Source of the DNA: Candidatus Aquirickettsiella gammari
Lineage (GTDB): Bacteria; Pseudomonadota; Gammaproteobacteria; Diplorickettsiales; Diplorickettsiaceae
Length of the DNA stretch: 64,000 bases
Reading direction: 5' to 3'
Assembly (NCBI GenBank): GCA_002290645.2
Contig: NMOS02000008.1
Coordinates: 1-64,000 of the forward strand
In this document: in pieces, positions 1-64,000 of the stretch
Numbering within the stretch: position 1 is the first letter of the stretch
How the letters are laid out: every line of letters begins with the position of its first letter
Program-made: the position numbers and the translations under genes
Notes under the pieces: model-generated
What the model was told of the DNA's origin: nothing
Seen by the model: the letters and a program-made list of their open reading frames with translations, nothing else
The model's database searches: none

Positions 1-127
1 TGGCTTAAACATTACAACGAGGAAAGACCCCATGAAGCTTTAAATAATCAAACACCAATATACTATTCTCAATCCCTAAACAAAAATTACTCTATTTAAA
101 AACTGGGGTAAGTTTGGGAGGTTTACA
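1..127 (+). mobile_element. 3' end of an IS3-family element (transposase C-terminus)
   Basis: Codons 1-99 encode the last 32 residues of an IS3-type OrfB transposase (WLKHYNEERPHEAL followed by NQTP), the typical end of the rve integrase core just after the catalytic Glu. The stop codon is at 97-99. The element probably ends near 127, where the sequence runs tggggtaagtttgggaggtttaca; the terminal CA is usual for this family. The other end is outside the window. The element appears to have inserted into the 5' part of the gene that follows. Confidence 0.75.
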
Positions 128-186
128 GTCGTACCTGGATAAAACCTGGATTTGCACGAAAAATTGCAAAATACTTATGGGAACAA

Positions 187-879
187 ATGAAATATAAGGT
201 AGATCCTTTAGATTTAATTTCGCCGCTGGAGCGAAACGAGCTTAAGTCGTTATCTCTGCCCTTTATACATCATCCTATTAAACTCATGAATGTTCCGATA
301 ATTCATGTGAAATGTAATTTTTCAGTTCCTAGTTTTACCGACCGAGAGCAACGTCCTTTAAACCAGTTTAGACCAGTTATCATCGATGAAAATCAACAAC
401 TCATAGCCAACCCAAGCACTTATTTGGTTTATCAGCAACAGAACAAAAAAATGGTTCCTGCTTGGCACTTTTCTTTATCTGATCTGCTAACAAAAAAATA
501 TGAGTTGGCTGTATTAGTGCAAACCTTTTTAATCTGCGAGCGAGCTGCTATTGGAATTGCGACGAAAAAATATTTAGGAAACCGCCAAGGGCCTCGTTTT
601 CACAAACCGTTTCGTCGAAATTTCGACGAAATAAAAGGAAGAACAGATGAATTGATAGCTGCTTTACTTGGCTTTGGTTGCAAAGACAGTTATCGCTACG
701 CTGAGAAAATTCAATTACTCGGCAGTTCTGAACTGGTAAAAGCCGTTGATGAAGGAAAGCTAAGAACTTCCGCAGCAGCACTTCTAACTCGCTTCACTCA
801 CACAAAGCAGCAAAAAATATTAACACATGATAAAAAAGAAATTTCTTCTTTTATCTATCAATCTAAAAAAAGGAAATAA
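187..879 (+). CDS. ParB-like / plasmid-type replication-partition protein, probably 5'-truncated
   Basis: A 230-residue protein. Its C-terminal part (residues about 165-215) has the helix-rich pattern of ParB-like proteins (LGSSELVKAVDEGKLRTSAAA), in which a strand-helix unit is followed by a DNA-binding helix pair. The N-terminal two thirds are not recognised. The reading frame is open upstream from 112 to 187 and encodes protein-like sequence (KPGFARKIAKYLWEQ), so the native start was probably further left and lost when the IS3-type element inserted; ATG 187 is only the first start left. A perfect 22-bp palindrome lies inside it. It is followed two bases later by the next replication gene, so the three genes probably form one operon. 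Confidence 0.5.
   Translation: MKYKVDPLDLISPLERNELKSLSLPFIHHPIKLMNVPIIHVKCNFSVPSFTDREQRPLNQFRPVIIDENQQLIANPSTYLVYQQQNKKMVPAWHFSLSDLLTKKYELAVLVQTFLICERAAIGIATKKYLGNRQGPRFHKPFRRNFDEIKGRTDELIAALLGFGCKDSYRYAEKIQLLGSSELVKAVDEGKLRTSAAALLTRFTHTKQQKILTHDKKEISSFIYQSKKRK
610..631. repeat. Perfect 22-bp palindrome inside the ParB-like gene
   Basis: The sequence TTTCGTCGAAA followed by TTTCGACGAAA reads the same on both strands and is coding (RRNFDE). A shorter related string (gcgacgaaaa) lies 50 bases upstream. It could be a protein-binding site, such as a centromere-like ParB site inside its own gene, or a small inserted palindromic repeat. Nothing else in the sequence decides between these. Confidence 0.6.
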
Positions 880-881
880 AA

Positions 882-1829
882 ATGAGAGAATACGGTTCGG
901 TACAAACTCAATTTTGGTCTGATATAGCATTACAAAATTTATCCACTCACGCCAAATTATTGGCTGTTTATTTACTCACTGGACCACATACTAATATGTT
1001 GGGTTGTTTTCGATTACCCACGGGTTATGTAGCAGAAGATTTAAAATGGAATGAAGAAACAGTTTACAACGCATTTTCAGAACTCGATCAAATTAGATTT
1101 TTAATCAGAGATCCAGAATCAAACTGGATTTTAATCATTAACTTTCTAGATTGGAACCCCATTGAAAATCCAAATCAAGGAAAAAGCATAATTAAGCTTT
1201 TCAAACGAGTTCCACATCAATCAACAGTTTTCAAAGCCATAATAAACATCTTATTAGATCAAATGAAATACTTAGATGAAGAGTTTAAAAACCATTTGGC
1301 AACTCTATCGCAACCCTTTCAAAACCAGGAACAGAATCAGGAACAGGATCAGAATCAGGAGAAGGATCAGGAGAAGGATCAGGAACAGGATGTTGTTGGT
1401 AAGCCGTCGATAAACGACGGCTTACCCAGCAGCACCTCAAAAATTCCCTTATTAATTAATAAAAAAAGTGTAGTAGATAGCATTATCGACGAAGAAACCA
1501 TTGGTATTTCACTTCAAAATAACGATGTGTTTATTACGGGAAAAATGGATATCAACATGTGGAAAAAAACCTATCCAAATATCGATGTTTTACAAGAGCT
1601 ACGTCAAATACGCGCTTGGAATGAAGCTAATCCAAGCGCACGCAAAACCCGATCACAGATCTTGCGTCACATCAATGCATGGCTTGCTAAAGAGCAACGT
1701 GAGTCTCTACAACAACAGCAGGCGCCTCCCGACCATGACGTAACTCGTTTAGCAACTCGCGGACTGAGCCCTACCCTAGCCCATAACCTCGTCGTTGGAG
1801 AACAATGGTTGAATCACTCAAAAAATTGA
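882..1829 (+). CDS. Phage/plasmid replication protein O-like (replisome organiser)
   Basis: A 315-residue protein. Residues 1-95 look like the winged-helix domain of phage replication O/DnaD-type proteins (opening MREYGSVQTQFW, then an LSTHAKLLAVYLLTGPH stretch). A low-complexity Gln/Glu/Asp linker follows (about residues 147-172), encoded by a tandem hexanucleotide. The C-terminal domain (about 215-285) has the pattern WKKTYPNIDVLQELRQIRAW...RKTRSQILRHINAWL, found at the end of many phage replication proteins that contact the helicase or its loader. It probably acts at the element's own origin. It starts two bases after the preceding gene and is followed by a likely helicase-loader gene, a usual phage order. 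Confidence 0.7.
   Translation: MREYGSVQTQFWSDIALQNLSTHAKLLAVYLLTGPHTNMLGCFRLPTGYVAEDLKWNEETVYNAFSELDQIRFLIRDPESNWILIINFLDWNPIENPNQGKSIIKLFKRVPHQSTVFKAIINILLDQMKYLDEEFKNHLATLSQPFQNQEQNQEQDQNQEKDQEKDQEQDVVGKPSINDGLPSSTSKIPLLINKKSVVDSIIDEETIGISLQNNDVFITGKMDINMWKKTYPNIDVLQELRQIRAWNEANPSARKTRSQILRHINAWLAKEQRESLQQQQAPPDHDVTRLATRGLSPTLAHNLVVGEQWLNHSKN
1326..1391 (+). repeat. Imperfect tandem hexanucleotide repeat (about 11 units)
   Basis: Eleven consecutive hexamers related to CAGGAA/CAGGAT/CAGAAT/AAGGAT encode the Gln-Glu-Asp-rich linker of the replication protein. Because the unit is 6 bp, slippage changes linker length without shifting frame, so length variation between strains is likely. Confidence 0.85.
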
Positions 1830-1849
1830 AAAACAAAATAGGAAATTTT

Positions 1850-2518
1850 ATGTTAGCAGATGATAAAAAACCCTTTCTAGAATGGTTGACTTTATTAGCA
1901 GAATCTTTTAATCGCAAAGTTTCAAGTTTATTGCTAGAAACTTATTGGCAATGTCTTAAGGTTTATCCATTTGCCCAAGTAAAACAAGCGATACTAAATA
2001 CTTTACAAAACCCTGATCGCCAGAAATGGGGCATGCCAACGCCGGCCGATTTAATTGTTTTAATTCAAGGTGATAGTCATAGTCATGCACTTAATGCTTG
2101 GGGCCAAGTAGTAATGGCCATTCGCACAGTAGGTCGCTATGATAGCGTCGTTTTTGATAATCCAATCATTCATTGTGTCATTCGAGACATGGGCGGTTGG
2201 GTTTACTTATGCCAGCAACCGGAAAAAGAATTACCCTTTTTACGCCATGAATTTGAAAAACGCTATCGTGATTACCAAGCTAAACCACTCACTAGCTATC
2301 CACGATCACTCAAAGGCAGCTTGGAACATGATAATCAAGTCCAAGGTTCACATAATCCACCCGATCCTATTTTAATAGGTGATGTTAAACGCGCATTGAT
2401 TGTATATGCCAACGGCACTAAACAATTATCTATTCTCCCATTAACACTTTCACAAGCGACTCAGCAGTTTTCGCAATTGCAGATTGATACGGATACGTCT
2501 GAAGAAGAAGAAAATTGA
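1850..2518 (+). CDS. DUF6475-like replication accessory protein (possible helicase loader)
   Basis: The protein starts MLADDKKPFLEW and is 222 residues long. I prefer ATG 1850, preceded by AGGA at 1840-1843, over an in-frame ATG at 1805 that would overlap the upstream gene. Residues about 5-150 match the pattern of the DUF6475 family found beside phage replication proteins: WQCLKVYPFAQVKQAI, then GMPTPADLIVLI, then a DNPIIHCVIRDMGGW block. The role is not established; the position directly after an O-like gene suggests replisome loading on the element. The C-terminus is acidic (DTSEEEEN). Confidence 0.6.
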   Translation: MLADDKKPFLEWLTLLAESFNRKVSSLLLETYWQCLKVYPFAQVKQAILNTLQNPDRQKWGMPTPADLIVLIQGDSHSHALNAWGQVVMAIRTVGRYDSVVFDNPIIHCVIRDMGGWVYLCQQPEKELPFLRHEFEKRYRDYQAKPLTSYPRSLKGSLEHDNQVQGSHNPPDPILIGDVKRALIVYANGTKQLSILPLTLSQATQQFSQLQIDTDTSEEEEN

Positions 2519-2527
2519 AGGATCTTT

Positions 2528-3400
2528 ATGCAAAACAACCTAGTTAATGAACCTTTATTTCAAAACAATTACCGAATTCTGCATGGCGATTGCGAGAAAG
2601 AATTGCGCGCTTTTCCTAATCAAGTTGATCTAATAGTTACATCGCCACCCTATGCTGATGCACGACAGCGACATTATGATAGTGTTGCACCGCATGATTA
2701 CCCGGATTGGTTTATGTCGTTTCATGAAGTGTTTTGGCAAGCTCTAAAACCAACAGGAAGTTTAGTGCTGAATATGAAAGACAAAATTGTTAACGGTGTC
2801 CGTCAGCATTATGTATGGAAAACTATTCAAAAACTTATTGACTTAGGTTGGTATTGCATAGACGATTATATCTGGCATAAAAAAACAAGTATGCCAGGGT
2901 ATTGGCCAACTCGCTTACGGGATGCCTGGGAATACGTGTTTCATCTCGCAAAAGTGAAAACGCCTTATATTAACCAGGAAGCGGTTAAAGTTCCGATAGC
3001 CTTATCCACTCAACAACGTTTGATGCGTTTTGAGAATTTAAAATCTCATTTCGTTCGCTCTAGTACTGGTAGTGGTTTTCAACGTGACTTAGCCAATTGG
3101 CGTAACAAAAAAAAAGTACTACCAACAAACGTTTTGCATCTGAGCCCTGAAAATCGCAATCAAGGTCATCCAGCTGTTTTTCCAGTTGCATTACCTCAAT
3201 TTTTTATCCAATTACTGTCAAAACCCAACGATCTGATTGTTGATCCATTTGCTGGCAGCGGTACTACAGGTTTAGCTGCACTTGCTTTACATCGACGCTG
3301 CGTGCTGATTGATAACCAGCTCATCTACTGTCAGGTTGCTGAACAAAGGATAAATACATTAATTAATTTTAATTCAATTAACATTAAAAAAAATTTTTAA
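2528..3400 (+). CDS. Orphan DNA methyltransferase (N4-cytosine/N6-adenine, beta-type)
   Basis: A 290-residue SAM-dependent DNA methyltransferase. The catalytic motif TSPPY lies at residues 38-42 and the SAM-binding motif DPFAGSGTT at 239-247. This order (catalytic before SAM motif) is that of beta-class enzymes, and SPPY is most common in N4-cytosine methyltransferases. No restriction endonuclease gene adjoins it, so it is probably an orphan enzyme that shields the element or marks its origin. It follows the replication genes by nine bases with a GGATC-type ribosome site and probably belongs to the same transcript. Confidence 0.88.
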   Translation: MQNNLVNEPLFQNNYRILHGDCEKELRAFPNQVDLIVTSPPYADARQRHYDSVAPHDYPDWFMSFHEVFWQALKPTGSLVLNMKDKIVNGVRQHYVWKTIQKLIDLGWYCIDDYIWHKKTSMPGYWPTRLRDAWEYVFHLAKVKTPYINQEAVKVPIALSTQQRLMRFENLKSHFVRSSTGSGFQRDLANWRNKKKVLPTNVLHLSPENRNQGHPAVFPVALPQFFIQLLSKPNDLIVDPFAGSGTTGLAALALHRRCVLIDNQLIYCQVAEQRINTLINFNSINIKKNF

Positions 3401-3428
3401 AAGTTCAATAAATTTAGTTAAACCTCTT

Positions 3429-3534
3429 GCGGATCCCCTGTTGGGACCGCTAAGATTAATTGCCTGTTATTAAAAAATTTGGCGCAGGAAAACTTCCTGC
3501 ACCAAACCGCACACAAGGTACTGGTAATACCTTG
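3429..3534 (+). promoter_or_regulatory. Three-hairpin leader upstream of a tiny ORF
   Basis: Three short hairpins follow one another. The first is GCGG(A)TCCC with GGGACCGC (3429-3450), the second GCAGGAA with TTCCTGC (3484-3500), the third CAAGGTA with TACCTTG (3514-3534). They are followed by a strong GGAGG and an ATG at 3568. The arrangement looks like a structured 5' leader or small RNA rather than protein-coding DNA. I do not recognise a known riboswitch. An in-frame TTG at 3460 would translate through the hairpins, which I consider less likely. Confidence 0.45.
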
Positions 3535-3567
3535 CGGCTACCACAACCAATTCTGGAGGAATTGATC

Positions 3568-3711
3568 ATGGCTATTTCCATCTTAAATCACACGGCCCCC
3601 TCTGGGCAATTAACATCACTGCTAACCGCACTTCTGTTTTATCAACCGCATCTAGCGCGGGCTACAAAAGTGGCATCGGGAATAACTTTTGTGCGACTTC
3701 GACAGACATAA
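3568..3711 (+). CDS. Hypothetical 47-residue protein
   Basis: The ORF starts MAISILNHTAPSGQL and has a clear ribosome site (CTGGAGGAATTGATC) before the ATG. It is weakly hydrophobic in the middle (LTSLLTALLFYQPHLA) and ends VRLRQT. No family is recognised with certainty; its placement after a hairpin-rich leader, in a phage-like module, recalls small phage regulatory ORFs. The ribosome site is the main reason to believe it is translated. Confidence 0.4.
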   Translation: MAISILNHTAPSGQLTSLLTALLFYQPHLARATKVASGITFVRLRQT

Positions 3712-3782
3712 CTCCTGATTTGTTTCTAAAAAACATTTTTTCAAACAAAAAAATAGGCCTATTTTGCGCCTCGGGAGCCATT

Positions 3783-4178
3783 ATGTCTCAAAAGAAAGTG
3801 AGTGAATCCGCTATAGGGGATTCCAATCTAACACAGGGTTCATCCATTAATGAACCGACTGATCTAATAACGCGTATTTTAATAAAACTTGGTAATCACA
3901 AACCATCTCCCAAACAACGTCAACTTATAAAAACCTTATTATTTAATCTAAGCTTAAGAGCGACATTGATCGTTGATTCGCAGTTAAGCCCTCGAGAAAA
4001 AGAGTGTCTTTCATTAGCCGCTTTAGGATACACCGTAAGAGAAAGCGCTGAATTACTCAATATTAAGCACAATACAGTTGAAGACTATCATAAAAGCATT
4101 AAAAAAAAACTGAAATGTAAAACAATTGCTAGAGCAGTGATGGAGGGTATTCGCTATGGATGGATCAAAAAACCTTAA
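3783..4178 (+). CDS. LuxR-type helix-turn-helix regulator
   Basis: A 131-residue protein from ATG 3783 (MSQKKVSESA), preceded by GGGAG; an upstream in-frame TTG at 3720 has no ribosome site. The C-terminal 65 residues are a LuxR/FixJ-type DNA-binding domain: LSPREKECLSLAALGYT, then a recognition helix around NTVEDYHKSIKKKL. The N-terminal 65 residues carry no receiver or autoinducer domain. A perfect palindrome AATAGGCCTATT lies at 3752-3763, just upstream of the start, and is a possible operator. With the receiver-only protein downstream it may form a split two-component output. Confidence 0.8.
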   Translation: MSQKKVSESAIGDSNLTQGSSINEPTDLITRILIKLGNHKPSPKQRQLIKTLLFNLSLRATLIVDSQLSPREKECLSLAALGYTVRESAELLNIKHNTVEDYHKSIKKKLKCKTIARAVMEGIRYGWIKKP

Positions 4179-4195
4179 AAATTTACAACAAAAAA

Positions 4196-4312
4196 CCCTC
4201 GGAATTCCGGGGGACTTTATAACAAAAAAAATAAAAAAATTCCATTACTTCTGGCTTAAAATTCGTTTTTAACTTTAACAGATCAGAATTACCTCCCCCG
4301 GAATTCCGGGAA
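4196..4312. repeat. Pair of inverted repeats, each built on a GGAATTCC palindrome
   Basis: CCCTCGGAATTCCGGGGG (4196-4213) and TCCCCCGGAATTCCGGGAA (4294-4312) are each near-perfect palindromes. As a pair they are also inverted copies sharing CGGAATTCCGGGGGA. They enclose about 80 bp of AT-rich DNA between the LuxR-type gene and the response regulator. Such nested symmetry suits a dimer-binding operator, a bidirectional terminator or a replication/partition site; no T-run supports a simple terminator. Confidence 0.6.
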
Positions 4313-4373
4313 TTGTGCAGAATATCAATAATAGTCACACTATAAAAAAATAACACTTTTCAGGAGAAATTTT

Positions 4374-4769
4374 ATGAACCATGACTTTGCAAACTCTTCC
4401 CTTACCCCTCGTATCTTGGTTGTTGAAGACGACCCCATTATTCGAACCATCCATCAACAAGTTCTTGCAAGCTTGGGCTGTCAGGTTGATTGTGTTAGCC
4501 GAGGACAAGCTGCAATCCGTCAGCTTTATTACGATATGGTTTTGCTTGATATGGGCTTACCGGACATTCCTGGGGGAAATGTCATAAAAGCAGCGCGCAC
4601 GAGAGAAATACAACGAAAACCGCTTCCTTTCATCGTAGTAACCGCCCATGACAAAGAAAACGAAGCAACTTATTTAGCACTCGGTGCCGATCGTGTTTTT
4701 CGAAAACCATTAGCAAGAGGACAATTACACTCCCTTTTAGTAGAGTATGGCTTACTGAAAAATAAATAA
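4374..4769 (+). CDS. Single-domain response regulator (CheY-like receiver)
   Basis: A 131-residue protein made only of a receiver domain. The acidic pocket is E18-D19-D20, the phosphoacceptor D59 (in LLDMGLPD), the switch Thr T90 and the conserved Lys K111 (in FRKP). There is no output domain. CAGGAGAAATTTT gives a good ribosome site. It resembles the receiver half of the protein at 19097-19741, and both could pass phosphate to a histidine kinase or phosphotransfer protein not in the window. It lies beside the LuxR-type gene and converges on the secretion operon. Confidence 0.85.
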   Translation: MNHDFANSSLTPRILVVEDDPIIRTIHQQVLASLGCQVDCVSRGQAAIRQLYYDMVLLDMGLPDIPGGNVIKAARTREIQRKPLPFIVVTAHDKENEATYLALGADRVFRKPLARGQLHSLLVEYGLLKNK

Positions 4770-4832
4770 TAACTTTATTTAATAAATTGAAATAGCAGAA
4801 ACTTTAGTAAAATTATGGATTGGACACCTAGC

Positions 4833-5804
4833 CTAACCACTATCAAAATAAATCTCTGCTATCTCTACAAATCGTTTCGAGTTAGCACTACGTTTTAACT
4901 GAATAATGATTGGAATAATAGATTGAATATAAGTCCGTAATTTTTCTTCAGTCGAATTTGAACCTGCTTGTTGCATCATAAATACGAGTTGGTCAAAACA
5001 ACCTGCTGGTGTATCAGCATGCACCGTACTGATGCTACCGGGATGACCGCTGTTTGCTGCCCTCAGAAATGACCATGCTTCCGCACCGCGTAATTCAGAC
5101 AGCAAAATCCGATCCGGTCTTAAACGTAAACATGCCTTGAATAATTTCGCTGCGGTCATATTTTTATCGTCTTCATTAAAAAGTAAATGTACTTTGTTTG
5201 CCTGCGCTACCTTAACCTCTCGCGTATCTTCTACCGTGATCAAACGTTCCGTATCTGGAATAAGTTTTAAACACGCATTGAGAAAGGTTGTCTTACCGGT
5301 ACCCGTCCCACCACTAATGATCATGTTTTTTTTAGCACTTATTGCTAACTTCAGAAATTCAGCAATATTTTTTTGCGCGTGTAACTCTTTTAAAGAAGTT
5401 GCTGTTTCTTTAGTCGCATCTTTGTTTACGACAGCAAACTCATCAAAAACCCCTGTTTTTTGATAATCCTCTAGACTCATTTCATGACGTGAATGGCAAC
5501 GAATAGAATAAATCGCATTATTTTTTTCACAAGCAGGTGGCATAATACATTGTATGCGTTCGCCCGTCGGTAAATAGCCTGAAAGTAAAGGGTGCGGAAA
5601 TATTTTATGGTTAAATTCTGCAATTAGGTTAGCTAATGCTTGAAGAAAGCTAAATTCTAAGATCTGTATTTCATGGCAAGTAAAATTTCCATTTTTTTCA
5701 ACAAATACTAAACCGGGTTGATTAATGCAAACTTCCGTTACACCTGCTGTTTGTAAGAAAGGTTTTAAGGGTTCTATGTGTTTTTCTAACGCTTTTATGG
5801 ACAT
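4833..5804 (-). CDS. virB11: VirB11-type secretion ATPase
   Basis: A 323-residue hexameric ATPase of the type IV secretion system, acting at the cytoplasmic face of the inner membrane to power pilus assembly and substrate transfer. Walker A is GGTGTGKT at residues 165-172, followed by the Asp-box region (ITVEDTREV) and a Walker B/His-box segment (LLSELRGAEAW, then STVHADTPAG). The length is normal for the family. It is the last gene of the leftward operon, 15 bases after virB10. Confidence 0.95.
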   Translation of the reverse strand: MSIKALEKHIEPLKPFLQTAGVTEVCINQPGLVFVEKNGNFTCHEIQILEFSFLQALANLIAEFNHKIFPHPLLSGYLPTGERIQCIMPPACEKNNAIYSIRCHSRHEMSLEDYQKTGVFDEFAVVNKDATKETATSLKELHAQKNIAEFLKLAISAKKNMIISGGTGTGKTTFLNACLKLIPDTERLITVEDTREVKVAQANKVHLLFNEDDKNMTAAKLFKACLRLRPDRILLSELRGAEAWSFLRAANSGHPGSISTVHADTPAGCFDQLVFMMQQAGSNSTEEKLRTYIQSIIPIIIQLKRSANSKRFVEIAEIYFDSG

Positions 5805-5819
5805 TTTTTCTGTATAATT

Positions 5820-6881
5820 TTAGAAGACATTGACTTTACCTTTTGCTTCTTGATGAACCGATCGAAAATCTAAGTCATGTGCTACAAACACTTGGATGGG
5901 AGACCCTTGATTTACCCATAAGGTCGGTGGAATCGTCGTTTGTTGTTGCAATGTTTGCTGTGCGGTTTGATTCAAACTATTCGCTATAGCCATACGATAG
6001 GCTTGGGTTGCATTATAGGATGCGTTATTAGCAACACCGACATTAGATGTACCCGCACCCAAAATCGAAAGAAGTGTAGCCGTTCCAAATCGTTGCCAAA
6101 AATGTCGATCAATAACATCGGCAGCCGTTCCCGCCATACCTAATGAATCGACACCGGGTGAATCTAAACTCAGACCCAAACCACCCGGCGTTATTAAACG
6201 TGTCCAAACAATAAAAATTCGCGATTGCCCTTCCGACATGCCACTTTTGTATTGTCCGATCAAACGACTACCTGGCGATATAAGCACTTGCGAGCCATCT
6301 TCTGCATAAACCGGCTGATCGATGATTGCCCGCAAGGAACCCGGTAAATCAGAATTAATCGCTGTTTCTAAAATAGCATGCATGATCTGGCCCTGAGCGA
6401 TCAACTGATTTAAAGGACCTAATGAATTTGCCTGAATCCGTTTATTGATGTTCGATCCACTAAGCTGCTGTAAAAATTGACTGTTGGGATCAGTAGAGAG
6501 CGTTTTAGATTTTACGGGTGTCGTGGAATTACTGGATTGATTACCGCTTTGTTCAAGCAACATCATGGGCGCAGATAAACGCTGTTGTAATTCTTTTTGT
6601 TTAGCTTGTAATAAAGCCAATTGTTGTTCTGATAGTTGTTTAATTTCAGATTGTCCTTTTAATGGGGATGATTTTGATGACTTTCCCTCGTTGTTGGGTA
6701 GTGTATAAGATTCTTCGACTGCGAATTTGGTTTTAGTTTCAGTTTTTTTAGAATGAAACAGAAAATGTATTCCTAATAAAAGTAATAAACTTAGCAACAG
6801 GATAAGAAGAGCCGGCTTTTTACGGCTAGTTTCAGTAATCTCGGGCAATCCTTCAGGTGGGGAAGTTGTTTGTTTTACCAT
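5820..6881 (-). CDS. virB10: VirB10/TrbI-type channel protein
   Basis: A 353-residue protein from ATG 6881 (MVKQTTSPPEGL), which has GGTGG upstream; a longer TTG form from 6914 would overlap virB9. It has a short cytoplasmic N-terminus, one membrane helix (about residues 23-42), a Gln/Lys-rich periplasmic stretch, then the conserved TrbI domain (AILETAINSDLPG, PVYAEDG, PGSRLIGQY, GIDs-type Asp/Gly blocks). VirB10 spans both membranes and gates the channel with VirB7 and VirB9, whose genes are upstream. Confidence 0.93.
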   Translation of the reverse strand: MVKQTTSPPEGLPEITETSRKKPALLILLLSLLLLLGIHFLFHSKKTETKTKFAVEESYTLPNNEGKSSKSSPLKGQSEIKQLSEQQLALLQAKQKELQQRLSAPMMLLEQSGNQSSNSTTPVKSKTLSTDPNSQFLQQLSGSNINKRIQANSLGPLNQLIAQGQIMHAILETAINSDLPGSLRAIIDQPVYAEDGSQVLISPGSRLIGQYKSGMSEGQSRIFIVWTRLITPGGLGLSLDSPGVDSLGMAGTAADVIDRHFWQRFGTATLLSILGAGTSNVGVANNASYNATQAYRMAIANSLNQTAQQTLQQQTTIPPTLWVNQGSPIQVFVAHDLDFRSVHQEAKGKVNVF

Positions 6882-6895
6882 GACGTTACCACCAT

Positions 6896-7624
6896 TTATT
6901 TTATGTTCTGCCAATCACCGATGGCGGCATCGTTATACACACTCGTCACATAACGCCCGCTTCGTAAAGTAAATTGGGGTGCTGTCGTATTGACAACGAC
7001 ATAGTTTCCTTTCATGTGATAATTGACTAACGTTTCTTGCCGATTTTTATCAACAATAAAAATGGCGGGTAAGCTATTGTTGAAGCGGAAATAAGTAAAC
7101 TGGCCGTTACAATCAAAAGCCTCTCTTGGTGCTAATCGTTTGTCGCCTGTAAAACTATATTTCCAGTTAATTTTGGTCGGATCACAAACGCCAATGGCAT
7201 TGGTTTGTCCACTTCGATCGTAACCTCCACTGGGATAGATAAACTGTAATTTATATGTCGGTGAAGTTTTTGTATCATTCGAATCTAATTGAAAATTATA
7301 GCTATTAACATTGGTCAGTACGGTCATATTAGTCTTTGATGCAGCCATAGGTTTGATAAATAGATTATTTTTAACCGATACCGCTTGCCAAGCTAAGCTA
7401 TCGCCGATAGATATATTTTGTACTTCCTCGTCCCCGGCAAACACCACTTGTGTCTGATAACCATAATGTCCGTGGATAATAACCACGTTATTCGGATCAT
7501 AGTTGACTGTTTTAACATGTTGATCCGCTGCAACCTGCCTAGGAAGCAAAGCCGCTTGCGCCATGCTATGTCCCATGGTAATGATAAGCATGCTCAATAA
7601 AAGAAAAGTAATTCGTTCACTCAT
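6896..7624 (-). CDS. virB9: VirB9/CagX-type outer-membrane core protein
   Basis: A 242-residue protein from ATG 7624 (MSERITFLLLSML), with GAGGAG just upstream inside the end of virB8; an ATG 15 bases earlier lies on that ribosome site. The first 25 residues are a signal peptide ending around AQA. The body has the VirB9 N-domain (VKTVNYDPNNVVIIHGHYGY) and the C-domain that pairs with VirB7 lipoprotein (INWKYSFTGDKRLAP, FDCNGQFTYFRF). It forms the outer-membrane ring with VirB7 and VirB10. Confidence 0.92.
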   Translation of the reverse strand: MSERITFLLLSMLIITMGHSMAQAALLPRQVAADQHVKTVNYDPNNVVIIHGHYGYQTQVVFAGDEEVQNISIGDSLAWQAVSVKNNLFIKPMAASKTNMTVLTNVNSYNFQLDSNDTKTSPTYKLQFIYPSGGYDRSGQTNAIGVCDPTKINWKYSFTGDKRLAPREAFDCNGQFTYFRFNNSLPAIFIVDKNRQETLVNYHMKGNYVVVNTTAPQFTLRSGRYVTSVYNDAAIGDWQNIK

Positions 7625-8309
7625 GACGGTTCTCCTCATTTAAATTAACCGGTGTCACTTGGTAATACGTCACGGTAAATCCGAGTGGATTTCTATCTAG
7701 TTGAACTTGGGTTGCTTTAACCGATTGATAGTGCCATTTCACGATGGCTTCTTGATTCGCCACTTGTTGTGTATTAGATGCTTTATCGCTCAATCGTTTT
7801 TCGAAGCGAATAGCCGCCGTATTGTCATTCAAGCGTGAAACCGATAACACTCGTACTGTGACCGCTTTATTTTTTCCATATTTGCGATACGGGGAAGTCA
7901 ATACATTACTATCCACTTCAGCATCGTATTGTTTTCGGATCATGACATCCGATTGAGCCCACGCTAATTGGTAAGGAATTTCTAAATTATCGCTATCATA
8001 ACTTTCTCGATTGATGACATAGTGTATAAGAAAATAACGTGTCATCTGCCAATTAGCCGTTAGCTGCGTAGGTTCTAGTTCACCCAGTTTTGTTATTTCG
8101 CCTGTGGCATTATTGAACGCGTAAAGGTAGGGAGTTTTTTGCTTGAGTGGGATCAAACAAGTCAGCATGATTAATGTAAACAATAAACAAAGTAATAATC
8201 CTATATTCCCCATCAACGAATAACGTAACCAAATGGCTTTGCTATGATAAACATCATAACGCCAATCAGCAGCTTTTTGGTAAAATGCTTCACTTGTATT
8301 CGTTTTCAT
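7617..8309 (-). CDS. virB8: VirB8-type inner-membrane assembly protein
   Basis: A 230-residue bitopic protein. A single membrane helix (about residues 33-52) is followed by a periplasmic NTF2-like domain with the VirB8 pattern (YFLIHYVINRESYD, then VLTSPYRKYGKN and a YYQVTPVNLN end). VirB8 nucleates assembly of the channel. It overlaps virB6 by ATGA and virB9 by eight bases, so translation is probably coupled. Confidence 0.93.
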   Translation of the reverse strand: MKTNTSEAFYQKAADWRYDVYHSKAIWLRYSLMGNIGLLLCLLFTLIMLTCLIPLKQKTPYLYAFNNATGEITKLGELEPTQLTANWQMTRYFLIHYVINRESYDSDNLEIPYQLAWAQSDVMIRKQYDAEVDSNVLTSPYRKYGKNKAVTVRVLSVSRLNDNTAAIRFEKRLSDKASNTQQVANQEAIVKWHYQSVKATQVQLDRNPLGFTVTYYQVTPVNLNEENRHE

Positions 8310-9304
8310 TTTTTTCCTTGCTCTACGGCTGCATTGACGGTTGATTTTTTTTGACTTGCCGCTTTGTTAGCCATTACGTTCCCTATGGCTTTAATTCCTT
8401 TTCCAGCCAAACGCCCTGCAGCATTCATGCCAGTTGCTCTAAGAGTAGAACTCACCATACTGCCTACTTGACCTAAAGCGGCCAGCGTAAGACCACCACT
8501 TAGGCTGCTTGCGATTGGTAAACTTTGTTTTAATAAAAAAGCGGTCACTAACGATAAGCCGCCAAACAATCCCATGGTAAAAAAATCGGGATTTCCTTGT
8601 GCTGCTTGGCTATTTAGATCAGGTAAAACCAGCTCCATCACCGACAGCATGAGAGACAAAATACTGGCTGTTACGATAGGGATTAATGCGAAATTAAATA
8701 ATTTTCTCAGCCAACTGACAAACCAACCACGCGTAGATTCCCAAAGAATAAAGGGCAGAAAAATTGGACCGAGTGCTAACGCAATGGCCATCGCGAGCTT
8801 TGCATAGATTAAAAGTCCTAACGCCGTCAGACAACATACAAAAGTAAAAGCAAATATGAAAATACTACAGAAAAAAAGCTTAATTCCCCCACTAAATGAT
8901 TTTTTTGCAGCTTCCATCCCTACGCTATAAACATGATTTAAGGCTTGTGCAATCGTTTCACTGGGAGCCAGTTGATTCGATGCATTAACCATCACTTGGG
9001 CGATATGACCTGGTTCATTCGTAAAAAGGTGATAAACAAAGAGATAATATAAAGACCAATTGGTAATCAATCCATAAACTATGCATAAAACAATTAAATG
9101 TCGGCTAATAGTGCTGAAATCAGCACTCAAGGTATGCATGGTAAAACGATAGCCTAGCAACAGAATATAAAGTGTACACAACAGCAAGAGTGTACTGTTG
9201 TATTGTACTGCTAACTGCAGATAGACCGTTTGGACATAGTGGCCAATCACACCGTCTACCGCGGTTAATGTATCCGTAATAAAACTCTGAGCAGAGAGCA
9301 TCAT
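8306..9304 (-). CDS. virB6: VirB6/TrbL-type polytopic channel protein
   Basis: A 332-residue polytopic inner-membrane protein with at least six hydrophobic segments. The central conserved part has FIFAFTFVCCLTALGLLIYAK-type helices followed by the ALGPIFLPFILWESTRGWF motif typical of TrbL/VirB6. The C-terminal 50 residues are polar and basic. In T4SS machines VirB6 lies in the inner-membrane complex and contacts the DNA in transit. The gene sits between the lipoprotein genes and virB8, as in other vir-type operons. Confidence 0.92.
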   Translation of the reverse strand: MMLSAQSFITDTLTAVDGVIGHYVQTVYLQLAVQYNSTLLLLCTLYILLLGYRFTMHTLSADFSTISRHLIVLCIVYGLITNWSLYYLFVYHLFTNEPGHIAQVMVNASNQLAPSETIAQALNHVYSVGMEAAKKSFSGGIKLFFCSIFIFAFTFVCCLTALGLLIYAKLAMAIALALGPIFLPFILWESTRGWFVSWLRKLFNFALIPIVTASILSLMLSVMELVLPDLNSQAAQGNPDFFTMGLFGGLSLVTAFLLKQSLPIASSLSGGLTLAALGQVGSMVSSTLRATGMNAAGRLAGKGIKAIGNVMANKAASQKKSTVNAAVEQGKK

Positions 9305-9314
9305 TTTATTTGAT

Positions 9315-9656
9315 CTATAAGAGAGAAAATGCTTTTATTTTTTTCCAGAAATCAGGATCTCTAAAATCGTTTAACGTCGTACTAACAGGAATAAAATGCT
9401 TATTCATTAAGCTACGGTAATATTTTTTTGTCCAACCTTCACATTTATTTTTTAAGGGTAAATTTTGTTTAGGATCGATGAAATAGTGAGCGCATTCATT
9501 AATAGGCTGGCCATCTCCTCTTAAAAAGAAATCTTCATCCAACGCTCGAATTATTTTCTCATCCACTAAAGGATTTTTATGACTACATGCTGCTAAAAAA
9601 GAAAAACTGGCTATTAAAATACTGAATAAAACAAATCGTTTGTAAAGTAATGGCAT
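9315..9656 (-). CDS. Lipoprotein of the type IV secretion operon, function unknown
   Basis: A 113-residue protein with a lipoprotein signal: basic start (MPLLYKRF), hydrophobic core and lipobox LAAC with the Cys at residue 24. The mature part is small, with two Cys residues (NECAHYF and KNKCEGW) and an aromatic C-terminus. AAGGAG precedes the ATG. No family is recognised. The position between a VirB7-like gene and virB6 suggests a role in the outer-membrane core, in entry exclusion or in surface protection of donors. Confidence 0.7.
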   Translation of the reverse strand: MPLLYKRFVLFSILIASFSFLAACSHKNPLVDEKIIRALDEDFFLRGDGQPINECAHYFIDPKQNLPLKNKCEGWTKKYYRSLMNKHFIPVSTTLNDFRDPDFWKKIKAFSLL

Positions 9657-9668
9657 AGATAGCTCCTT

Positions 9669-9815
9669 TTACCATGAATTAATTTTTGTTTTTGTGCCAC
9701 AAAAAGTAGCATTTGCATCACAAGGTGCTTGTAATGGTGTACTCGCACAACTGGTTAAACATAAAACTAAAAATACTATTAATACGCTTAATAAATGCCT
9801 AGATAAATTTTCCAT
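9669..9815 (-). CDS. virB7: VirB7-like mini-lipoprotein (48 residues)
   Basis: The ORF reads MENLSRHLLSVLIVFLVLCL and then the lipobox LTSC with Cys at residue 23. The mature peptide is only about 26 residues (CASTPLQAPCD and on), with two more Cys. VirB7 proteins are lipoproteins of 40-60 residues that hold VirB9 in the outer membrane, often by a disulphide; the size, lipobox, extra cysteines and position in the operon all fit. The sequence itself is too short to be conclusive. Confidence 0.72.
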   Translation of the reverse strand: MENLSRHLLSVLIVFLVLCLTSCASTPLQAPCDANATFCGTKTKINSW

Positions 9816-9842
9816 TGTTTGCTTTCCTATTGTTTTACATGT

Positions 9843-10544
9843 TTATTTATAGTTTGCATTAAGAAAATGGGCATTCTGTACTGCATCATTCACTTCTGCT
9901 TGTGCATCAATCGCGTGTTGCTGATTGATTAGCGCTAATTGGCGCAACATTTCTAGCTGAATTAAATTATTTTCTAGTGTAAGGCGACTTTCTAAATCAA
10001 CTGATTGTTTTAAGGTAGCCGTTGTGCCAATTTGTTGACGTAATTGATTGGCATAGTTAATCTGATCTTGAATTTTATCGTAGCTCAATTGACTCGCCGC
10101 TCTAGCGGCTAAAGCCGTTTTAGCTTTTAAGGCATAATATTTTTGGTCCATTTTATTTGGGTTCACACTGTTATAGAGTTCGGTCGCTACAGGAAATTCT
10201 TCAACTAATGCACGCAGCGTTCGTCCTAATTGGCTATTATTTCCGCCGTTTCCCGCCATACTTAAAACAGAACCCCAACGATCCGTATTTTCACCCCAAG
10301 ATTGATGGTCGGTAAATTGCGAATGTCCCCATTCTGATTGGCCCGATACGGCATCTTGTATCTGGTGAGTTAATCCTTGTATCGTATTTTGAATACTCGA
10401 AATCTGTAATTGATAGCCTTGAATTTGTGCCGCAATATTGACTAAATCGCTAATAGGATCGGCATAACTAGGAAACGATAAGATCATTAATAAACTAAGA
10501 ATTACATTTTTATAAATACTGTGATTTTTAATTGGGTTTAGCAT
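9843..10544 (-). CDS. virB5: VirB5/TrbJ-type pilus-tip protein
   Basis: A 233-residue secreted protein from ATG 10544 (MLNPIKNHSIYKN), which has GGAGAAAAG upstream inside the virB4 end and overlaps virB4's stop by seven bases. A longer form from 10589 is unlikely. The signal peptide ends around SYA. The mature protein is mostly helical and Gln-rich with a long coiled-coil-like C-terminal half (DKIQDQINYANQLRQQIG, then LTLENNLIQLEMLRQ), as expected for VirB5/TrbJ, a minor pilin at the pilus tip. Confidence 0.85.
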   Translation of the reverse strand: MLNPIKNHSIYKNVILSLLMILSFPSYADPISDLVNIAAQIQGYQLQISSIQNTIQGLTHQIQDAVSGQSEWGHSQFTDHQSWGENTDRWGSVLSMAGNGGNNSQLGRTLRALVEEFPVATELYNSVNPNKMDQKYYALKAKTALAARAASQLSYDKIQDQINYANQLRQQIGTTATLKQSVDLESRLTLENNLIQLEMLRQLALINQQHAIDAQAEVNDAVQNAHFLNANYK

Positions 10545-12964
10545 CTGCTTTTCTCCATTTTTCTGCGTTGCTGAAAAATAGGTAGCCAAATCTTTGGATC
10601 ATCCCCTACTTCAGCACGAATAGTATCCAATAAGCTTACCGTTTCTTGTCGTGCAGAAATGATGGCAATCTCATCGTCTAATTCTTTGAGATTAGCTCTT
10701 AGCACAACCGATTCCTTGCCACGACCGTAATTCAATAAAAAATAATGGCTATCATCCGGTAAGGTTTTTATTAACTCATATTCGCGCTCTGTTAAACCGA
10801 AACCTTCGATATAGGTTTTTCGATCGGCCATAGGATTAGGGAAAAAGATCTTACAGGCTGCCGCTTCATTAATTGGTGCTTGAATGGCTGAAACAGACGT
10901 ATCCTGTGCCGCTTGTGTGGCTAAACCAAAAAAATTATTTTTCTTTCGCGGTGTACGCGATAAATCATTGATAATATTTTTGAAATAGTCATCTTGTAAC
11001 GCTAACCAACCTTCATCGAGAAAGATCATGCCGCGTTGACCTTCGAGTTGCTGACTGAAGCGATGCAGCAGGTACATTAACGTGGGTGTTTTACACACTT
11101 CATCTTTTAAAAGATGGCTTAAATCAAGACCGATAACATCAGTATTGTATTGCTGTTGTTCAAAGCAATCGCTGACATTATCAAAAACCCAAGCCTGTTC
11201 ACGATGACTGTGCCAACATTCAAATCGTGCACGCAGCGAACCTGGACTATTTTTACCAAAAAATGGCGCGATATGACAAAACTGTCTTTCTGCTGGATTT
11301 AAGCGATACATCCCTGCGATAGCATCTTCGATGATTTTTATTTCCTGTTCATCGAGAGGCTTATGTTGAGATTTTAGAAGTTGCTTAAAAAGATAAAGTA
11401 AGAAAGTACGGTTTTCTGACGTATCCTTCAGTTGACAAGGATTAAAACCGGTGGATTTCCCTGGTTTTAAAATTTCATAAACACCGCCCAACGCTCTGAC
11501 TAAGATTTCCAAACCGCGATCTTTATCAAAGATGACGCGTTTCCCACCAAATTTCATACTTTGTGTGATAAGGAACCCAACTAACACGGTTTTACCACTG
11601 CCGGTGGCACCCACAATAATGAAATTTCCAACATCTTTAGTATGAAAATTAAAATAAAAAGGACTGCCAGAAAGTGTTTCTAAGACAGTGACGGCATTCC
11701 CCCAAAAATTACCCTGCATTTGACCTACTGGGTCACTGTGCAAGCTAGCAAAGGCCGCCATATTTTTTGTTGAGATTTCCGCTGCTCGAACAATGTAAGC
11801 AAAATTACCGGGTAATTGCGCCCAGAAAGCACATTCGCAACCGACATCTTCGCGAATACACACGATATCTCGATCAGAAAATAAAGCAATGATTTCGCCC
11901 ACGTGGTGATTCAATTGTTCCTGACTGTTGGCATAACACAGCAAACTAAAATGATGTTGGCCATAACCGGCATCACCACTTGCTGCCTCTTCAAACGCTT
12001 CATCGATCTGCTCTGTTTGTCGATTGGATTCTTCTTTTGTTTGCTGCATATCTTGCTGTTGATCGCGTAAACGAGTTTTAGCCAAATAACGATCATAAAA
12101 TCGAAATGATTGTGTGATGGTATATTCCATGCGTAGCGAATTTAAGCTATCTAATAAACCCTGATAGGTCATCGCTGGATACATCTTGATAGACAGTGCT
12201 GCAGCAAATTGTTTACTGTGATCGCCTGCACGGCATTCAATGGTTCCTGAACGATGATTAAAAAATAGGCGTTTCCTTGCTATATAAATCGACGCATCTT
12301 GCGCCGCTAGCGGTACAGCCTGTCGATCGTAATTAATCAACTGATCCACAAAAGCTAATGGTTGCGAAAAATAAAGCTCATCCTTTTGATAAACCGTTAA
12401 TAATTGCGGTTGATAGTCAGACAAGACTTGCAACACTTTTTGTGTGGTTGCTTCAAGCGCTTGATAGGTTTTAGCCAATTGCTGTTGTTGTGCCTCTTTA
12501 TCGAGCTGACGGCTTAATTTGCTAATCCAATTAAATCCTTGATTGATAACACCCGCTGCCGGTTTAGTAACGATTGCTAAATAAATCGCATTCTGAAACA
12601 GTGAATTCCTTTTGATTCGCTCTCTATATTTTTCATTCAACTGCTGAGCAAAACCTGGTTTAAATTCTCCATCTGGATACTCGGTAGTTTGGCGACGCAG
12701 GGTCCAGAAATAAACCGCGTATTCAGAGGAAAAACTTTTTAATAAACTATTGCGACGATTTTTATATGCGTCTAAGTCCGCTTCACTTTGCGTGAGTCCA
12801 TTAATCCCAGCCAGTTGAATAATTTGAATGAGCTTGCCACTTTTATCGATCAAGGTATCGTTATTGTAATGCCCTAAGATATTAATATGGCGTGAAGCAT
12901 TGACTTCATTTCTTAGTAAGCGGCTTGGTAGAGGATTTTTTTGTTTTATCTTTTTAGCAAACAT
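10538..12964 (-). CDS. virB4: VirB4-type secretion ATPase
   Basis: An ATPase of about 808 residues, the energy hub of the inner-membrane complex. Walker A is GATGSGKT near residue 452-459 and Walker B is around GMIFLDEGW in the C-terminal third, followed by the RTPRKKN and LATQAAQD motifs of VirB4/TraC. The N-terminal half carries the CagE/TrbE/VirB domain. ATG 12964 is preferred; a GTG nine bases earlier overlaps the virB3 stop (GTGA) and is also possible. The ribosome-like GGGG lies in the end of virB3. Confidence 0.96.
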   Translation of the reverse strand: MFAKKIKQKNPLPSRLLRNEVNASRHINILGHYNNDTLIDKSGKLIQIIQLAGINGLTQSEADLDAYKNRRNSLLKSFSSEYAVYFWTLRRQTTEYPDGEFKPGFAQQLNEKYRERIKRNSLFQNAIYLAIVTKPAAGVINQGFNWISKLSRQLDKEAQQQQLAKTYQALEATTQKVLQVLSDYQPQLLTVYQKDELYFSQPLAFVDQLINYDRQAVPLAAQDASIYIARKRLFFNHRSGTIECRAGDHSKQFAAALSIKMYPAMTYQGLLDSLNSLRMEYTITQSFRFYDRYLAKTRLRDQQQDMQQTKEESNRQTEQIDEAFEEAASGDAGYGQHHFSLLCYANSQEQLNHHVGEIIALFSDRDIVCIREDVGCECAFWAQLPGNFAYIVRAAEISTKNMAAFASLHSDPVGQMQGNFWGNAVTVLETLSGSPFYFNFHTKDVGNFIIVGATGSGKTVLVGFLITQSMKFGGKRVIFDKDRGLEILVRALGGVYEILKPGKSTGFNPCQLKDTSENRTFLLYLFKQLLKSQHKPLDEQEIKIIEDAIAGMYRLNPAERQFCHIAPFFGKNSPGSLRARFECWHSHREQAWVFDNVSDCFEQQQYNTDVIGLDLSHLLKDEVCKTPTLMYLLHRFSQQLEGQRGMIFLDEGWLALQDDYFKNIINDLSRTPRKKNNFFGLATQAAQDTSVSAIQAPINEAAACKIFFPNPMADRKTYIEGFGLTEREYELIKTLPDDSHYFLLNYGRGKESVVLRANLKELDDEIAIISARQETVSLLDTIRAEVGDDPKIWLPIFQQRRKMEKSRC

Positions 12965-12969
12965 ATATT

Positions 12970-13266
12970 TCACCCCGGCTGATAACTATTTGTTCCACCC
13001 CAAAAACCACTGTTCAAAACAGGTGGCGTTTGTGTGAAAAATTTCAACCATAAGCAAAAAAACTGCAGATCTTTCGTTGCAAGCCGAAATAAAACCAGAT
13101 GAAATAGCCCAAATAGAGGAATACCCATTAAAGTATGAAAATCAATACAAATCAGAATATTGATGCCTAGATTCGCAAAGAAAAAACGTATCGGAATTCC
13201 CATGAGCAGCGGTGGACGTGTTAAAGCCAATGCTAGCGGATCGACTTCGAGTTGGTAATCTTGCAT
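12970..13266 (-). CDS. virB3: VirB3-type inner-membrane protein
   Basis: A 98-residue protein with the VirB3 signature near the start (DPLALALTRPPLLMGIP) and two hydrophobic segments between about residues 18 and 65. VirB3 is always linked to VirB4, as here, and sits in the inner-membrane complex near the pilin. GAGGGAG upstream gives a good ribosome site. Confidence 0.92.
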   Translation of the reverse strand: MQDYQLEVDPLALALTRPPLLMGIPIRFFFANLGINILICIDFHTLMGIPLFGLFHLVLFRLATKDLQFFCLWLKFFTQTPPVLNSGFWGGTNSYQPG

Positions 13267-13312
13267 ATTAACTCCCTCTAAACTTATTATTTTTCTTTAA
13301 ACACTTTACTAT

Positions 13313-13639
13313 TTACGAAAAAAGGCTACGTATTGCTAAGGCAATAGCAGGCGCACCAAATGTTACAGAAATACCTAATAAAGTATAAAAAAAGTATTTC
13401 CATTCCACATAATGACCCACACACAATAATCCTACCCCCATAACAGCGAGTGTAACGATGGATAAACCTGTTGCACCCAGCATTGCATCAATCGCATAAT
13501 GAAGACCTTGATTAACTGGAGTATCTCCACCACTCGCCCAGCACAATGGAGAAGAAATAAAAAGAAAAGTGATAAAATCAGTGCATTGAAATATTTTTTT
13601 AACGCTTCCAAATTGCATATTTTTATTCGAATAGAACAT
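13313..13639 (-). CDS. virB2: VirB2/TrbC-type major pilin
   Basis: A 108-residue protein with a long signal sequence ending near WASGG (about residue 37) and two membrane helices separated by a short loop (ATGLSIVTLAVMGVGLL and FYTLLGISVTFGAPAIALA). This is the pro-pilin layout of VirB2/TrbC, cleaved and assembled into the conjugative pilus. ATG at residue 8 is an alternative start. It is separated from virB3 by 46 bases and from the coupling-protein gene by 66, so it may have its own promoter in the AT-rich gap. Confidence 0.85.
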   Translation of the reverse strand: MFYSNKNMQFGSVKKIFQCTDFITFLFISSPLCWASGGDTPVNQGLHYAIDAMLGATGLSIVTLAVMGVGLLCVGHYVEWKYFFYTLLGISVTFGAPAIALAIRSLFS

Positions 13640-13705
13640 AATTATTATGCTTTTATTTTAACTTATTTTATTCAAAAAAGCACTATAAAATAGCTATTTT
13701 TTATA

Positions 13706-15409
13706 TTATTTTGTAAAAATAATTTTTACTTTTTCTTGCTGAAATTTATTTACTTTACTGATGTAAAAAGCTTCTCCTGGCTGTAACGATTGCTTAATTT
13801 CATCAGGATGAATAATAAATGATTTATTACGTTTTACACTGCCCATTCCCGTTGATGCGTCCTCGCTGATCTGTGCCGTAATATTGAACCCATCTTGCGT
13901 CCCTACCCAACTCGCGACAGTTTCCGCACTTTCATGATCATTCAGTCGATGACAGATCAATGTGTTGACACAATTTAATAGTTGATTTTCAAAGTTGATA
14001 TCCACTCTTTTCAAATCCGCTAAACCTTGTGTGCCAAAAATTGCATGAATACCTTTACCACGCCCCATATTCACTAAATTCAATACTTGTTCTCCTGCGA
14101 ATACGGAGAATTCATCAAAAATAGTAAAAATACATTGCTTAGAATCTAAACGATCAATCACAGCTTTGATATCATTGATAATTAATTTACCTAGAACCTT
14201 AGCGAAACTCGGGAAACGTAACGCTGGTAAAGCAAAATAGACCACACTACGTGATTTGATTATCTCTGCTAAATTAAATGTATTATTTGTCTTTTCAAAA
14301 AATGCACCTAGCTCAGAATGTACTAACAAGTTTAAGTGGGCTTGTAATCCCGTAATATCTTTAGCATCATAACGTTGTAAGCGCTGTACACGCGCCTTTA
14401 ATGAGTCGTCAGTCAGAGCACGTGCTTTGAGGGCCAATTCTTCATAGTCTAAACACCGCACAGTCGTTTTTAAGTCGAAACTTTCTTTCAATGTTAGCAG
14501 CACTTCGAAGGTGGTTTGTAAATAATCCTCGGCTATTGAACGATAATAATCATTTTCCCAATGATCTTTTAAACTAACGAGTTTGTCTTTGAGTTCCGTA
14601 TAGCCGCCATGTGCTAAAGGATCATAATGGTGATATTCCGCACAGTTAAATCCATAAAAATTACGTTGATAATGCTGCGATCTTTTTTGAAGCCAGACTA
14701 TATTTTCTTCCGTGGGTTTACCATCAATAATAATCAATGGATAAGCTTGCTGTAACGCACGTTGATAAAAACGTCGTAGCGTAACTGTTTTACCACCACC
14801 TGTCGTACCTAATACCAATACCATTTGGTTAACTGCTTGATCGGGAATAATCACCGCTTGATGAGTGGTAGAAATTCCTAATAAGGTTCCATCACTGTGC
14901 TGATTAAATCGCTTATTCCAATGCTGAAATTGAGTTTTCCAGTGGCTATGCGAAGAGAATTCCATGCCACGTTGAATCGCTCTTAACTCCCATTCATGGG
15001 TTGAATTAGGAATCCATTCGACTATTCCCAATAAGCCAGCTAAAAACAACGGAAACCCTAGCAAATAATAAAATCCTTGTTGATAAACAACTAGTAATGC
15101 TGCTTTTAAACCTTGATAAAAAATAGTTTTCCAAAAAGCAAAATGATCAATAAAACCAAGATGAATAATTTCAAAAAAAGAAAGTGTTAACGGTGCTTCC
15201 AACTCGATCAATAAAACACTAAAAACAGCTAATAGAAGACCCATCAAAAAAATCTGCCAAGCAGGATATCTTAAACCTCGAATAAGAATCAGAAATAGGA
15301 CTAAGCCTAAGAGCCCTACATACCATTGCCACACAAAGCAAATTCCAATCAATAAGCATTGCATGGCTTCTCGTGGGCGGTGTAGAAAGCCATCATTCTG
15401 TATTGGCAT
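13706..15409 (-). CDS. virD4: VirD4/TraD-type coupling protein
   Basis: A 567-residue ATPase that brings the DNA-relaxase complex to the channel. The N-terminus has several membrane helices (about residues 18-135). Walker A is GTTGGGKT at 201-208, and Walker B lies in CIFTIFDEFSVFAG, followed by the HAIFGTQGLAD segment typical of the TraG/TraD/VirD4 family. It starts inside the end of the upstream gene (17-base overlap), so the two are translationally linked. It fits the TraD-like subgroup in which a Replication-relaxation family gene precedes the coupling protein. Confidence 0.93.
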   Translation of the reverse strand: MPIQNDGFLHRPREAMQCLLIGICFVWQWYVGLLGLVLFLILIRGLRYPAWQIFLMGLLLAVFSVLLIELEAPLTLSFFEIIHLGFIDHFAFWKTIFYQGLKAALLVVYQQGFYYLLGFPLFLAGLLGIVEWIPNSTHEWELRAIQRGMEFSSHSHWKTQFQHWNKRFNQHSDGTLLGISTTHQAVIIPDQAVNQMVLVLGTTGGGKTVTLRRFYQRALQQAYPLIIIDGKPTEENIVWLQKRSQHYQRNFYGFNCAEYHHYDPLAHGGYTELKDKLVSLKDHWENDYYRSIAEDYLQTTFEVLLTLKESFDLKTTVRCLDYEELALKARALTDDSLKARVQRLQRYDAKDITGLQAHLNLLVHSELGAFFEKTNNTFNLAEIIKSRSVVYFALPALRFPSFAKVLGKLIINDIKAVIDRLDSKQCIFTIFDEFSVFAGEQVLNLVNMGRGKGIHAIFGTQGLADLKRVDINFENQLLNCVNTLICHRLNDHESAETVASWVGTQDGFNITAQISEDASTGMGSVKRNKSFIIHPDEIKQSLQPGEAFYISKVNKFQQEKVKIIFTK

Positions 15410-16037
15410 GCAAATCGGTTGGTTGCTTTTCTAGAAATTCATTTAACGAATGGATTTTGACAAATGGCATTGCCTTAGCAGCCTCTTGCAATCGTGGCAG
15501 CATACTTTGCCTGCAAAAATACCAAACCTCCTGCAACGAGAACTGAGCCGCGTATGTTTTTAAAATAGCCTCTAAACGTTGCTTACTCTTGCAAGAAAGT
15601 TCTACTTCGATGGCAATTTGTTTACCATCAGGAAAAACCAATATTCCGTCCGGCAGATGTCCCTGCTGCCCGACCCCCAATTTATATTTATCATGCTTTA
15701 ACTTCCGTTCACTGATCCATGCCGCATTCGGGTAAAAAATTCTTAATTTTAAATAGAGATTCAATAAAGCAAAATCATGGTGGTAATTGGCCAACGGTAC
15801 TCGATGCAATGGAGGTAATGAAGTAAAACGTGAACCTGCTTGGGTTAAACGGAATAAACCATGACGACGATAAAAAATTCGTTCATGTTGCAACAGATTA
15901 TGACGTATTAATTTATTAACTATTTGGTAGTTACGCGGTTTCCGTAAAGCAAAACGTTCGTTGATCTGAGGTATTTCACAGAAACCAAATTCATTAATGA
16001 ATTGTAAAATGGCTACATCACGCGATGTTAATTTCAC
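15393..16037 (-). CDS. Replication-relaxation family protein (MobC/TraE-like accessory)
   Basis: A 214-residue protein with a winged-helix N-terminal domain (TSRDVAILQFINEFGFCEIPQI, then a wing at YRRHGLFRLTQAG) and a C-terminal nuclease-like fold (PDGILVFPDGKQIAIEVELS, with the D...ExE pattern of PD-(D/E)XK relatives). This matches the Replication-relaxation family, often coded beside conjugation coupling proteins and needed for plasmid DNA processing. The start is GTG, with AGGATG upstream. It begins the secretion operon. No classical relaxase is visible, so this protein may take part in nicking or origin recognition; that is inference. Confidence 0.75.
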   Translation of the reverse strand: MKLTSRDVAILQFINEFGFCEIPQINERFALRKPRNYQIVNKLIRHNLLQHERIFYRRHGLFRLTQAGSRFTSLPPLHRVPLANYHHDFALLNLYLKLRIFYPNAAWISERKLKHDKYKLGVGQQGHLPDGILVFPDGKQIAIEVELSCKSKQRLEAILKTYAAQFSLQEVWYFCRQSMLPRLQEAAKAMPFVKIHSLNEFLEKQPTDLHANTE

Positions 16038-16426
16038 AAAGGGTCATCCTGATTATTTTTATCTTAATCAAAAAAGTGGACCCCATTTTACGAAAAGAAG
16101 CAAGTTATTTAGAATAAAAAATTTAATCAAAAACAGAAGTTATCCACACGAGGGGATTCTTCAAAAAATCCAACGATTGTGGGTAACTTCTCTCCTTTCT
16201 TTCGTTCTATTATTATTATTTTTTCACTTTTCATTTTTAATTTCTCTTCGCTTTCCCGCCCAATAGCCATGACCTCAGTTTTACAAGACTCGAAGAGACG
16301 ATGGAAAAGTGAGGTCATGGCTAGTTTTCACAGCGTGAAGTGGGCGGTCTGCCTTGATATATCAAGCTAAAAGGTATTTGGAGTCTACTCTAATCGAGTT
16401 ATAGAACTCAGTATATACCGCTCGTA
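16038..16426. promoter_or_regulatory. Nested inverted repeats: possible oriT or promoter of the conjugation operon
   Basis: This gene-free stretch holds an inverted repeat of 19 bp with one mismatch (16264-16282, TAGCCATGACCTCAGTTTT, and 16305-16323), enclosed by a second pair CCGCCCA (16255-16261) and TGGGCGG (16342-16348). Next to these is a perfect 14-bp palindrome CTTGATATATCAAG (about 16353-16366). Origins of transfer typically lie just upstream of the DNA-processing genes and contain such repeats. A promoter for the leftward operon must also lie here. The nick site cannot be read. Confidence 0.45.
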
Positions 16427-17510
16427 CATGAAGATGCGAAGTTAGGAGAAAAAAACTATCAAATTATGTTAAAAAGAACACAATGGAAAAGTTATCAGAA
16501 TTAGAACGAAAAAAATTAATAGAGCAGCATCGCAAAGAACGAGATAAACGATTATGCGATAGAATAAAAGCGGTGTTAGCCTACGACGATGGTTACAGTT
16601 ATTCAGAAATTGCACGTTTATTATTGCTGGATGATGAAAGCATACGCCGACATATAAAAGATTATTGGAGCGATAAAAAATTAAGTCCAGAAAACGGCGG
16701 AAGTGAGTGTAGGTTAACAAGTCATGAGTCGCTAGAATTAATCGATCATTTATGTCAAAAAACCTACTTATATGTGAAAGATATCTGTCTTTATGTAAAA
16801 ACAAAATACCAAAAATATTATAGTGTGAGTGGGTTGAGAAAATGGCTTCATGCTCACCGTTTTCGTTATAAAAAGCCTCATGCCGTGCCTACAAAAATAG
16901 ATAGCGCAGCGCAACAAGCCTTTATTGAATTTTACAACAAACTAAAGCGCCAAGCGGGAGCAACAGAGCCTATTTATTTTTCGGATAGCACCCATCCTGC
17001 ACATCAAACTCAGCTTCATTATGGATGGATTTTACGAGGGCAACGTAAAGCCATTGCGACAACCTCAAAGCAATTGAGAGTAAACCTTATCGGCGGTATT
17101 TGCTTGAAGAGTCGCCGAGTCATTTATCAGCAAGCTGATAGAGTCAATGCGGACAGTATTGCTGCTTTCTTAGTTGCTCTGAGAAGGCGACACCCAGAAA
17201 AGTGTAAGATACACGTTATCTGGGACAATGCAGGCTACCATCATGACAAGCGTATCAAAGCATTTGCTAAGGGTTTAGCCATTGAACTTCATTATTTACC
17301 GCCGTATTCGTCGAACCTTAACCCAATTGAGCGATTATGGAAGCTCATACGTGAATGTGTCATGTATAACAAATATTACGAGACATTTTCGGCATTTACC
17401 GACGCCATTCGGCACTTCTTAAATAATATTGGCAGAAAAAAACGAATTCTACGTTCGAGAATTACTGATAATTTTCATCTTCTGCATCCTCATAACTTCG
17501 CATCTTGAGG
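16427..17510 (+). mobile_element. IS630-family insertion sequence
   Basis: Terminal inverted repeats AAGATGCGAAGTTAGGAG (16431-16448) and CTCATAACTTCGCATCTT (17489-17506) match at 17 of 18 positions. They enclose one transposase gene whose stop codon lies in the right repeat. IS630 elements insert at TA; a TA lies directly left of 16427, but the matching right dinucleotide is TG, so the exact ends are uncertain or one target base has changed. The element separates the conjugation region from the MarR-flanked cassette. Confidence 0.85.
16483..17508 (+). CDS. IS630-family transposase
   Basis: A 341-residue DDE transposase. The N-terminal part has helix-turn-helix motifs (YSYSEIARLLLLDDESIRRHI and a winged-helix_33-like segment). 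The catalytic triad is in FSDSTHPAH (first Asp), IWDNAGYHHD (second Asp) and SSNLNPIERLWK (Glu). The ORF is uninterrupted, so the copy may be active. It ends inside the right terminal repeat. Confidence 0.93.
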   Translation: MEKLSELERKKLIEQHRKERDKRLCDRIKAVLAYDDGYSYSEIARLLLLDDESIRRHIKDYWSDKKLSPENGGSECRLTSHESLELIDHLCQKTYLYVKDICLYVKTKYQKYYSVSGLRKWLHAHRFRYKKPHAVPTKIDSAAQQAFIEFYNKLKRQAGATEPIYFSDSTHPAHQTQLHYGWILRGQRKAIATTSKQLRVNLIGGICLKSRRVIYQQADRVNADSIAAFLVALRRRHPEKCKIHVIWDNAGYHHDKRIKAFAKGLAIELHYLPPYSSNLNPIERLWKLIRECVMYNKYYETFSAFTDAIRHFLNNIGRKKRILRSRITDNFHLLHPHNFAS

Positions 17511-17512
17511 TG

Positions 17513-17831
17513 CAATGGGGTATAGATATCTGAATTTATTATTTACATTAAATATTTGAATTCACCACTAATTATGTCACTAAATAAATACTGTTTTGGA
17601 AAATAATTGCAACTAATGTCTATCTGATTATTATAACTTGATACTATATATTAGGGTGTCAAAAGGTAGAATCGATATAACTTTAAGAATTTAAAAAAAA
17701 TCTTTCCAATCGACATCAATTGATGCTGCTCTAAATCATACCTTATGGATTTTTTCGACTTAATGTCGTCAAGAAGGTTATTTAAAAAGTGAAGGCGGAT
17801 TGTTCCAAAATTTTCAAAAAATTTTAAAAAC
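17513..17831. other. Gene-free AT-rich stretch between the IS and the MarR cassette
   Basis: I see no ORF with a ribosome site and no RNA gene here. Short protein-like pieces in several frames suggest decayed sequence. The last bases run into the promoter part of the duplicated MarR unit. Confidence 0.5.
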
Positions 17832-18449
17832 AGTGCTTGTAATTTGTACGATGATTTTCTATATTACAGTGATTGGACGATTTTTAGAAAAAACTATTTA
17901 AATTTCCTCTCTCCATTAACCTGTAATAATTTTATGAGCCCATTAGTAAATAAGATTTGGCATTTAGCTAAGAATGAAGAAGAAGCTAAATTAACGGATT
18001 TTGAATTTCAGCTTTGGCGCGTTTTTTATGGATTTACCCGCTGGCAGGAAGGCTGTGAAAAAGTTGCTAATCAAACTGATCTAACAGGAAGTGAACTATC
18101 TATTCTACATATCATTAGAATGAAAGGAAGATCTAAAACTATCAATGAATTATCCCGTTTACTGAATCGAGATGATATCTTTAATGTAAATTACAGCATT
18201 CAAAAGTTGATTAAAAATGGTTTAATCCGAAAGATTTTGAGCGATAAAAATAATAAAAAAGCTTTTTCTTATGAAATTACTGAAGAAGGCATTAAAAATA
18301 CCGATGCCTATACTGCGCTTAGACAAAGTATTTTAATTGAACTTCTTAAGAAGAAAAAAGAATTGGATCTAGAGAAATTTACTGATATGTTGTCAGAACT
18401 TATCGCCATTTATGAAGAAGCAGACCGAACGGTACTGACTTACATGGGA
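17832..18449 (+). repeat. MarR inverted repeat, copy A
   Basis: This stretch is the inverted partner of 22190-22793. Similarity begins at the string AGTGCTTGTAATT about 100 bases upstream of the gene, includes matched promoter DNA (ATGATTTTCTATATTACAGT and CTGTAATAATTTTATGA), and continues through the coding region until about the codon for the final Thr-Tyr. The proteins differ at roughly a dozen of 170 positions. The unit was therefore duplicated with its own promoter, as one edge of a cassette. Confidence 0.9.
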
Positions 18450-18488
18450 GATAAGCCAGAAGTAAGCAAAAAATTAAAAAAGCAATAA
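17934..18488 (+). CDS. MarR-type winged-helix regulator, copy A
   Basis: A 184-residue protein from ATG 17934 (MSPLVNKIWHLAKNEEEAKL); a longer frame to 17844 runs through promoter DNA shared with the second copy. The winged-helix domain (about residues 40-130) has GSELSILHIIRMKGRSKTIN (helices), the recognition helix around NRDDIFNVNYSIQKLIKNGL and the wing ILSDKNNKKAFSYEIT. This is the MarR layout; a C-terminal helical dimerisation arm follows. Copy A has a Lys-rich tail (KPEVSKKLKKQ) that copy B lacks. It probably controls the enclosed oxidase genes or itself through TTACTAGTAA-like sites. Confidence 0.8.
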   Translation: MSPLVNKIWHLAKNEEEAKLTDFEFQLWRVFYGFTRWQEGCEKVANQTDLTGSELSILHIIRMKGRSKTINELSRLLNRDDIFNVNYSIQKLIKNGLIRKILSDKNNKKAFSYEITEEGIKNTDAYTALRQSILIELLKKKKELDLEKFTDMLSELIAIYEEADRTVLTYMGDKPEVSKKLKKQ

Positions 18489-18543
18489 GACTGAAAACAG
18501 TTTTTATTATGTAAAGATATTTTTTCGATTAGTTTTTTTCTTT

Positions 18544-19077
18544 TTAGCTTGCATTAAGATCAAATTCATAACATATTTCATTAAATTCAAACCCATATAT
18601 CTGATTGACTCTTTCTGTCTGACTAAGATATCCCTTCATTAATTTATAGAGAACTAAATCTTTTTTATTTTCCTTAGCAATACAAAAATAAAGTTTTGAA
18701 AACCCTAATTTAGCCGATTTTTTAAATGCCGCTTCAAAAAGTAATTTTTGTAAATTACTAAATTGATATTTATAAGCAACATATATAAATTGAATTTCAG
18801 GATGATTATTTAAGGCCGTATCAATGGTAAAAAAACCTAATAAAAAATTTTCTTGTTCAGCCACAAAACTAACTTTATTTTTTTTACTTAACCAATCTCT
18901 CCACTTATTCACAAAGAAAGAACGGCTTATTTTTTCAAAAATTGCATTGTCTACAAATCCATTTAGTGTCGACTTCCATACAGTATGATGTAACTTAGCA
19001 ATATTCATTGTATCCAGAAGAGTTGCTTTCCGTATGTGGATTGTTTCTTCGTTTAAGCTAAATGCAATATTCAGCAT
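18544..19077 (-). CDS. GNAT-family N-acetyltransferase
   Basis: A 177-residue protein with the GNAT outline: an opening strand (IHIRKATLLDTMNIAKLHHTVW), a central SFVAEQENFLLGFFTID strand pair, and the acetyl-CoA-binding part around IQFIYVAYKYQFSNLQKLLFEAA, where the usual Q/RxxGxG/A loop is poorly kept. The end (LYKLMKGYLSQTERVNQIYGFEF) matches the last GNAT strands. The substrate is unknown and the weak CoA loop leaves doubt about activity. It lies within the MarR-flanked cassette, convergent with copy A. Confidence 0.7.
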   Translation of the reverse strand: MLNIAFSLNEETIHIRKATLLDTMNIAKLHHTVWKSTLNGFVDNAIFEKISRSFFVNKWRDWLSKKNKVSFVAEQENFLLGFFTIDTALNNHPEIQFIYVAYKYQFSNLQKLLFEAAFKKSAKLGFSKLYFCIAKENKKDLVLYKLMKGYLSQTERVNQIYGFEFNEICYEFDLNAS

Positions 19078-19096
19078 AATTTTATTTTTTTATAGT

Positions 19097-19741
19097 TTAA
19101 ATAGAAACAGTCATTTGTTTATTGGTATAATGAGCCATTAAACTTTGTAATTCCTCCTGGGAAACAGGTTTAGTGACGATATCGTTAATACCCGCATTCA
19201 CGCAGTCTTGATACATTTTTTTATCACTATAAGCCGTTAATACAATGATAGGAACATTTTGACCATGCTGTTCTTGACGTCGAATTTCAACCGCAGCATC
19301 AATGCCGCTCATACCTGGCAAGCCGATATCCATCAATATAACATCATAAGTAGTGGTATTAATTTTGTATAATGCTTTTTCAGCACTGCAGACTAATTCA
19401 ACTTCATAGCCCAAATTTTCAAGCATCCTTTTATGCACAATCTGTATAATTGGAGTGTCTTCTACTAATAATACTTTAAAAGGGTAAGTATTAAGGGGTG
19501 TAGTTTTTACTTCGTCAGGAGCGCCTTGAGTAAGACTAACCTCTTCGACTAGCCCAGGCAATCTATCAACAAAACTTAATAAGTCTTGAACATATTTTTT
19601 CAAATCTTGTAAGTAAAGCTTTCGATTGAAAATTAGCACTTCCTTATCCAGTAGCATCACTGTACCCAGAATGGTCGTTAATGATGTACGTAGTTCATGA
19701 TTTAGCTGATTTACAGCATTAGGTAATAAAAGCATTTTCAT
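19097..19741 (-). CDS. Histidine-kinase dimerisation stub fused to a receiver domain
   Basis: A 214-residue protein. Residues 8-65 resemble the H-box dimerisation helix of histidine kinases (LNHELRTSLTTILG, His15), but no ATP-binding domain follows. Residues 88-205 form a full receiver: E94-D95, phosphoacceptor D138 (LMDIGLPGMSG), T169 and K191. It can therefore neither autophosphorylate nor bind DNA in an obvious way, and may act as a phosphorelay intermediate. GGAGA precedes the ATG. It is divergent from the StyA-like gene and shares the operator-rich gap. Confidence 0.85.
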   Translation of the reverse strand: MKMLLLPNAVNQLNHELRTSLTTILGTVMLLDKEVLIFNRKLYLQDLKKYVQDLLSFVDRLPGLVEEVSLTQGAPDEVKTTPLNTYPFKVLLVEDTPIIQIVHKRMLENLGYEVELVCSAEKALYKINTTTYDVILMDIGLPGMSGIDAAVEIRRQEQHGQNVPIIVLTAYSDKKMYQDCVNAGINDIVTKPVSQEELQSLMAHYTNKQMTVSI

Positions 19742-19773
19742 TATAATCTCCTTTATTTTTGTTAATGGTTAAA

Positions 19774-19884
19774 TTACTTAGTAATATACTAGTAATTTAC
19801 TAATATATTACATTAAATTTTACTTGCAAAATAAGGACTTTTTCTTAATTTTAAGTAGTAAATTAGCTATACTTTACTAGTAAA
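19774..19884. promoter_or_regulatory. Cluster of TTACTAGTAA-like palindromes
   Basis: The divergent gap between the receiver gene and the StyA-like gene holds TTACTTAGTAA (19774-19784), TACTAGTA (19787-19794), TTACTAAT (19797-19804) and the perfect palindrome TTTACTAGTAAA (19873-19884). A similar string (TTTATTAGTAAT) lies upstream of MarR copy B near 22793-22805. MarR-family dimers bind 16-20 bp palindromes, so these are the likely operators of the flanking regulators. The link is inference from motif and position. Confidence 0.55.
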
Positions 19885-19953
19885 TTATTAGAATACTGAA
19901 AATTTTGTTAGACTGTAGTAAATAAAAATAACTTATTATTTAGACAAATTTTA

Positions 19954-21147
19954 ATGCGAAATATTTCAATTATCGGCGCAGGACAGGCAGGACTTCAGTT
20001 AGGAATAGGACTTCTGAAATCTGGATATAATGTATCAATCTACACTCGCCAAAAAGCTGAAGAAGTATTAAATGGAAACATTCTATCAAGTCCTAGTATG
20101 TTTCATTCTGCTTTGCAATGTGAGCGTAAGCTAGGCCTTAATTTCTGGGATAAAATCTGTCCCGAAAATAAAACCGTAACCTATACCTTATCTAAAGCAA
20201 CTAAACCAGAAATCACACTCTACTGGCAAGGGAAAACATCTCAATCCTACCAAGCTATTGATCAGAGGCTAAAATTTTCCTATTGGATGGAAGAATTTAC
20301 TCGATTGGGGGGGCAGCTTATTGTTCAAACGGTTGTAATAAAAGACTTAAATTGTATTACCGAGCAGCAAGATTTAACGATAGTTACTGGTGGAAAAGGT
20401 GAAATTAGCCAATTATTTCCAATAGACGAATCACGATCAATTTTCAATAAAGCTCAGCGGGTTCTTTGCTGTTTATACGTCAAAGATGTAGAACCTAGGG
20501 CGGACAGCCAAGGGGTTAGGGCTAATGTTATTCCTGGAGTTGGTGAATATTTCATTACTCCGGGCTTAACTATAACGGGTCCTTGTGAAATGATGTTATT
20601 TGAGGGATTACCAGGAAGCGCTTTTGATTGTTGGAAAGATATATTAAGACCTGATCAACGCTTAACTAAAGCATGTGAGTTGTTGAGAAGATTTGTTCCC
20701 TGGGAAGCAGAATTATGCCAGAAAGTAAAATTAACAGATGAGCAAGCGACTCTTCAAGGAAGTTATACCCCCGTCGTTAAAAAACCAACATTTCGATTAT
20801 CGTATGGAAAGCCTGTATTAGGTCTTGGGGATTCTATTTTATTAAATGATCCCATTGGTGGCCAGGGAGCTAATAATGCTTGTCAATCAGCTACTTTCTT
20901 TCTTAATAAAATTAAAGAACATGAAAGTCGGTTATTTACTGAAGAATGGATGCAAGAAACATTTGAAACCTACTGGAAACAATCCGCTCAATGGGCTACA
21001 AAATGGACTAATTTAATGTTGAAGCCCTCTAAGTCATTTGTATCCTTACTCAGAGCAGCTAGTCATCAACCTAACACTGCAAATTGGCTAGCGAATGGGT
21101 TCGATATACCAAGAAAAATATTGACTGAAATGGATCTAAATGAATAA
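19954..21147 (+). CDS. StyA-like FAD-dependent monooxygenase
   Basis: A 397-residue flavoprotein. The N-terminal dinucleotide fold has GAGQAG (G8, G10, G13). The middle (about residues 140-270) matches the substrate-binding domain of styrene monooxygenase StyA, and the second FAD motif is LGLGDSILLNDPIGGQGANNA near residue 290. StyA-type enzymes epoxidise or hydroxylate aromatic substrates with FADH2 from a separate reductase; none is seen nearby. It is followed 29 bases later by a diiron-type protein, probably in the same transcript. Confidence 0.82.
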   Translation: MRNISIIGAGQAGLQLGIGLLKSGYNVSIYTRQKAEEVLNGNILSSPSMFHSALQCERKLGLNFWDKICPENKTVTYTLSKATKPEITLYWQGKTSQSYQAIDQRLKFSYWMEEFTRLGGQLIVQTVVIKDLNCITEQQDLTIVTGGKGEISQLFPIDESRSIFNKAQRVLCCLYVKDVEPRADSQGVRANVIPGVGEYFITPGLTITGPCEMMLFEGLPGSAFDCWKDILRPDQRLTKACELLRRFVPWEAELCQKVKLTDEQATLQGSYTPVVKKPTFRLSYGKPVLGLGDSILLNDPIGGQGANNACQSATFFLNKIKEHESRLFTEEWMQETFETYWKQSAQWATKWTNLMLKPSKSFVSLLRAASHQPNTANWLANGFDIPRKILTEMDLNE

Positions 21148-21176
21148 TGAAAAAATAAAGAGTAAAAATAAAAACT

Positions 21177-21821
21177 ATGATAATTGCAACTACTTCATCA
21201 ACCTTAGATAATTTATTGGAAAACAATAAAATTTTTGTCAATGAATACACTAATAATAGATTGATGAAACTTATAAAAAGTGATGATATGAAAGAAAAAA
21301 ATCTGAGAAAACGCCTGCTGGATTGTATCCAAGTTTTCTCAGATTATTTTCAAAAAGTAGTGATGTTGCGTTATATTCTTTGTGATAATCATAAGTTCTT
21401 GTCAGTTGCTCAATTACATTTAACTGAAGAATATGGGCATAATATTTCCTTAAAACAGGATCGAGAGCATAGACCATCTGTTTGGGATCCGATATTGGAG
21501 TCAACAAGCTGTTGGTTTGCTTGGAAAATGTTTACCTTAGACGAAGAAGAAAAAACAGTTTTAGTGCATTTGGTTCTTGAGACCAGTGCTCAACTTTTTT
21601 TTACGCGGGCTCATCAGGTAATGGAGCAATATCAAGAAACTGAATATTTTAAGATTCACCGTGATGCAGATGAGCAACATGAACAAATGGGTATTGACCT
21701 TTTAAAAGAACTAACTGTTGAAAAATATCAGCGGCTGCAAAAAATATTATCCCAAGGATGGGCCATTCTTAATACTGCTTGTAATCAAATTGCTTTACTA
21801 ACACAACAGGAATCTTTTTAA
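21177..21821 (+). CDS. Haem-oxygenase-like diiron oxidase (HDO-type)
   Basis: A 214-residue all-helical protein. It shows a full set of possible diiron ligands in the order known for haem-oxygenase-like diiron oxidases (UndA/SznF type): E85 and H88 (TEEYGHN), E135 (VLETSAQ), and H161, D165 and H168 (IHRDADEQHEQMG). Such enzymes oxidise amines, fatty acids or amino acids. The pairing with a StyA-like monooxygenase suggests a two-step oxidation of one small molecule. The fold call is mine from motifs; TenA/PqqC-like relatives without iron are the alternative. Confidence 0.7.
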   Translation: MIIATTSSTLDNLLENNKIFVNEYTNNRLMKLIKSDDMKEKNLRKRLLDCIQVFSDYFQKVVMLRYILCDNHKFLSVAQLHLTEEYGHNISLKQDREHRPSVWDPILESTSCWFAWKMFTLDEEEKTVLVHLVLETSAQLFFTRAHQVMEQYQETEYFKIHRDADEQHEQMGIDLLKELTVEKYQRLQKILSQGWAILNTACNQIALLTQQESF

Positions 21822-22183
21822 GAAAATAGCAGTTTACCTGTTTTAGAGAGGTAAGTTAGCCATTCAAAATGCTTTTCTATTCCCTTTTCTAGTTCTTTGC
21901 GAGGGGAGTAATCAATAGGGTTTCCTCTGCCTAGAAGCAGCCAAGTTATAGAGATGTTAAGTGCGATACAATATTGGCTAATGTAATTTGCTCCAATTTT
22001 ATGTCGGCCAATTTCATGAGAATTGTAGGTGCCTAATTTAAAATTAAATTGCTTTACAAACGATAATCGAGAACGATATCCGCGTGCGATACGCGCTATT
22101 TGTAGTCGAGCTGCAATTTCGTAGGTTTCTTTCTGCATCGATAAAAAATAGTTATTTTTGCTCTGAAACTTTTTATTTGCCAT
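21818..22183 (-). CDS. XRE-like helix-turn-helix protein
   Basis: A 121-residue protein. Residues about 17-80 have the helix-turn-helix of phage-repressor/XRE proteins (ETYEIAARLQIARIARGYRS, NSHEIGRHKIGANYISQYCIALN), followed by ITWLLLGRGNP, the usual ending of this domain. The C-terminal 35 residues are unrecognised. It begins inside the end of MarR copy B; a second start at 22138 is possible. Its stop overlaps that of the diiron protein by four bases. It may regulate the cassette together with the MarR proteins. Confidence 0.75.
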   Translation of the reverse strand: MANKKFQSKNNYFLSMQKETYEIAARLQIARIARGYRSRLSFVKQFNFKLGTYNSHEIGRHKIGANYISQYCIALNISITWLLLGRGNPIDYSPRKELEKGIEKHFEWLTYLSKTGKLLFS

Positions 22184-22694
22184 AGTAAGCTAGCACTGTC
22201 CGATCTGCTTCTTCGTAAATGGCGATAAGTTCTGACAACACATCAGTAAATTTTTCTAGATTCAATTCTTTTTTCTTCTTAAGAAGTTCAATTAAAATAC
22301 TTTGTCTAAGCGCAGTATAGGCATCGGTATTTTTAATGCCTTCTTCAGTAATTTCATAAGAAAAAGCTTTTTTATTATTTTTATCGCTCAAAATCTTTCG
22401 GATTAAACCATTTTTAATCAATTTTTGGATGCTATAATTCACATTAAAATTATCGTCTCGATTCAATAAACGGGTTAATTCGTTGATAGTTTTAGATCTA
22501 TCTTTCATCCGAATGATATGTAGAAGAGATAATTCACTTCCTGTTAGATCAGTTTGATTAGCAACTTTTTCACAGCCTTCCTGCCAGCGGGTAAATCCAT
22601 AAAAAACCCTCCATAGTTGGAATTCAAAATCCGTTAATTTAGTTTCTTCTTCATTTTTTGCTAAATGCCAGGTCTTATTTACTAAATTGTTCAT
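22173..22694 (-). CDS. MarR-type winged-helix regulator, copy B
   Basis: A 173-residue protein about 93% identical to copy A (17934-18488) and encoded on the opposite strand. The two differ at scattered sites and at the C-terminus: copy B ends AYYGK, where the duplicated unit stops and the XRE-like gene begins, while copy A runs on with a Lys-rich tail. Both copies keep the winged helix and look intact, so two regulators with the same DNA specificity are probably made, possibly as heterodimers. Confidence 0.8.
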   Translation of the reverse strand: MNNLVNKTWHLAKNEEETKLTDFEFQLWRVFYGFTRWQEGCEKVANQTDLTGSELSLLHIIRMKDRSKTINELTRLLNRDDNFNVNYSIQKLIKNGLIRKILSDKNNKKAFSYEITEEGIKNTDAYTALRQSILIELLKKKKELNLEKFTDVLSELIAIYEEADRTVLAYYGK

Positions 22695-22793
22695 AAAATT
22701 ATTACAGATTAATTAACACTACTTTAATTAGATTGTCTAAAAAATTAGCTAACTACTGTAATATAGAAAATCATTATGAAAATTACAAGCACT
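22190..22793 (-). repeat. MarR inverted repeat, copy B
   Basis: This is the inverted partner of 17832-18449, with the same promoter-proximal strings. The two arms enclose about 3.7 kb. Recombination between them would invert the enclosed acetyltransferase, receiver, monooxygenase, diiron and XRE genes relative to their surroundings. Confidence 0.9.
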
Positions 22794-22805
22794 TTATTAG
22801 TAATT

Positions 22806-23270
22806 TGTTTAATAAATTAAACTCTAGTGAACAATAATTTATTTATGCTGTATAAATTTTACACCTAGATATTTTAGTTTTTCCTTTGCAAAAGCAACTC
22901 TACCTGAAATGCAGAGTTCTTAATTAGCTAGATAAGATTCAACATTGTTTATGGTTTGATTGCAAATTTGTTGATTCAGGAGAAAGTATCGAAGAAGCTA
23001 TACGTTATAGATAGCATTCACGGCAGACTATTGTAGTGGAGATATTACCATCCATCCTGATGAGATTGAAGAAGCAGGTATACAAACATGATAATCTATC
23101 CGGTAAATTGCGGATTTCCGTAAGTATTGCATAAAAATTAATTGATAATTTTATTAAGCTTTATTAAAAAATAAAATGGTCTTAAATAGTTCCTTTAGAT
23201 AAGGAATAGATAAAAATATAGGCATAGGCTCCAAAGATGGATATGCTCACGTATAGTAATAAACTACTTA
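22806..23270. other. Decayed intergenic stretch with short coding remnants
   Basis: No intact gene is seen. Two short pieces look like gene debris: near 22950-23010 a frame reads WFDCKFVDSGESIEEAIRYR before a stop, recalling HicB-type antitoxins, and near 23037-23091 another reads GDITIHPDEIEEAGIQT. Both are too short to assign. The stretch marks the break between the MarR cassette and the phosphatase gene. Confidence 0.4.
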
Positions 23271-24590
23271 CTATATTCTACAAATAGGCTCTATGGCTTG
23301 TTGAAGCTTTTTCTGAAACTTTTCAAGTCGACATAATTTATCTTTACCCATATTATCGCAACCTGGTATTGATAGCATACCTGCCGGATTTAACCACAAA
23401 TCCATTTTTTGCTTATTTCTCAATTGAACCATCGTTTGATAAAACATTTTTATCGAAATATAATGCTTATGATCATCCATCTTTTGCCATAGCTCAAAAA
23501 CCAATCCTCCACCAGGAGGAGTATTATCAGGTTGCTGTAATAATTGCCAATTTAAACCCAACATCCCAGCTATATTCGCGATATTCACATCATGGCCTAC
23601 CAGAAAAAGAACTCGGTTATGAGCCGATAGCGGTAAAGTACTAAATATCCTTTGTTGTTTCATTTGATGAGTTAATGCACCACCGATTTCCTCTAGCAAG
23701 GGCGTACCTTCATGACGAGATATGTAAAATGTTTTAGCCATAAGATCGAATTGAGCATTATGTAGAGACAACAAAGATTCCCAATTAGCTTCACCCTTTA
23801 AACGATGCCAGGCCACGTCAGGCATCCCTTGTGAATTTTGTAATAAAAATATTTCCGCAAAAGTCGAAGATAGGCTTACCGGACCACGAAGCAAAATTGT
23901 CCCTTTATTATTAATATATATTTTATTTGATAAGAAGGTCGCAAAATCACAGGACTTTTGCATTTTATGCATTTTTTCACAGTAGGGCGACCTATCAAAT
24001 TTTAAAATTTTTGACATTTGCGCTAAGGGGCTAGCATATCGTTTGCTTAATGTTTGCAACGGTGCACCTAAGCGTTCTTCTATTGCGTTCAAAGCTTTCT
24101 CTTTATTCAACTCACAAATACCTGCTTCAACTGGATGAAATAGTGGATCAATTCGTTTTAAATTCTCCTGATGATGAATTTTAAATCTACAATGTGGTGT
24201 CATTCCAGAAAGTAAAGCCCACCCAGATAATATAGTTCGCTGATCAACATCAGTCTGAACATAGACTGTACCATTTGCCGGGCAACCGTGTTCTGCTAAC
24301 AATCCTTTATTACGAAAATAATCTCCATAAAACTCCCCCATTAAAGTCATTAATAGCTTACCTCGAGGTGTTAGATATCCTGGCTTGACGGGCCATTGTG
24401 GCCAGCTAGATGGAGTGATTTCGTTTAACAGCTTAGAGTGTTTGATGGGGGAACGGACACCATGGCGGCTAAGGATCACAACTTGTTGAAGAGTATACTC
24501 GGTACCTTTCGCAACTACTGGAAATACTATGAATCCAGCAATTATAAGTATTTGTGCGAACAAATTTTGGTAATGGTTTATGAATGCCAT
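23271..24590 (-). CDS. Secreted histidine acid phosphatase (AppA/phytase-like)
   Basis: A 439-residue protein with a signal peptide (hydrophobic stretch about residues 11-27, ending near VAKG). The catalytic motif is RHGVRSP at 42-48, with the nucleophile His43. The proton-donor HD lies in LVGHDVNIANIAG near residue 330. Cys residues are spread as in periplasmic AppA-type enzymes, which release phosphate from sugar phosphates and phytate. It lies alone between the MarR cassette and the biosynthetic cluster. Secreted acid phosphatases also act as host-interaction factors in intracellular bacteria; here that is only a possibility. Confidence 0.9.
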   Translation of the reverse strand: MAFINHYQNLFAQILIIAGFIVFPVVAKGTEYTLQQVVILSRHGVRSPIKHSKLLNEITPSSWPQWPVKPGYLTPRGKLLMTLMGEFYGDYFRNKGLLAEHGCPANGTVYVQTDVDQRTILSGWALLSGMTPHCRFKIHHQENLKRIDPLFHPVEAGICELNKEKALNAIEERLGAPLQTLSKRYASPLAQMSKILKFDRSPYCEKMHKMQKSCDFATFLSNKIYINNKGTILLRGPVSLSSTFAEIFLLQNSQGMPDVAWHRLKGEANWESLLSLHNAQFDLMAKTFYISRHEGTPLLEEIGGALTHQMKQQRIFSTLPLSAHNRVLFLVGHDVNIANIAGMLGLNWQLLQQPDNTPPGGGLVFELWQKMDDHKHYISIKMFYQTMVQLRNKQKMDLWLNPAGMLSIPGCDNMGKDKLCRLEKFQKKLQQAIEPICRI

Positions 24591-24746
24591 GGTTTCTACC
24601 CCTATTTATCTTCCCAAGAAGCTTCGTATTGATCTAACATAGAAATAACCAAAGCAAATTTTTTTCTAAAAATTTCAAGAATATCAACACCTTATTGTTG
24701 ATCGGGTGCCTTTCCTAAGATTTTTGTATCTGTAATATGTTGGATC

Positions 24747-25295
24747 TTATCGAATTAATCTAGATAGCGAGTTGATGTAAGTCTCTACAGCACCTAATGA
24801 AGTCAGTCTAATATTATTGAGGTTATAATTATTTAATAAATCTAAAATTTTAGGTTTAGTTTTAAATTTAAATAAAACTATTAATTTAATCAAATGCCAT
24901 TCTATATGAAATTTAGGTCGGTAATTTTTATCAAATTTTATTTTTTTTGGAAGTGTAGATTTTTCACCAAAAAATCTTTTAATAGATCGCAACAAGAATC
25001 TCCATAAGCATAAGGATACTGGAATATCTAAATAAATAACTAAATTTGCATATGAAGCCCGGATTTCTAATGTTTTGAAATGGTTACCATCAATGATCCA
25101 AGATGATGAAGAACATAATTTATGAAGGATTGAAACCATTTTATCTGAACTAACTCTTATCCAATTAGTCCCCCAATATAAATCATCTAGATGATACAAT
25201 GGGACATGGAGAATATTAGCCAATTTTTTTGCAAAAATCGTCTTACCAGATCCAGGAGAACCAATTACTAATATTCTCAGATTATCTATATTCAT
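24747..25295 (-). CDS. Small P-loop kinase (FlaR/adenylate-kinase-like)
   Basis: A 182-residue kinase with Walker A GSPGSGKT at residues 12-19, a LYHLDDLYW substrate segment and WIIDGNHF, the pattern of FlaR/topology-modulation and adenylate-kinase-like proteins. The polyoxin/nikkomycin pathways use a kinase that phosphorylates the nucleoside 2'-OH and a phosphatase that removes it at the end (cryptic phosphorylation). Here a kinase, a 2OG oxygenase and a phosphatase are adjacent, so this protein is the best candidate for that step. Self-resistance by phosphorylation is the alternative. Confidence 0.75.
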   Translation of the reverse strand: MNIDNLRILVIGSPGSGKTIFAKKLANILHVPLYHLDDLYWGTNWIRVSSDKMVSILHKLCSSSSWIIDGNHFKTLEIRASYANLVIYLDIPVSLCLWRFLLRSIKRFFGEKSTLPKKIKFDKNYRPKFHIEWHLIKLIVLFKFKTKPKILDLLNNYNLNNIRLTSLGAVETYINSLSRLIR

Positions 25296-25314
25296 ATTCT
25301 GATTAAAATACTAA

Positions 25315-25971
25315 TTATATTTCTTCAATAATTCTACCAGGAGCTATTGTGCGATCTATTTCATTCCAAAATGCAACTTGAATAACGACACGCTCTTTTT
25401 CGGCAGCTAAAACAGGGCATACTTTGTGCCAAGAAATATCGGATCTTACAAAAGCAACAGATTGAGCTATAGTTGGCAAAAATACTTCAAGAATCTCTTG
25501 AGCATCATTTAAAAAATATAACATCCCTCCCCATGTTCGTTCCCAACTGTCATTCAAGAAAATCATATGCGTTGCACGCACGGAGGGTTTATCAGTATGC
25601 GCAGAAATATAATCATTAAGCTTATAGCGTTTTAAAGTGATTTCCATATAACAATTTACTAAATCTTCATCTAATAAAGAAGATAATGCTTCTCTATATT
25701 GCTTACCCTGAAGTTCAAGAATTAGATTATTCCAATCTATGCTAATATTTGGATTTACTAAAGTTGTTTGTCCTAATTCAACTAATATATTATTAACAAC
25801 GTTATAGATCTTATCACTACCATTTTTTCTTAAGGATCTATAGTTTCCTTCTAAGGGTAATGTTTCTAAAAGTTTTGCTGCATGAATATCAGATAAAATA
25901 CTTTCAATTTTCGTATATTTAAATGGAGTTGAAATTAGTTTTGACGATCTTAATTTTTCAATATCTATCAT
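25315..25971 (-). CDS. 2-oxoglutarate/Fe(II)-dependent oxygenase
   Basis: A 218-residue protein of the prolyl-4-hydroxylase-like fold. The iron triad is H125-x-D127 (ISAHTDKPS) and H182 (DISWHKVCPV), and R194 (RVVIQVAF) is placed to bind 2-oxoglutarate. The TWGGMLYFLND block is typical of this fold. The protein at 34239-34862 is a paralogue with the same layout (WGGYFNLL, CSWHMVTPV). Aminohexuronic-acid nucleoside pathways use two such oxygenases (NikI/PolD and NikM/PolK), one of them for oxidative C-C cleavage, so this pair may play those roles. Confidence 0.85.
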   Translation of the reverse strand: MIDIEKLRSSKLISTPFKYTKIESILSDIHAAKLLETLPLEGNYRSLRKNGSDKIYNVVNNILVELGQTTLVNPNISIDWNNLILELQGKQYREALSSLLDEDLVNCYMEITLKRYKLNDYISAHTDKPSVRATHMIFLNDSWERTWGGMLYFLNDAQEILEVFLPTIAQSVAFVRSDISWHKVCPVLAAEKERVVIQVAFWNEIDRTIAPGRIIEEI

Positions 25972-25986
25972 ATAAAGTCCTTGAAT

Positions 25987-26697
25987 TTAATAATAATATT
26001 GTTTTAAAGCACAAAGCATTTCATCATAAGATTTCCTTTCTAACTCTATATCCTCAAGATATCCCCAAATACTTCCATAAGTATTAAAAATATATTCAAT
26101 CAACAAATTTACTGTATTAGGATGTGGAGTTAATCTTTGCTTGTATGCTTCCTTAGTTAATCCCTTTTCTAACCAATTTTTCTTGAAGTAAGCAATCCCT
26201 TTGTGTAGATATTTCTCACTTTCTATATAATCTGCAATAATATCAATTTTGCTAAATTTCATAGACATAAGTAATATAATCGCTATTATGCCTGTTCTGT
26301 CTTTACCCGCATAGCAAGCGAAGATACAGCCTTTATTAAAAGATAAACTTAAATATTCAAGCAATGCCTTTATTGTTCCTTTATTTAATTCTAATAAACA
26401 TCTGTAAGAATCATAATAATCATAAAAGCTGGGATTGTTTTTAGTTCGAAAATAATGATTATTATCTTCGATAGGAAATGATTTCCAAATTAACCCTGCT
26501 TCGATTAAAGAATCAGGTTTTCCCTTTTTTAATAACTCATCTTTAGTTCTTAAATCAATATAAACGTTGATTGAAAGCTTAGAGACAATTAAATTAATTT
26601 CCAACTCATTGAGTTTAATTAACTCACTACTTCGATATATAAGTCTTCGTTTTTTATTTTTAAGTTTTGCATAAGCCAAGGGTCTAAAATTTATCAT
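25987..26697 (-). CDS. Tyrosine-phosphatase-fold phosphatase (NikL/PolJ-like role)
   Basis: A 236-residue protein from ATG 26697 (MINFRPLAYAKL), inside the end of the TruD-like gene; a longer form to 26721 is less likely. The active-site loop is C128-YAGKD-R134 followed by TG, the CX5R signature of tyrosine-phosphatase-like enzymes (PF13350 type: GKDRTG). It also has the FRPL...IYRSSEL start and the DLRTKDE segment of that family. In nikkomycin and polyoxin a phosphatase annotated as tyrosine-phosphatase-like (NikL/PolJ) dephosphorylates a pathway intermediate, which suits its place here. Confidence 0.82.
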   Translation of the reverse strand: MINFRPLAYAKLKNKKRRLIYRSSELIKLNELEINLIVSKLSINVYIDLRTKDELLKKGKPDSLIEAGLIWKSFPIEDNNHYFRTKNNPSFYDYYDSYRCLLELNKGTIKALLEYLSLSFNKGCIFACYAGKDRTGIIAIILLMSMKFSKIDIIADYIESEKYLHKGIAYFKKNWLEKGLTKEAYKQRLTPHPNTVNLLIEYIFNTYGSIWGYLEDIELERKSYDEMLCALKQYYY

Positions 26698-27733
26698 TAG
26701 TATTTTCTTCAAAAGAAACAAACTTTTCCATAAGTTGAGCTAACGCTATAGTTGCATAGCAACCACTTGGCAAGAAGAAAGAAAAATCACAACAATATTT
26801 ATTTGGATTTAATAAATCGTCGAAAGTTTCTTCAACTTTAATTTTAGTTTGGATAACAGTATTTCTAGCATGAGATACATTTTTAAATTGATCATTTTCA
26901 AAGAGAACGCGAATATTAGTAGTTTGAGGATAATTCTTTAAAAGATTCAATATATCGTTATTATTAAACAGAAACTTGTACTCTATGGTATCTATGATTT
27001 TTACTGATTCGTACAATTTCATTTTCTGAATATAACGATTTACTTCTATATTCCACAAATATGAAAAATAAGCAGATTGAAAAAAGGCTTGTGTTCTTTT
27101 ATCTAAATCTTGAAAAAATTTGTCAGCATTACCTTGGAAATTCTTGGCTATGGTGCTTAATTCACTTTTTTGTTGAATCAGTTCAGAAAGAGCCACTTCA
27201 TAATCATTTTCTATTAGAGCTTTTCCAATTAAATGTGTATTTTTAACCTGTCCTGGCAATCCAAAACGTTGACTTCCATAATAATTTATAAAAAATAAAA
27301 CATATTCCTTATGCTCTAAAATTTTATTAATAGCTAATGATGTTAGATTTCTAATTGTTACATGAAAACAATTACCTATCAAATTAGAGATTTTTAATGG
27401 TTTTTCCCCTTTTCCTAAATATCTTACATTAATAAATTTTTCATCTATTTTTTTTTCATTAAATTTTTTGAAGTAACTATCATTAAAATAGCGAGGTAAA
27501 GAAATATACTGTGAAGTTATTCCATCTTCATCTTTAAGCCCAGAATAGCAAATATCAGCTTCAGGAAGACCTGTATATTTTGCAATATTTTTAACAGCTT
27601 CAAAAGTTGTGTACCCTAATTTATTTACAGTATAATAATGATAAACTCCGGTATTCGTTGGTGACCAGATCAAATTCATTACTTCAAATACTTGAAAATC
27701 CGCAGGAGTTTGCTTTACCCGATAATCAACCAT
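26684..27733 (-). CDS. TruD-like pseudouridine synthase, probably dedicated to C-nucleoside supply
   Basis: A 349-residue protein with both TruD hallmarks: the catalytic Asp68 in GLKDEDGITSQ and the motif YYGSQRFG at 151-158. Length matches E. coli TruD. It lies in a run of nucleoside-biosynthesis genes with overlaps on both sides, not in its usual housekeeping context. In malayamycin biosynthesis a TruD-like enzyme (MalD) is the main source of 5'-pseudouridine monophosphate, from which a NikO homologue builds the C-nucleoside. I infer the same use here. A second, housekeeping truD elsewhere in the genome would support this. Confidence 0.85.
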   Translation of the reverse strand: MVDYRVKQTPADFQVFEVMNLIWSPTNTGVYHYYTVNKLGYTTFEAVKNIAKYTGLPEADICYSGLKDEDGITSQYISLPRYFNDSYFKKFNEKKIDEKFINVRYLGKGEKPLKISNLIGNCFHVTIRNLTSLAINKILEHKEYVLFFINYYGSQRFGLPGQVKNTHLIGKALIENDYEVALSELIQQKSELSTIAKNFQGNADKFFQDLDKRTQAFFQSAYFSYLWNIEVNRYIQKMKLYESVKIIDTIEYKFLFNNNDILNLLKNYPQTTNIRVLFENDQFKNVSHARNTVIQTKIKVEETFDDLLNPNKYCCDFSFFLPSGCYATIALAQLMEKFVSFEENTNDKF

Positions 27734-27738
27734 ACCTT

Positions 27739-29346
27739 TTAGTCCTTATTAGTTTTCTTAACTATCCACTCTCTTTTACCAAATGGCATCTCTGCATCCA
27801 TTGAAAATTCCGAACATTTTTTCAATAAGTTTTTTGCCTCTATGAGTTGAGTTGAATCTTTAGAGTATTCTAATCCCATTATATGATGCAACCATGGTTC
27901 TTGTCCCATAGCATAGACTACGACTTTAGTACATTGAATAGCAGTTATGATTTGCCATACTTTCTCTGCATTCGAACCACTTAACCGCCTTGATTGATCA
28001 TCTTCACGTTTAATAGGTTTATGAAATAGAGCGCCATATGCCCAACTAAATGGCGCTCCCACACATTCCATTCCAATAAACAGCATATTAACAGGACCTA
28101 TCATTGCCATTAGCATATGATAGAGATTTATATCAAGATTATTTGAATCTACAGCAAATAAAAAAGATTTATCATAAATTTTAATATGATAGGCCAGTTT
28201 AGTTTGTATATTTAAATCACCATGCTCACCTAAAAAAGGAACTCCTGTAATTTCTATTTCATTTGTAGTAATTTTCTCCATTTCTTTTAAAGTTATAATA
28301 GATTGAAAACCAATATGTTTAAGTATATATTCAAGCCCTGGATCGGCTATAAAACCAGAGTTGTTGTCTGGCACAACAATGTATCTAACCTGGTGTCTAA
28401 TCTGCAACAAAGTTTCTAATGAAAAATGGTCTTGATGACTATGAGTAATTAAAACATAATCTATAAAGTTTGGTAGATCTAAGAAAGTAAAGCGTTCATC
28501 TCCTTTGTCATATGCAATCAAGGGATCAATCAATAATGAAATATTTTTTGTCTCAATAAGAACGCAAGCATGGCCAAAGTACCTTACCTTTATATCCTCC
28601 CCATTATATTTTTGATTAAAAGAAGAAGGGGGAATATTATTAAATAAGGCTTCAAAATTTTCGTTACATTTTGCAGATAAATTTAAATTTTGTCGAAGCT
28701 CATTTAAAGAAACTCCATGACGTCTTGATCTACATAATAAATCTATTACAGAATCGTCAAATGAAACCTGCAAATGTACATCTTTAGGATTTGGAAAACG
28801 TGGTGTACTTAGAATAAAGGATCTTTTATCAGACTCCAAAGGTGACAATAAAATAGTTTGTGAACTTTTATCATAATATTTATGGTAAATAAAACTTTCT
28901 ATAAATCTAATGCTGGGGTTATGATTCATATCATATACAAGCTCAACACATCCAGCTAAAAATTTAGGTATTTTGAAGTATATTTGTTCTAATGAATTTC
29001 CGGTGGCTGTTTGTTCAAGAAGCAGATTTAAACCATCTATTGCTTCTGATAACTGAATTAAGTCCTGTCTATTCTCTAATATTTGAGAATATAAGTTTTT
29101 AACATCAACTACTGTGTGGTTACTTAAATTTACAAATGCGCCTCCGCTGAGCTGCTTTTCTGCGCTTGCCTGTTGATGCAATTCAGGATAGGTAATAAAT
29201 GAGCGCAAAATTTTTAAAAAGCGCTTATTCAAGATTAAACCGGCTGTAGTAGGAGAAACCAAATGTGCAGAAGCATACCAACTACATACTAATGGCTCAA
29301 AACAAATAGACGGTTTTAACCAGTATTTTTCCATCGATTTTATCAC
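27739..29346 (-). CDS. MBL-fold metallohydrolase with a long N-terminal domain
   Basis: A 535-residue protein. The C-terminal half is a UlaG-like metallo-beta-lactamase fold with ligand motif HSHQDH at 302-307 (preceded by KVRYFGHACVLIE and LLIDPLIAYD) and further ligands in GEHGD and VDSNN. The N-terminal 240 residues start with a conserved block (CFEPLVCSWYASAHLVSPTTAG) seen with MBL proteins in some peptide-synthetase clusters; its function is unknown to me. It may hydrolyse an ester, lactone or phosphoester intermediate. A GTG start at 29346 and an ATG at 29334 are both possible. Confidence 0.75.
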   Translation of the reverse strand: MIKSMEKYWLKPSICFEPLVCSWYASAHLVSPTTAGLILNKRFLKILRSFITYPELHQQASAEKQLSGGAFVNLSNHTVVDVKNLYSQILENRQDLIQLSEAIDGLNLLLEQTATGNSLEQIYFKIPKFLAGCVELVYDMNHNPSIRFIESFIYHKYYDKSSQTILLSPLESDKRSFILSTPRFPNPKDVHLQVSFDDSVIDLLCRSRRHGVSLNELRQNLNLSAKCNENFEALFNNIPPSSFNQKYNGEDIKVRYFGHACVLIETKNISLLIDPLIAYDKGDERFTFLDLPNFIDYVLITHSHQDHFSLETLLQIRHQVRYIVVPDNNSGFIADPGLEYILKHIGFQSIITLKEMEKITTNEIEITGVPFLGEHGDLNIQTKLAYHIKIYDKSFLFAVDSNNLDINLYHMLMAMIGPVNMLFIGMECVGAPFSWAYGALFHKPIKREDDQSRRLSGSNAEKVWQIITAIQCTKVVVYAMGQEPWLHHIMGLEYSKDSTQLIEAKNLLKKCSEFSMDAEMPFGKREWIVKKTNKD

Positions 29347-29355
29347 TTTTTACTT

Positions 29356-30663
29356 TTAAACTGTAACTTTTCTTATAGGAATATTCCGGGTAACTGTAGT
29401 TGGCCGATCATGTTTTAAGGCGTAAAAAAGCTTATAATATTTATTCGCAATTTCCGGATTTAAAAAATTTCTAGGGAAATACTGTCGATTAAATTCACCA
29501 ACTTCTTCCAATGACATATCTTCGCGCAAATGTTGAAATGGCGTATAAATTGTAGGCCGTATGCGAGCCCCATGTTTTAAACAAGTATTTATCGTAAATT
29601 CAACGTCTTCAGGGGTATCCCCCGGCAAACCTAAAATAATGAAACAGTTGAGCTCTACATTATATTCCTTGCAAATTGATACAATTTCTTCAAATGCTTG
29701 CAAGATTTCTTGTTTACATTTTGGTAAACCCATTGCAGCTGCTCGAGTAAAAGATTCAATTCCTAAACTAATTCGAACACAACCGCTGGCTGCCATTGCT
29801 TGTACTAGTTTGCGATTTAAACATTTTAATACGGTTATACATTTCCAGGAATAAATTTCATTTTTTTGTGATATTTTTTCACAAAATTCAAAAACCCATT
29901 TATGATTAAGAGTAAAAGTTGGGCAATAAAAAGAAACGTATTCAAACGGCTGCTTATTAAATGCATCAACAATATACTCGACTGTACGATCTACAGATAA
30001 TCTACGCTCTGTCTTTCCTTGCATTGGAGGGACATCACAAAATTCGCACATAAAAGGACAACCTCTACCTAAAGGCACGACCAATTCTTGTCTTTCGGGA
30101 ATACCGCAAAATTTATTTAAATCATTTCTGTACATAAAGTTATAACTTATGTAAGGAATTTCATTTACATCAGGTAATACCCAATCCTTAGATTCCAGAA
30201 ATATTCCCGCCGGAATTTGTTTAACTTCTGGTAGCTTAACGCCGGCAAGTAAATTATCAGTAGACATTAAGTATTTAACGTAAGAAGCCACACCAGACTC
30301 ATAATCTCCGAGAGCATGAATTGCATCTAAATCGAATTGGAGAAAAAAAAGGGGTATTTGTTTACTTAAACGCCCAAAAGTTATGACTTTTGCATTTGGA
30401 CAAAATGTCTTTTTATAATTCATGAATCGTGGAAAAGTATCCACACCATCAAAATCATTCATAAGGACAATCAAATCAAATCCTTTTACTAAAAGATCGC
30501 AAATTTCTTTCCATGTGTAATTCAGTGCTGCTGCATCTACGCATTCAACTGAAATATTTGTAATGTTTTCTCTTAAATAACTGGCTACATAATAGAGAGG
30601 AAGATGATGTCCAGCATTAAAATAACTGGGAATATGAGGTGGAATAATACAAAGAATTTTCAT
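29356..30663 (-). CDS. Radical SAM enzyme with cobalamin-binding-like N-terminal domain (NikJ/PolH-like role)
   Basis: A 435-residue protein. The cluster motif is C202-PFM-C206-EF-C209, the standard CxxxCxxC of radical SAM enzymes, within VVPLGRGCPFMCEFC. Residues 1-150 form a Rossmann-like domain similar to B12-binding domains, but no DxHxxG motif is visible, so cobalamin may not bind. In peptidyl-nucleoside pathways the radical SAM enzyme (NikJ/PolH) cyclises 3'-enolpyruvyl-UMP to octosyl acid phosphate. This is the only radical SAM gene of the cluster and lies next to the enolpyruvyl transferase. Confidence 0.85.
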   Translation of the reverse strand: MKILCIIPPHIPSYFNAGHHLPLYYVASYLRENITNISVECVDAAALNYTWKEICDLLVKGFDLIVLMNDFDGVDTFPRFMNYKKTFCPNAKVITFGRLSKQIPLFFLQFDLDAIHALGDYESGVASYVKYLMSTDNLLAGVKLPEVKQIPAGIFLESKDWVLPDVNEIPYISYNFMYRNDLNKFCGIPERQELVVPLGRGCPFMCEFCDVPPMQGKTERRLSVDRTVEYIVDAFNKQPFEYVSFYCPTFTLNHKWVFEFCEKISQKNEIYSWKCITVLKCLNRKLVQAMAASGCVRISLGIESFTRAAAMGLPKCKQEILQAFEEIVSICKEYNVELNCFIILGLPGDTPEDVEFTINTCLKHGARIRPTIYTPFQHLREDMSLEEVGEFNRQYFPRNFLNPEIANKYYKLFYALKHDRPTTVTRNIPIRKVTV

Positions 30664-30691
30664 AAATTGTCCCTAATAATCAAGCACACTA

Positions 30692-32074
30692 CTATATACT
30701 TGAATTTGTTATTGACCCGCCCATTTTTTTAAGGTTATGAATAAAATTTACATATCCTCTTTCTAAATGATGATAGTTTTTCAATTTACTTCTTCCTGGA
30801 GCGTCCAAAGCTAATATAGCTAACATAGCTGCCGCACGTAAGTCCGGACAATTTATAATGTCATCGGTTGAACTTAAGGGTGTCGGGTTTATAGTGACGC
30901 GATTTTCGACTTGCTTTAAGTTTACACCGTATTTATTAACTTCTTTCACATAATTAAACCTATCATGCCAAACATGTTCTACCAAATTACTAATAGCGCT
31001 AGCTTTTAGCATAAGTAAAACCAAAAAAGGATGATGATCAGTACAAACACCCGTAGGTGTAATTTCTATATCAACAGCTTGTAATTGTTGTTGAAAATGT
31101 ACAATAACGATATCAGATTCAATTTTGCAAGTAATTCCTATTTTAGCTAATATTTTCAGCTCTGGTTTTAAAATGGGCCAAGTTTTTTTTAAAGTGATAT
31201 TCTTCAAATGCAATATTATCTTATGGTATCCAGCAATCGCTAAATAAGTAATAATTTCTGAAGGATCTGAGATTATAGAATATGTAACGGGATTTTTAGA
31301 GGGAAAATATTCAATTTCAATTCGAGAGTCATCATAAGAAACTTTGTAACCATTGGCCTTTACAAAGTCTAGCAAATCAATTGCTTCAGATTTAAGAAAA
31401 GGATTAAGAATAATCGTTTTTCCTTTTTTAACGGCTAATGCCATGAGGATAGCTGTTTTAGTAGCACCTGAAGTTAAAGGGCCTATTACTTTTTCTTTAT
31501 GATAAGAGTATTCTTGAATATCAATTAAATTAGGAGAAAATATCTCCTCAGCCTCTGCTTTTATTACTTCATTTTGACAGGTAATTTTCCCTCCAAATTT
31601 TCCCATTACATCCAATATGTGTTGAATAGGTCTTACAAAACCTTTTTCCTTATCCCCAATTTGGCAACCACCACTTTTCCCAAAAATAACTTTTTTGAAT
31701 CTAGCTAAGAGTGCTGGAATAAGATACAAGGAACCATGAATTTGTTCACTTAAATAATTTGGAACTTCATAACTTGATATTTTTTTTGTATCGAGTGTTA
31801 ATGTAGAAGAATGATAGGAACACTCGGCGCCTAAATATTTTAATATATCGATCATTAAGTGAGTATCTAGTAAATCTGGAAGATTATGAAGTGTTATAGG
31901 CACATCCGATAAGATAATTGCGGCAGCCATTATCAAATTTGACGAGTGTCTATAGCCAGATATTCTGATACTAATAGGGCAAAGCTTAGATTTTTCAAAG
32001 ATTAAATATTCGGTCTGTGTGGCAAATTTCATTTTCTTTTCCTTAGAATTCAACACAGATAAAATATCTTCCAT
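30692..32074 (-). CDS. MurA/EPSP-synthase-family enolpyruvyl transferase (NikO/MalO-like role)
   Basis: A 460-residue protein of the MurA/AroA fold, with two inverse-barrel halves. The catalytic-loop Cys137 lies in GKSGGCQIGDK, matching the MurA loop GGCxIG, but the following RPVDLH signature is absent and the MurA N-terminal Lys-Asn motif is replaced by GYRHSSN. It is therefore probably not a peptidoglycan MurA. NikO, PolA and MalO are MurA-like enzymes that enolpyruvylate the 3'-OH of UMP or pseudouridine monophosphate. Position between the radical SAM gene and the pyrimidine flavoprotein fits. GGGAGC precedes the start. Confidence 0.85.
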   Translation of the reverse strand: MEDILSVLNSKEKKMKFATQTEYLIFEKSKLCPISIRISGYRHSSNLIMAAAIILSDVPITLHNLPDLLDTHLMIDILKYLGAECSYHSSTLTLDTKKISSYEVPNYLSEQIHGSLYLIPALLARFKKVIFGKSGGCQIGDKEKGFVRPIQHILDVMGKFGGKITCQNEVIKAEAEEIFSPNLIDIQEYSYHKEKVIGPLTSGATKTAILMALAVKKGKTIILNPFLKSEAIDLLDFVKANGYKVSYDDSRIEIEYFPSKNPVTYSIISDPSEIITYLAIAGYHKIILHLKNITLKKTWPILKPELKILAKIGITCKIESDIVIVHFQQQLQAVDIEITPTGVCTDHHPFLVLLMLKASAISNLVEHVWHDRFNYVKEVNKYGVNLKQVENRVTINPTPLSSTDDIINCPDLRAAAMLAILALDAPGRSKLKNYHHLERGYVNFIHNLKKMGGSITNSSI

Positions 32075-32163
32075 TTTAAAATAGCTCCCTAGTTATTTTT
32101 GTATATAATATCAGAGTTTATATTTGTTGCAGAGTTTTTATTAAAATTTAAGGAAATGGATTT

Positions 32164-33375
32164 ATGCATGACTCAAAATTTATGTCATTAAAATCCTCTA
32201 ACGATCGCTTATCTATAAAACTTTTTCACAATAAACTTTCCAGCCCCTTAATAGTTGCTTCTGGTACGCTGATTGAAAAATATGAGGACATTGAACCTTA
32301 TTTGTTAGCAGGTGCTGGAGCAGTCGTACCACGTACAACGCGTTATTACATGGAAAGAAAGACCCACCCCATTCCTCATTTATATCACTATGGCTCAAAA
32401 AAATACCCTATTATGATTAATGCTGAATGGACAGGTGAAGACATTAATTATTGGCGGCCTTATTTAAATTCGATGTCTTTGAATAAAAAAACTATTATGT
32501 CGATTTCAGGTAGAGATCTGAAAGGATGTGTAAAAGTATGTAAAGAACTAGATCAATATGCCGGATGGCCTTACCTAGAAATCAATGTTAGCTGCGCGCA
32601 CAGCAATCATGTACATGGGATGATAACCAGGAATGAAGAGCACATTCGCACGCTCATTACTGAATTAAAGGACGCTAATCTCAAAACTCCGATTGCTTTA
32701 AAGCTTGGCTATTCTGATCATATAGTACATTTAGCAGGTGTAGCAAAAGAAGCCGGCGTAGATGCCATTGTCGCGATCAACACCTTTGGTCCAGTTTTTG
32801 ATTTTAGCATTTCTGAAAATGGGCAGCCTCATCCTGTATTGGGAATTCGTAGCGGCACAGGAGGGTTGTCAGGCGCCCCTCTCTTTAATATTGCATTAAC
32901 TGCTATTGCAGCAATTAAACGCCAAGTGGACATACCAATTATAGGATCAGGTGGAGTTATTACTGCTGAAAACGCTTTGAAAATGATGATGGCAGGTGCT
33001 GATGCAGTACAAATTTATTCGGCGCTTCATGTCAGAGGAATTAATGCACCTACTTATTTCACAGAGCTCAATCACGAGTTGATAAAAAAAATGGATAGAT
33101 ATGGGATAGTCAATATTACCGATATTATTGGTAAAGCTTTATATATTTTGGATCAAAACACCCAGGTAGAAGTGAAGGTGCCAACGCTTAATGAATCTCA
33201 ATGCATAGGGTGTGACTTATGTATAGATATTTGCTTACCTCGAGCTATTACAACTATTGATAGCACAGCAAATAAAGTGGGTCATATCATTCAAATAGAC
33301 AAAAAAATTTGTATTGGTTGCGGGCACTGTGTACCAACTTGCCCTACTACTCCACGAGCACTCAGCTATTCTTAA
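32164..33375 (+). CDS. Dihydropyrimidine-dehydrogenase-like flavoprotein (PreA-like)
   Basis: A 403-residue protein with a TIM-barrel FMN domain (residues about 10-315: LNVSCAHSN-like catalytic Cys loop near INVSCAHSNH, PIALKLGYSD, VAINTFGPV, GGLSGAPL, IIGSGGV) and a C-terminal two-cluster ferredoxin (CIGCDLCIDIC and CIGCGHCVPTC). Length and order match PreA, the catalytic subunit of NAD-dependent dihydropyrimidine dehydrogenase; the partner PreT is absent. It may reduce the uracil ring of the nucleoside to a 5,6-dihydro form or make a precursor. It is divergent from the enolpyruvyl transferase gene. AGGAAATGG is a good ribosome site. Confidence 0.85.
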   Translation: MHDSKFMSLKSSNDRLSIKLFHNKLSSPLIVASGTLIEKYEDIEPYLLAGAGAVVPRTTRYYMERKTHPIPHLYHYGSKKYPIMINAEWTGEDINYWRPYLNSMSLNKKTIMSISGRDLKGCVKVCKELDQYAGWPYLEINVSCAHSNHVHGMITRNEEHIRTLITELKDANLKTPIALKLGYSDHIVHLAGVAKEAGVDAIVAINTFGPVFDFSISENGQPHPVLGIRSGTGGLSGAPLFNIALTAIAAIKRQVDIPIIGSGGVITAENALKMMMAGADAVQIYSALHVRGINAPTYFTELNHELIKKMDRYGIVNITDIIGKALYILDQNTQVEVKVPTLNESQCIGCDLCIDICLPRAITTIDSTANKVGHIIQIDKKICIGCGHCVPTCPTTPRALSYS

Positions 33376-34202
33376 GCGGTTACTTCTAAAGGCACACAAT
33401 GCCCAATATTACTATATTTATTATGGGTAACAGGAAATAATGGTGGGTATTCTCCCATCTCTCTAGCAACTCTCATCGCAGTTATAAGATTCAAAGGATC
33501 TTGAACTAAGCTATAAACCTGCTTTATATCCTCAATAACATAATAAACTCTTTGTAATATATCGGCACGAAAAGGCTCTCTGAAAATATTAACAATATCA
33601 AAGGACTTGTGTATATTTTCTGTATTTTTCAAGCTGTGTAGTGTCTCAGCATATGAAGACATAATACTACTACCATATATTTTTGTACCTGCTTCTGTCT
33701 TAATGAGTCCTGTTTCTGTTGTAAACCAGATCAATCTTGTAATTAAAGGCCTATCTAGCTCACTCAGAGTAAGCGAAAATTTTGCAAATTCTTGCATAAA
33801 ATCTGCATATTCTTGTGATAATAACATGGTACAATGACCAAACAATTCATGAAATATATCAGGATCTTTAGATAAATCCTCTTCGCATTCGGAACGTATA
33901 TTGGTAGCAGATGGAAATTTACGTTCGGCTAACATACTAAAGTATGTATTATATTCAACTAAACCAGACACAGGTACAACTTGCCATTTAGTCGCACTAT
34001 AAATTTTATCTGATACCTCATAAAGTTGTGGAACCCTAGAAACTGGCAAATCAAATTCTTTCAATTTTTTTAAAAAAATTGAAAATGCTTTATCTTGTAT
34101 ATTTGTAAACTGTTTCGTATATAATTTATGCCACATTAAATCATCTTCGGCGCTAAATTTAATAGTTTCTCTCATACAGCTATTTTGAATCATGTGCGAC
34201 AT
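33372..34202 (-). CDS. Pterin-dependent aromatic amino acid hydroxylase (phenylalanine hydroxylase-like)
   Basis: A 276-residue bacterial-type hydroxylase. Iron ligands are H118 and H123 (FHELFGHC) and E163 (WFTTETGL), with the usual spacing. The short single-domain form matches monomeric bacterial enzymes (about 260-300 residues). The pterin-recycling dehydratase is coded at 50021-50359 in the same cluster. It makes Tyr, or, as PacX does in pacidamycin biosynthesis, meta-Tyr for a peptidyl nucleoside. Ring position cannot be read from motifs. GGAGAAGTGAT gives a good start. Confidence 0.9.
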   Translation of the reverse strand: MSHMIQNSCMRETIKFSAEDDLMWHKLYTKQFTNIQDKAFSIFLKKLKEFDLPVSRVPQLYEVSDKIYSATKWQVVPVSGLVEYNTYFSMLAERKFPSATNIRSECEEDLSKDPDIFHELFGHCTMLLSQEYADFMQEFAKFSLTLSELDRPLITRLIWFTTETGLIKTEAGTKIYGSSIMSSYAETLHSLKNTENIHKSFDIVNIFREPFRADILQRVYYVIEDIKQVYSLVQDPLNLITAMRVAREMGEYPPLFPVTHNKYSNIGHCVPLEVTA

Positions 34203-34238
34203 ATCACTTCTCCTAAAATAATTATTTTGACAAAAAAT

Positions 34239-34862
34239 TTATTTAATAAATTCAATTTGCACACTTAATCTAGAAGCTTTAGATATATCAGTAACCGGTG
34301 TCACCATATGCCATGAGCAATCTGTTCTGAAAATTAAAACTGAAAAAGTAACAAGTGGAGGCACAGAAAAATGCACGTCGTGAACATGCTTACTTCCTAA
34401 AAGATTAAAATACCCACCCCAATCTCTTGACCAGAAATCGTTGAAATAAAATATTTGAGTTAAAATTTTATCGCTATTGTCAATATGGGGAGATACCCAG
34501 TCGCCTTTTTCAAATTTATAAAAACTAATATTTATCTCCATTTCCTTTAAATTTACTTTAGTGCTTTCAGAAAGACAATCGATATAGTCTTTAGATAAAA
34601 TAAATTCAGCAAAATTGAACCAAATATTTGCTACATTTTTTTTAGCCGTGTTATTAATCCGGTTTCTTAAAATTATGTCCTGTATCCAAAAAGAATAATG
34701 TTTCTTTGAACCTTCATTTCGCAAGCAGTGTGTAAAACCTTCTTTTGGGTAAACTTGAATTAATTGATCTAGGTAGGGATTATCGATCAAATTAGTCATT
34801 ATCCGACAACAATTGTTATCTCTTTGATAAAACGTATGCTTAAGCGACAAAATATTAATCAT
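34239..34862 (-). CDS. 2-oxoglutarate/Fe(II)-dependent oxygenase (second copy)
   Basis: A 207-residue protein from ATG 34862 (MINILSLKHTF), just after the SDR stop; a longer GTG form to 34892 overlaps the SDR. The iron triad is H126-x-D128 (VSPHIDNSD) and H185 (CSWHMVTPV), and R198 (SRLSVQIEF) would hold 2-oxoglutarate. It is a distant paralogue of 25315-25971 (shared WGG and SWHxVxPV blocks). Its neighbours are the phenylalanine hydroxylase and an SDR, so it may act on the amino acid part, for example beta-hydroxylation, rather than on the nucleoside. Confidence 0.82.
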   Translation of the reverse strand: MINILSLKHTFYQRDNNCCRIMTNLIDNPYLDQLIQVYPKEGFTHCLRNEGSKKHYSFWIQDIILRNRINNTAKKNVANIWFNFAEFILSKDYIDCLSESTKVNLKEMEINISFYKFEKGDWVSPHIDNSDKILTQIFYFNDFWSRDWGGYFNLLGSKHVHDVHFSVPPLVTFSVLIFRTDCSWHMVTPVTDISKASRLSVQIEFIK

Positions 34863-34866
34863 TGTT

Positions 34867-35583
34867 TTATATCGTTTCAGGTAATTTTGCACCTAATTCA
34901 ATTATAGGATTCATATCACCAGATACGGAAGATTTATTTCTTAGATATTGAATTTCCATAAAGGATTTTTCCTGTTGTTTTGCGCTTTTCCAAATAAATC
35001 TAGCTAGATTTTCTGGGTCTAAATATCCATCCATTTCAATATTATTTTCATAATAAAAAGGTGTGCGTAAACCACCGGGATTAACCAATAACACTTTCGA
35101 CCCTATTAAATCACGCGATAATTCATTAGCAAAAGTTCGAGCAAACGTGGACTTAGCTGCGCATAAACTACAATAAACCGCTTCGTGTAAGCGCATTCGC
35201 CAAGAAGAACAGGAAGCAATTACAATTAAATGGTAAGAATTTTTTCTCTGTTTATGTAATTGATGAATTATTTTAACTGGAACTTTATAATGCAAATCGA
35301 ACAAAACATCCAACTCAGATTCTGTGGTTTCTGCAAAGGATTTTTTCAGAAATACGCCAGTGTACCAAACGAGGTAGTTAAAATCTCTATCAAATACAGA
35401 CGGTAGTAAAGGTAACGATATGTCTGTAAAATAATCAGGATTACATGTCTTTAATGATGACACTTCACCGACATTCGGATAAGAGACAAAATGTGTTTCG
35501 GATCGAATGTTATACTCTAAAGAAACTTGTGCAAGCTCAGGCCCTAGACCTCGACTAGCAGAAATTATAATTGCTTTTTCCAT
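34867..35583 (-). CDS. Short-chain dehydrogenase/reductase
   Basis: A 238-residue SDR. The nucleotide motif is ISASRGLGPELA (variant of TGxxxGxG), and the catalytic block is IASCSSWRMRLHEAVYCSLCAAKSTF, where Ser, Tyr and Lys are present as S..(x)n..Y-CSLCAA-K. The NPGGLRTPF segment follows. It starts at the TAATG overlap with the NRPS stop, so it is co-translated. It probably oxidises or reduces a hydroxyl or keto group on the amino acid or nucleoside intermediate. Confidence 0.8.
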   Translation of the reverse strand: MEKAIIISASRGLGPELAQVSLEYNIRSETHFVSYPNVGEVSSLKTCNPDYFTDISLPLLPSVFDRDFNYLVWYTGVFLKKSFAETTESELDVLFDLHYKVPVKIIHQLHKQRKNSYHLIVIASCSSWRMRLHEAVYCSLCAAKSTFARTFANELSRDLIGSKVLLVNPGGLRTPFYYENNIEMDGYLDPENLARFIWKSAKQQEKSFMEIQYLRNKSSVSGDMNPIIELGAKLPETI

Positions 35584-38500
35584 TATATTGCTAACTCACT
35601 CATTCCGATTAACTTTTCAGCTGTTTCAATAAAATTATTTATAAATGTATCAATTTCCATAGCAGTAAAAATACTTTCGCGATATCTGACTTTAAGTATG
35701 ACTTCTTCATTATTATCCGTAATTCTAACTGATAAATGTCGACGTACCTCAGAAGTAGATTTAATAGATAAAGGTATAATATTAAAATTATCATTTTGAT
35801 AAAATTGATTGGTTTTCTCATAGTCAAATAAAACATTAAATAAATCGTTGGCTTTACCTGGTCCAAAAATAATTTGACGATAGATATTTTCAATTGTAAC
35901 AAATGTATGCAATATATTATTTATATTACTAATAGTATGTTTAATTAAATCTTCAAAGTTAATGATTTTTTTAAAATCGACAATTGATAAAAATTGCTCA
36001 CTGAGAGGGCCGATCATATTCGACCAGCGTGAGTTATTTCTTTTTGAAATGTTAATACCTACAGCAAAAAGTTCTTGCTTATATAATAGATACAAACACA
36101 TTTTTAAATTCGATAAATAAAAAACAAAAAAAGTAATACCATGCTCTTTTACAAAAGCTCTAATTTTTTCAATTATGTTCTTTGGGATAGATCGTTCAGT
36201 ATACCCTCCAACTAAATCGTTCCCGTGACTTTCCTTAAAATTTATTAAATAATTTTGGCTTTGCAAAATATTTTTCCAATTTATCAATTGACTTTTATAT
36301 TCTTTTTTCTCTTTTTGTTGTTTTTCATGCTCTATAAATTCAAAAAAAAGAATGTCGTTATTGATTTGCGTTTGATATGAACCTATACAAGCTGACTTGT
36401 AGAATGTTAATAATTTATTTATTATCAATGCGCCGGAAGTTGGATCCGAAATCAGATGGTGTATATATAGGTATATATAAAAACTATTTGACGTGCATTT
36501 AAAAACTGAAAATTTAAATAATGGATCTGTTTCAAAATTTACATTTGCATTATTTAAAATAGCATATTCAGTTTCTAAAACATTATTTCTTTCTTTTGGA
36601 GATAAATGAGATAAATCATGATAATGATAAAAAACATTTTTAATTTTTTCATTAACACATATAGCATGGCTATCAAAATTATCAAAATAAATATTGGCCC
36701 TTAATATAGGTTGATTGTTTATTAATGAAAAAACAGCATGTTCCATCGCGCCAATATTTATCTCATTTTTTACTTCAAACGACATTACTATATTATTTAT
36801 AGAAAGGGATCCTTTTGCCATTCGTAATAACCATAATTGATTATCGCTCAGCGGAGAGCTTATTTTTTTTATAGATGAGGGATACAAAACATTATTAATA
36901 GAACGCTTTTCTATTTTATTTTCTTCAAGAAATTTTTTGAAAGTTATAATGGTCGGATTTTCAAACAATACAGTCACATTTAAATCTAGAAAAAATTTTT
37001 CTTTAATTTTGCCAATAAGCTCAAGTGCACTAAGAGAATCTCCCCCCGCATCAAAAAAATCTTGATCCTCTTTAAACATAGGGTCTCTTAGTGTTTCCCG
37101 CCATAGTTGTATCAAATCTGAATCAAATATATCTGAATTGGCTTTACTCGAGTCTTTATATAAATCACATTCTCGAATAAGATGAGCTAATTTAGGTTTA
37201 TCTACTTTTTGATTAATTGTAAATGGAAGTTCATCTAAAACAATAAAAATGCTTGGAACCATATATTCCGGTAAATTTACTCTCAAAATACTTTTTAACT
37301 TTTCGACTATATTCTCTTTTGTATCTTTACCTACAATAAATGCCACTAATTTATCATAAGTTTGTTCTTTTTCGGTTCCAATGACACATACATCATTAAC
37401 TAATGCCGATTTTAATATATGGTGCTCAATCTCTATAGGTTCAATACGATAACCTCTTAATTTTATTTGATCATCCGTGCGACCCATAAATACCAGATTG
37501 CCATCATTTAATTTTTTAGCAAGATCACCTGTTTTATATAAGCGAATATTTTCAGTATTAATTACTACATTAGTAAATTTTTTCTCGGTTAATTCAGAAT
37601 TATTAAGATAACCTCGACCTATCCCTTCCCCAGCTATATATAGATTACCTGTCCGCTCAAATCCTACTTCTCTCATTTTGTTATCTAATATAAAAGCCTG
37701 CATATTTTTAATTGGTTTACCAATAGGTATTATGCTTAACGAATTTATATTTACTTTTTTTGAAAGCCAATAAGTGATATGTATACTGGCTTCTGTTGGT
37801 CCATATACATTGCACAATTCTAACTGGGGTAATCGATTTTTCATGTTGAGCAGATCAGATAACCTCCATGATTCTCCCCCACCTATTATAAGCTCTAAAC
37901 TCCTGCATTCACTGAATTTATCCTGACTAAGTAACATCCTGAATAGAGTTGGTCCTGCGTGAAAAATTCGAAATTTATTAGCAATAATAGCATCACATAT
38001 TTTAGCCGGATCTTTTTCTTTATTCGATAAGATGACACTTCCACCTACTGACAATGGCCAAAAAATCATCCAGACTGAAGGATCAAAACCTAAAGAAGTA
38101 TTTAATAGAAACTTATCAAAAGACTGTAATGAAAAAATATCTTCCATTTGGCTGAGAGTATTATAAACATTGCGATGCTCAATCATTACACCTTTAGGCA
38201 ATCCGGTTGACCCTGAAGTGTAAATAACATATGCAAGATCCGTATTGGTTATATAAACTGTTGGATTTTTTTTAGAGTAATTTTGAAAAATTTTTTCGGA
38301 AATACTAATAATGGAAATTTTTAAATGCGAATACTTTGTTTGTAGTAATTCATCGTCAGTAAGGACAATAGTGATCCCTGCATCTTGAATCATAAAACTT
38401 AGTCTATCGGCAGGATGCTCTGGGTCGAGTGGCAAGTAAGCACATCCTGCTTTTAGTACTGCAATGACTGAGATTATTTGTTCAATTCCAGTCTTAAAAA

Positions 38501-38687
38501 AAATACCGACTATGAAATCAGAGCTCGGTTTAGCTCCTTGTGCTATTAAGAAATGAGCTAACTGGTTAGCTCTCTCATTAAGATCTTTATAGTTAATAAT
38601 CTTAAGATCAAACTCTAAAGCAGTCAAAGTTGGATATAGGAGAGCACTTGATTCAAAACTGGAATGCAATAATTTACTTTGCATCAT
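35583..38687 (-). CDS. Single-module NRPS: adenylation, carrier and condensation domains
   Basis: A 1034-residue synthetase. The adenylation domain (about 1-500) has YTSGSTGLPKG near 156-166, NVYGPTEA, YKTGDLA and the last Lys in INQKVDK (K494). The carrier domain has DFFDAGGDSL with Ser551 for the phosphopantetheine arm. The condensation domain (about 605-1030) has HHLISD (H743, H744, D748). The by-eye substrate code is D-P-W-T-I-G-V-I-H-K, nearest to threonine-type codes but not diagnostic. The A-PCP-C order with no thioesterase suggests transfer of the loaded amino acid to a soluble amine such as the nucleoside. It overlaps the aldo/keto reductase gene by 14 bases. Confidence 0.92.
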   Translation of the reverse strand: MMQSKLLHSSFESSALLYPTLTALEFDLKIINYKDLNERANQLAHFLIAQGAKPSSDFIVGIFFKTGIEQIISVIAVLKAGCAYLPLDPEHPADRLSFMIQDAGITIVLTDDELLQTKYSHLKISIISISEKIFQNYSKKNPTVYITNTDLAYVIYTSGSTGLPKGVMIEHRNVYNTLSQMEDIFSLQSFDKFLLNTSLGFDPSVWMIFWPLSVGGSVILSNKEKDPAKICDAIIANKFRIFHAGPTLFRMLLSQDKFSECRSLELIIGGGESWRLSDLLNMKNRLPQLELCNVYGPTEASIHITYWLSKKVNINSLSIIPIGKPIKNMQAFILDNKMREVGFERTGNLYIAGEGIGRGYLNNSELTEKKFTNVVINTENIRLYKTGDLAKKLNDGNLVFMGRTDDQIKLRGYRIEPIEIEHHILKSALVNDVCVIGTEKEQTYDKLVAFIVGKDTKENIVEKLKSILRVNLPEYMVPSIFIVLDELPFTINQKVDKPKLAHLIRECDLYKDSSKANSDIFDSDLIQLWRETLRDPMFKEDQDFFDAGGDSLSALELIGKIKEKFFLDLNVTVLFENPTIITFKKFLEENKIEKRSINNVLYPSSIKKISSPLSDNQLWLLRMAKGSLSINNIVMSFEVKNEINIGAMEHAVFSLINNQPILRANIYFDNFDSHAICVNEKIKNVFYHYHDLSHLSPKERNNVLETEYAILNNANVNFETDPLFKFSVFKCTSNSFYIYLYIHHLISDPTSGALIINKLLTFYKSACIGSYQTQINNDILFFEFIEHEKQQKEKKEYKSQLINWKNILQSQNYLINFKESHGNDLVGGYTERSIPKNIIEKIRAFVKEHGITFFVFYLSNLKMCLYLLYKQELFAVGINISKRNNSRWSNMIGPLSEQFLSIVDFKKIINFEDLIKHTISNINNILHTFVTIENIYRQIIFGPGKANDLFNVLFDYEKTNQFYQNDNFNIIPLSIKSTSEVRRHLSVRITDNNEEVILKVRYRESIFTAMEIDTFINNFIETAEKLIGMSELAI

Positions 38688-39627
38688 TTACCTCAAAAAT
38701 TGTATTAAGCTCATTATCAATTTCTGGAGAAATTTTGTTTTTAAGACCCACAGCAGAAATATTTTCTAATAACTGGTCTTCATTTGAAGCGCCTATAATA
38801 ACTGTACTAACAAATTGTTTGGATAAAATCCAAGCAATAGAAAGCTGAGCCGGTGTCCAGCCCAACTTTTGTGCTAATAATACCAGCCGATTAGCTTTAT
38901 CAATTCGGCTCTGAAAATCGTTTCCTATAAATCTTTTTTCTGATTGTAAACGAGATTTTTCTGGAAACCCTTTACTATATTTGCCTGTTAAAATTCCAGA
39001 AGCTAAGGGACCCCAGGTTGTAAGACCCATTCCATATTTTTGATATAATTTTTTATATTCTTCTTCAACCCGATAGCGATTAAAAAGGTTGTATTCTGAT
39101 TGTTCGGTAGAAGGAGAAATACAATGCATATCTTGTGCAAGCTTATAAGCCATTTCAATCTGACCTGATGACCACTCGGATGTCCCCCAATAAATAGCAT
39201 GACCATCACGAATTATCTTATCCATTGCTAGTATAGTTTCTTCGATTGGAGTTAAAGGATCGGGGCGATGGCAAAAAACAATATCTACATAATCTAATTG
39301 CAAACGTCTTAGGGAATTTTTAATTCCTTCCAATAAATGTTTGCGAGATAAACCTATATCATTAACTCCATCGCCACCCCAATACAGTTTAGTAGTAATA
39401 ACTAAAGATTCACGTTGGTAGGAACGAAATACTTCACCCATCAGACACTCAGCCATTCCCTCAGCATATCGTTCAGCATTATCAAAAAAATTAATTCCTT
39501 TATCAATTGCGATATTAACTATTTTTTTTGCATGCTTGACGCTAAGATGCTTGCTAAAAGTAAGCCAAGGCCCTAATGAAAGCTCACTTACTCGAATTCC
39601 AGCTTTTCCTAATTGTCTATAGTCCAT
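38674..39627 (-). CDS. Aldo/keto reductase
   Basis: A 317-residue NADPH-dependent reductase of the potassium-channel beta-subunit-like branch. The catalytic tetrad is visible: Asp in NFFDNAERYAEG, Tyr in the same segment, Lys in VITTKLYWG and His in VFCHRPDP. The cofactor part near the C-terminus is STVIIGASNEDQLLEN. It is first in the leftward part of the cluster with the NRPS downstream. The substrate is unknown; a sugar-derived aldehyde or ketone of the nucleoside is plausible. Confidence 0.9.
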   Translation of the reverse strand: MDYRQLGKAGIRVSELSLGPWLTFSKHLSVKHAKKIVNIAIDKGINFFDNAERYAEGMAECLMGEVFRSYQRESLVITTKLYWGGDGVNDIGLSRKHLLEGIKNSLRRLQLDYVDIVFCHRPDPLTPIEETILAMDKIIRDGHAIYWGTSEWSSGQIEMAYKLAQDMHCISPSTEQSEYNLFNRYRVEEEYKKLYQKYGMGLTTWGPLASGILTGKYSKGFPEKSRLQSEKRFIGNDFQSRIDKANRLVLLAQKLGWTPAQLSIAWILSKQFVSTVIIGASNEDQLLENISAVGLKNKISPEIDNELNTIFEVNDAK

Positions 39628-39759
39628 AAAAAATGATATTTTTTTTAATTATTTCAGATTAATTACTTGATCCCTACAAATAAGATATTTCATGATCACC
39701 ATAATATTATTATATAATGAATTATCTATTTACCAAAATTAATTATGTAATTTAACCTT

Positions 39760-40866
39760 ATGACTTTTATCTTAAAAGACTTTATACATCCAAGTTTTAA
39801 ACAGATTCAAGTTAAAGATAAAATACGTTACAATAATTTATTGAATTTATCTACTAATGAACTTAAACATACTATCCTTGACAAGCTAGATAAAAAATAT
39901 CGTAAAAATAATCTTAGCGATATCACCCGTTGTTACCCGTGCTTGGTAACACCTCGTCTTTTTTTATCTAAATATTTCCATTTAAGTGATAATCAAATCC
40001 TGTTAGCTCCCGGTTCAGATCTTTTAATTAACTTAGTATTACTCAGCTTTAACCGTACTAAATCCATTATCATATGTAACCCAGAATATTATAGTTACAG
40101 AGATTATGCTCTGTTAAATGGTTATAAAATTATTAATGCAGACATTATAAGTACATCAAAAGAAGAAAGTTTAATAACCTATATAAAACTTTTAATGAAC
40201 ACATCCTCTTCAATAGTTGTATTAAGCAATCCTAATGGAGTCACAGGACTTAGTATTCAAATAGAAGATATGGACAACATTGCTAAAATTTGTGACAAGC
40301 ATAATCATTTGCTGATCATTGACGAAGCCTATAGTGCTTTTTATAAATTAGATCACCGTCCCCTTTTAAAAAATTATAAAAATATCCTCATTTTAAAAAC
40401 TTTTTCAAAATCGCATGGAATCGCTGGTTTGAGATTTGCCACTGCATTTGGACAAAATGATCTAATAAGTTCTATAAGAAAAACTGGCATTGAAAATGCT
40501 GTGAGCAGCGTTTCCATAAATTATTTTATTTTTTTAATTAACCATGAAGATAAAATAAACCAGATTTATAATGATATTCTTACTACTAAGAAAATTTTTA
40601 TTAATTTTTTATATAGCGAATTTCCTCAATGGGAAGTATATAAAACATCAACTCACTTTTGCACTATAGATGTAAAAGATGAAAAGATTGCACTAGAATT
40701 AATTGATATTTTTAAACTAAAAAATATTATAATTAAATTTTTAGGGTATGTAAGCCAATTAAATACTTGCATTAGAATTACTATTTCGGAAGGGAAATAT
40801 ATGAAAAATGTAATTGAAATATTAAAAGATTATAATTTAAAAAATATAAAGAAAAAGCATTTATAA
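39760..40866 (+). CDS. HisC-like class I/II aminotransferase (NikK/PolI-like role)
   Basis: A 368-residue PLP enzyme. The PLP-binding Asp lies in LLIIDEAYSAFYK and the Schiff-base Lys in LKTFSKSHGIAGLR, both in the histidinol-phosphate aminotransferase style; SNPNGVTG is the Asn/Pro motif. Nikkomycin and polyoxin pathways use a similar enzyme (NikK/PolI) to convert the 5'-keto nucleoside acid to aminohexuronic acid. It overlaps the downstream MFS gene by one base and is divergent from the aldo/keto reductase, so the gap 39628-39759 holds a promoter pair. This part is extremely AT-rich. Confidence 0.85.
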   Translation: MTFILKDFIHPSFKQIQVKDKIRYNNLLNLSTNELKHTILDKLDKKYRKNNLSDITRCYPCLVTPRLFLSKYFHLSDNQILLAPGSDLLINLVLLSFNRTKSIIICNPEYYSYRDYALLNGYKIINADIISTSKEESLITYIKLLMNTSSSIVVLSNPNGVTGLSIQIEDMDNIAKICDKHNHLLIIDEAYSAFYKLDHRPLLKNYKNILILKTFSKSHGIAGLRFATAFGQNDLISSIRKTGIENAVSSVSINYFIFLINHEDKINQIYNDILTTKKIFINFLYSEFPQWEVYKTSTHFCTIDVKDEKIALELIDIFKLKNIIIKFLGYVSQLNTCIRITISEGKYMKNVIEILKDYNLKNIKKKHL

Positions 40867-42149
40867 TGCTCACAGATTCTACAGAAAATAAGGTAGAAAC
40901 AAATAAAATATTTGGTCAATTAATATTAATTCATATTATTGTTTTATTAACTTATATTGGCCTTAGTTTACCTTACTCAATTTTTCCTAGCCTATTTGCT
41001 GCAAATAAATCAAATATAAGTATTCTACAATACAGCCTACTTATTAGTATTTATCCTCTTGGACAAGCCATAGGAATGGTAATTTTTGGTAATATTTCAG
41101 ATACTTCTGGTCGAAAGAAAGTTTTACTTTTTACTTTATGTGGAGCAATGATTACTTACCTATTTTCTGGGGTATTAATTGCTACCCATTCGTATATTCT
41201 ACTTACCATTATTAGGTTTTTTTGTGGTATGTTTGAAGGAAATTATTCTATAGCCTTATCCGTTGTCCATGATTTAGCACAAAGACCAGGAAAAACAAAA
41301 GTAAAATGGTTTGGTAGAATAAATATAGCATTAACTTTAGGGTTTATAATAGGACCCTTTCTTGGAAGTATTTTTTCTGATAAAAATATAATCAGTTGGT
41401 TTGATTATAGCACTCCATTTTATTTAGCGGCATTAATAACTGTAGCCACTTATATTGCCGTGAAAATTTTTTTTATCGAAACGTTAGATCAAAAAACATT
41501 TTTTCGAAATAGATGGGGGATGATATTAAAGACGAGTATAAACAGAATCTTTTTTTGCTTAAAAAAACCAATCATTAATTCATTAATATTAATTAATTTA
41601 TTCATCACAATATCAACAGATATATTATATCAATTTATTCCTGTTTACCTAGTTCATAAGTGGAATTCTTCTCAAAAAATTTTAGCCTTTGCCATTTTTA
41701 TTTTATCGATTGGAAAAATTGCAGGGAATGGTTATTTAATTAATGTTTTCGATAAAGTTATAAAAAATTCTTTGATTACTATTGCTTTAGGTTTAATAAT
41801 GCTATTCTTAATAACATTGGAATTAATTTTTTCCAATGATACATATAGATATTTGGGATTATTATTTTTACTTGGAATATGTATTGCTATTATTATTACT
41901 AATATGTCAGTAATAATTTCGAATTCCACGAGTACTCAAACACAAGGCACTGTATTAAGTGTTTCACAAAGCTTAAGAATATTGATAGGAGCACTATTTT
42001 GTAATGTGGCCGCACTCACTTGTTACGTATCTTTTAGTGCTCCATTTATACTAAGTATTACTTTCTCTGGGGTAGCTTTGTTAACCATATTCCTTTTTTC
42101 GAAAAAATATTCATATTTAGAAATAAAATGTGTAGAAAGTACATACTGA
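40866..42149 (+). CDS. MFS transporter, candidate product exporter
   Basis: A 427-residue protein with about 12 membrane helices. The family motif between helices 2 and 3 is GNISDTSGRKKVLL, and a motif-C-like GFIIGPFLGSIF lies in helix 5, typical of drug antiporters. It is translationally coupled to the aminotransferase gene. Peptidyl-nucleoside clusters carry exporters that also give self-protection; that role is inferred from position. Confidence 0.88.
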   Translation: MLTDSTENKVETNKIFGQLILIHIIVLLTYIGLSLPYSIFPSLFAANKSNISILQYSLLISIYPLGQAIGMVIFGNISDTSGRKKVLLFTLCGAMITYLFSGVLIATHSYILLTIIRFFCGMFEGNYSIALSVVHDLAQRPGKTKVKWFGRINIALTLGFIIGPFLGSIFSDKNIISWFDYSTPFYLAALITVATYIAVKIFFIETLDQKTFFRNRWGMILKTSINRIFFCLKKPIINSLILINLFITISTDILYQFIPVYLVHKWNSSQKILAFAIFILSIGKIAGNGYLINVFDKVIKNSLITIALGLIMLFLITLELIFSNDTYRYLGLLFLLGICIAIIITNMSVIISNSTSTQTQGTVLSVSQSLRILIGALFCNVAALTCYVSFSAPFILSITFSGVALLTIFLFSKKYSYLEIKCVESTY

Positions 42150-42254
42150 TTTCGACAAATCTTAAATTAGTCACTAGAGATAGCGCAGGGAACCGAGATA
42201 TTTTGAGATAATTTTTTGAATGTACAGATTGATAACTATAGAAAGGAGATAGCT

Positions 42255-44798
42255 ATGCCGGGTTTTGGTTTACAAGCAGTAATGCAAAAAGATGAAGAGA
42301 AAACAAGTAAAGAGTCAATCCACGCTAGGGAAATGGGGCCAGTTGTGGCTGGAAAACTAGTTTTCAATACAAGTGGTTATAATCCTGTGATGCAAATATC
42401 CGTCAAAAAAGGCTTTGCTAACTTTAGTCTTAATTTAACTGAAGAGGAAAATGCCAGTTTAAAGGCATTGCGCATTGAATGCCTTAGTCATTATGAAAAC
42501 TATGGTTCTTTAGAACTGATTCCGTGTGAAGTACGAGGTTTTATCCAATCTTTAGGTAGTGGGAATAGTGAGGTCGCAGAGACTATAACTCGTATTGTTA
42601 TGCGACAAATAAACAGTGTACTAAAATATACTGGTGCTGAAACGGCATGGATTACTATGCGGGCATATACCCCCATCCCAAATTTTGCCGAACCTCGTTG
42701 GCACGCAGATAATTACTATTACCCTACACAAACTATCCAATATAAAGTAGCTATTACTTTAAAAGGAGTTAGTACACTATTTTATGATTCTGAATCAAAG
42801 GAAAGAGAACAACTTGAACTAGTTAGAACTGATAAAGTGCTTTTAAAAAAAGCGCTTACACCAAGTAAGATTGTCAGTGCCGAAACTGGTCAAGGAAGCA
42901 TATTTGTTGTAGGAGCTTGTTATGCACCAATTCATTCTGAGCCTAACATCAATAGTGAACGATTATTATTATCAATGGTGCCGGGAAGCAAAGAGCAAAT
43001 CAGAAAACTATATAAACGGACTCCTGAGCAACAAATTATGCTCCCACTCCTTCAAAAAGGGTTTTACTGCTATTTTTTAGGTCCAAAGCTTAAAGATAAA
43101 TATATTCACTCACCCTATGAGGAAACTGGAATCATTATATTCAATTTATTTAAAACAAGAGGAGAAAGTTTGCTAAAAGCGATTTCTGATATAGTCACAT
43201 CGCAAAACTCTAAAATACAGGCTGAGATTTTAGAAAGTAACTGTGCTGTTAAATTTGTTTTTTCAGGTGGTGCTGTAATTGTTGTTGATGACATTTCAGA
43301 TTACATGTTAGATGCCGGTATTAAGAAAGACAGTGATGTTTATTCGGCATTACTTGAATATTCTAAGCGTTCTCCAATGCAAGAGAGTCAGCCTATCAAT
43401 ACTGCCGCAGCTGCGAGAACTGTAAATACTGCTTCTAGCAGCTCATCAGCGACCCCTGTAAGTAAGCCTAAATTTTCTTTTAATGCTATTCTAGGGGCTA
43501 ATACTTCGGGACTCTTTGTGCCAAAAAATGTTGCTTTACGCATCAATGCTATTGTTAAAATTCCACGTGTTGTCGCTAATGGGTGGAGTAACCCTTTACT
43601 TAATATCAATAATCAAACTACTTTTACTCATTACAATCTTGATTTCTCACAAGGTGAAATAGATGCATTAAAAAGCCTGAAAATTGAATATACAAGTCAT
43701 TATGAAAATTACGGCGAATTGGCATTAGTGCCTTACGAAGTACAAGGTTTTGTCGAATCATTAAGTAACAAAAATATTAGTATATCGAGAATAGTAGCCT
43801 CTGTTATTACTAGAGTAGTTGACAACATTCTTTACTGTACCGGGCAACAAACTGCATGGATTACCTTGCGAGCATTTACACCTGTAAATGCGTTTGCAGA
43901 ACCGAGATGGCATAGAGATAGATTTGACTATCCGCCAAGTGGTGAGCAATACAAAGGAGCTGTCACACTAAAAGGCGATGGCACTATTTTTTATAACGAG
44001 CTTCCTAGCGAAACAGCCGCTTTGAATAGAGTAAAACACGATAAAAAATTGCTTGACCAAGTACTTGATAAAACGCGATTAGCATCTGCACCCTTTGGGC
44101 TTGGTACATTGTTTATTGTAGGCGCAGATAATGCTCCGATACACTCTGAACCACATATTACAACAGAAAGATTATTTCTCGCTGTAGTAACCGGTAGTAA
44201 GGAACAAATTGAAAAAGTCTACCGACAAACTCCCGAACAAGAAATAATGCCGCTTTTATTGGAACAAGATTTTTATTGTTATTTTGTTGGTCCAAAAATC
44301 AAGGATAAATTTAAAGTTTCTCCATATGAAGAAACTGAAATTATTGTCTTTAAAACAATTGATAGCCCAGATACAGATTTATTGAACAAGGCTGCCAGTA
44401 TTGTTACTAGTCACAATAAGAGAATTACTGCAGAACTGCCTGCTGATGATCCCACATTATTAAGACTTTCCTTACCTGAAGGTGGTGTTATCCTTATAAG
44501 AGATATCTCAGCGTATTATTTAATGCAGAAAAAAACAATCAGATCGCCAGATGACATATATAAAGTGTTACAAGAATATATGGCAACTGCCAATAGCTGC
44601 GTTGATCAACTATATACCGAAAGTGCTACTACATCAGCAACTAGTAATAAGCCTTGCTTAGCTAGAAAGCTTACATATAGTGCAATCCCCGGAAGAAATA
44701 CTTGTGGGTTATTTAAGCCTTGCAAAGAATTAGGCACAGCGATTCAAACACAGATTAAAACAGAAGAAACGGATAGAGTTGTGTTCAAATCATATTAG
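42255..44798 (+). CDS. Two-headed HxD...H protein, probable tandem 2OG-oxygenase-like domains
   Basis: An 847-residue protein from ATG 42255 (MPGFGLQAVMQ) after AAGGAG; the frame extends back to a TTG at 42216. It has two about 400-residue repeats and the start of a third at the C-terminus (SAIPGRNTCGLFKP). Each repeat has a possible iron site in a jelly-roll pattern: H150-x-D152, H227 and R236 in the first (PRWHAD, APIHSEP, ERLLLS), H553-x-D555, H630 and R639 in the second. A Ser/Ala/Thr-rich linker joins them. I recognise no family. Function in the cluster is open: nucleoside oxidation, or a separate host-directed role. Confidence 0.7.
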   Translation: MPGFGLQAVMQKDEEKTSKESIHAREMGPVVAGKLVFNTSGYNPVMQISVKKGFANFSLNLTEEENASLKALRIECLSHYENYGSLELIPCEVRGFIQSLGSGNSEVAETITRIVMRQINSVLKYTGAETAWITMRAYTPIPNFAEPRWHADNYYYPTQTIQYKVAITLKGVSTLFYDSESKEREQLELVRTDKVLLKKALTPSKIVSAETGQGSIFVVGACYAPIHSEPNINSERLLLSMVPGSKEQIRKLYKRTPEQQIMLPLLQKGFYCYFLGPKLKDKYIHSPYEETGIIIFNLFKTRGESLLKAISDIVTSQNSKIQAEILESNCAVKFVFSGGAVIVVDDISDYMLDAGIKKDSDVYSALLEYSKRSPMQESQPINTAAAARTVNTASSSSSATPVSKPKFSFNAILGANTSGLFVPKNVALRINAIVKIPRVVANGWSNPLLNINNQTTFTHYNLDFSQGEIDALKSLKIEYTSHYENYGELALVPYEVQGFVESLSNKNISISRIVASVITRVVDNILYCTGQQTAWITLRAFTPVNAFAEPRWHRDRFDYPPSGEQYKGAVTLKGDGTIFYNELPSETAALNRVKHDKKLLDQVLDKTRLASAPFGLGTLFIVGADNAPIHSEPHITTERLFLAVVTGSKEQIEKVYRQTPEQEIMPLLLEQDFYCYFVGPKIKDKFKVSPYEETEIIVFKTIDSPDTDLLNKAASIVTSHNKRITAELPADDPTLLRLSLPEGGVILIRDISAYYLMQKKTIRSPDDIYKVLQEYMATANSCVDQLYTESATTSATSNKPCLARKLTYSAIPGRNTCGLFKPCKELGTAIQTQIKTEETDRVVFKSY

Positions 44799-46311
44799 CT
44801 ACAAATAAACTTAGCTGTTCCTTTAATCGTGGTGTAACAGTAGCAAGAGAAGCATTATGAAATACACTTAGCTTGTTTTGATGTAGCTGTAAAATAAATT
44901 TGCTGTTACCGAAGATTTTTTTTTCAAAAGATAAAGCTAATGGCAGGCAATATATGTCGTTATCTAAACCACGATAGCGCCACTTTATATCAGCTTGAAT
45001 AAACGGTAGATTACCAAGTTGTTTTTCTAGTGAGACATTAACTGTTTTACTAGAAGAAAGGTTTGCATTGTTATAATAAATGAAGCCATATTTTAAAAAT
45101 AGCCCTTTATAATCTTTTATGTCAGAATATTCCGAGTGCTGAATGGGTAATATAAAGTCAGGTCGCAGCATAAATTTAGTAATAAGCTCGCAAAAATGCT
45201 CTAGAAATTCAGCTTTTGATACAGTAATTTTTTTTGAGTGTATTATTGAGTAGCATGAACTAGTAGTTTTATTATTGTCAGTGACATCATCGAAACTTGC
45301 TAAAGGAATGCTTAAATTTCTATATTTTTCTATAAATTTTTTTTCGTGAAAATGATTTTTTCTTACTAACTCACTGTAAGATTTAGTGGTTGAGTTGAAT
45401 TCAGTAAGAATTTTTTGATTTATGCGTAGAACATGTTTGCTAACAACATCCCCAATGCTAATTATATGCCCAACTTCTGCTAATATCATTATTTGCAAAT
45501 AACCCCCGCGTGCTGTCACGGTAATAAAATCTTCTGCTATTTCAACGATTTTTCCAGACGGTTCAGCATGATCCGAAAAGATACATTTTGCTCTTAATAT
45601 ATAATAATAGCTGGAAGAAATTTGGATTTTGACACTATAGAAGTCATTATCAATATGTCCAAATTGTGAGGCATTTAGTAATCTATAGATATCGTGCAGT
45701 GTCATTTCTGTAGTTAGCAACCCATTAGATTTTGGTTTGTCAGCCTTATAGAAAAAGCTTTTCGTGTTTTTTTGCTGTTGTGTTAATTTTAATGGTGGGG
45801 CTAATAATATTTCGATGAGATTAGGAAAAGACTGGATAGCAGCATCAAAACATTTTATATTTAAAGATAAAGATGTTTCCTGCTGAGAAAGATTGAATTG
45901 TTTGCTCAAAACAATATCACCACTATCTATCTCGTTATTCATCACATGCCATGTAATACCGTGATGTGTTTCGCCATTTAAAATGCTCCATGCAGTAGCG
46001 TGAACCCCAGCATAATTAGGAAGGATAGAATCATGATAATTAACTGAGCAAATAGTTGCGCGCGATATTATTTTTTCGCTTAATTTATTCTCATTAATCG
46101 CACAAATTAAATATTCAAAATCAATTTTGTAAAGTTGTTCTGTATAGTCACTCTGAGAGCAGATAAAAGATATTTTATTTTCATGACACCATTGGATAAT
46201 TTTGTTATTACTCGTAATAACTAATACTAAATTAAGTTGACTTTTAGCTAATAATTTGCAAAAAATAAATGTTAAGTTTCCTTCGCCAACTAAAATACAA
46301 CGAAAGCTCAT
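44785..46311 (-). CDS. Formyltransferase with a condensation-like C-terminal tail
   Basis: A 508-residue protein from ATG 46311 (MSFRCILVGEGN), preceded by AAAGGAA; the longer form overlaps the upstream gene. Residues 1-180 are a formyl-THF-dependent transferase domain with catalytic N91, H93 (SVNYHDSILPNYAG) and D129 (NEIDSGDI). Residues about 195-290 match the Fmt C-terminal domain. The last 200 residues resemble the C-terminal lobe of NRPS condensation domains, as follows formylation domains in some NRPS starter modules, but no adenylation or carrier domain follows. It may formylate the amino group of the peptide or nucleoside. It converges on the two-headed gene with a 14-base overlap. 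Confidence 0.72.
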   Translation of the reverse strand: MSFRCILVGEGNLTFIFCKLLAKSQLNLVLVITSNNKIIQWCHENKISFICSQSDYTEQLYKIDFEYLICAINENKLSEKIISRATICSVNYHDSILPNYAGVHATAWSILNGETHHGITWHVMNNEIDSGDIVLSKQFNLSQQETSLSLNIKCFDAAIQSFPNLIEILLAPPLKLTQQQKNTKSFFYKADKPKSNGLLTTEMTLHDIYRLLNASQFGHIDNDFYSVKIQISSSYYYILRAKCIFSDHAEPSGKIVEIAEDFITVTARGGYLQIMILAEVGHIISIGDVVSKHVLRINQKILTEFNSTTKSYSELVRKNHFHEKKFIEKYRNLSIPLASFDDVTDNNKTTSSCYSIIHSKKITVSKAEFLEHFCELITKFMLRPDFILPIQHSEYSDIKDYKGLFLKYGFIYYNNANLSSSKTVNVSLEKQLGNLPFIQADIKWRYRGLDNDIYCLPLALSFEKKIFGNSKFILQLHQNKLSVFHNASLATVTPRLKEQLSLFVANMI

Positions 46312-46321
46312 TTTTGTTCCT

Positions 46322-47665
46322 TTAAGCTTGTTGAAATTGTTTAAACACACACAATTTTTTAAATCCACGTCTAGTATAAAATGTAAGTTGGGTCTCTAAA
46401 ATTAATGCTACTGCCAAGTGATATCCTGAAAATTTAGCTTCATTCAATAGATGCTCTTCCATTTGTCTTAAAGAATGTAGATTTTTATCATGCTCTCCCA
46501 AATATAAATTATAAATACCGACACATTGAGCATAAGTTACCATAGCACTACAAATGATAAGTTGACCATCTATATAGCCAGCATAGAATGTGAATGGATC
46601 ATCATACGTGTAACTAGCCATAATAGATGCAAGATATTGCTTGAGCCCCTGCTGAGCAAGAGGAAGTTCTCCAATTAATTTAGCGAAAGATTTTCTGGCA
46701 TTAATTTTTTCTATGTGCAATATGTTTTGATGTGAGGATATTAATGATCCATCCAAGTTGAATGACATTCCGATAAAGTTTTTGCTATTAAAAAGTGAAG
46801 AATCCATGAGAATTTGAGATAGACTTAGAGGACAACTATTTGGTGTTACCCACCAACTAAATGGTAATTTTCTTATTTTAAAATATGTATTAAATTCATT
46901 AACTTTTGTTATGACATTAGGTTCAGATAAATGTGTGTCTAATACATGATTAAAGTATGGTTGCGTTATTCCAGTATCAACTAATACATAACCTGGAATA
47001 CGGATAAAATTGACCTTGGGCATGTATTGTGGATAGTGTGTGAGATAAATATTAAAATTTGCTTCCAATAGCGTAACCATTTTTTTTATCGACCAGGTTT
47101 CGATATTGTTACCAGGATTTTGAGGGTGATAATAGTTAGCATTTTCGTTAGCTTCACCCCATAGCTTTGCGTTAGCGTCAATTTCGCGCACAAGCTGCGT
47201 TTTGGCTTCAACATATTTAAAAACATCTGTTGAGTATTTTTTCGAAAGCTGAATTTTTAGTTCAGAATATTTTTGTGCCTCTTTGGCATGTGTCGTTAAA
47301 TAGTCTCTAAAACGAAGATGTCGGATTATTTGCGGATCACCCTGCTCATAAATATGACAGTTGACATGAATATTTGATCTTTTACTCGTAAGATAACTTC
47401 GAAAAGGAATGATGTTACGAGAAAATTGAGAATATTGATGCGAGCACAATAGTTTCTCGATCACTTTTATGTCATCTAAATTTTTAGTCTCTAGAATGAT
47501 ATCAATTATTGGTTTTGCGGCCATATTGGGAATAGCGGTGCTCCCAATATGGTGAATTGATACAAGAAAGGTGCCAATTAATTGCTCAAGAGATTTTTTT
47601 TCGTGTTCAAAATATTTTACCCACTGTAAATCAGGTTCGATAATTTTAAATTCTATGGGTAACAT
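46322..47665 (-). CDS. GrpB-GNAT fusion protein
   Basis: A 447-residue fusion. Residues 1-170 are a GrpB/UPF0157 domain of the nucleotidyltransferase superfamily (SIHHIGSTAIPNMAAKPIIDI, then HLRFRDYLTTHAKEA). Residues about 190-447 are a GNAT-like acetyltransferase: FTFYAGYIDGQLIICSAMV, then VGIYNLYLGEHDKNLHSLRQMEEHLLNEA and a LTFYTRRGFKKL end. GrpB proteins can be fused to CoA-dependent enzymes. In this cluster it could activate and acylate an amino or hydroxyl group. It lies ten bases upstream of the formyltransferase, in the same operon. Confidence 0.75.
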   Translation of the reverse strand: MLPIEFKIIEPDLQWVKYFEHEKKSLEQLIGTFLVSIHHIGSTAIPNMAAKPIIDIILETKNLDDIKVIEKLLCSHQYSQFSRNIIPFRSYLTSKRSNIHVNCHIYEQGDPQIIRHLRFRDYLTTHAKEAQKYSELKIQLSKKYSTDVFKYVEAKTQLVREIDANAKLWGEANENANYYHPQNPGNNIETWSIKKMVTLLEANFNIYLTHYPQYMPKVNFIRIPGYVLVDTGITQPYFNHVLDTHLSEPNVITKVNEFNTYFKIRKLPFSWWVTPNSCPLSLSQILMDSSLFNSKNFIGMSFNLDGSLISSHQNILHIEKINARKSFAKLIGELPLAQQGLKQYLASIMASYTYDDPFTFYAGYIDGQLIICSAMVTYAQCVGIYNLYLGEHDKNLHSLRQMEEHLLNEAKFSGYHLAVALILETQLTFYTRRGFKKLCVFKQFQQA

Positions 47666-47712
47666 ATTGAATGTGCCTTAAAAATATTATAAAGGAGAAT
47701 GAGGCCTGTAAA

Positions 47713-47981
47713 TCATTTTATGTGTAAGAGCCATGTTTTATAGGAGAATCTATCCTCTAATCCGATAGTGAATCGATTAATAGCCGCTTTCCAATCATGT
47801 AAAAAGAAATAGTCCACTTTGTTATGCACTTCTGCATTGCTAAATATAGCACTTTCAGTTCGCTTGTATGATGTATAAGGGTCACATCATTTTTTAAAAA
47901 ATTTAAAATACTTTTTGAATCTTCGTAAAATATTTGCTGCCAACTCGGATTATGAGAAACAATTTTAATTGCATTACTCAT
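47713..47981 (-). pseudogene. Broken GrpB-like gene fragment
   Basis: The first 39 residues (IKIVSHNPSWQQIFYEDSK, then NDVTLIHHTSE) match the beginning of a GrpB domain, parallel to the start of the adjacent fusion protein, but the IGSTAVPG core is lost and the frame ends after 74 codons. A second frame downstream reads VHNKVDYFFLHDWKAAINRF and ends at 47713; I do not recognise it. I read this as a decayed relative of the neighbouring GrpB-GNAT gene. Confidence 0.55.
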
Positions 47982-48065
47982 GGTAATTCTCTATCGTAAA
48001 CTCTAATTTTAAAACTTAGTTATACATCAGAAAAATATAACACGGAAATAATAAAGGACTAATTA

Positions 48066-49748
48066 ATGTTAGCAAAAGGCAAGGATATATTACTGCACTC
48101 TTCAAATTTTGATGAACAATCTGTTTTAATAACAACCCCTACTTCTCCCACTACATCTAGGATACATGAATATACAAGTGAAATAATAGTTGACGTTGAA
48201 AATCATTTGCACCCACTAGCATCTTATCTATTAAAGTATGTTATTACAAAACAGCCTATTCCTGAAAAATTATTACGTAAAAATTGTCGTAAATTTGCAA
48301 TTGTGATGTCAATAATAGTCGCTTGCGCCTCAGGAATTCCATATATTAAACCTTCGCGAGATGCTTTAGAGGGACATGATGCGTTAGGGTGGATAGTTGC
48401 CATTTCAACTATATTTTCTTTTGGCGCAGGATCAACTTGGGCTTGGCTTAATATTATGAGAGAGTTTGAGCCGCGCGCCCCTGAAGAGACTTCTGTAATC
48501 ACAGGAGACAGTCCCCGAATAATTAGGCTGTTATTTGCGAATTTATTAGGTAGTCTAGCCACTTTACCATCGGCTTATGCAGTATATAAATTTAATAATA
48601 AACTTATCTATCCTATTATTGCTTTTGCTGCAGGTGTAGCAACCAATATATATGCTCTTTATACCCTATATGATGGAAAAAAATTATTAAGTAAAGGCAT
48701 GCGAATATTAAAACGATGGCGCCACAATATCGTAGCTGATAATACAATGCTCACGTTAACTGAAAACTTAGGGGAAATGCTCTCCAAAAGTCCAATGTTA
48801 CTTTTAAATACCCCTTCAACAGAAAGATCTTTAGTAATGAGTTCTTTATATTATAAAAACCAGTGGGATCCTCAAAAACATTTTGAATTGTTTCTAAAGG
48901 AAGTTATTAAATTAAATCTTTTAAATCAAACTTCATCACAAAATGAAAACTGGGGTCAAGGATGGCCTCGTTTTTTATTCAAAAGTATAAGCATCATATT
49001 CCCAATTTCTTTTTCTATAATAAATGCAACGTTAGCGTATGAAAGCTCTAAGCTAATTTACGATAATACCATTTTTAGTATTATTTATACTATCTTTACA
49101 GTATTACCTTATATGTCGATTGAATTTTTAGCGGCAATAAAAACGTTTGAAGATATTTTTGACCTAGTTTTTAATTGTGTAATAAGGCGACATACCAGTT
49201 CATTTTCACAACTGTTTTATCCAAAAATGAATTTAATAGCCCAATTTAGTTCAATTCTACTTGGCTTAATTCCTTCGGTAAATCGAATTTATATCACATT
49301 AAATACTATAGAAAATAAAGGAAAAATCCCATTAACAATTATAGGTGCTTTGGGTGGAATTATTTTTCAAACATTTTCTTTAATGGATTTAAAAAATCAA
49401 GTACTTATAAAATATTCTGAATCATCAGAGAATGAGGAACAAAAAAAATTAGCAAATTTTTTTAAGAATATCAATCAATTCATGAAAATTTATGAAAACA
49501 TTGACATAGATACCCGAATGGAATTAATAACTAGCCTTCAAGACTCTGAGCTTATAGCCCTTGTGAAACAAAAAGAGACTTCCGAAACCTTACTCGTAGG
49601 TAATCCTGATTCTTCATTATTTTCATCTAGCTTAGTCCATAACAGAAATAAATTTAAATTTTTCCGGCAAACTAATTCAACAGTATTAAGTGATAATGAT
49701 GAAATGACAAATAGCCATTGTATACAACCTAATATATGCACTCTTTAA
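48066..49748 (+). CDS. Polytopic membrane protein of unknown function
   Basis: A 560-residue protein with several hydrophobic segments in two groups (about residues 75-205 and 300-440), hydrophilic ends and an N-terminal Ser/Thr-rich stretch. No family motif is recognised. The soluble C-terminal 90 residues are polar and end in LVHNRNKFKFFRQTNSTVLS. AAAGGAC precedes the ATG. It lies inside the biosynthetic cluster but shares no operon with it. It could be a transporter, an immunity protein or, in a host-associated bacterium, a membrane effector; I cannot choose. Confidence 0.65.
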   Translation: MLAKGKDILLHSSNFDEQSVLITTPTSPTTSRIHEYTSEIIVDVENHLHPLASYLLKYVITKQPIPEKLLRKNCRKFAIVMSIIVACASGIPYIKPSRDALEGHDALGWIVAISTIFSFGAGSTWAWLNIMREFEPRAPEETSVITGDSPRIIRLLFANLLGSLATLPSAYAVYKFNNKLIYPIIAFAAGVATNIYALYTLYDGKKLLSKGMRILKRWRHNIVADNTMLTLTENLGEMLSKSPMLLLNTPSTERSLVMSSLYYKNQWDPQKHFELFLKEVIKLNLLNQTSSQNENWGQGWPRFLFKSISIIFPISFSIINATLAYESSKLIYDNTIFSIIYTIFTVLPYMSIEFLAAIKTFEDIFDLVFNCVIRRHTSSFSQLFYPKMNLIAQFSSILLGLIPSVNRIYITLNTIENKGKIPLTIIGALGGIIFQTFSLMDLKNQVLIKYSESSENEEQKKLANFFKNINQFMKIYENIDIDTRMELITSLQDSELIALVKQKETSETLLVGNPDSSLFSSSLVHNRNKFKFFRQTNSTVLSDNDEMTNSHCIQPNICTL

Positions 49749-50020
49749 TTTGGATCAAAAACCTAATTGTTACAAACATTTAATTATTGATTGCTATATG
49801 AACTGGCATTAAAATAATTATTAGATTAGTAACTTATCCGCTATCGATATTAAATAATAACTTATCAAGGTAGTTGAAATTAAAGTTTTAACTATTTCCT
49901 CCTTTACAAAATTTTATCGATCCTTTAATCCACTATAACCTAGTATATTTAAACTAAATTTCCTTATTATTTATAATCAGTCAAAGTCCCAAAGCAAGTC
50001 ATGAGTAGATAAAAATGCTA

Positions 50021-50359
50021 TCATAGTATAGCTTCAATTTTATCTGCAAGTATAAAATCACTTTCGGTAAGCCCATCTACTTTATGTGTCCATATCTCAA
50101 TAGCACATATTCCATAAGAGATAGTCAAATTCGGATGATGATTCTCTTGTTCAGCAATAATGGCTATCTTATTTGAAAATTCCATTACACTCATAAAATC
50201 TTTAAATTCATAGCTCTTATAGAGATGACCAAAATTATTGATTTTCCAACCAGCTTGCAATTTTATTAACAGTTTACATATCTCTTGTTGATCAAGAGAA
50301 ACAATTTTACATTGATTTGAAACAGGATGTTTATTAACTAACGAGCATGTATTCCCCAT
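50021..50359 (-). CDS. phhB: Pterin-4a-carbinolamine dehydratase
   Basis: A 112-residue protein from ATG 50359 with a strong AGGAGG site; an earlier in-frame start at 50386 is unlikely. It has the family signature: ENHHPNL with H74 and H75, then [19 protein letters not shown] with H92. It dehydrates the 4a-hydroxypterin made by aromatic amino acid hydroxylases. The matching hydroxylase lies 16 kb away in the same cluster (33372-34202), which ties this gene to the pathway. Confidence 0.95.
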
Positions 50360-50435
50360 AATTGCCCTCCTGCGACACAGTCGCATAAAATTATATCTAA
50401 AGTGCCGTAATTGTGTCTGGCTAAAACCTCAAATC

Positions 50436-51200
50436 TCATACAGATAGTAATTCATTACCTTTATAGCAAAATAAATACTTTTGAAAAAAAGTGGCGACTG
50501 CATTAGCAATATAAAAATCATCTATGTTTATTGGGAAAATTTTCCATAGCATAATCTCGGATTGACTGATTGTCGAAATTTTTAACCAATCATGCGAACT
50601 AACAGTTTTATTTAGATCGACAGATATATTAGTAAGATTCTGCCTTAGTCCAATCCCTATAGCTTTTAAATAGGCCTCTTTTCTGGTCCAGCAACGAAAA
50701 AAAGTTTCCTCCTTTTCTCGTTGGCTTTTCAAAGTTAAAAAAAATTTCATTTCAGATGGAGAAAAAATAGTTTCGACTAATCTTTCTATTGACCGTTTTT
50801 TATTGTTATATTCTATATCTATACCTATAGGATCTTCCACTGTTATTGCTATAAGAATAAGATCGTGTGAATGTGATATATTAAACTGAACCTTCATTGA
50901 GCATAGTAAATTAGCTAACGCAGGTTTTCCATAGCTTTCAATTTTAAAGTGTAAGCATTGTGGATCACAATCTAAATAATTAGCCAAAATCAACCGCTTC
51001 ATGCTATGTGTTACTTGATAGCAATGACGATCACGATCAAAAATAAACCGTTTGGAACGCTTTATCTCTTCGGATGAAAGTAGTGAAATAAGATACTTGT
51101 GTTGATAGTTGATATTATCTAGATTGACTTGCCAAACATGCAACTCGGATCGCGAAATTGATAACTGGACAGGTGGCCTTTCCCATAAAATCGAATTCAT
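50436..51200 (-). CDS. Sfp-type 4'-phosphopantetheinyl transferase
   Basis: A 254-residue enzyme that converts apo-carrier proteins to the holo form. Motifs are GIDIEYN (D128, E130) and FFRCWTRKEAYLKAIGIG (E175, K179), plus the N-terminal RFIFDRDRHCYQVTHSMKRL block. The long Sfp form is used for NRPS rather than fatty-acid carriers, so its likely partner is the carrier domain at 35583-38687. It is the last cluster gene before the element's right end. Confidence 0.93.
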   Translation of the reverse strand: MNSILWERPPVQLSISRSELHVWQVNLDNINYQHKYLISLLSSEEIKRSKRFIFDRDRHCYQVTHSMKRLILANYLDCDPQCLHFKIESYGKPALANLLCSMKVQFNISHSHDLILIAITVEDPIGIDIEYNNKKRSIERLVETIFSPSEMKFFLTLKSQREKEETFFRCWTRKEAYLKAIGIGLRQNLTNISVDLNKTVSSHDWLKISTISQSEIMLWKIFPINIDDFYIANAVATFFQKYLFCYKGNELLSV

Positions 51201-51522
51201 ATTATTAGTTAAAATAACATATACGCATCTTAATACTAGTAAAATTTTGTTGAATTAAATCATTCTTTAACTTTACTAAGCTTGAATTCTAATTTCAATA
51301 TTCAGGTATTTATATTTAAAAAATCTATGCGGGATTAAAGAACTATACTTTTATGTACTTTTTCTAAATAATTAATGCTGTCCGCTTATAAACCCAATGT
51401 AGGGAATTTGTAACGAATTGACATTCAATGTAACATCATTATAGTCATTTTAGGTAAATTTTAGCGCAACCAAAATATCACAAGTTGTTGATTATTAATG
51501 ATTTTTTAACTCAAATACTTCC
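51201..51522. other. AT-rich terminal stretch of the element
   Basis: No gene or RNA is seen between the PPTase start and the half-tRNA. The PPTase promoter must lie at its left end. The rest is AT-rich DNA such as is often found at element ends near integrase-binding sites; no clear repeat was found by eye. Confidence 0.5.
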
Positions 51523-51976
51523 TTCGGGAGTTAGGGGCCGGAGGTTCGAATCCTCTCATCCCGACCAATAATTTTATCACGATAGCTAATAATAAAATAA
51601 AGGGGCTTAACCACAGACCATAGGTTAAGCGAGAAAACGCGGGTTTAAATAAAATAAACTCGCCATAACGACTGACTAAATAATTTTTTATATTCGACGA
51701 TGACTCTCCTTTTTTTATCCGCTGGTAGATTATTCGCCGTAAATCTTGCGCGAGTGGCGCATTAGAATCGGCTAAATTCTGATTTTGACAGACCAGACAG
51801 CGTAGTTCCTGAATTATTTGCTGAAACTGTATTTTTTCTTGTCTAGAAGCAAAGGAATATATCTCATGGGTGGCAGAAAAAGCCAAAGCAGAAAAAAAAC
51901 AACTGGAAAAAATTAAAAACCACCCTAACCGTAACAAACGCTTTATTAAGTACGCGCTAAAAGTGACAATCATCAC
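51506..51976 (-). CDS. ccmH: Cytochrome c maturation protein CcmH, C-terminus running into the tRNA fragment
   Basis: A 156-residue protein with an N-terminal membrane/signal helix, the haem-handling motif LRCLVCQ (C60, C63), and a C-terminal membrane helix (LWLSPFILLLAIVIKLLV). The last about 20 codons (GMRGFEPPAPNSRR and on) are the antisense of the tRNA 3' half plus a few element bases, and the stop codon lies within the element. The functional part is complete, so the protein probably works in cytochrome c assembly with CcmF and CcmG. The tail may be an accident of integration or may predate it. Confidence 0.88.
   Translation of the reverse strand: MMIVTFSAYLIKRLLRLGWFLIFSSCFFSALAFSATHEIYSFASRQEKIQFQQIIQELRCLVCQNQNLADSNAPLAQDLRRIIYQRIKKGESSSNIKNYLVSRYGEFILFKPAFSRLTYGLWLSPFILLLAIVIKLLVGMRGFEPPAPNSRRKYLS
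51523..51567 (+). other. 3' half of tRNA-Pro(CGG): right attachment site of the element
   Basis: The sequence runs from the anticodon loop TTCGGGA (anticodon CGG) through GTTAG and the T arm (GGAGG, TTCGAAT, CCTCT) to CATCCCG-ACCA. The T-arm and 3' end closely match bacterial tRNA-Pro. The bases to the left cannot form the anticodon stem or any 5' half, so the tRNA is incomplete and the break lies in the anticodon loop, a favoured crossover point for tyrosine recombinases. It reads toward ccmH, whose last codons run through it. Confidence 0.82.
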
Positions 51977-52557
51977 AAACTTGATTTCCTTGCTATTTTT
52001 TTAATCTTATCCAAAGGGTTTATTAGAGCTTTATTTAAAGGTATATTCATTCGCACTATAAATTCCTTATCCCAGATGGCTTTGTTTAAAGGCCCTATGT
52101 ATTTGTAGCGAATAATCCCTTGTGGATCGATTAAGAAATTTTCCGGTACTCCATAAACACCTAAATCAATGGCTAATAAACCGCTAGGATCAAAAATAAT
52201 TTGATGAAAAGGATTACCCTGATGCTTCAAGTAAGCTTTTGCGCGCGCTAAATCATCTCGATAATTTAAACCATAAATCCTTAAGTCGGCATTTTGTTTT
52301 AGTGTCAATAAAAAAACTTGTTCTGCGGCACACGTTTTACACCAACTTGACCACACGACTAAAAGTGACCAATGTTGATTTAAAAATAATTTTTTAGTTA
52401 AGGGTGGATGTGTTGTTATTAAGTCCGCCGCGACAAAATCAGGCACCGGTTTATTAATTAATGGTGAAGGAATTTGATAAGGATCTTGCTCTAAACCCTT
52501 AGATAAAAAAAATACCAGTATTCCCAGAATAACTAACGGAATAATGTAACGCATCAC
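51973..52557 (-). CDS. ccmG: Thiol:disulphide interchange protein CcmG/DsbE
   Basis: A 194-residue membrane-anchored thioredoxin-fold protein. The anchor is the N-terminal helix (MMRYIIPLVILGILVFFLS) and the redox motif is WCKTC (C73, C76), with ENFLIDPQGII and a cis-Pro region (YGVPENF) further on. It reduces apocytochrome c or CcmH in the periplasm. It overlaps ccmF and ccmH by four bases on each side, so the three are co-translated. Confidence 0.94.
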   Translation of the reverse strand: MMRYIIPLVILGILVFFLSKGLEQDPYQIPSPLINKPVPDFVAADLITTHPPLTKKLFLNQHWSLLVVWSSWCKTCAAEQVFLLTLKQNADLRIYGLNYRDDLARAKAYLKHQGNPFHQIIFDPSGLLAIDLGVYGVPENFLIDPQGIIRYKYIGPLNKAIWDKEFIVRMNIPLNKALINPLDKIKKIARKSSL

Positions 52558-54470
52558 AACCTGGCATTCATTTTGTTATATCGTTTGGATAAAATAGCCC
52601 ATATCCCACCTAACATCATGCACACACCACCTATCCAAATCCAGCGAATAAAAGGTTTATAATAAAAACGCAAAGCCCAGGTCTTATCGCCCACCGGTTC
52701 TGCTAAGGCGATATATAAATCACGCCACAGTCCTGCCTCAATAGCGGGTTTACTTAAGACCATATCCGCCACTGGATAATAACGTAACTCCGGATTTAAA
52801 TGCTTATTCATTTTGTTTATCAGCTGTAAATCAGCTTTTACACCGGTATAATTAGGTCCCTGTAAAGCAAAAATAGTGTGTAATTTAAATTGATAGGGTC
52901 CAACATCGAGTCTATCACCAACTGTCATAAGCACATCGCGTTCCTGACTATAATGACTGGTTAAAATAATACCTACTGCTAAGATAGCGACGCCTAGATG
53001 CGCCAATAACATAGCTCCCTGTGTTTTAATGATTTTTTTAAATCCGAATTTTTTTTTACACGATTCGCCCAGGCGCTGCAATGTATTTAAAATAATCCAT
53101 AGTGCTAACGCTAAACCAAAAACTACTTTCCATGGTAATCCTTGAGTGAAGAAAAAAATTAATAAGGCACTTAATGTGAAGGACATGAGCAATAAAATAA
53201 TTATTTTTTTTACTAAATAAACGTGTGCTGTTTGATTCCAAGGGATAAGGTAAGAAATACCGATAAAAAATAATAATAAAACAGCAAATGGAGTAAAAAC
53301 GGTATTAAAATAAGGCGCGCCTACCGAGAGTTTTCCTAAGCCTAATACCTCAATGATTAAAGGATAGAGTGTGCCTAATAAAATAGTAAACACCGCTACA
53401 CTTAATAAAATATTGTTGGATAATAAGAGTGCTGTGCGAGATAATAAAGTGATATGGTAAGGAGCTTGTTTAATCCGATGAATTTTCAGCGTATAAATGC
53501 ACAAAGCAGTGCCTATTAGTAAGACCAATAGACCTAACATAAAAACACCTCGCCAAGGATCCACCGCAAAAGCATGTACCGAAACCAAAATACCCGAACG
53601 AACAATAAACGTGCCGATTAAACTCAAAGCAAATGTCAGTATAGAAAGTAAGATAACCCAGGTTTTTAACAATTCTTGTTTTTCAACTATCCGCAAAGAG
53701 TGAATTAACGCCGTTCCGGCTAACCAGGGCAATAGTGAAGCATTTTCAACCGGATCCCAAAACCACCATCCGCCCCAACCTAATACATGATAAGCCCACC
53801 AGCTACCTGAGACTATTCCAGCGGTTAAAAAACACCATGCGGCCAAGGTCCATGGTCGCATCCATGCGGCCCATTGTTTATCAAAACGACCGCTTAATAA
53901 GGCCGCTACGGCAAAGGCAAAACTAACCGAAAAACCAACGTATCCCATATATAACAAAGGTGGATGAAAAATTAAACCGGGGTCTTGCAATAAAGGATTG
54001 AGATCGCGCCCATCCGGAGAGATTTCTGCCGCTAAAACAAATGGATTGGATAAAGTCAGCAAAAAGACTAAAAATCCGGCATTAATAAAACCAATAACCG
54101 CTAATACGCGCACTAACACGGCTAATTCTAAATCTTGATTTGATAAAACAAGGCTTATTGTCCAAACGTTTAAAATAAAAACCCAAAATAAGATGGAACC
54201 TTCATGCCCTCCCCATACAGCGGCAATACGATAAAACCAAGGCAAATGTGTATTAGAGTTTTGCGCTACGTACGATAAGGAAAAATCATTGACTAAAAAA
54301 GCAAAGACTAAACTTAAAAATGCAATAGTCACCAATAAAAATTGACTACAGGCAATGGGTTTTAGCCATTTAAAACGAATAGATGGATGATAAAAACCCA
54401 TTACAGGTGCAAGGCATTGGAGCAGCGCTAAAAAAAAAGCACCTAGTAATAGATAATCAGAAAATTTCAC
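52554..54470 (-). CDS. ccmF: Haem lyase CcmF
   Basis: A 638-residue polytopic membrane protein. The WWD domain is WGGWWFWDPVENASLLPWL near residue 225-243, with conserved His residues in flanking helices, and HEGSILFWVFILN is near residue 90. CcmF joins haem to apocytochrome c with CcmH. Upstream ccmABCDE genes are not adjacent in this window. Codon use and base composition look more even than in the AT-rich cluster to the left, in keeping with core chromosome. Confidence 0.95.
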   Translation of the reverse strand: MKFSDYLLLGAFFLALLQCLAPVMGFYHPSIRFKWLKPIACSQFLLVTIAFLSLVFAFLVNDFSLSYVAQNSNTHLPWFYRIAAVWGGHEGSILFWVFILNVWTISLVLSNQDLELAVLVRVLAVIGFINAGFLVFLLTLSNPFVLAAEISPDGRDLNPLLQDPGLIFHPPLLYMGYVGFSVSFAFAVAALLSGRFDKQWAAWMRPWTLAAWCFLTAGIVSGSWWAYHVLGWGGWWFWDPVENASLLPWLAGTALIHSLRIVEKQELLKTWVILLSILTFALSLIGTFIVRSGILVSVHAFAVDPWRGVFMLGLLVLLIGTALCIYTLKIHRIKQAPYHITLLSRTALLLSNNILLSVAVFTILLGTLYPLIIEVLGLGKLSVGAPYFNTVFTPFAVLLLFFIGISYLIPWNQTAHVYLVKKIIILLLMSFTLSALLIFFFTQGLPWKVVFGLALALWIILNTLQRLGESCKKKFGFKKIIKTQGAMLLAHLGVAILAVGIILTSHYSQERDVLMTVGDRLDVGPYQFKLHTIFALQGPNYTGVKADLQLINKMNKHLNPELRYYPVADMVLSKPAIEAGLWRDLYIALAEPVGDKTWALRFYYKPFIRWIWIGGVCMMLGGIWAILSKRYNKMNARL

Positions 54471-54689
54471 TAATACTTCCCTGTCTTGTTGTTGCTAAAT
54501 TTATTTTTAGAAATTCTCTTTTACACTTAGCGGTATTTACTTTTCACTAAAGATAAAAAAATAAGCATTCTAGAGAAATTAAATGGAAATAACAATTCAT
54601 TCTACAGGAATTTCGTGAACAATAAATACAACAAACTTGTAGAATAAGGGTTTATTGCCTATTAGAGACGCATCAACACTTCCCTGTAG

Positions 54690-54718
54690 CGCTGAGTGAA
54701 CGTCCTGTTCACTCAGCG
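54690..54718. terminator. Perfect 12-bp hairpin in the ccmF upstream gap
   Basis: CGCTGAGTGAAC (54690-54701) pairs fully with GTTCACTCAGCG (54707-54718) around a GTCCT loop, followed by TTTCT on the plus strand. It may end a small plus-strand RNA or act as a bidirectional terminator between ccmF and the next genes. The T-run is short. Confidence 0.5.
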
Positions 54719-54902
54719 TTTCTATGCAATCAACTCTTATTCTAACTATTGCAAAAGTTTTACCGCAAAATACCTATTTTAGCTAATTAATTGACGAGCT
54801 TACTTAGTAAAAATCTTAGCGTAATTAGTGCGTATTTCTTATTGATTAAGCGCCATTTAATCGCTAATATGAAACTGACCTTAATGAAATGGAGAAATAA
54901 AT

Positions 54903-55070
54903 ATGATAAACACAATGGAAACTATGTGGTGTCAAAATAATGCGCCTTGCTGGCAGAAAAATCAAGAAACTCATTGGGTTCAAGTGCAGGACACCGCTTG
55001 GCTTCAAGCGGAGCCAACCAATACTGGCCGTAATTTTTATAACGAGCTTGTATTTTATCCTGCCAATTAG
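54903..55070 (+). CDS. Hypothetical 55-residue Trp/Gln-rich protein
   Basis: The ORF starts MINTMETMWCQNNAPCWQ and ends LVFYPAN. AATGGAGAAATAAAT gives a good ribosome site, and a perfect hairpin follows 9 bases after the stop, so it looks like a complete small gene unit. It has four Trp and two Cys residues and no signal peptide. No family is recognised. Confidence 0.5.
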   Translation: MINTMETMWCQNNAPCWQKNQETHWVQVQDTAWLQAEPTNTGRNFYNELVFYPAN

Positions 55071-55079
55071 CTAGCAATT

Positions 55080-55102
55080 AAACAGGGGTTACTCCCCTGT
55101 TT
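55080..55102. terminator. Terminator-like hairpin after the 55-residue ORF
   Basis: AAACAGGGG (55080-55088) pairs with CCCCTGTTT (55094-55102) around TTACT. It lies between the small plus-strand ORF and the end of the leftward methyltransferase gene and could serve both. The T-run is only that in the stem. Confidence 0.65.
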
Positions 55103-55140
55103 ATAAAAAAATAATCAACTCAGTAAATCTTTTGAAATAT

Positions 55141-56025
55141 TTACAAATTTGGTTTATCTAAGGGGAAGACTCCCGTCTCTTCTGATTCTTGGTCTAAGAC
55201 AAGCATATCATTGGGAATTAAATCCCTTTTCACTAAAAGACGAGCCGCTATCGTCAATACTTCAAACCCAATTATATGCTTGTCTTGATAAGATTTACTT
55301 AAGTAAGAGTCAATAAATTTCTTAAGAAATACATCCTGAACTAAAGCAGGAATAGGATCCAAATAAGCTAACCATGGACGGACAAACTTTATTAATGATT
55401 CCTTGTCAGCAAATTCTTTAGTAATGGTTTTATGGGTATAATTTACCTTAGTAAATCCATATTTTTCCATTAAGCCTTCATATAAACCGGGATAAACATT
55501 GTTTTTAGGCGCTTGATAATTTGTAAAATAAGGCTTCCAGGAAGCTTTCTCACGTAACTCTAAAAATGTATTTTCTAGCGCTGCATTATTAAGCGGAATG
55601 AGTAAAAAAATAGACCCTCCTTCTTTTAAGCAGTTAGCAATACCTGAAATTACTTTTTCATGCTGCTTTATCCATGAGAGTGTCCAGAAAGAAACAACCC
55701 AATCATAGTCACATTGTTTCAAACCCTGATCAGCAAATTGCAGTGCTTCGGCATCCATCGCGACAAACATTAAATTTTCGAGTGATTCATACTGTTGTTT
55801 AGCGTACTGAACCATTTTTCGTGACAAATCGAGCCCTGTTACTTTTCCATCTTGAACACGTGTTGCTAATGCCGCGGTAATTTTTCCAGAACCACAACCG
55901 ATATCTAATATTTTTTGGTTTGATTGAATGGCAAGTTGTTCAAGCTCTGCCATCGCACTTTGATATTGAAAATCACTATTTTTTTCATAATCGATAGGAT
56001 CCCATCTATTTATTCCATCCGGCAT
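55141..56025 (-). CDS. Class I SAM-dependent methyltransferase
   Basis: A 294-residue enzyme. Motif I is ILDIGCGSGKITAAL (about residues 39-53), followed by VTGLDLSRKMV and MDAEALQF, as in methyltransferase_11/25-type small-molecule enzymes. The C-terminal 140 residues probably bind the substrate. The upstream leftward genes (MFS, epimerase, glycosyltransferase, aminotransferase) suggest it acts on a sugar- or amino-acid-derived metabolite. Confidence 0.85.
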   Translation of the reverse strand: MPDGINRWDPIDYEKNSDFQYQSAMAELEQLAIQSNQKILDIGCGSGKITAALATRVQDGKVTGLDLSRKMVQYAKQQYESLENLMFVAMDAEALQFADQGLKQCDYDWVVSFWTLSWIKQHEKVISGIANCLKEGGSIFLLIPLNNAALENTFLELREKASWKPYFTNYQAPKNNVYPGLYEGLMEKYGFTKVNYTHKTITKEFADKESLIKFVRPWLAYLDPIPALVQDVFLKKFIDSYLSKSYQDKHIIGFEVLTIAARLLVKRDLIPNDMLVLDQESEETGVFPLDKPNL

Positions 56026-56047
56026 ATTTTTCTCCTTATTCGCAAAA

Positions 56048-57163
56048 TCAAAAATGCACTGTACTGGCTATTAAACTACCTAAAAATCCAAATAAATTCA
56101 TCGCACTTGAAAATACCGCCATTTTTATTCCCATGGGTGCATCAACTGATTCAATTGCCTTTCTATGTAAAGTATAAAAAACCAACCCCGTACTCAGCGT
56201 AAATGCGGTCAGAAAAAATAAAACGATACTTCCTCGTTGTGGAATTAACGCCAAAGTAAAACCGGCACAAATTGAAAAAAGGAGAGCGCTCATTAAACCA
56301 TAACGCATTATCGGATTAAGCTTTTTTATAAAGAGGCGAATTAAATGCGTGCCTGTAAAAAAACCGCCATAAACAATCGTTTGTATCAACCCAAAATAAA
56401 ATATTCCCAATCCTAAAAATTTAATGATATAAAAAGGACTAAAAGTATCCCAACACATCATCCCGGCAAATAAAAGACAAAATGGAAAAGTAAAATATAT
56501 AAATTTCCTATTAAAAATCACTAAACCATAATTTTTTAAAACGTCTTTGAAGGATAGATAGGATTTTTTTTGTTGTGTATCTGGCATATAAAGATAAAGT
56601 AAATAGAGTGCAATCGCCGCTAAACTAGCCAGTAGAAAAAAAATATTCCGCCAACCCATGAAGTTTATTAAAAAGCTACCGCAAAGAGGACCTATTGCGG
56701 GCGCTAATACAGTAATACCTCCCATCCAAGATAAGGTTTTTATGGCTTGCTCGCTATCGAGTAATTCATGGATAGCCGCGTAACCGCTTACTAAAATACT
56801 ACTCACTACACAGCCTTGAATAAATCGTGCGACGATAAAAATGCCGATATGACTTGTTGTGGCACAAAATACACTCGCTAGTACAAAAAATAATCCACCA
56901 CTTAATAAAACCTGTCGGCGACCTAGATGATCCGCTAATGGACCTAAAAAAATCTGGAAACAAGATGCACCTAAAAACCAAACCGCTATAGTCAATTGGG
57001 CCAGACTCGCCGTGATTGCAAATGTTTGACTCATAGCGGGTAAAGCCGGCAAGTACATATTGGTTGAAAAATACAAAGGCAATTCATAAAAAATGAGACA
57101 TAAAGGGAATAGCCACAGAATTTTTTTAGTAACAGGCAAAGCACTCGTCGTTTCTACTGTCAT
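56048..57163 (-). CDS. Bcr/CflA-type multidrug MFS transporter
   Basis: A 371-residue protein from ATG 57163 (MTVETTSALPV) with AAAAGGGA upstream; the longer frame overlaps the epimerase gene. About 12 membrane helices are visible. LADHLGRRQVLLSGG is the loop 2-3 motif, MYLPALPAMSQTF the family's opening, and LAPAIGPLCGSFLI the antiporter motif. It probably exports a drug-like or pathway product. Confidence 0.9.
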   Translation of the reverse strand: MTVETTSALPVTKKILWLFPLCLIFYELPLYFSTNMYLPALPAMSQTFAITASLAQLTIAVWFLGASCFQIFLGPLADHLGRRQVLLSGGLFFVLASVFCATTSHIGIFIVARFIQGCVVSSILVSGYAAIHELLDSEQAIKTLSWMGGITVLAPAIGPLCGSFLINFMGWRNIFFLLASLAAIALYLLYLYMPDTQQKKSYLSFKDVLKNYGLVIFNRKFIYFTFPFCLLFAGMMCWDTFSPFYIIKFLGLGIFYFGLIQTIVYGGFFTGTHLIRLFIKKLNPIMRYGLMSALLFSICAGFTLALIPQRGSIVLFFLTAFTLSTGLVFYTLHRKAIESVDAPMGIKMAVFSSAMNLFGFLGSLIASTVHF

Positions 57164-57176
57164 GGTTAAATCCCTT

Positions 57177-58166
57177 TTAAATAATTTCACTTAAACTTAA
57201 ATAATAATGTTGTTTCTCTCGAAGTTGATTGTCATTTAACGCCTTAGTCACTTGAATAATTTTTTCTACGCCGTGCCTAAGATCAATACTTGGTTTAAAA
57301 CCTAACAGAGATTCCGTTTTACGCATATCGGCCCATAATCTGTGCGCATATATTTTAATAGGAACAGGCACATAGCGCGGTTTAACTTCTTTATTTAATA
57401 ATTGCGCAATGCACTGAATCACTTCATTAAAACTATGTTCTTGGCCAAAACCAACATTCAATTCCTGTGTCGGAATATCTAACTCTAGAGCCTTTTGAAA
57501 TAAAGTAGCGGCATCCTCGACAAAAATAAAATCTCTCGTTTGACTCCCATCGCCCCACACAACGGGCTGTTCTCCGTGCATAATGGCCCAAGTAAATAGG
57601 GAAACAATGTTGGCATATCCCCCTTTAGTATGCTCACCCACTCCGTAAACGGAAAAAGGCCTTAAACCAATACAGTTTATGCCATAGCGCTCGCTATAAC
57701 GCCTTGCCTCTTGTTCACAAAATAATTTACAGCCTGCTTTACTATCGGGCGGGTTAAGCGTCATTGCTTCATGATAAGGAACTGGATTTCTTTCATAAAC
57801 GGCACTCGTACTCGCCCATACCACTTTCTTAACCGTATGTTTTTTAGCGGCTTCCATGACGGTTTTAAATCCCATCAAGGTAAATTCGCAGGCTTCTAAA
57901 TCATTTTCTTCATGCATCAGAAAAGAAGAAGGTGCTGCAAGATGAATAATGGCTTGTTTTCCTTGTGTTAGTTTGGAAACTAACTCCCAATCACGTGTAT
58001 CCCCTTCTACCCAATTAATATTTTTATGCGTGTAAATTTGGCTACGATTAGAAAATCTAAAACTATCTAATGCATTGATACAATAACCTGACTCAGCTAA
58101 TTGTTTAACTAAGGTTCTTCCTATAAAACCAGCTGCTCCCGTAACTAATAACTTAGCTCCCAACAT
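57177..58166 (-). CDS. NAD-dependent epimerase/dehydratase-like protein lacking the catalytic Tyr
   Basis: A 329-residue extended-SDR protein. The cofactor motif is GAAGFIGR (TGAAGFIG) and the Ser of the triad lies in WASTSAVYE. The usual YxxxK is changed: the segment reads DSKAGCKLFCEQEARRY, so Lys stands where Tyr is expected, while the Lys partner remains. Everything else (LRPFSVYG, RDFIFVEDAA) matches UDP-sugar epimerases. It may have an altered reaction or be inactive in catalysis. Confidence 0.85.
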   Translation of the reverse strand: MLGAKLLVTGAAGFIGRTLVKQLAESGYCINALDSFRFSNRSQIYTHKNINWVEGDTRDWELVSKLTQGKQAIIHLAAPSSFLMHEENDLEACEFTLMGFKTVMEAAKKHTVKKVVWASTSAVYERNPVPYHEAMTLNPPDSKAGCKLFCEQEARRYSERYGINCIGLRPFSVYGVGEHTKGGYANIVSLFTWAIMHGEQPVVWGDGSQTRDFIFVEDAATLFQKALELDIPTQELNVGFGQEHSFNEVIQCIAQLLNKEVKPRYVPVPIKIYAHRLWADMRKTESLLGFKPSIDLRHGVEKIIQVTKALNDNQLREKQHYYLSLSEII

Positions 58167-58248
58167 AAATACTCCTTCAATAATTGATAAGGCTAACGAT
58201 AAATTTTTGATATAAAAATGTCAATTCATATTTTTTAATTATCTAAAA

Positions 58249-59571
58249 TTAAACTCGTACTTCTTTTTCTCTTACTTCCTCCACTTTTTTATGACATGAA
58301 TCCATCCAATTAAAAATTTCATGGTGTAACATTCTTAAAATTTCTTTTGCACCCTGAGAAAACTCATTACTAAAAGCGCGTTGATTATTTTTTAAAATCA
58401 AATCCTCTATGTTATTAATTTCATAAAATTTAAAAAACGCCTTAATACTCAAGCTAAATAAAGAAAGGTTAATCGCTTGTTTATCTTTTTCAAAGGGTTT
58501 AAGGAATTTTTTAGCGCTGGGTTTGCTCAATAGCACGTTAATCAGATCTTTAATCTGTCGTATTGAATCATCATAGTAAGCCCAATTGGGTAAAATCGAT
58601 TCAATACGAGACTCTCTTTCTAAACCAGTAATTATTTTTTCGATGCAATCAGAACTATTTAGGGTGGCGAATTGGTAAGGGGAGGCAAAAGGCTCTTGAT
58701 TAAAATTCACCTTTATCAAAGATCCACGCTCAGGGGTCATATAATAGGGAAAACCGTCCCATTCAGGAACGATCACAGGGGTACCACAAGCAATTGATTC
58801 TAAAGGTGACTTTCCATAGGTTTCAAAAATACTTAACGCACAGGAAACGTAAATATCTGCTGCATTATAGAGTTTTACTAGCGCTGCTCTTGTGAGCCGA
58901 TAAAAAATAATCACATTTTGGGTATGATGAGCTAATGCATTGTAATAAATGGGATCGATATGACTGGTGCTAATAATTAATTGTATGGCTTGATCGCTAC
59001 ACTTTAGTAAGGATGAATAAATAGATAACAAGGTTTCTAAGCCTTTATCATTCATAAAGCGACCGGTAAAGAGTAATATTTTTTTATTTTTTGCCAGTTG
59101 TAATTCATTTCGGCAATAAGCTCGGTCGAGAGGGACAAAATCTTTTTTAATTCCGAAGGTGGCTATATTTTTTGCATTAATTGCCAACATCTTCTTATAA
59201 GCGACTACAGCATTTTCTGAACCACATAAAATAATGTCTTCTACATGGGCATAGCATTTCAGCAGAATGAAATAACTCAAAATATTTAATGGATAAGCAT
59301 TGGTATGAGGGATCAATACTGCCGGGCAATAAAAACCTGCGCGACGAATAAAATAAACTAAAGGCAAAGCCTCAACATATTCCGCAATAATCAAATCAAT
59401 TTGCTTGAGATCGAGCTGCTTTGATAGGTTTTCAAAAGCTGCTTCAAACAACGAAAAGCTATGTTGCGACGGCTTTAATTGCGTAATCGGAAAAAAATAA
59501 ACTGCATGGCCTTGGCTTATTTCTTTAAAGTCATTCAAGGTATCGCTTATGCATAATATAGTCTTCATCAC
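58249..59571 (-). CDS. GT4-type glycosyltransferase
   Basis: A 440-residue enzyme of the GT-B fold. The donor-binding half has LLFTGRFMNDKGLETLL and YVSCALSIFETYGKSPLESIACGTPVIVPEW, which gives the E(x7)E signature. It begins within the end of the aminotransferase gene (41-base overlap) after GGGATAAGTG. The acceptor is unknown. The C-terminal about 100 residues beyond the usual fold are charged and not recognised. Confidence 0.88.
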   Translation of the reverse strand: MMKTILCISDTLNDFKEISQGHAVYFFPITQLKPSQHSFSLFEAAFENLSKQLDLKQIDLIIAEYVEALPLVYFIRRAGFYCPAVLIPHTNAYPLNILSYFILLKCYAHVEDIILCGSENAVVAYKKMLAINAKNIATFGIKKDFVPLDRAYCRNELQLAKNKKILLFTGRFMNDKGLETLLSIYSSLLKCSDQAIQLIISTSHIDPIYYNALAHHTQNVIIFYRLTRAALVKLYNAADIYVSCALSIFETYGKSPLESIACGTPVIVPEWDGFPYYMTPERGSLIKVNFNQEPFASPYQFATLNSSDCIEKIITGLERESRIESILPNWAYYDDSIRQIKDLINVLLSKPSAKKFLKPFEKDKQAINLSLFSLSIKAFFKFYEINNIEDLILKNNQRAFSNEFSQGAKEILRMLHHEIFNWMDSCHKKVEEVREKEVRV

Positions 59572-60787
59572 TTATCCCTGTTGTTAAATTTTCCATGATG
59601 TTTTTTAAAGTCTTAAGCGCTATAAAGATATCTTGTTCTTCATTAACAATACTAGGGGCAATACGCAAACAAGAATTTCTATAGGGAGTTTGACCTATCA
59701 TAATTTTTTCCTCTAACATGGCATCGACGATCTGGGCCGGATCAGATCCGATTACGTCAAAACAAACTAATCCCGAAGAAAGATTTTTATCTAATGGCGT
59801 ATGTAACTTAATACCTGGCATCGTTTTTAAACCTTGTTTACAAATATCGGCTAATGCATAAATTTTTTGTTTTATTAAGGTTTTTCCTAGACTATTATTA
59901 AAGCGAAATGCTTCTGTTAATGCCCAGCGATATTCAAAGTTTGGAAATCCACCGGGATTACAGCTACGTGCAGGAGGACAAAAGGTATTTTCATATTCTT
60001 TTTTTCGCCAAGGTAAAAATGCAGGCAAATCAAATGAAGCACTAATAGGTATTAAACGCAACCAGGCTTCTTCATTCCCCCATACTAAACCGGTACCTCT
60101 GGGCCCATGTAACCACTTATGGCAACCACTGATTAAAAAATCACACGCTAAATCTGTCACACTATTAAAGTCTTCTACACCCAAACCATGAACCGCATCA
60201 ACACTTAAAATAATTCTTTCTTGCTTTATTCTAAAGACATTAATAGCGTCTATTAGCTGGCGTATTTTGATTAAAGGTAGTTTTACACCGGTACAAGAAT
60301 GCACCCAAGTGAGTGCTAATAATCTTGTCTTATCATTAATATTTTTTTTAATATTTTCAATAATTTCTTGTTCGGTCACTTCGGATGGATTTTTATATAA
60401 TTCTATTTTCTTGACGATAGTTTGTGAATGTTTTGCTTTGAAAAACAAAATTTTATCCGATGCATAATGATCATGGACACTGGTTAAAATCTCATCGCCA
60501 GGATCTAATTTAAAACCGATATAAACCAAAGATAAGCCTTCTGTTGTACTATTTGTCAGTGCAATATTATCTGGATGGCTGGCTAAATAATCGGCCGCGG
60601 CTTGCAAGACTTTTTCATTTAACGCATCTTTATCACGATAAAATAACGCTGGATTTCGATTAAGTTGATATTGATAATGATCAATGGTGCGTTGTACACA
60701 ATTTGGATGTGATGATAATAAACACAAAGATAAGTGTATATAATCATCGCTGAGATTAAACTGTTGCTTAACAGACAAACTATCCAT
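59531..60787 (-). CDS. Class V aminotransferase (cysteine-desulphurase/isopenicillin-N-epimerase-like)
   Basis: A 418-residue PLP enzyme. The Schiff-base Lys lies in LISGCHKWLHGPRGTG, and the PLP contacts are NSTTEGLSL and VDAVHGLGVE. The sequence is of the isopenicillin-N-epimerase-like branch, whose members act on varied amino acids and amino sugars. It heads the leftward set of five genes to 55141. No carrier for sulphur transfer is seen nearby, so a desulphurase role is less likely. Confidence 0.86.
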   Translation of the reverse strand: MDSLSVKQQFNLSDDYIHLSLCLLSSHPNCVQRTIDHYQYQLNRNPALFYRDKDALNEKVLQAAADYLASHPDNIALTNSTTEGLSLVYIGFKLDPGDEILTSVHDHYASDKILFFKAKHSQTIVKKIELYKNPSEVTEQEIIENIKKNINDKTRLLALTWVHSCTGVKLPLIKIRQLIDAINVFRIKQERIILSVDAVHGLGVEDFNSVTDLACDFLISGCHKWLHGPRGTGLVWGNEEAWLRLIPISASFDLPAFLPWRKKEYENTFCPPARSCNPGGFPNFEYRWALTEAFRFNNSLGKTLIKQKIYALADICKQGLKTMPGIKLHTPLDKNLSSGLVCFDVIGSDPAQIVDAMLEEKIMIGQTPYRNSCLRIAPSIVNEEQDIFIALKTLKNIMENLTTGISDEDYIMHKRYLE

Positions 60788-60846
60788 GATGGTTGTATAT
60801 TTCCTTTTTGCTCAGTTTATGTTGAATTATATTCCTTCTTAGCGTT

Positions 60847-62505
60847 TCAAATAGAGGGACAAGGTAAAGAAACTGAGTCGTCCGCCTCTATGCTATCAGT
60901 ACTGTATTTTGGAAGGCTATGTGAGCGCGCTAAAGGAGCTCGTTGAAAAAAATTCGCATTGGATGAAGCAGGCATTGAGTTTATTTCAAAAATAAACTCC
61001 TCGGATGCTGTATCCTCATCGCTATCGGCTAAAAGGGCTTCTCTACTGCCTGTCAATGCACCTTGTAAAGGTGTCGCTATTAAATTGCTGCTAGCTCTAA
61101 ACCAACGGATAGCTAATAAAATAGCGGCTAAAAACATAGAGATACTGCGCCCTGCAAATATTCCATCAACGCCTTCATGACCTAAAAAGCCCATTAGATA
61201 AGACGATAAAATACCAATCAAACACATAGACGTCACATTGATCACCATGGGATAAACATTATCGCCTTGACCAATCAAAGCGCCTGTTAGGGTTTGGCGT
61301 ACCCCATCAAAGAATTGTCCTATTCCGTTGATCACTAATAAACGCTGCGTTGCTGTTAAAATGTCATCAGCTTCGGTGTTATTATCTAAAAAAAATTGGA
61401 TTAATTGTCTAGGAATGGTTAAAAATAATAACATGCCGCAGGCGGGCAATACTTGGGATAAGAGCATCGCTCTTATCCCAACCCGCCTCAATTCCGCATA
61501 ATTTTTTCGGGTATATTGTTGCGCACTTAAGACCATCGTCACTTGTCCTAAGGCAAAACCAGGTACTGTTAAAATATAAACATATTGTCCCGCTATTTCG
61601 GCGGCTGTCAAACTTGCATCGCCAAACTCACCGGCCATCAACATAGAAACCCATAAAGCAATCACTTCAGCGCCATTTTGCAAACCTATGGGCATACCTT
61701 TTTGCAGTAATTTGCGCAAGTTAGTTAAAAAAGGACTTAATTTAAATGATAACAAGCCATTTTGCCGATACTTCAAACTGATATAGACACTACTCAGCAA
61801 TAGGCTAGTCCATGAGGAAACTCCATAAGCAATACTAACGGCGCTCTCTTGCCACGTACTTTTTTTAGTAATCAAGCCATATCCCAAACCAAAATTGCCC
61901 AGATTATTAACTGCGTTAATCAATAAAATAGGTAAGGTATTCTCATGACTTAACAACACTTGTTGATTGCCTAAACTCAACAAATTAGCCGCAAACCCAA
62001 TACCGTAATAATTAAAATAACTTTGTACGTGAGGAAGTAGCGTATCGTCCTGTCCTAACTTAGCTAAAATAGAATCGGTCGTTAAGTAAAGAGGAATCAC
62101 CAGCACATCGTAGGCCAATGTTAACAACTGTATTTGGCGCCATAATATACCGATATTTTGAGGCTCTTGGTTGCGTTGACTTAATTCTTCTGCCATTAAG
62201 ACGCTACAACCGAATAAACTCCCGCCGACAGAGGCAACAAAAAGATTTTGTGTAGCGGTAATAAGCCCCGCCGCCGCGAGTGATTTAGCACCTAATCTAG
62301 AAAAAAGATAAACATTAGCGAAACCGCCTAGCATGTTGGTTAAGTGTGACAGCATCAAAGGCGCTGACATCCCCAACATTTTTCTAAATGCTAATATCGA
62401 AAAAATAACGGATGGTTCTGAAAAAATTGGCGCAAGAGCAGCAACAGGAACTTGTGCTTCTTCTTCCCTTTCTGGCACACCTGCACTATTATCCTCTGTA
62501 TCCAT
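60847..62505 (-). CDS. MATE-family efflux transporter
   Basis: A 552-residue protein with about 12 membrane helices. It has the paired-bundle MATE layout (KMLGMSAPLMLSHLTNMLG opening, GMPIGLQNGAEVIALW at the start of the second half). A Ser-rich, acidic C-terminal tail of about 85 residues (containing ADSDEDTASEEF) and a hydrophilic N-terminal 30 are extra to the family core. MATE proteins export drugs and cationic compounds by Na+ or H+ exchange. Confidence 0.9.
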   Translation of the reverse strand: MDTEDNSAGVPEREEEAQVPVAALAPIFSEPSVIFSILAFRKMLGMSAPLMLSHLTNMLGGFANVYLFSRLGAKSLAAAGLITATQNLFVASVGGSLFGCSVLMAEELSQRNQEPQNIGILWRQIQLLTLAYDVLVIPLYLTTDSILAKLGQDDTLLPHVQSYFNYYGIGFAANLLSLGNQQVLLSHENTLPILLINAVNNLGNFGLGYGLITKKSTWQESAVSIAYGVSSWTSLLLSSVYISLKYRQNGLLSFKLSPFLTNLRKLLQKGMPIGLQNGAEVIALWVSMLMAGEFGDASLTAAEIAGQYVYILTVPGFALGQVTMVLSAQQYTRKNYAELRRVGIRAMLLSQVLPACGMLLFLTIPRQLIQFFLDNNTEADDILTATQRLLVINGIGQFFDGVRQTLTGALIGQGDNVYPMVINVTSMCLIGILSSYLMGFLGHEGVDGIFAGRSISMFLAAILLAIRWFRASSNLIATPLQGALTGSREALLADSDEDTASEEFIFEINSMPASSNANFFQRAPLARSHSLPKYSTDSIEADDSVSLPCPSI

Positions 62506-62788
62506 TTTTTGATCCTTTTTATTCTATAACTGCTCCTGCACCATTACATTTTTGCATATTAAAATTATTAAATAAAATGAAATTATTAAATAAACATTTA
62601 ACCAATCATCAATAATATTTGCAAGCACGCATTCGATAAAATTTACCGTAAAATAAATATTATTTAGGATTGTTCCAAATCCAGATATATAATAAGATCC
62701 AATTAATACGCTATTTAACAATAAATGATTTACCTTTTTAGAAAAAACTGCTAACTTACCGGGCATATTACTAAATATTAGGGCTCGT

Positions 62789-63451
62789 ATGACTCAGCGC
62801 TGTATCATCATCGGTATCGCCGGGGCTTCTGCTTCGGGGAAGAGTTTATTGGCGAATACGATAGTAAAGGAATTGGGTTCTGAACAAGTTGCTGTTATTA
62901 CTGAAGACTCCTATTACAAAGACAATAGCACGCTTGCCTTTGAAAAACGTTTACAAAACAACTATGATCATCCCGACGCTTTCGATCATGATCTGTTAAT
63001 CCATCATTTAAAGCAATTACAAGCTGGAAAATCGGTAGAGATTCCTATCTATAACCATACGCTACACGTCCGTGAGCAACAAAGCCGCTGTCTTGGTCCT
63101 CATTCCATTATTGTCCTAGAAGGAATTTTGCTTTTTGCTGAGATTGTTTTAAGAAAACTCATGGACATCCGTATTTATATGGATACCCCATTGGATGTTT
63201 GTTTAAGTCGTCGCATAAAGCGTGATGTCGTCGAACGAGGTAGAGACATAGAGGCCGTATTAACCCAATATCAACAAACTGTCCGCCCTATGTATTCACA
63301 ATTCATAGAGCCTTCTAAATATTATGCGGATATCATTGTACCGCGTGGTGGCGAAAACCGAATTGCTATTGAGCTTATTAAGGCAAAAATACGGGAATTA
63401 TTAACTAATTTCAGCAAAAAAAGTGAAGAGGAAAATCATGGGTCTACTTGA
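62789..63451 (+). CDS. udk: Uridine kinase
   Basis: A 220-residue enzyme that phosphorylates uridine and cytidine in pyrimidine salvage. Walker A is GASASGKS (about residues 12-19), followed by ITEDSYYKD and [12 protein letters not shown], and [13 protein letters not shown] near the lid. Length is usual. It overlaps fabI by 14 bases. Confidence 0.95.
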
Positions 63452-64000
63452 TAATAAACGTGCCCTCATTGTGGGTTTAGCCAGTGATCGTTCGATTGCT
63501 TATGGTATTGCCGAAGCAATGCATCGCGAAGGAGCGGAACTCGCTTTAGCTTATCAAGGTGAAAAGCTAAAAGAACGTGTCAGTAAAATGGCGGCTAGAG
63601 ATTTCAATTCTGAGCGCGTGTTTCCCTGTGATGTAAGCCAAGATGAAGAAATTACCGCTCTTTTTAAACAACTCAGCACACACTGGGATGGATTAGATAT
63701 CTTAGTTCACTCAGTTGCTTACGCCCCGGCCGATCAATTACAAGGGGACTATCTAGAAAATATTAACCGTGAAGGTTTTAGAATAGCTCACGACATTAGC
63801 AGCTACAGTCTAGCCGCTTTAGCTAAAGCGGCTTATCCTATGATGAAAGACCGGCCTAAAGGCGGCGCCATCCTCACCCTCAGTTATCTGGGCTCGGAAA
63901 AAGCCTTACAAAATTATAACGTAATGGGCTTAGCGAAAGCGAGCTTAGAAGCAAACGTCCGTTATCTTGCCAATAGCTTAGGCCCTAAACACATACGAGC
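63438..64000 (+). CDS. fabI: Enoyl-ACP reductase FabI (N-terminal part)
   Basis: The first about 187 residues of FabI, cut by the window end. The start [20 protein letters not shown] carries the typical nucleotide loop, and the catalytic pair Y150 (LTLSYLG), Y160 and K167 (YNVMGLAKA) has the FabI spacing. It completes each cycle of fatty acid elongation with NAD(P)H. The start overlaps the end of udk and is set by AAGAGGAAAATC. Confidence 0.96.

Follow-up and report, generated by a model that had tools for sequence, protein, structure and literature searches.

Does the TruD-family pseudouridine synthase encoded here modify tRNA, as its annotation would suggest, or does it supply the pseudouridine nucleotide for a nucleoside antibiotic? 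The question arises from a window of 64,000 nucleotides, the whole stretch of DNA analysed, in which the TruD gene lies among genes that look built for a malayamycin/nikkomycin-type nucleoside antibiotic. The original prediction was that this TruD is a dedicated source of pseudouridine nucleotide and that the product is a C- rather than an N-nucleoside. We consider it quite probable that the locus is an acquired nucleoside-antibiotic cluster with a dedicated biosynthetic TruD, which converts a uridine nucleotide to a pseudouridine nucleotide, the product being a peptidyl C-nucleoside. The biosynthetic gene cluster occupies positions 24747-42149 and is given here with further genes to its right:

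24747-25295, minus strand: P-loop kinase-like protein (Walker A GSPGSGKT)
25315-25971, minus strand: 2-oxoglutarate/Fe(II) oxygenase 1 (Pfam 6e-10; conserved in sister clusters)
25987-26721, minus strand: tyrosine-phosphatase-type phosphatase (CX5R motif; Pfam Y_phosphatase3 1e-29; homologues in related clusters)
26684-27733, minus strand: TruD-family pseudouridine synthase of the dedicated (cluster) type (349 aa; Pfam TruD 6e-43)
27739-29346, minus strand: CmlA-type diiron beta-hydroxylase (Pfam CmlA_N 8e-74; PDB CmlA 4jo0 1e-105, 8a90 6e-129)
29356-30663, minus strand: radical SAM enzyme (C202xxxC206xxC209; Pfam Radical_SAM 2e-18; Legionella homologue 72% identical)
30692-32074, minus strand: enolpyruvyl transferase (EPT), NikO-like, 460 aa (PDB NikO 4fqd 8e-61)
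32164-33375, plus strand: DHOD/PreA-like flavoprotein (two 4Fe-4S motifs; 65% identical in Legionella cluster)
33372-34202, minus strand: biopterin-dependent aromatic amino acid hydroxylase (Pfam Biopterin_H 3e-35)
34239-34892, minus strand: 2-oxoglutarate/Fe(II) oxygenase 2 (Pfam 5e-8)
34867-35583, minus strand: short-chain dehydrogenase-like protein (Pfam adh_short 2e-6)
35583-38687, minus strand: NRPS, domain order A-T-C (Pfam AMP-binding, PP-binding, Condensation)
38674-39627, minus strand: aldo/keto reductase (Pfam 1e-62; 65% identical in two sister clusters)
39760-40866, plus strand: PLP aminotransferase, class I/II (Pfam 1e-29; homologues in related clusters)
40866-42149, plus strand: MFS transporter (Pfam 2e-33; homologues in sister clusters)
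44785-46368, minus strand: formyltransferase-domain protein (Pfam Formyl_trans_N 5e-18)
46322-47665, minus strand: GrpB-domain protein (Pfam GrpB 4e-40; conserved in related clusters)
50021-50386, minus strand: pterin-4a-carbinolamine dehydratase (Pfam 8e-28; partner of the biopterin hydroxylase)
50436-51200, minus strand: Sfp-type phosphopantetheinyl transferase (PPTase; Pfam ACPS 1e-17)

The minus-strand genes follow the order EPT, radical SAM, CmlA, TruD, phosphatase, 2-oxoglutarate/Fe(II) (2OG) oxygenase and P-loop kinase-like protein, and the ORFs from EPT to phosphatase are all open with their motifs kept. The predicted neighbourhood of TruD was borne out. The EPT lies about 3 kb upstream, with the CmlA-type hydroxylase and radical SAM genes in between. 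The phosphatase ORF, read from its TTG start, overlaps TruD by 38 bp; with the next ATG, which would begin at 26697, as start codon, the overlap would be 14 bp. The TruD and phosphatase genes do not overlap in the Legionella homologue of this locus, so that their order, but not their overlap, is conserved. The P-loop kinase-like gene occurs in every compared cluster but L046 and L034; its protein had no informative match in PDB and is a tentative candidate for cryptic sugar phosphorylation. To the right, the formyltransferase-domain protein probably belongs to the cluster. Between cluster genes lies an ORF of 860 aa (42216-44798) whose two halves resemble each other and which has no match in Pfam, and a 560 aa ORF (48066-49748), also with no Pfam match, may belong to the cluster too, since a 24% identical homologue sits inside the Legionella cluster (L036 5843-7348).

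The TruD protein has both catalytic motifs read in the ORF by the original prediction, with Asp68 (codon 27530-27532) in GLKD and YYGSQRFG within NYYGSQRFG. Its match to Pfam TruD (PF01142) is over the cut-off (E 6e-43) and covers residues 5-191, the N-terminal half only, and it scores far below all NCBIfam equivalog cut-offs for tRNA pseudouridine(13) synthase. An AlphaFold model built from seven cluster TruDs (mean pLDDT 72, pTM 0.63) matched structures of E. coli TruD, archaeal TruD and PUS7 (1si7, 1sb7, 1szw, 1z2z, 5kkp and 7mzv) with Z 12.6-15.2 over model residues about 4-339. Thus, despite the half-length Pfam match, the predicted fold extends across nearly the entire chain, so that the TruD is complete and full-length, and the modelled fold and the motifs alike point to membership in the TruD family.

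The phylogeny sets this protein apart from the housekeeping enzymes. In an IQ-TREE analysis (LG+C20, PMSF) of 11 cluster-type and 23 gammaproteobacterial housekeeping TruDs, the former make up one clade with support 100/100, apart from all of the latter; the two groups are separated by a long branch, and, with a sample that is without archaeal TruD, PUS7, MalD and PumJ, the root of the clade is provisional. Within the clade, the window TruD and the Legionella copies join at 99/99. Ten of its 11 members come from EPT/radical SAM clusters, and the eleventh (L035), from a Gloeothece plasmid, has neither an EPT nor a radical SAM enzyme annotated nearby. The groups also differ next to the catalytic Asp. 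All 23 housekeeping TruDs carry Arg or Lys after it, whereas the ten TruDs of the clusters carry Glu (nine) or Ile (one), followed in every case by Asp, so that the signature changes from KD[RK] to KD[EI]D, the window TruD having KDED. In addition, the conserved Arg at window TruD positions 108, 223, 234, 297 and 332 and Glu154 are replaced in the cluster TruDs. These changes would fit a loss of RNA contacts, and, by the basic residue, the arginines and the clade, the protein does not appear to be a housekeeping tRNA pseudouridine(13) synthase. Net charge does not differ between cluster and housekeeping TruDs and was rejected as a mark of lost RNA binding. The Gloeothece verrucosa plasmid gene (L035 11980-13038) also encodes a KDED TruD; it stands beside sulfotransferase, glycosyltransferase and ABC transporter genes, with no annotated EPT, and is possibly part of another kind of C-nucleoside cluster.

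It had been expected that a dedicated TruD would be accompanied by a second, housekeeping copy, and that a sole truD would speak against dedication. The second copy was not found; the cluster copy is the only truD in the 99.5%-complete genome. Yet the objection presumes that the lineage has a copy of its own, and none of the 15 relatives searched, nine of the same genus and six others of the family, carries truD (three of these six being below 90% complete, at 64, 80 and 89%; the order as sampled amounts to 16 genomes, all of one family). The housekeeping truD therefore appears to be missing from the lineage, and counting a sole truD against the idea is misleading, since in relatives without any truD there is no housekeeping copy to expect. 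The truD gene arrived together with the cluster, and the congeners have neither. In Xenorhabdus, all five genomes with related clusters carry a housekeeping TruD in addition to that of the cluster; the housekeeping copy matches the full Pfam profile, and each pair is split with one member per tree clade. The Legionella MAGs have the cluster copy only, Photorhabdus asymbiotica, whose cluster is without TruD, has the housekeeping copy only, and the Staphylococcus gallinarum genome has no TruD. Hence, through its absence from 15 relatives, the separate clade, the residue changes and the second copy in Xenorhabdus, the dedicated nature of the TruD is well supported.

A dedicated TruD might nevertheless act on RNA, be it tRNA or another, with the pathway taking its pseudouridine monophosphate from RNA turnover. 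The complete TruD fold would be compatible with this, such pseudouridine synthases typically use tRNA (PMC10127198), and tRNA-Glu of the window genome retains U13, so that the classical target exists. As evidence, however, this position was dropped, because U13 is kept in the genome itself and in its truD-less relatives alike. Across the clade, conserved Arg positions are lost and an acidic residue has been swapped in next to the catalytic Asp, which fits, indirectly, a lost RNA surface, and we consider action on RNA unlikely. For PumJ of the pseudouridimycin pathway, RNA versus free nucleotide as the substrate was noted as an open question (PMC10127198). The knockout of this TruD-type gene still made some product (PMC7955054), so that such pathways can also draw on pseudouridine from elsewhere.

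Having distinguished the enzyme, we would note that its genomic company recurs. When 84,980 species genomes were searched with an alignment of the radical SAM enzyme, 11 loci emerged. Two Legionella MAGs (L036 and L037) have the same order, EPT-radical SAM-CmlA-TruD-phosphatase-2OG-kinase, with identities to the window of 72% for the radical SAM enzyme and 42% for TruD. TruD, radical SAM and EPT are also found together in Pantoea dispersa, five Xenorhabdus species and a Mesorhizobium plasmid, the EPT of the last being split into two ORFs. Chance linkage is excluded by these recurrences. After the shared genes, L036 has an ORF (16004-17776) assigned by eye as carbamoyltransferase-like; an NRPS is not present within the Legionella stretch examined.

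Other clusters retain the core and dispense with TruD. A MAG of the window's family (G013, the same as L038) has EPT, radical SAM, phosphatase, kinase, oxygenases and NRPS, as well as aldo/keto reductase, biopterin hydroxylase and transporter; no TruD, CmlA or DHOD was found in its cluster and flank, and no TruD in its genome, which is 80% complete. The DHOD/PreA-like gene is thus missing from the TruD-less sister cluster. In Photorhabdus, likewise, the core is present and TruD absent. The radical SAM tree places, with strong support, G013 as sister to the window plus Legionella, and the TruD-less Photorhabdus as sister to the TruD-bearing Pantoea. From both sister pairs it follows that the presence of TruD has changed at least twice relative to the core, and the intact cores without it mark TruD as a removable module. 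NikO-like clusters without TruD are those of the Firmicute Staphylococcus gallinarum (L039), the nematode symbiont Photorhabdus asymbiotica (L046) and the plant-associated R. rhizogenes K84 plasmid (L034).

The EPT is, on sequence, of the NikO type, being nearer to NikO (4fqd, 8e-61) than to the best MurA (2e-40) and additional to the genome's own MurA, a separate gene on another contig. Malayamycin biosynthesis has a TruD-like enzyme, and its EPT, MalO, is reported to be almost exclusive for 5'-pseudouridine monophosphate (PMC8724604); by analogy, the window EPT may share this preference. Of the EPT alignment columns, just two (residues 251 and 258 of the window EPT) set the EPTs of TruD-positive clusters apart from those of TruD-negative ones, neither convincingly, and a residue-based selectivity call was rejected for this reason. 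In the EPT tree, TruD-positive and TruD-negative clusters interleave, with no sorting by TruD presence. This would agree with an EPT that uses UMP and a TruD that acts only afterwards, on an enolpyruvylated or an octosyl intermediate, as would the sister clusters that differ only in TruD (and CmlA and DHOD); the near-exclusive use of 5'-pseudouridine monophosphate by MalO stands against it, and we regard such a late step as improbable. That an ordinary tRNA pseudouridine(13) synthase has come to lie in a biosynthetic region by accident would account for a sole truD and for U13 in tRNA-Glu, but is very hard to reconcile with the truD-less relatives, the same company in unrelated genomes, the separate clade and the housekeeping copy of Xenorhabdus.

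We therefore return to the dedicated TruD that acts on a nucleotide. The cluster links TruD, EPT, a putative octosyl radical SAM enzyme, phosphatase, 2OG oxygenase and aminotransferase. Judged from the homologous enzymes of malayamycin and polyoxin biosynthesis, TruD would isomerise a uridine nucleotide, with free UMP the most likely substrate, and the EPT would add a 3'-enolpyruvyl group to the resulting pseudouridine nucleotide; the radical SAM enzyme, likely in the role of NikJ/PolH/MalJ, would close the octosyl skeleton; the phosphatase, likely in that of PolJ, would take off the 5'-phosphate; and the oxygenases and aminotransferase would trim the product to an amino sugar acid. Finally, the NRPS and the CmlA-type hydroxylase, whose substrate by analogy would be a carrier-bound amino acid, would attach a modified amino acid, possibly aromatic and beta-hydroxylated. 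Indeed, the combination of NRPS with CmlA-type and biopterin hydroxylases suggests an attached, modified amino acid, much as nikkomycin has an NRPS-attached one. A C-nucleoside product is likely by this analogy, and the MFS transporter likely serves export. The NRPS substrate code, DPWHIGVIHK as read by eye from alignments, was not assignable to an amino acid.

In the primary malayamycin paper (Hong 2019), the TruD-like enzyme is reportedly MalD. A review gives MalD as the carbamoyltransferase of malayamycin (PMC8724604). The malayamycin A cluster (Streptomyces malaysiensis and S. chromofuscus) has in common with the window cluster the TruD-like synthase, EPT, radical SAM enzyme, phosphatase, 2OG-Fe oxygenases and aminotransferase (PMC8724604). 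Unlike it, the window cluster is non-actinobacterial and adds the A-T-C NRPS, the CmlA-type and biopterin hydroxylases and the DHOD-like protein, while no carbamoyltransferase or O-methyltransferase was recognised among the annotated window genes. To nikkomycin and polyoxin (NikO, NikJ, PolA, PolH, PolJ) it is related through its EPT, closest to NikO in PDB, and through the PolH/PolJ-type pair of radical SAM enzyme and phosphatase, for which radical ring closure on 3'-enolpyruvyl-UMP and then dephosphorylation have been demonstrated (PMC5365060); those pathways, however, use UMP and are without TruD. Pseudouridimycin likewise has a TruD-type synthase, PumJ, dedicated to an antibiotic cluster (PMC7955054, PMC7835738), but proceeds by a 5'-amino route with amide ligases and no EPT/octosyl chemistry. 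The best reading is a variant pathway within the malayamycin/nikkomycin family, outside the actinobacteria.

Malayamycin-type C-nucleoside biosynthesis would thus extend beyond actinobacteria, to a bacterium with a 1.5 Mb genome and to Legionella MAGs. We see even prospects for the broader idea that TruD is an interchangeable module, switching octosyl-nucleoside pathways between N- and C-nucleosides, and that this gammaproteobacterium, with its small genome and probable association with a host, makes a peptidyl C-nucleoside not described before, akin to nikkomycin but built on pseudouridine. The sister clusters with and without TruD are natural pairs in which the base-isomerisation question is directly testable; if the idea is true, the paired EPTs should differ in using UMP or pseudouridine monophosphate. 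In addition, KDED versus KD[RK] separates biosynthetic from housekeeping TruDs in the present sample, and the KDED signature could find more C-nucleoside clusters that annotation pipelines call tRNA modification.

As to the genomic setting, the G+C of the cluster is about 0.27-0.36 and that of the left part of the window about 0.37-0.41. In four congeners, ccmF-ccmG-ccmH, which lie to the right of the cluster in the window, are present without the cluster; a tRNA attachment site for the island was looked for and none was found. Conjugative type IV secretion-like genes (4833-16037) lie to the left, so the cluster may travel on an integrative element; a megablast of the left part of the window against plasmids gave no match. 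Two near-identical winged-helix regulator genes in opposite orientation (17844-18488 and 22173-22694) flank a styrene-monooxygenase-like and a haem-oxygenase-like gene. Close homologues of the PPTase, about 61-77% identical, occur in three congeners (L104, L105 and L106, in G007, G006 and G008, respectively). Those of G007 and G008 have very large ORFs resembling PKS/NRPS nearby, and the one in G008 is also close to conjugation-type genes like the ones on the window's left side; the genus may swap biosynthetic clusters.
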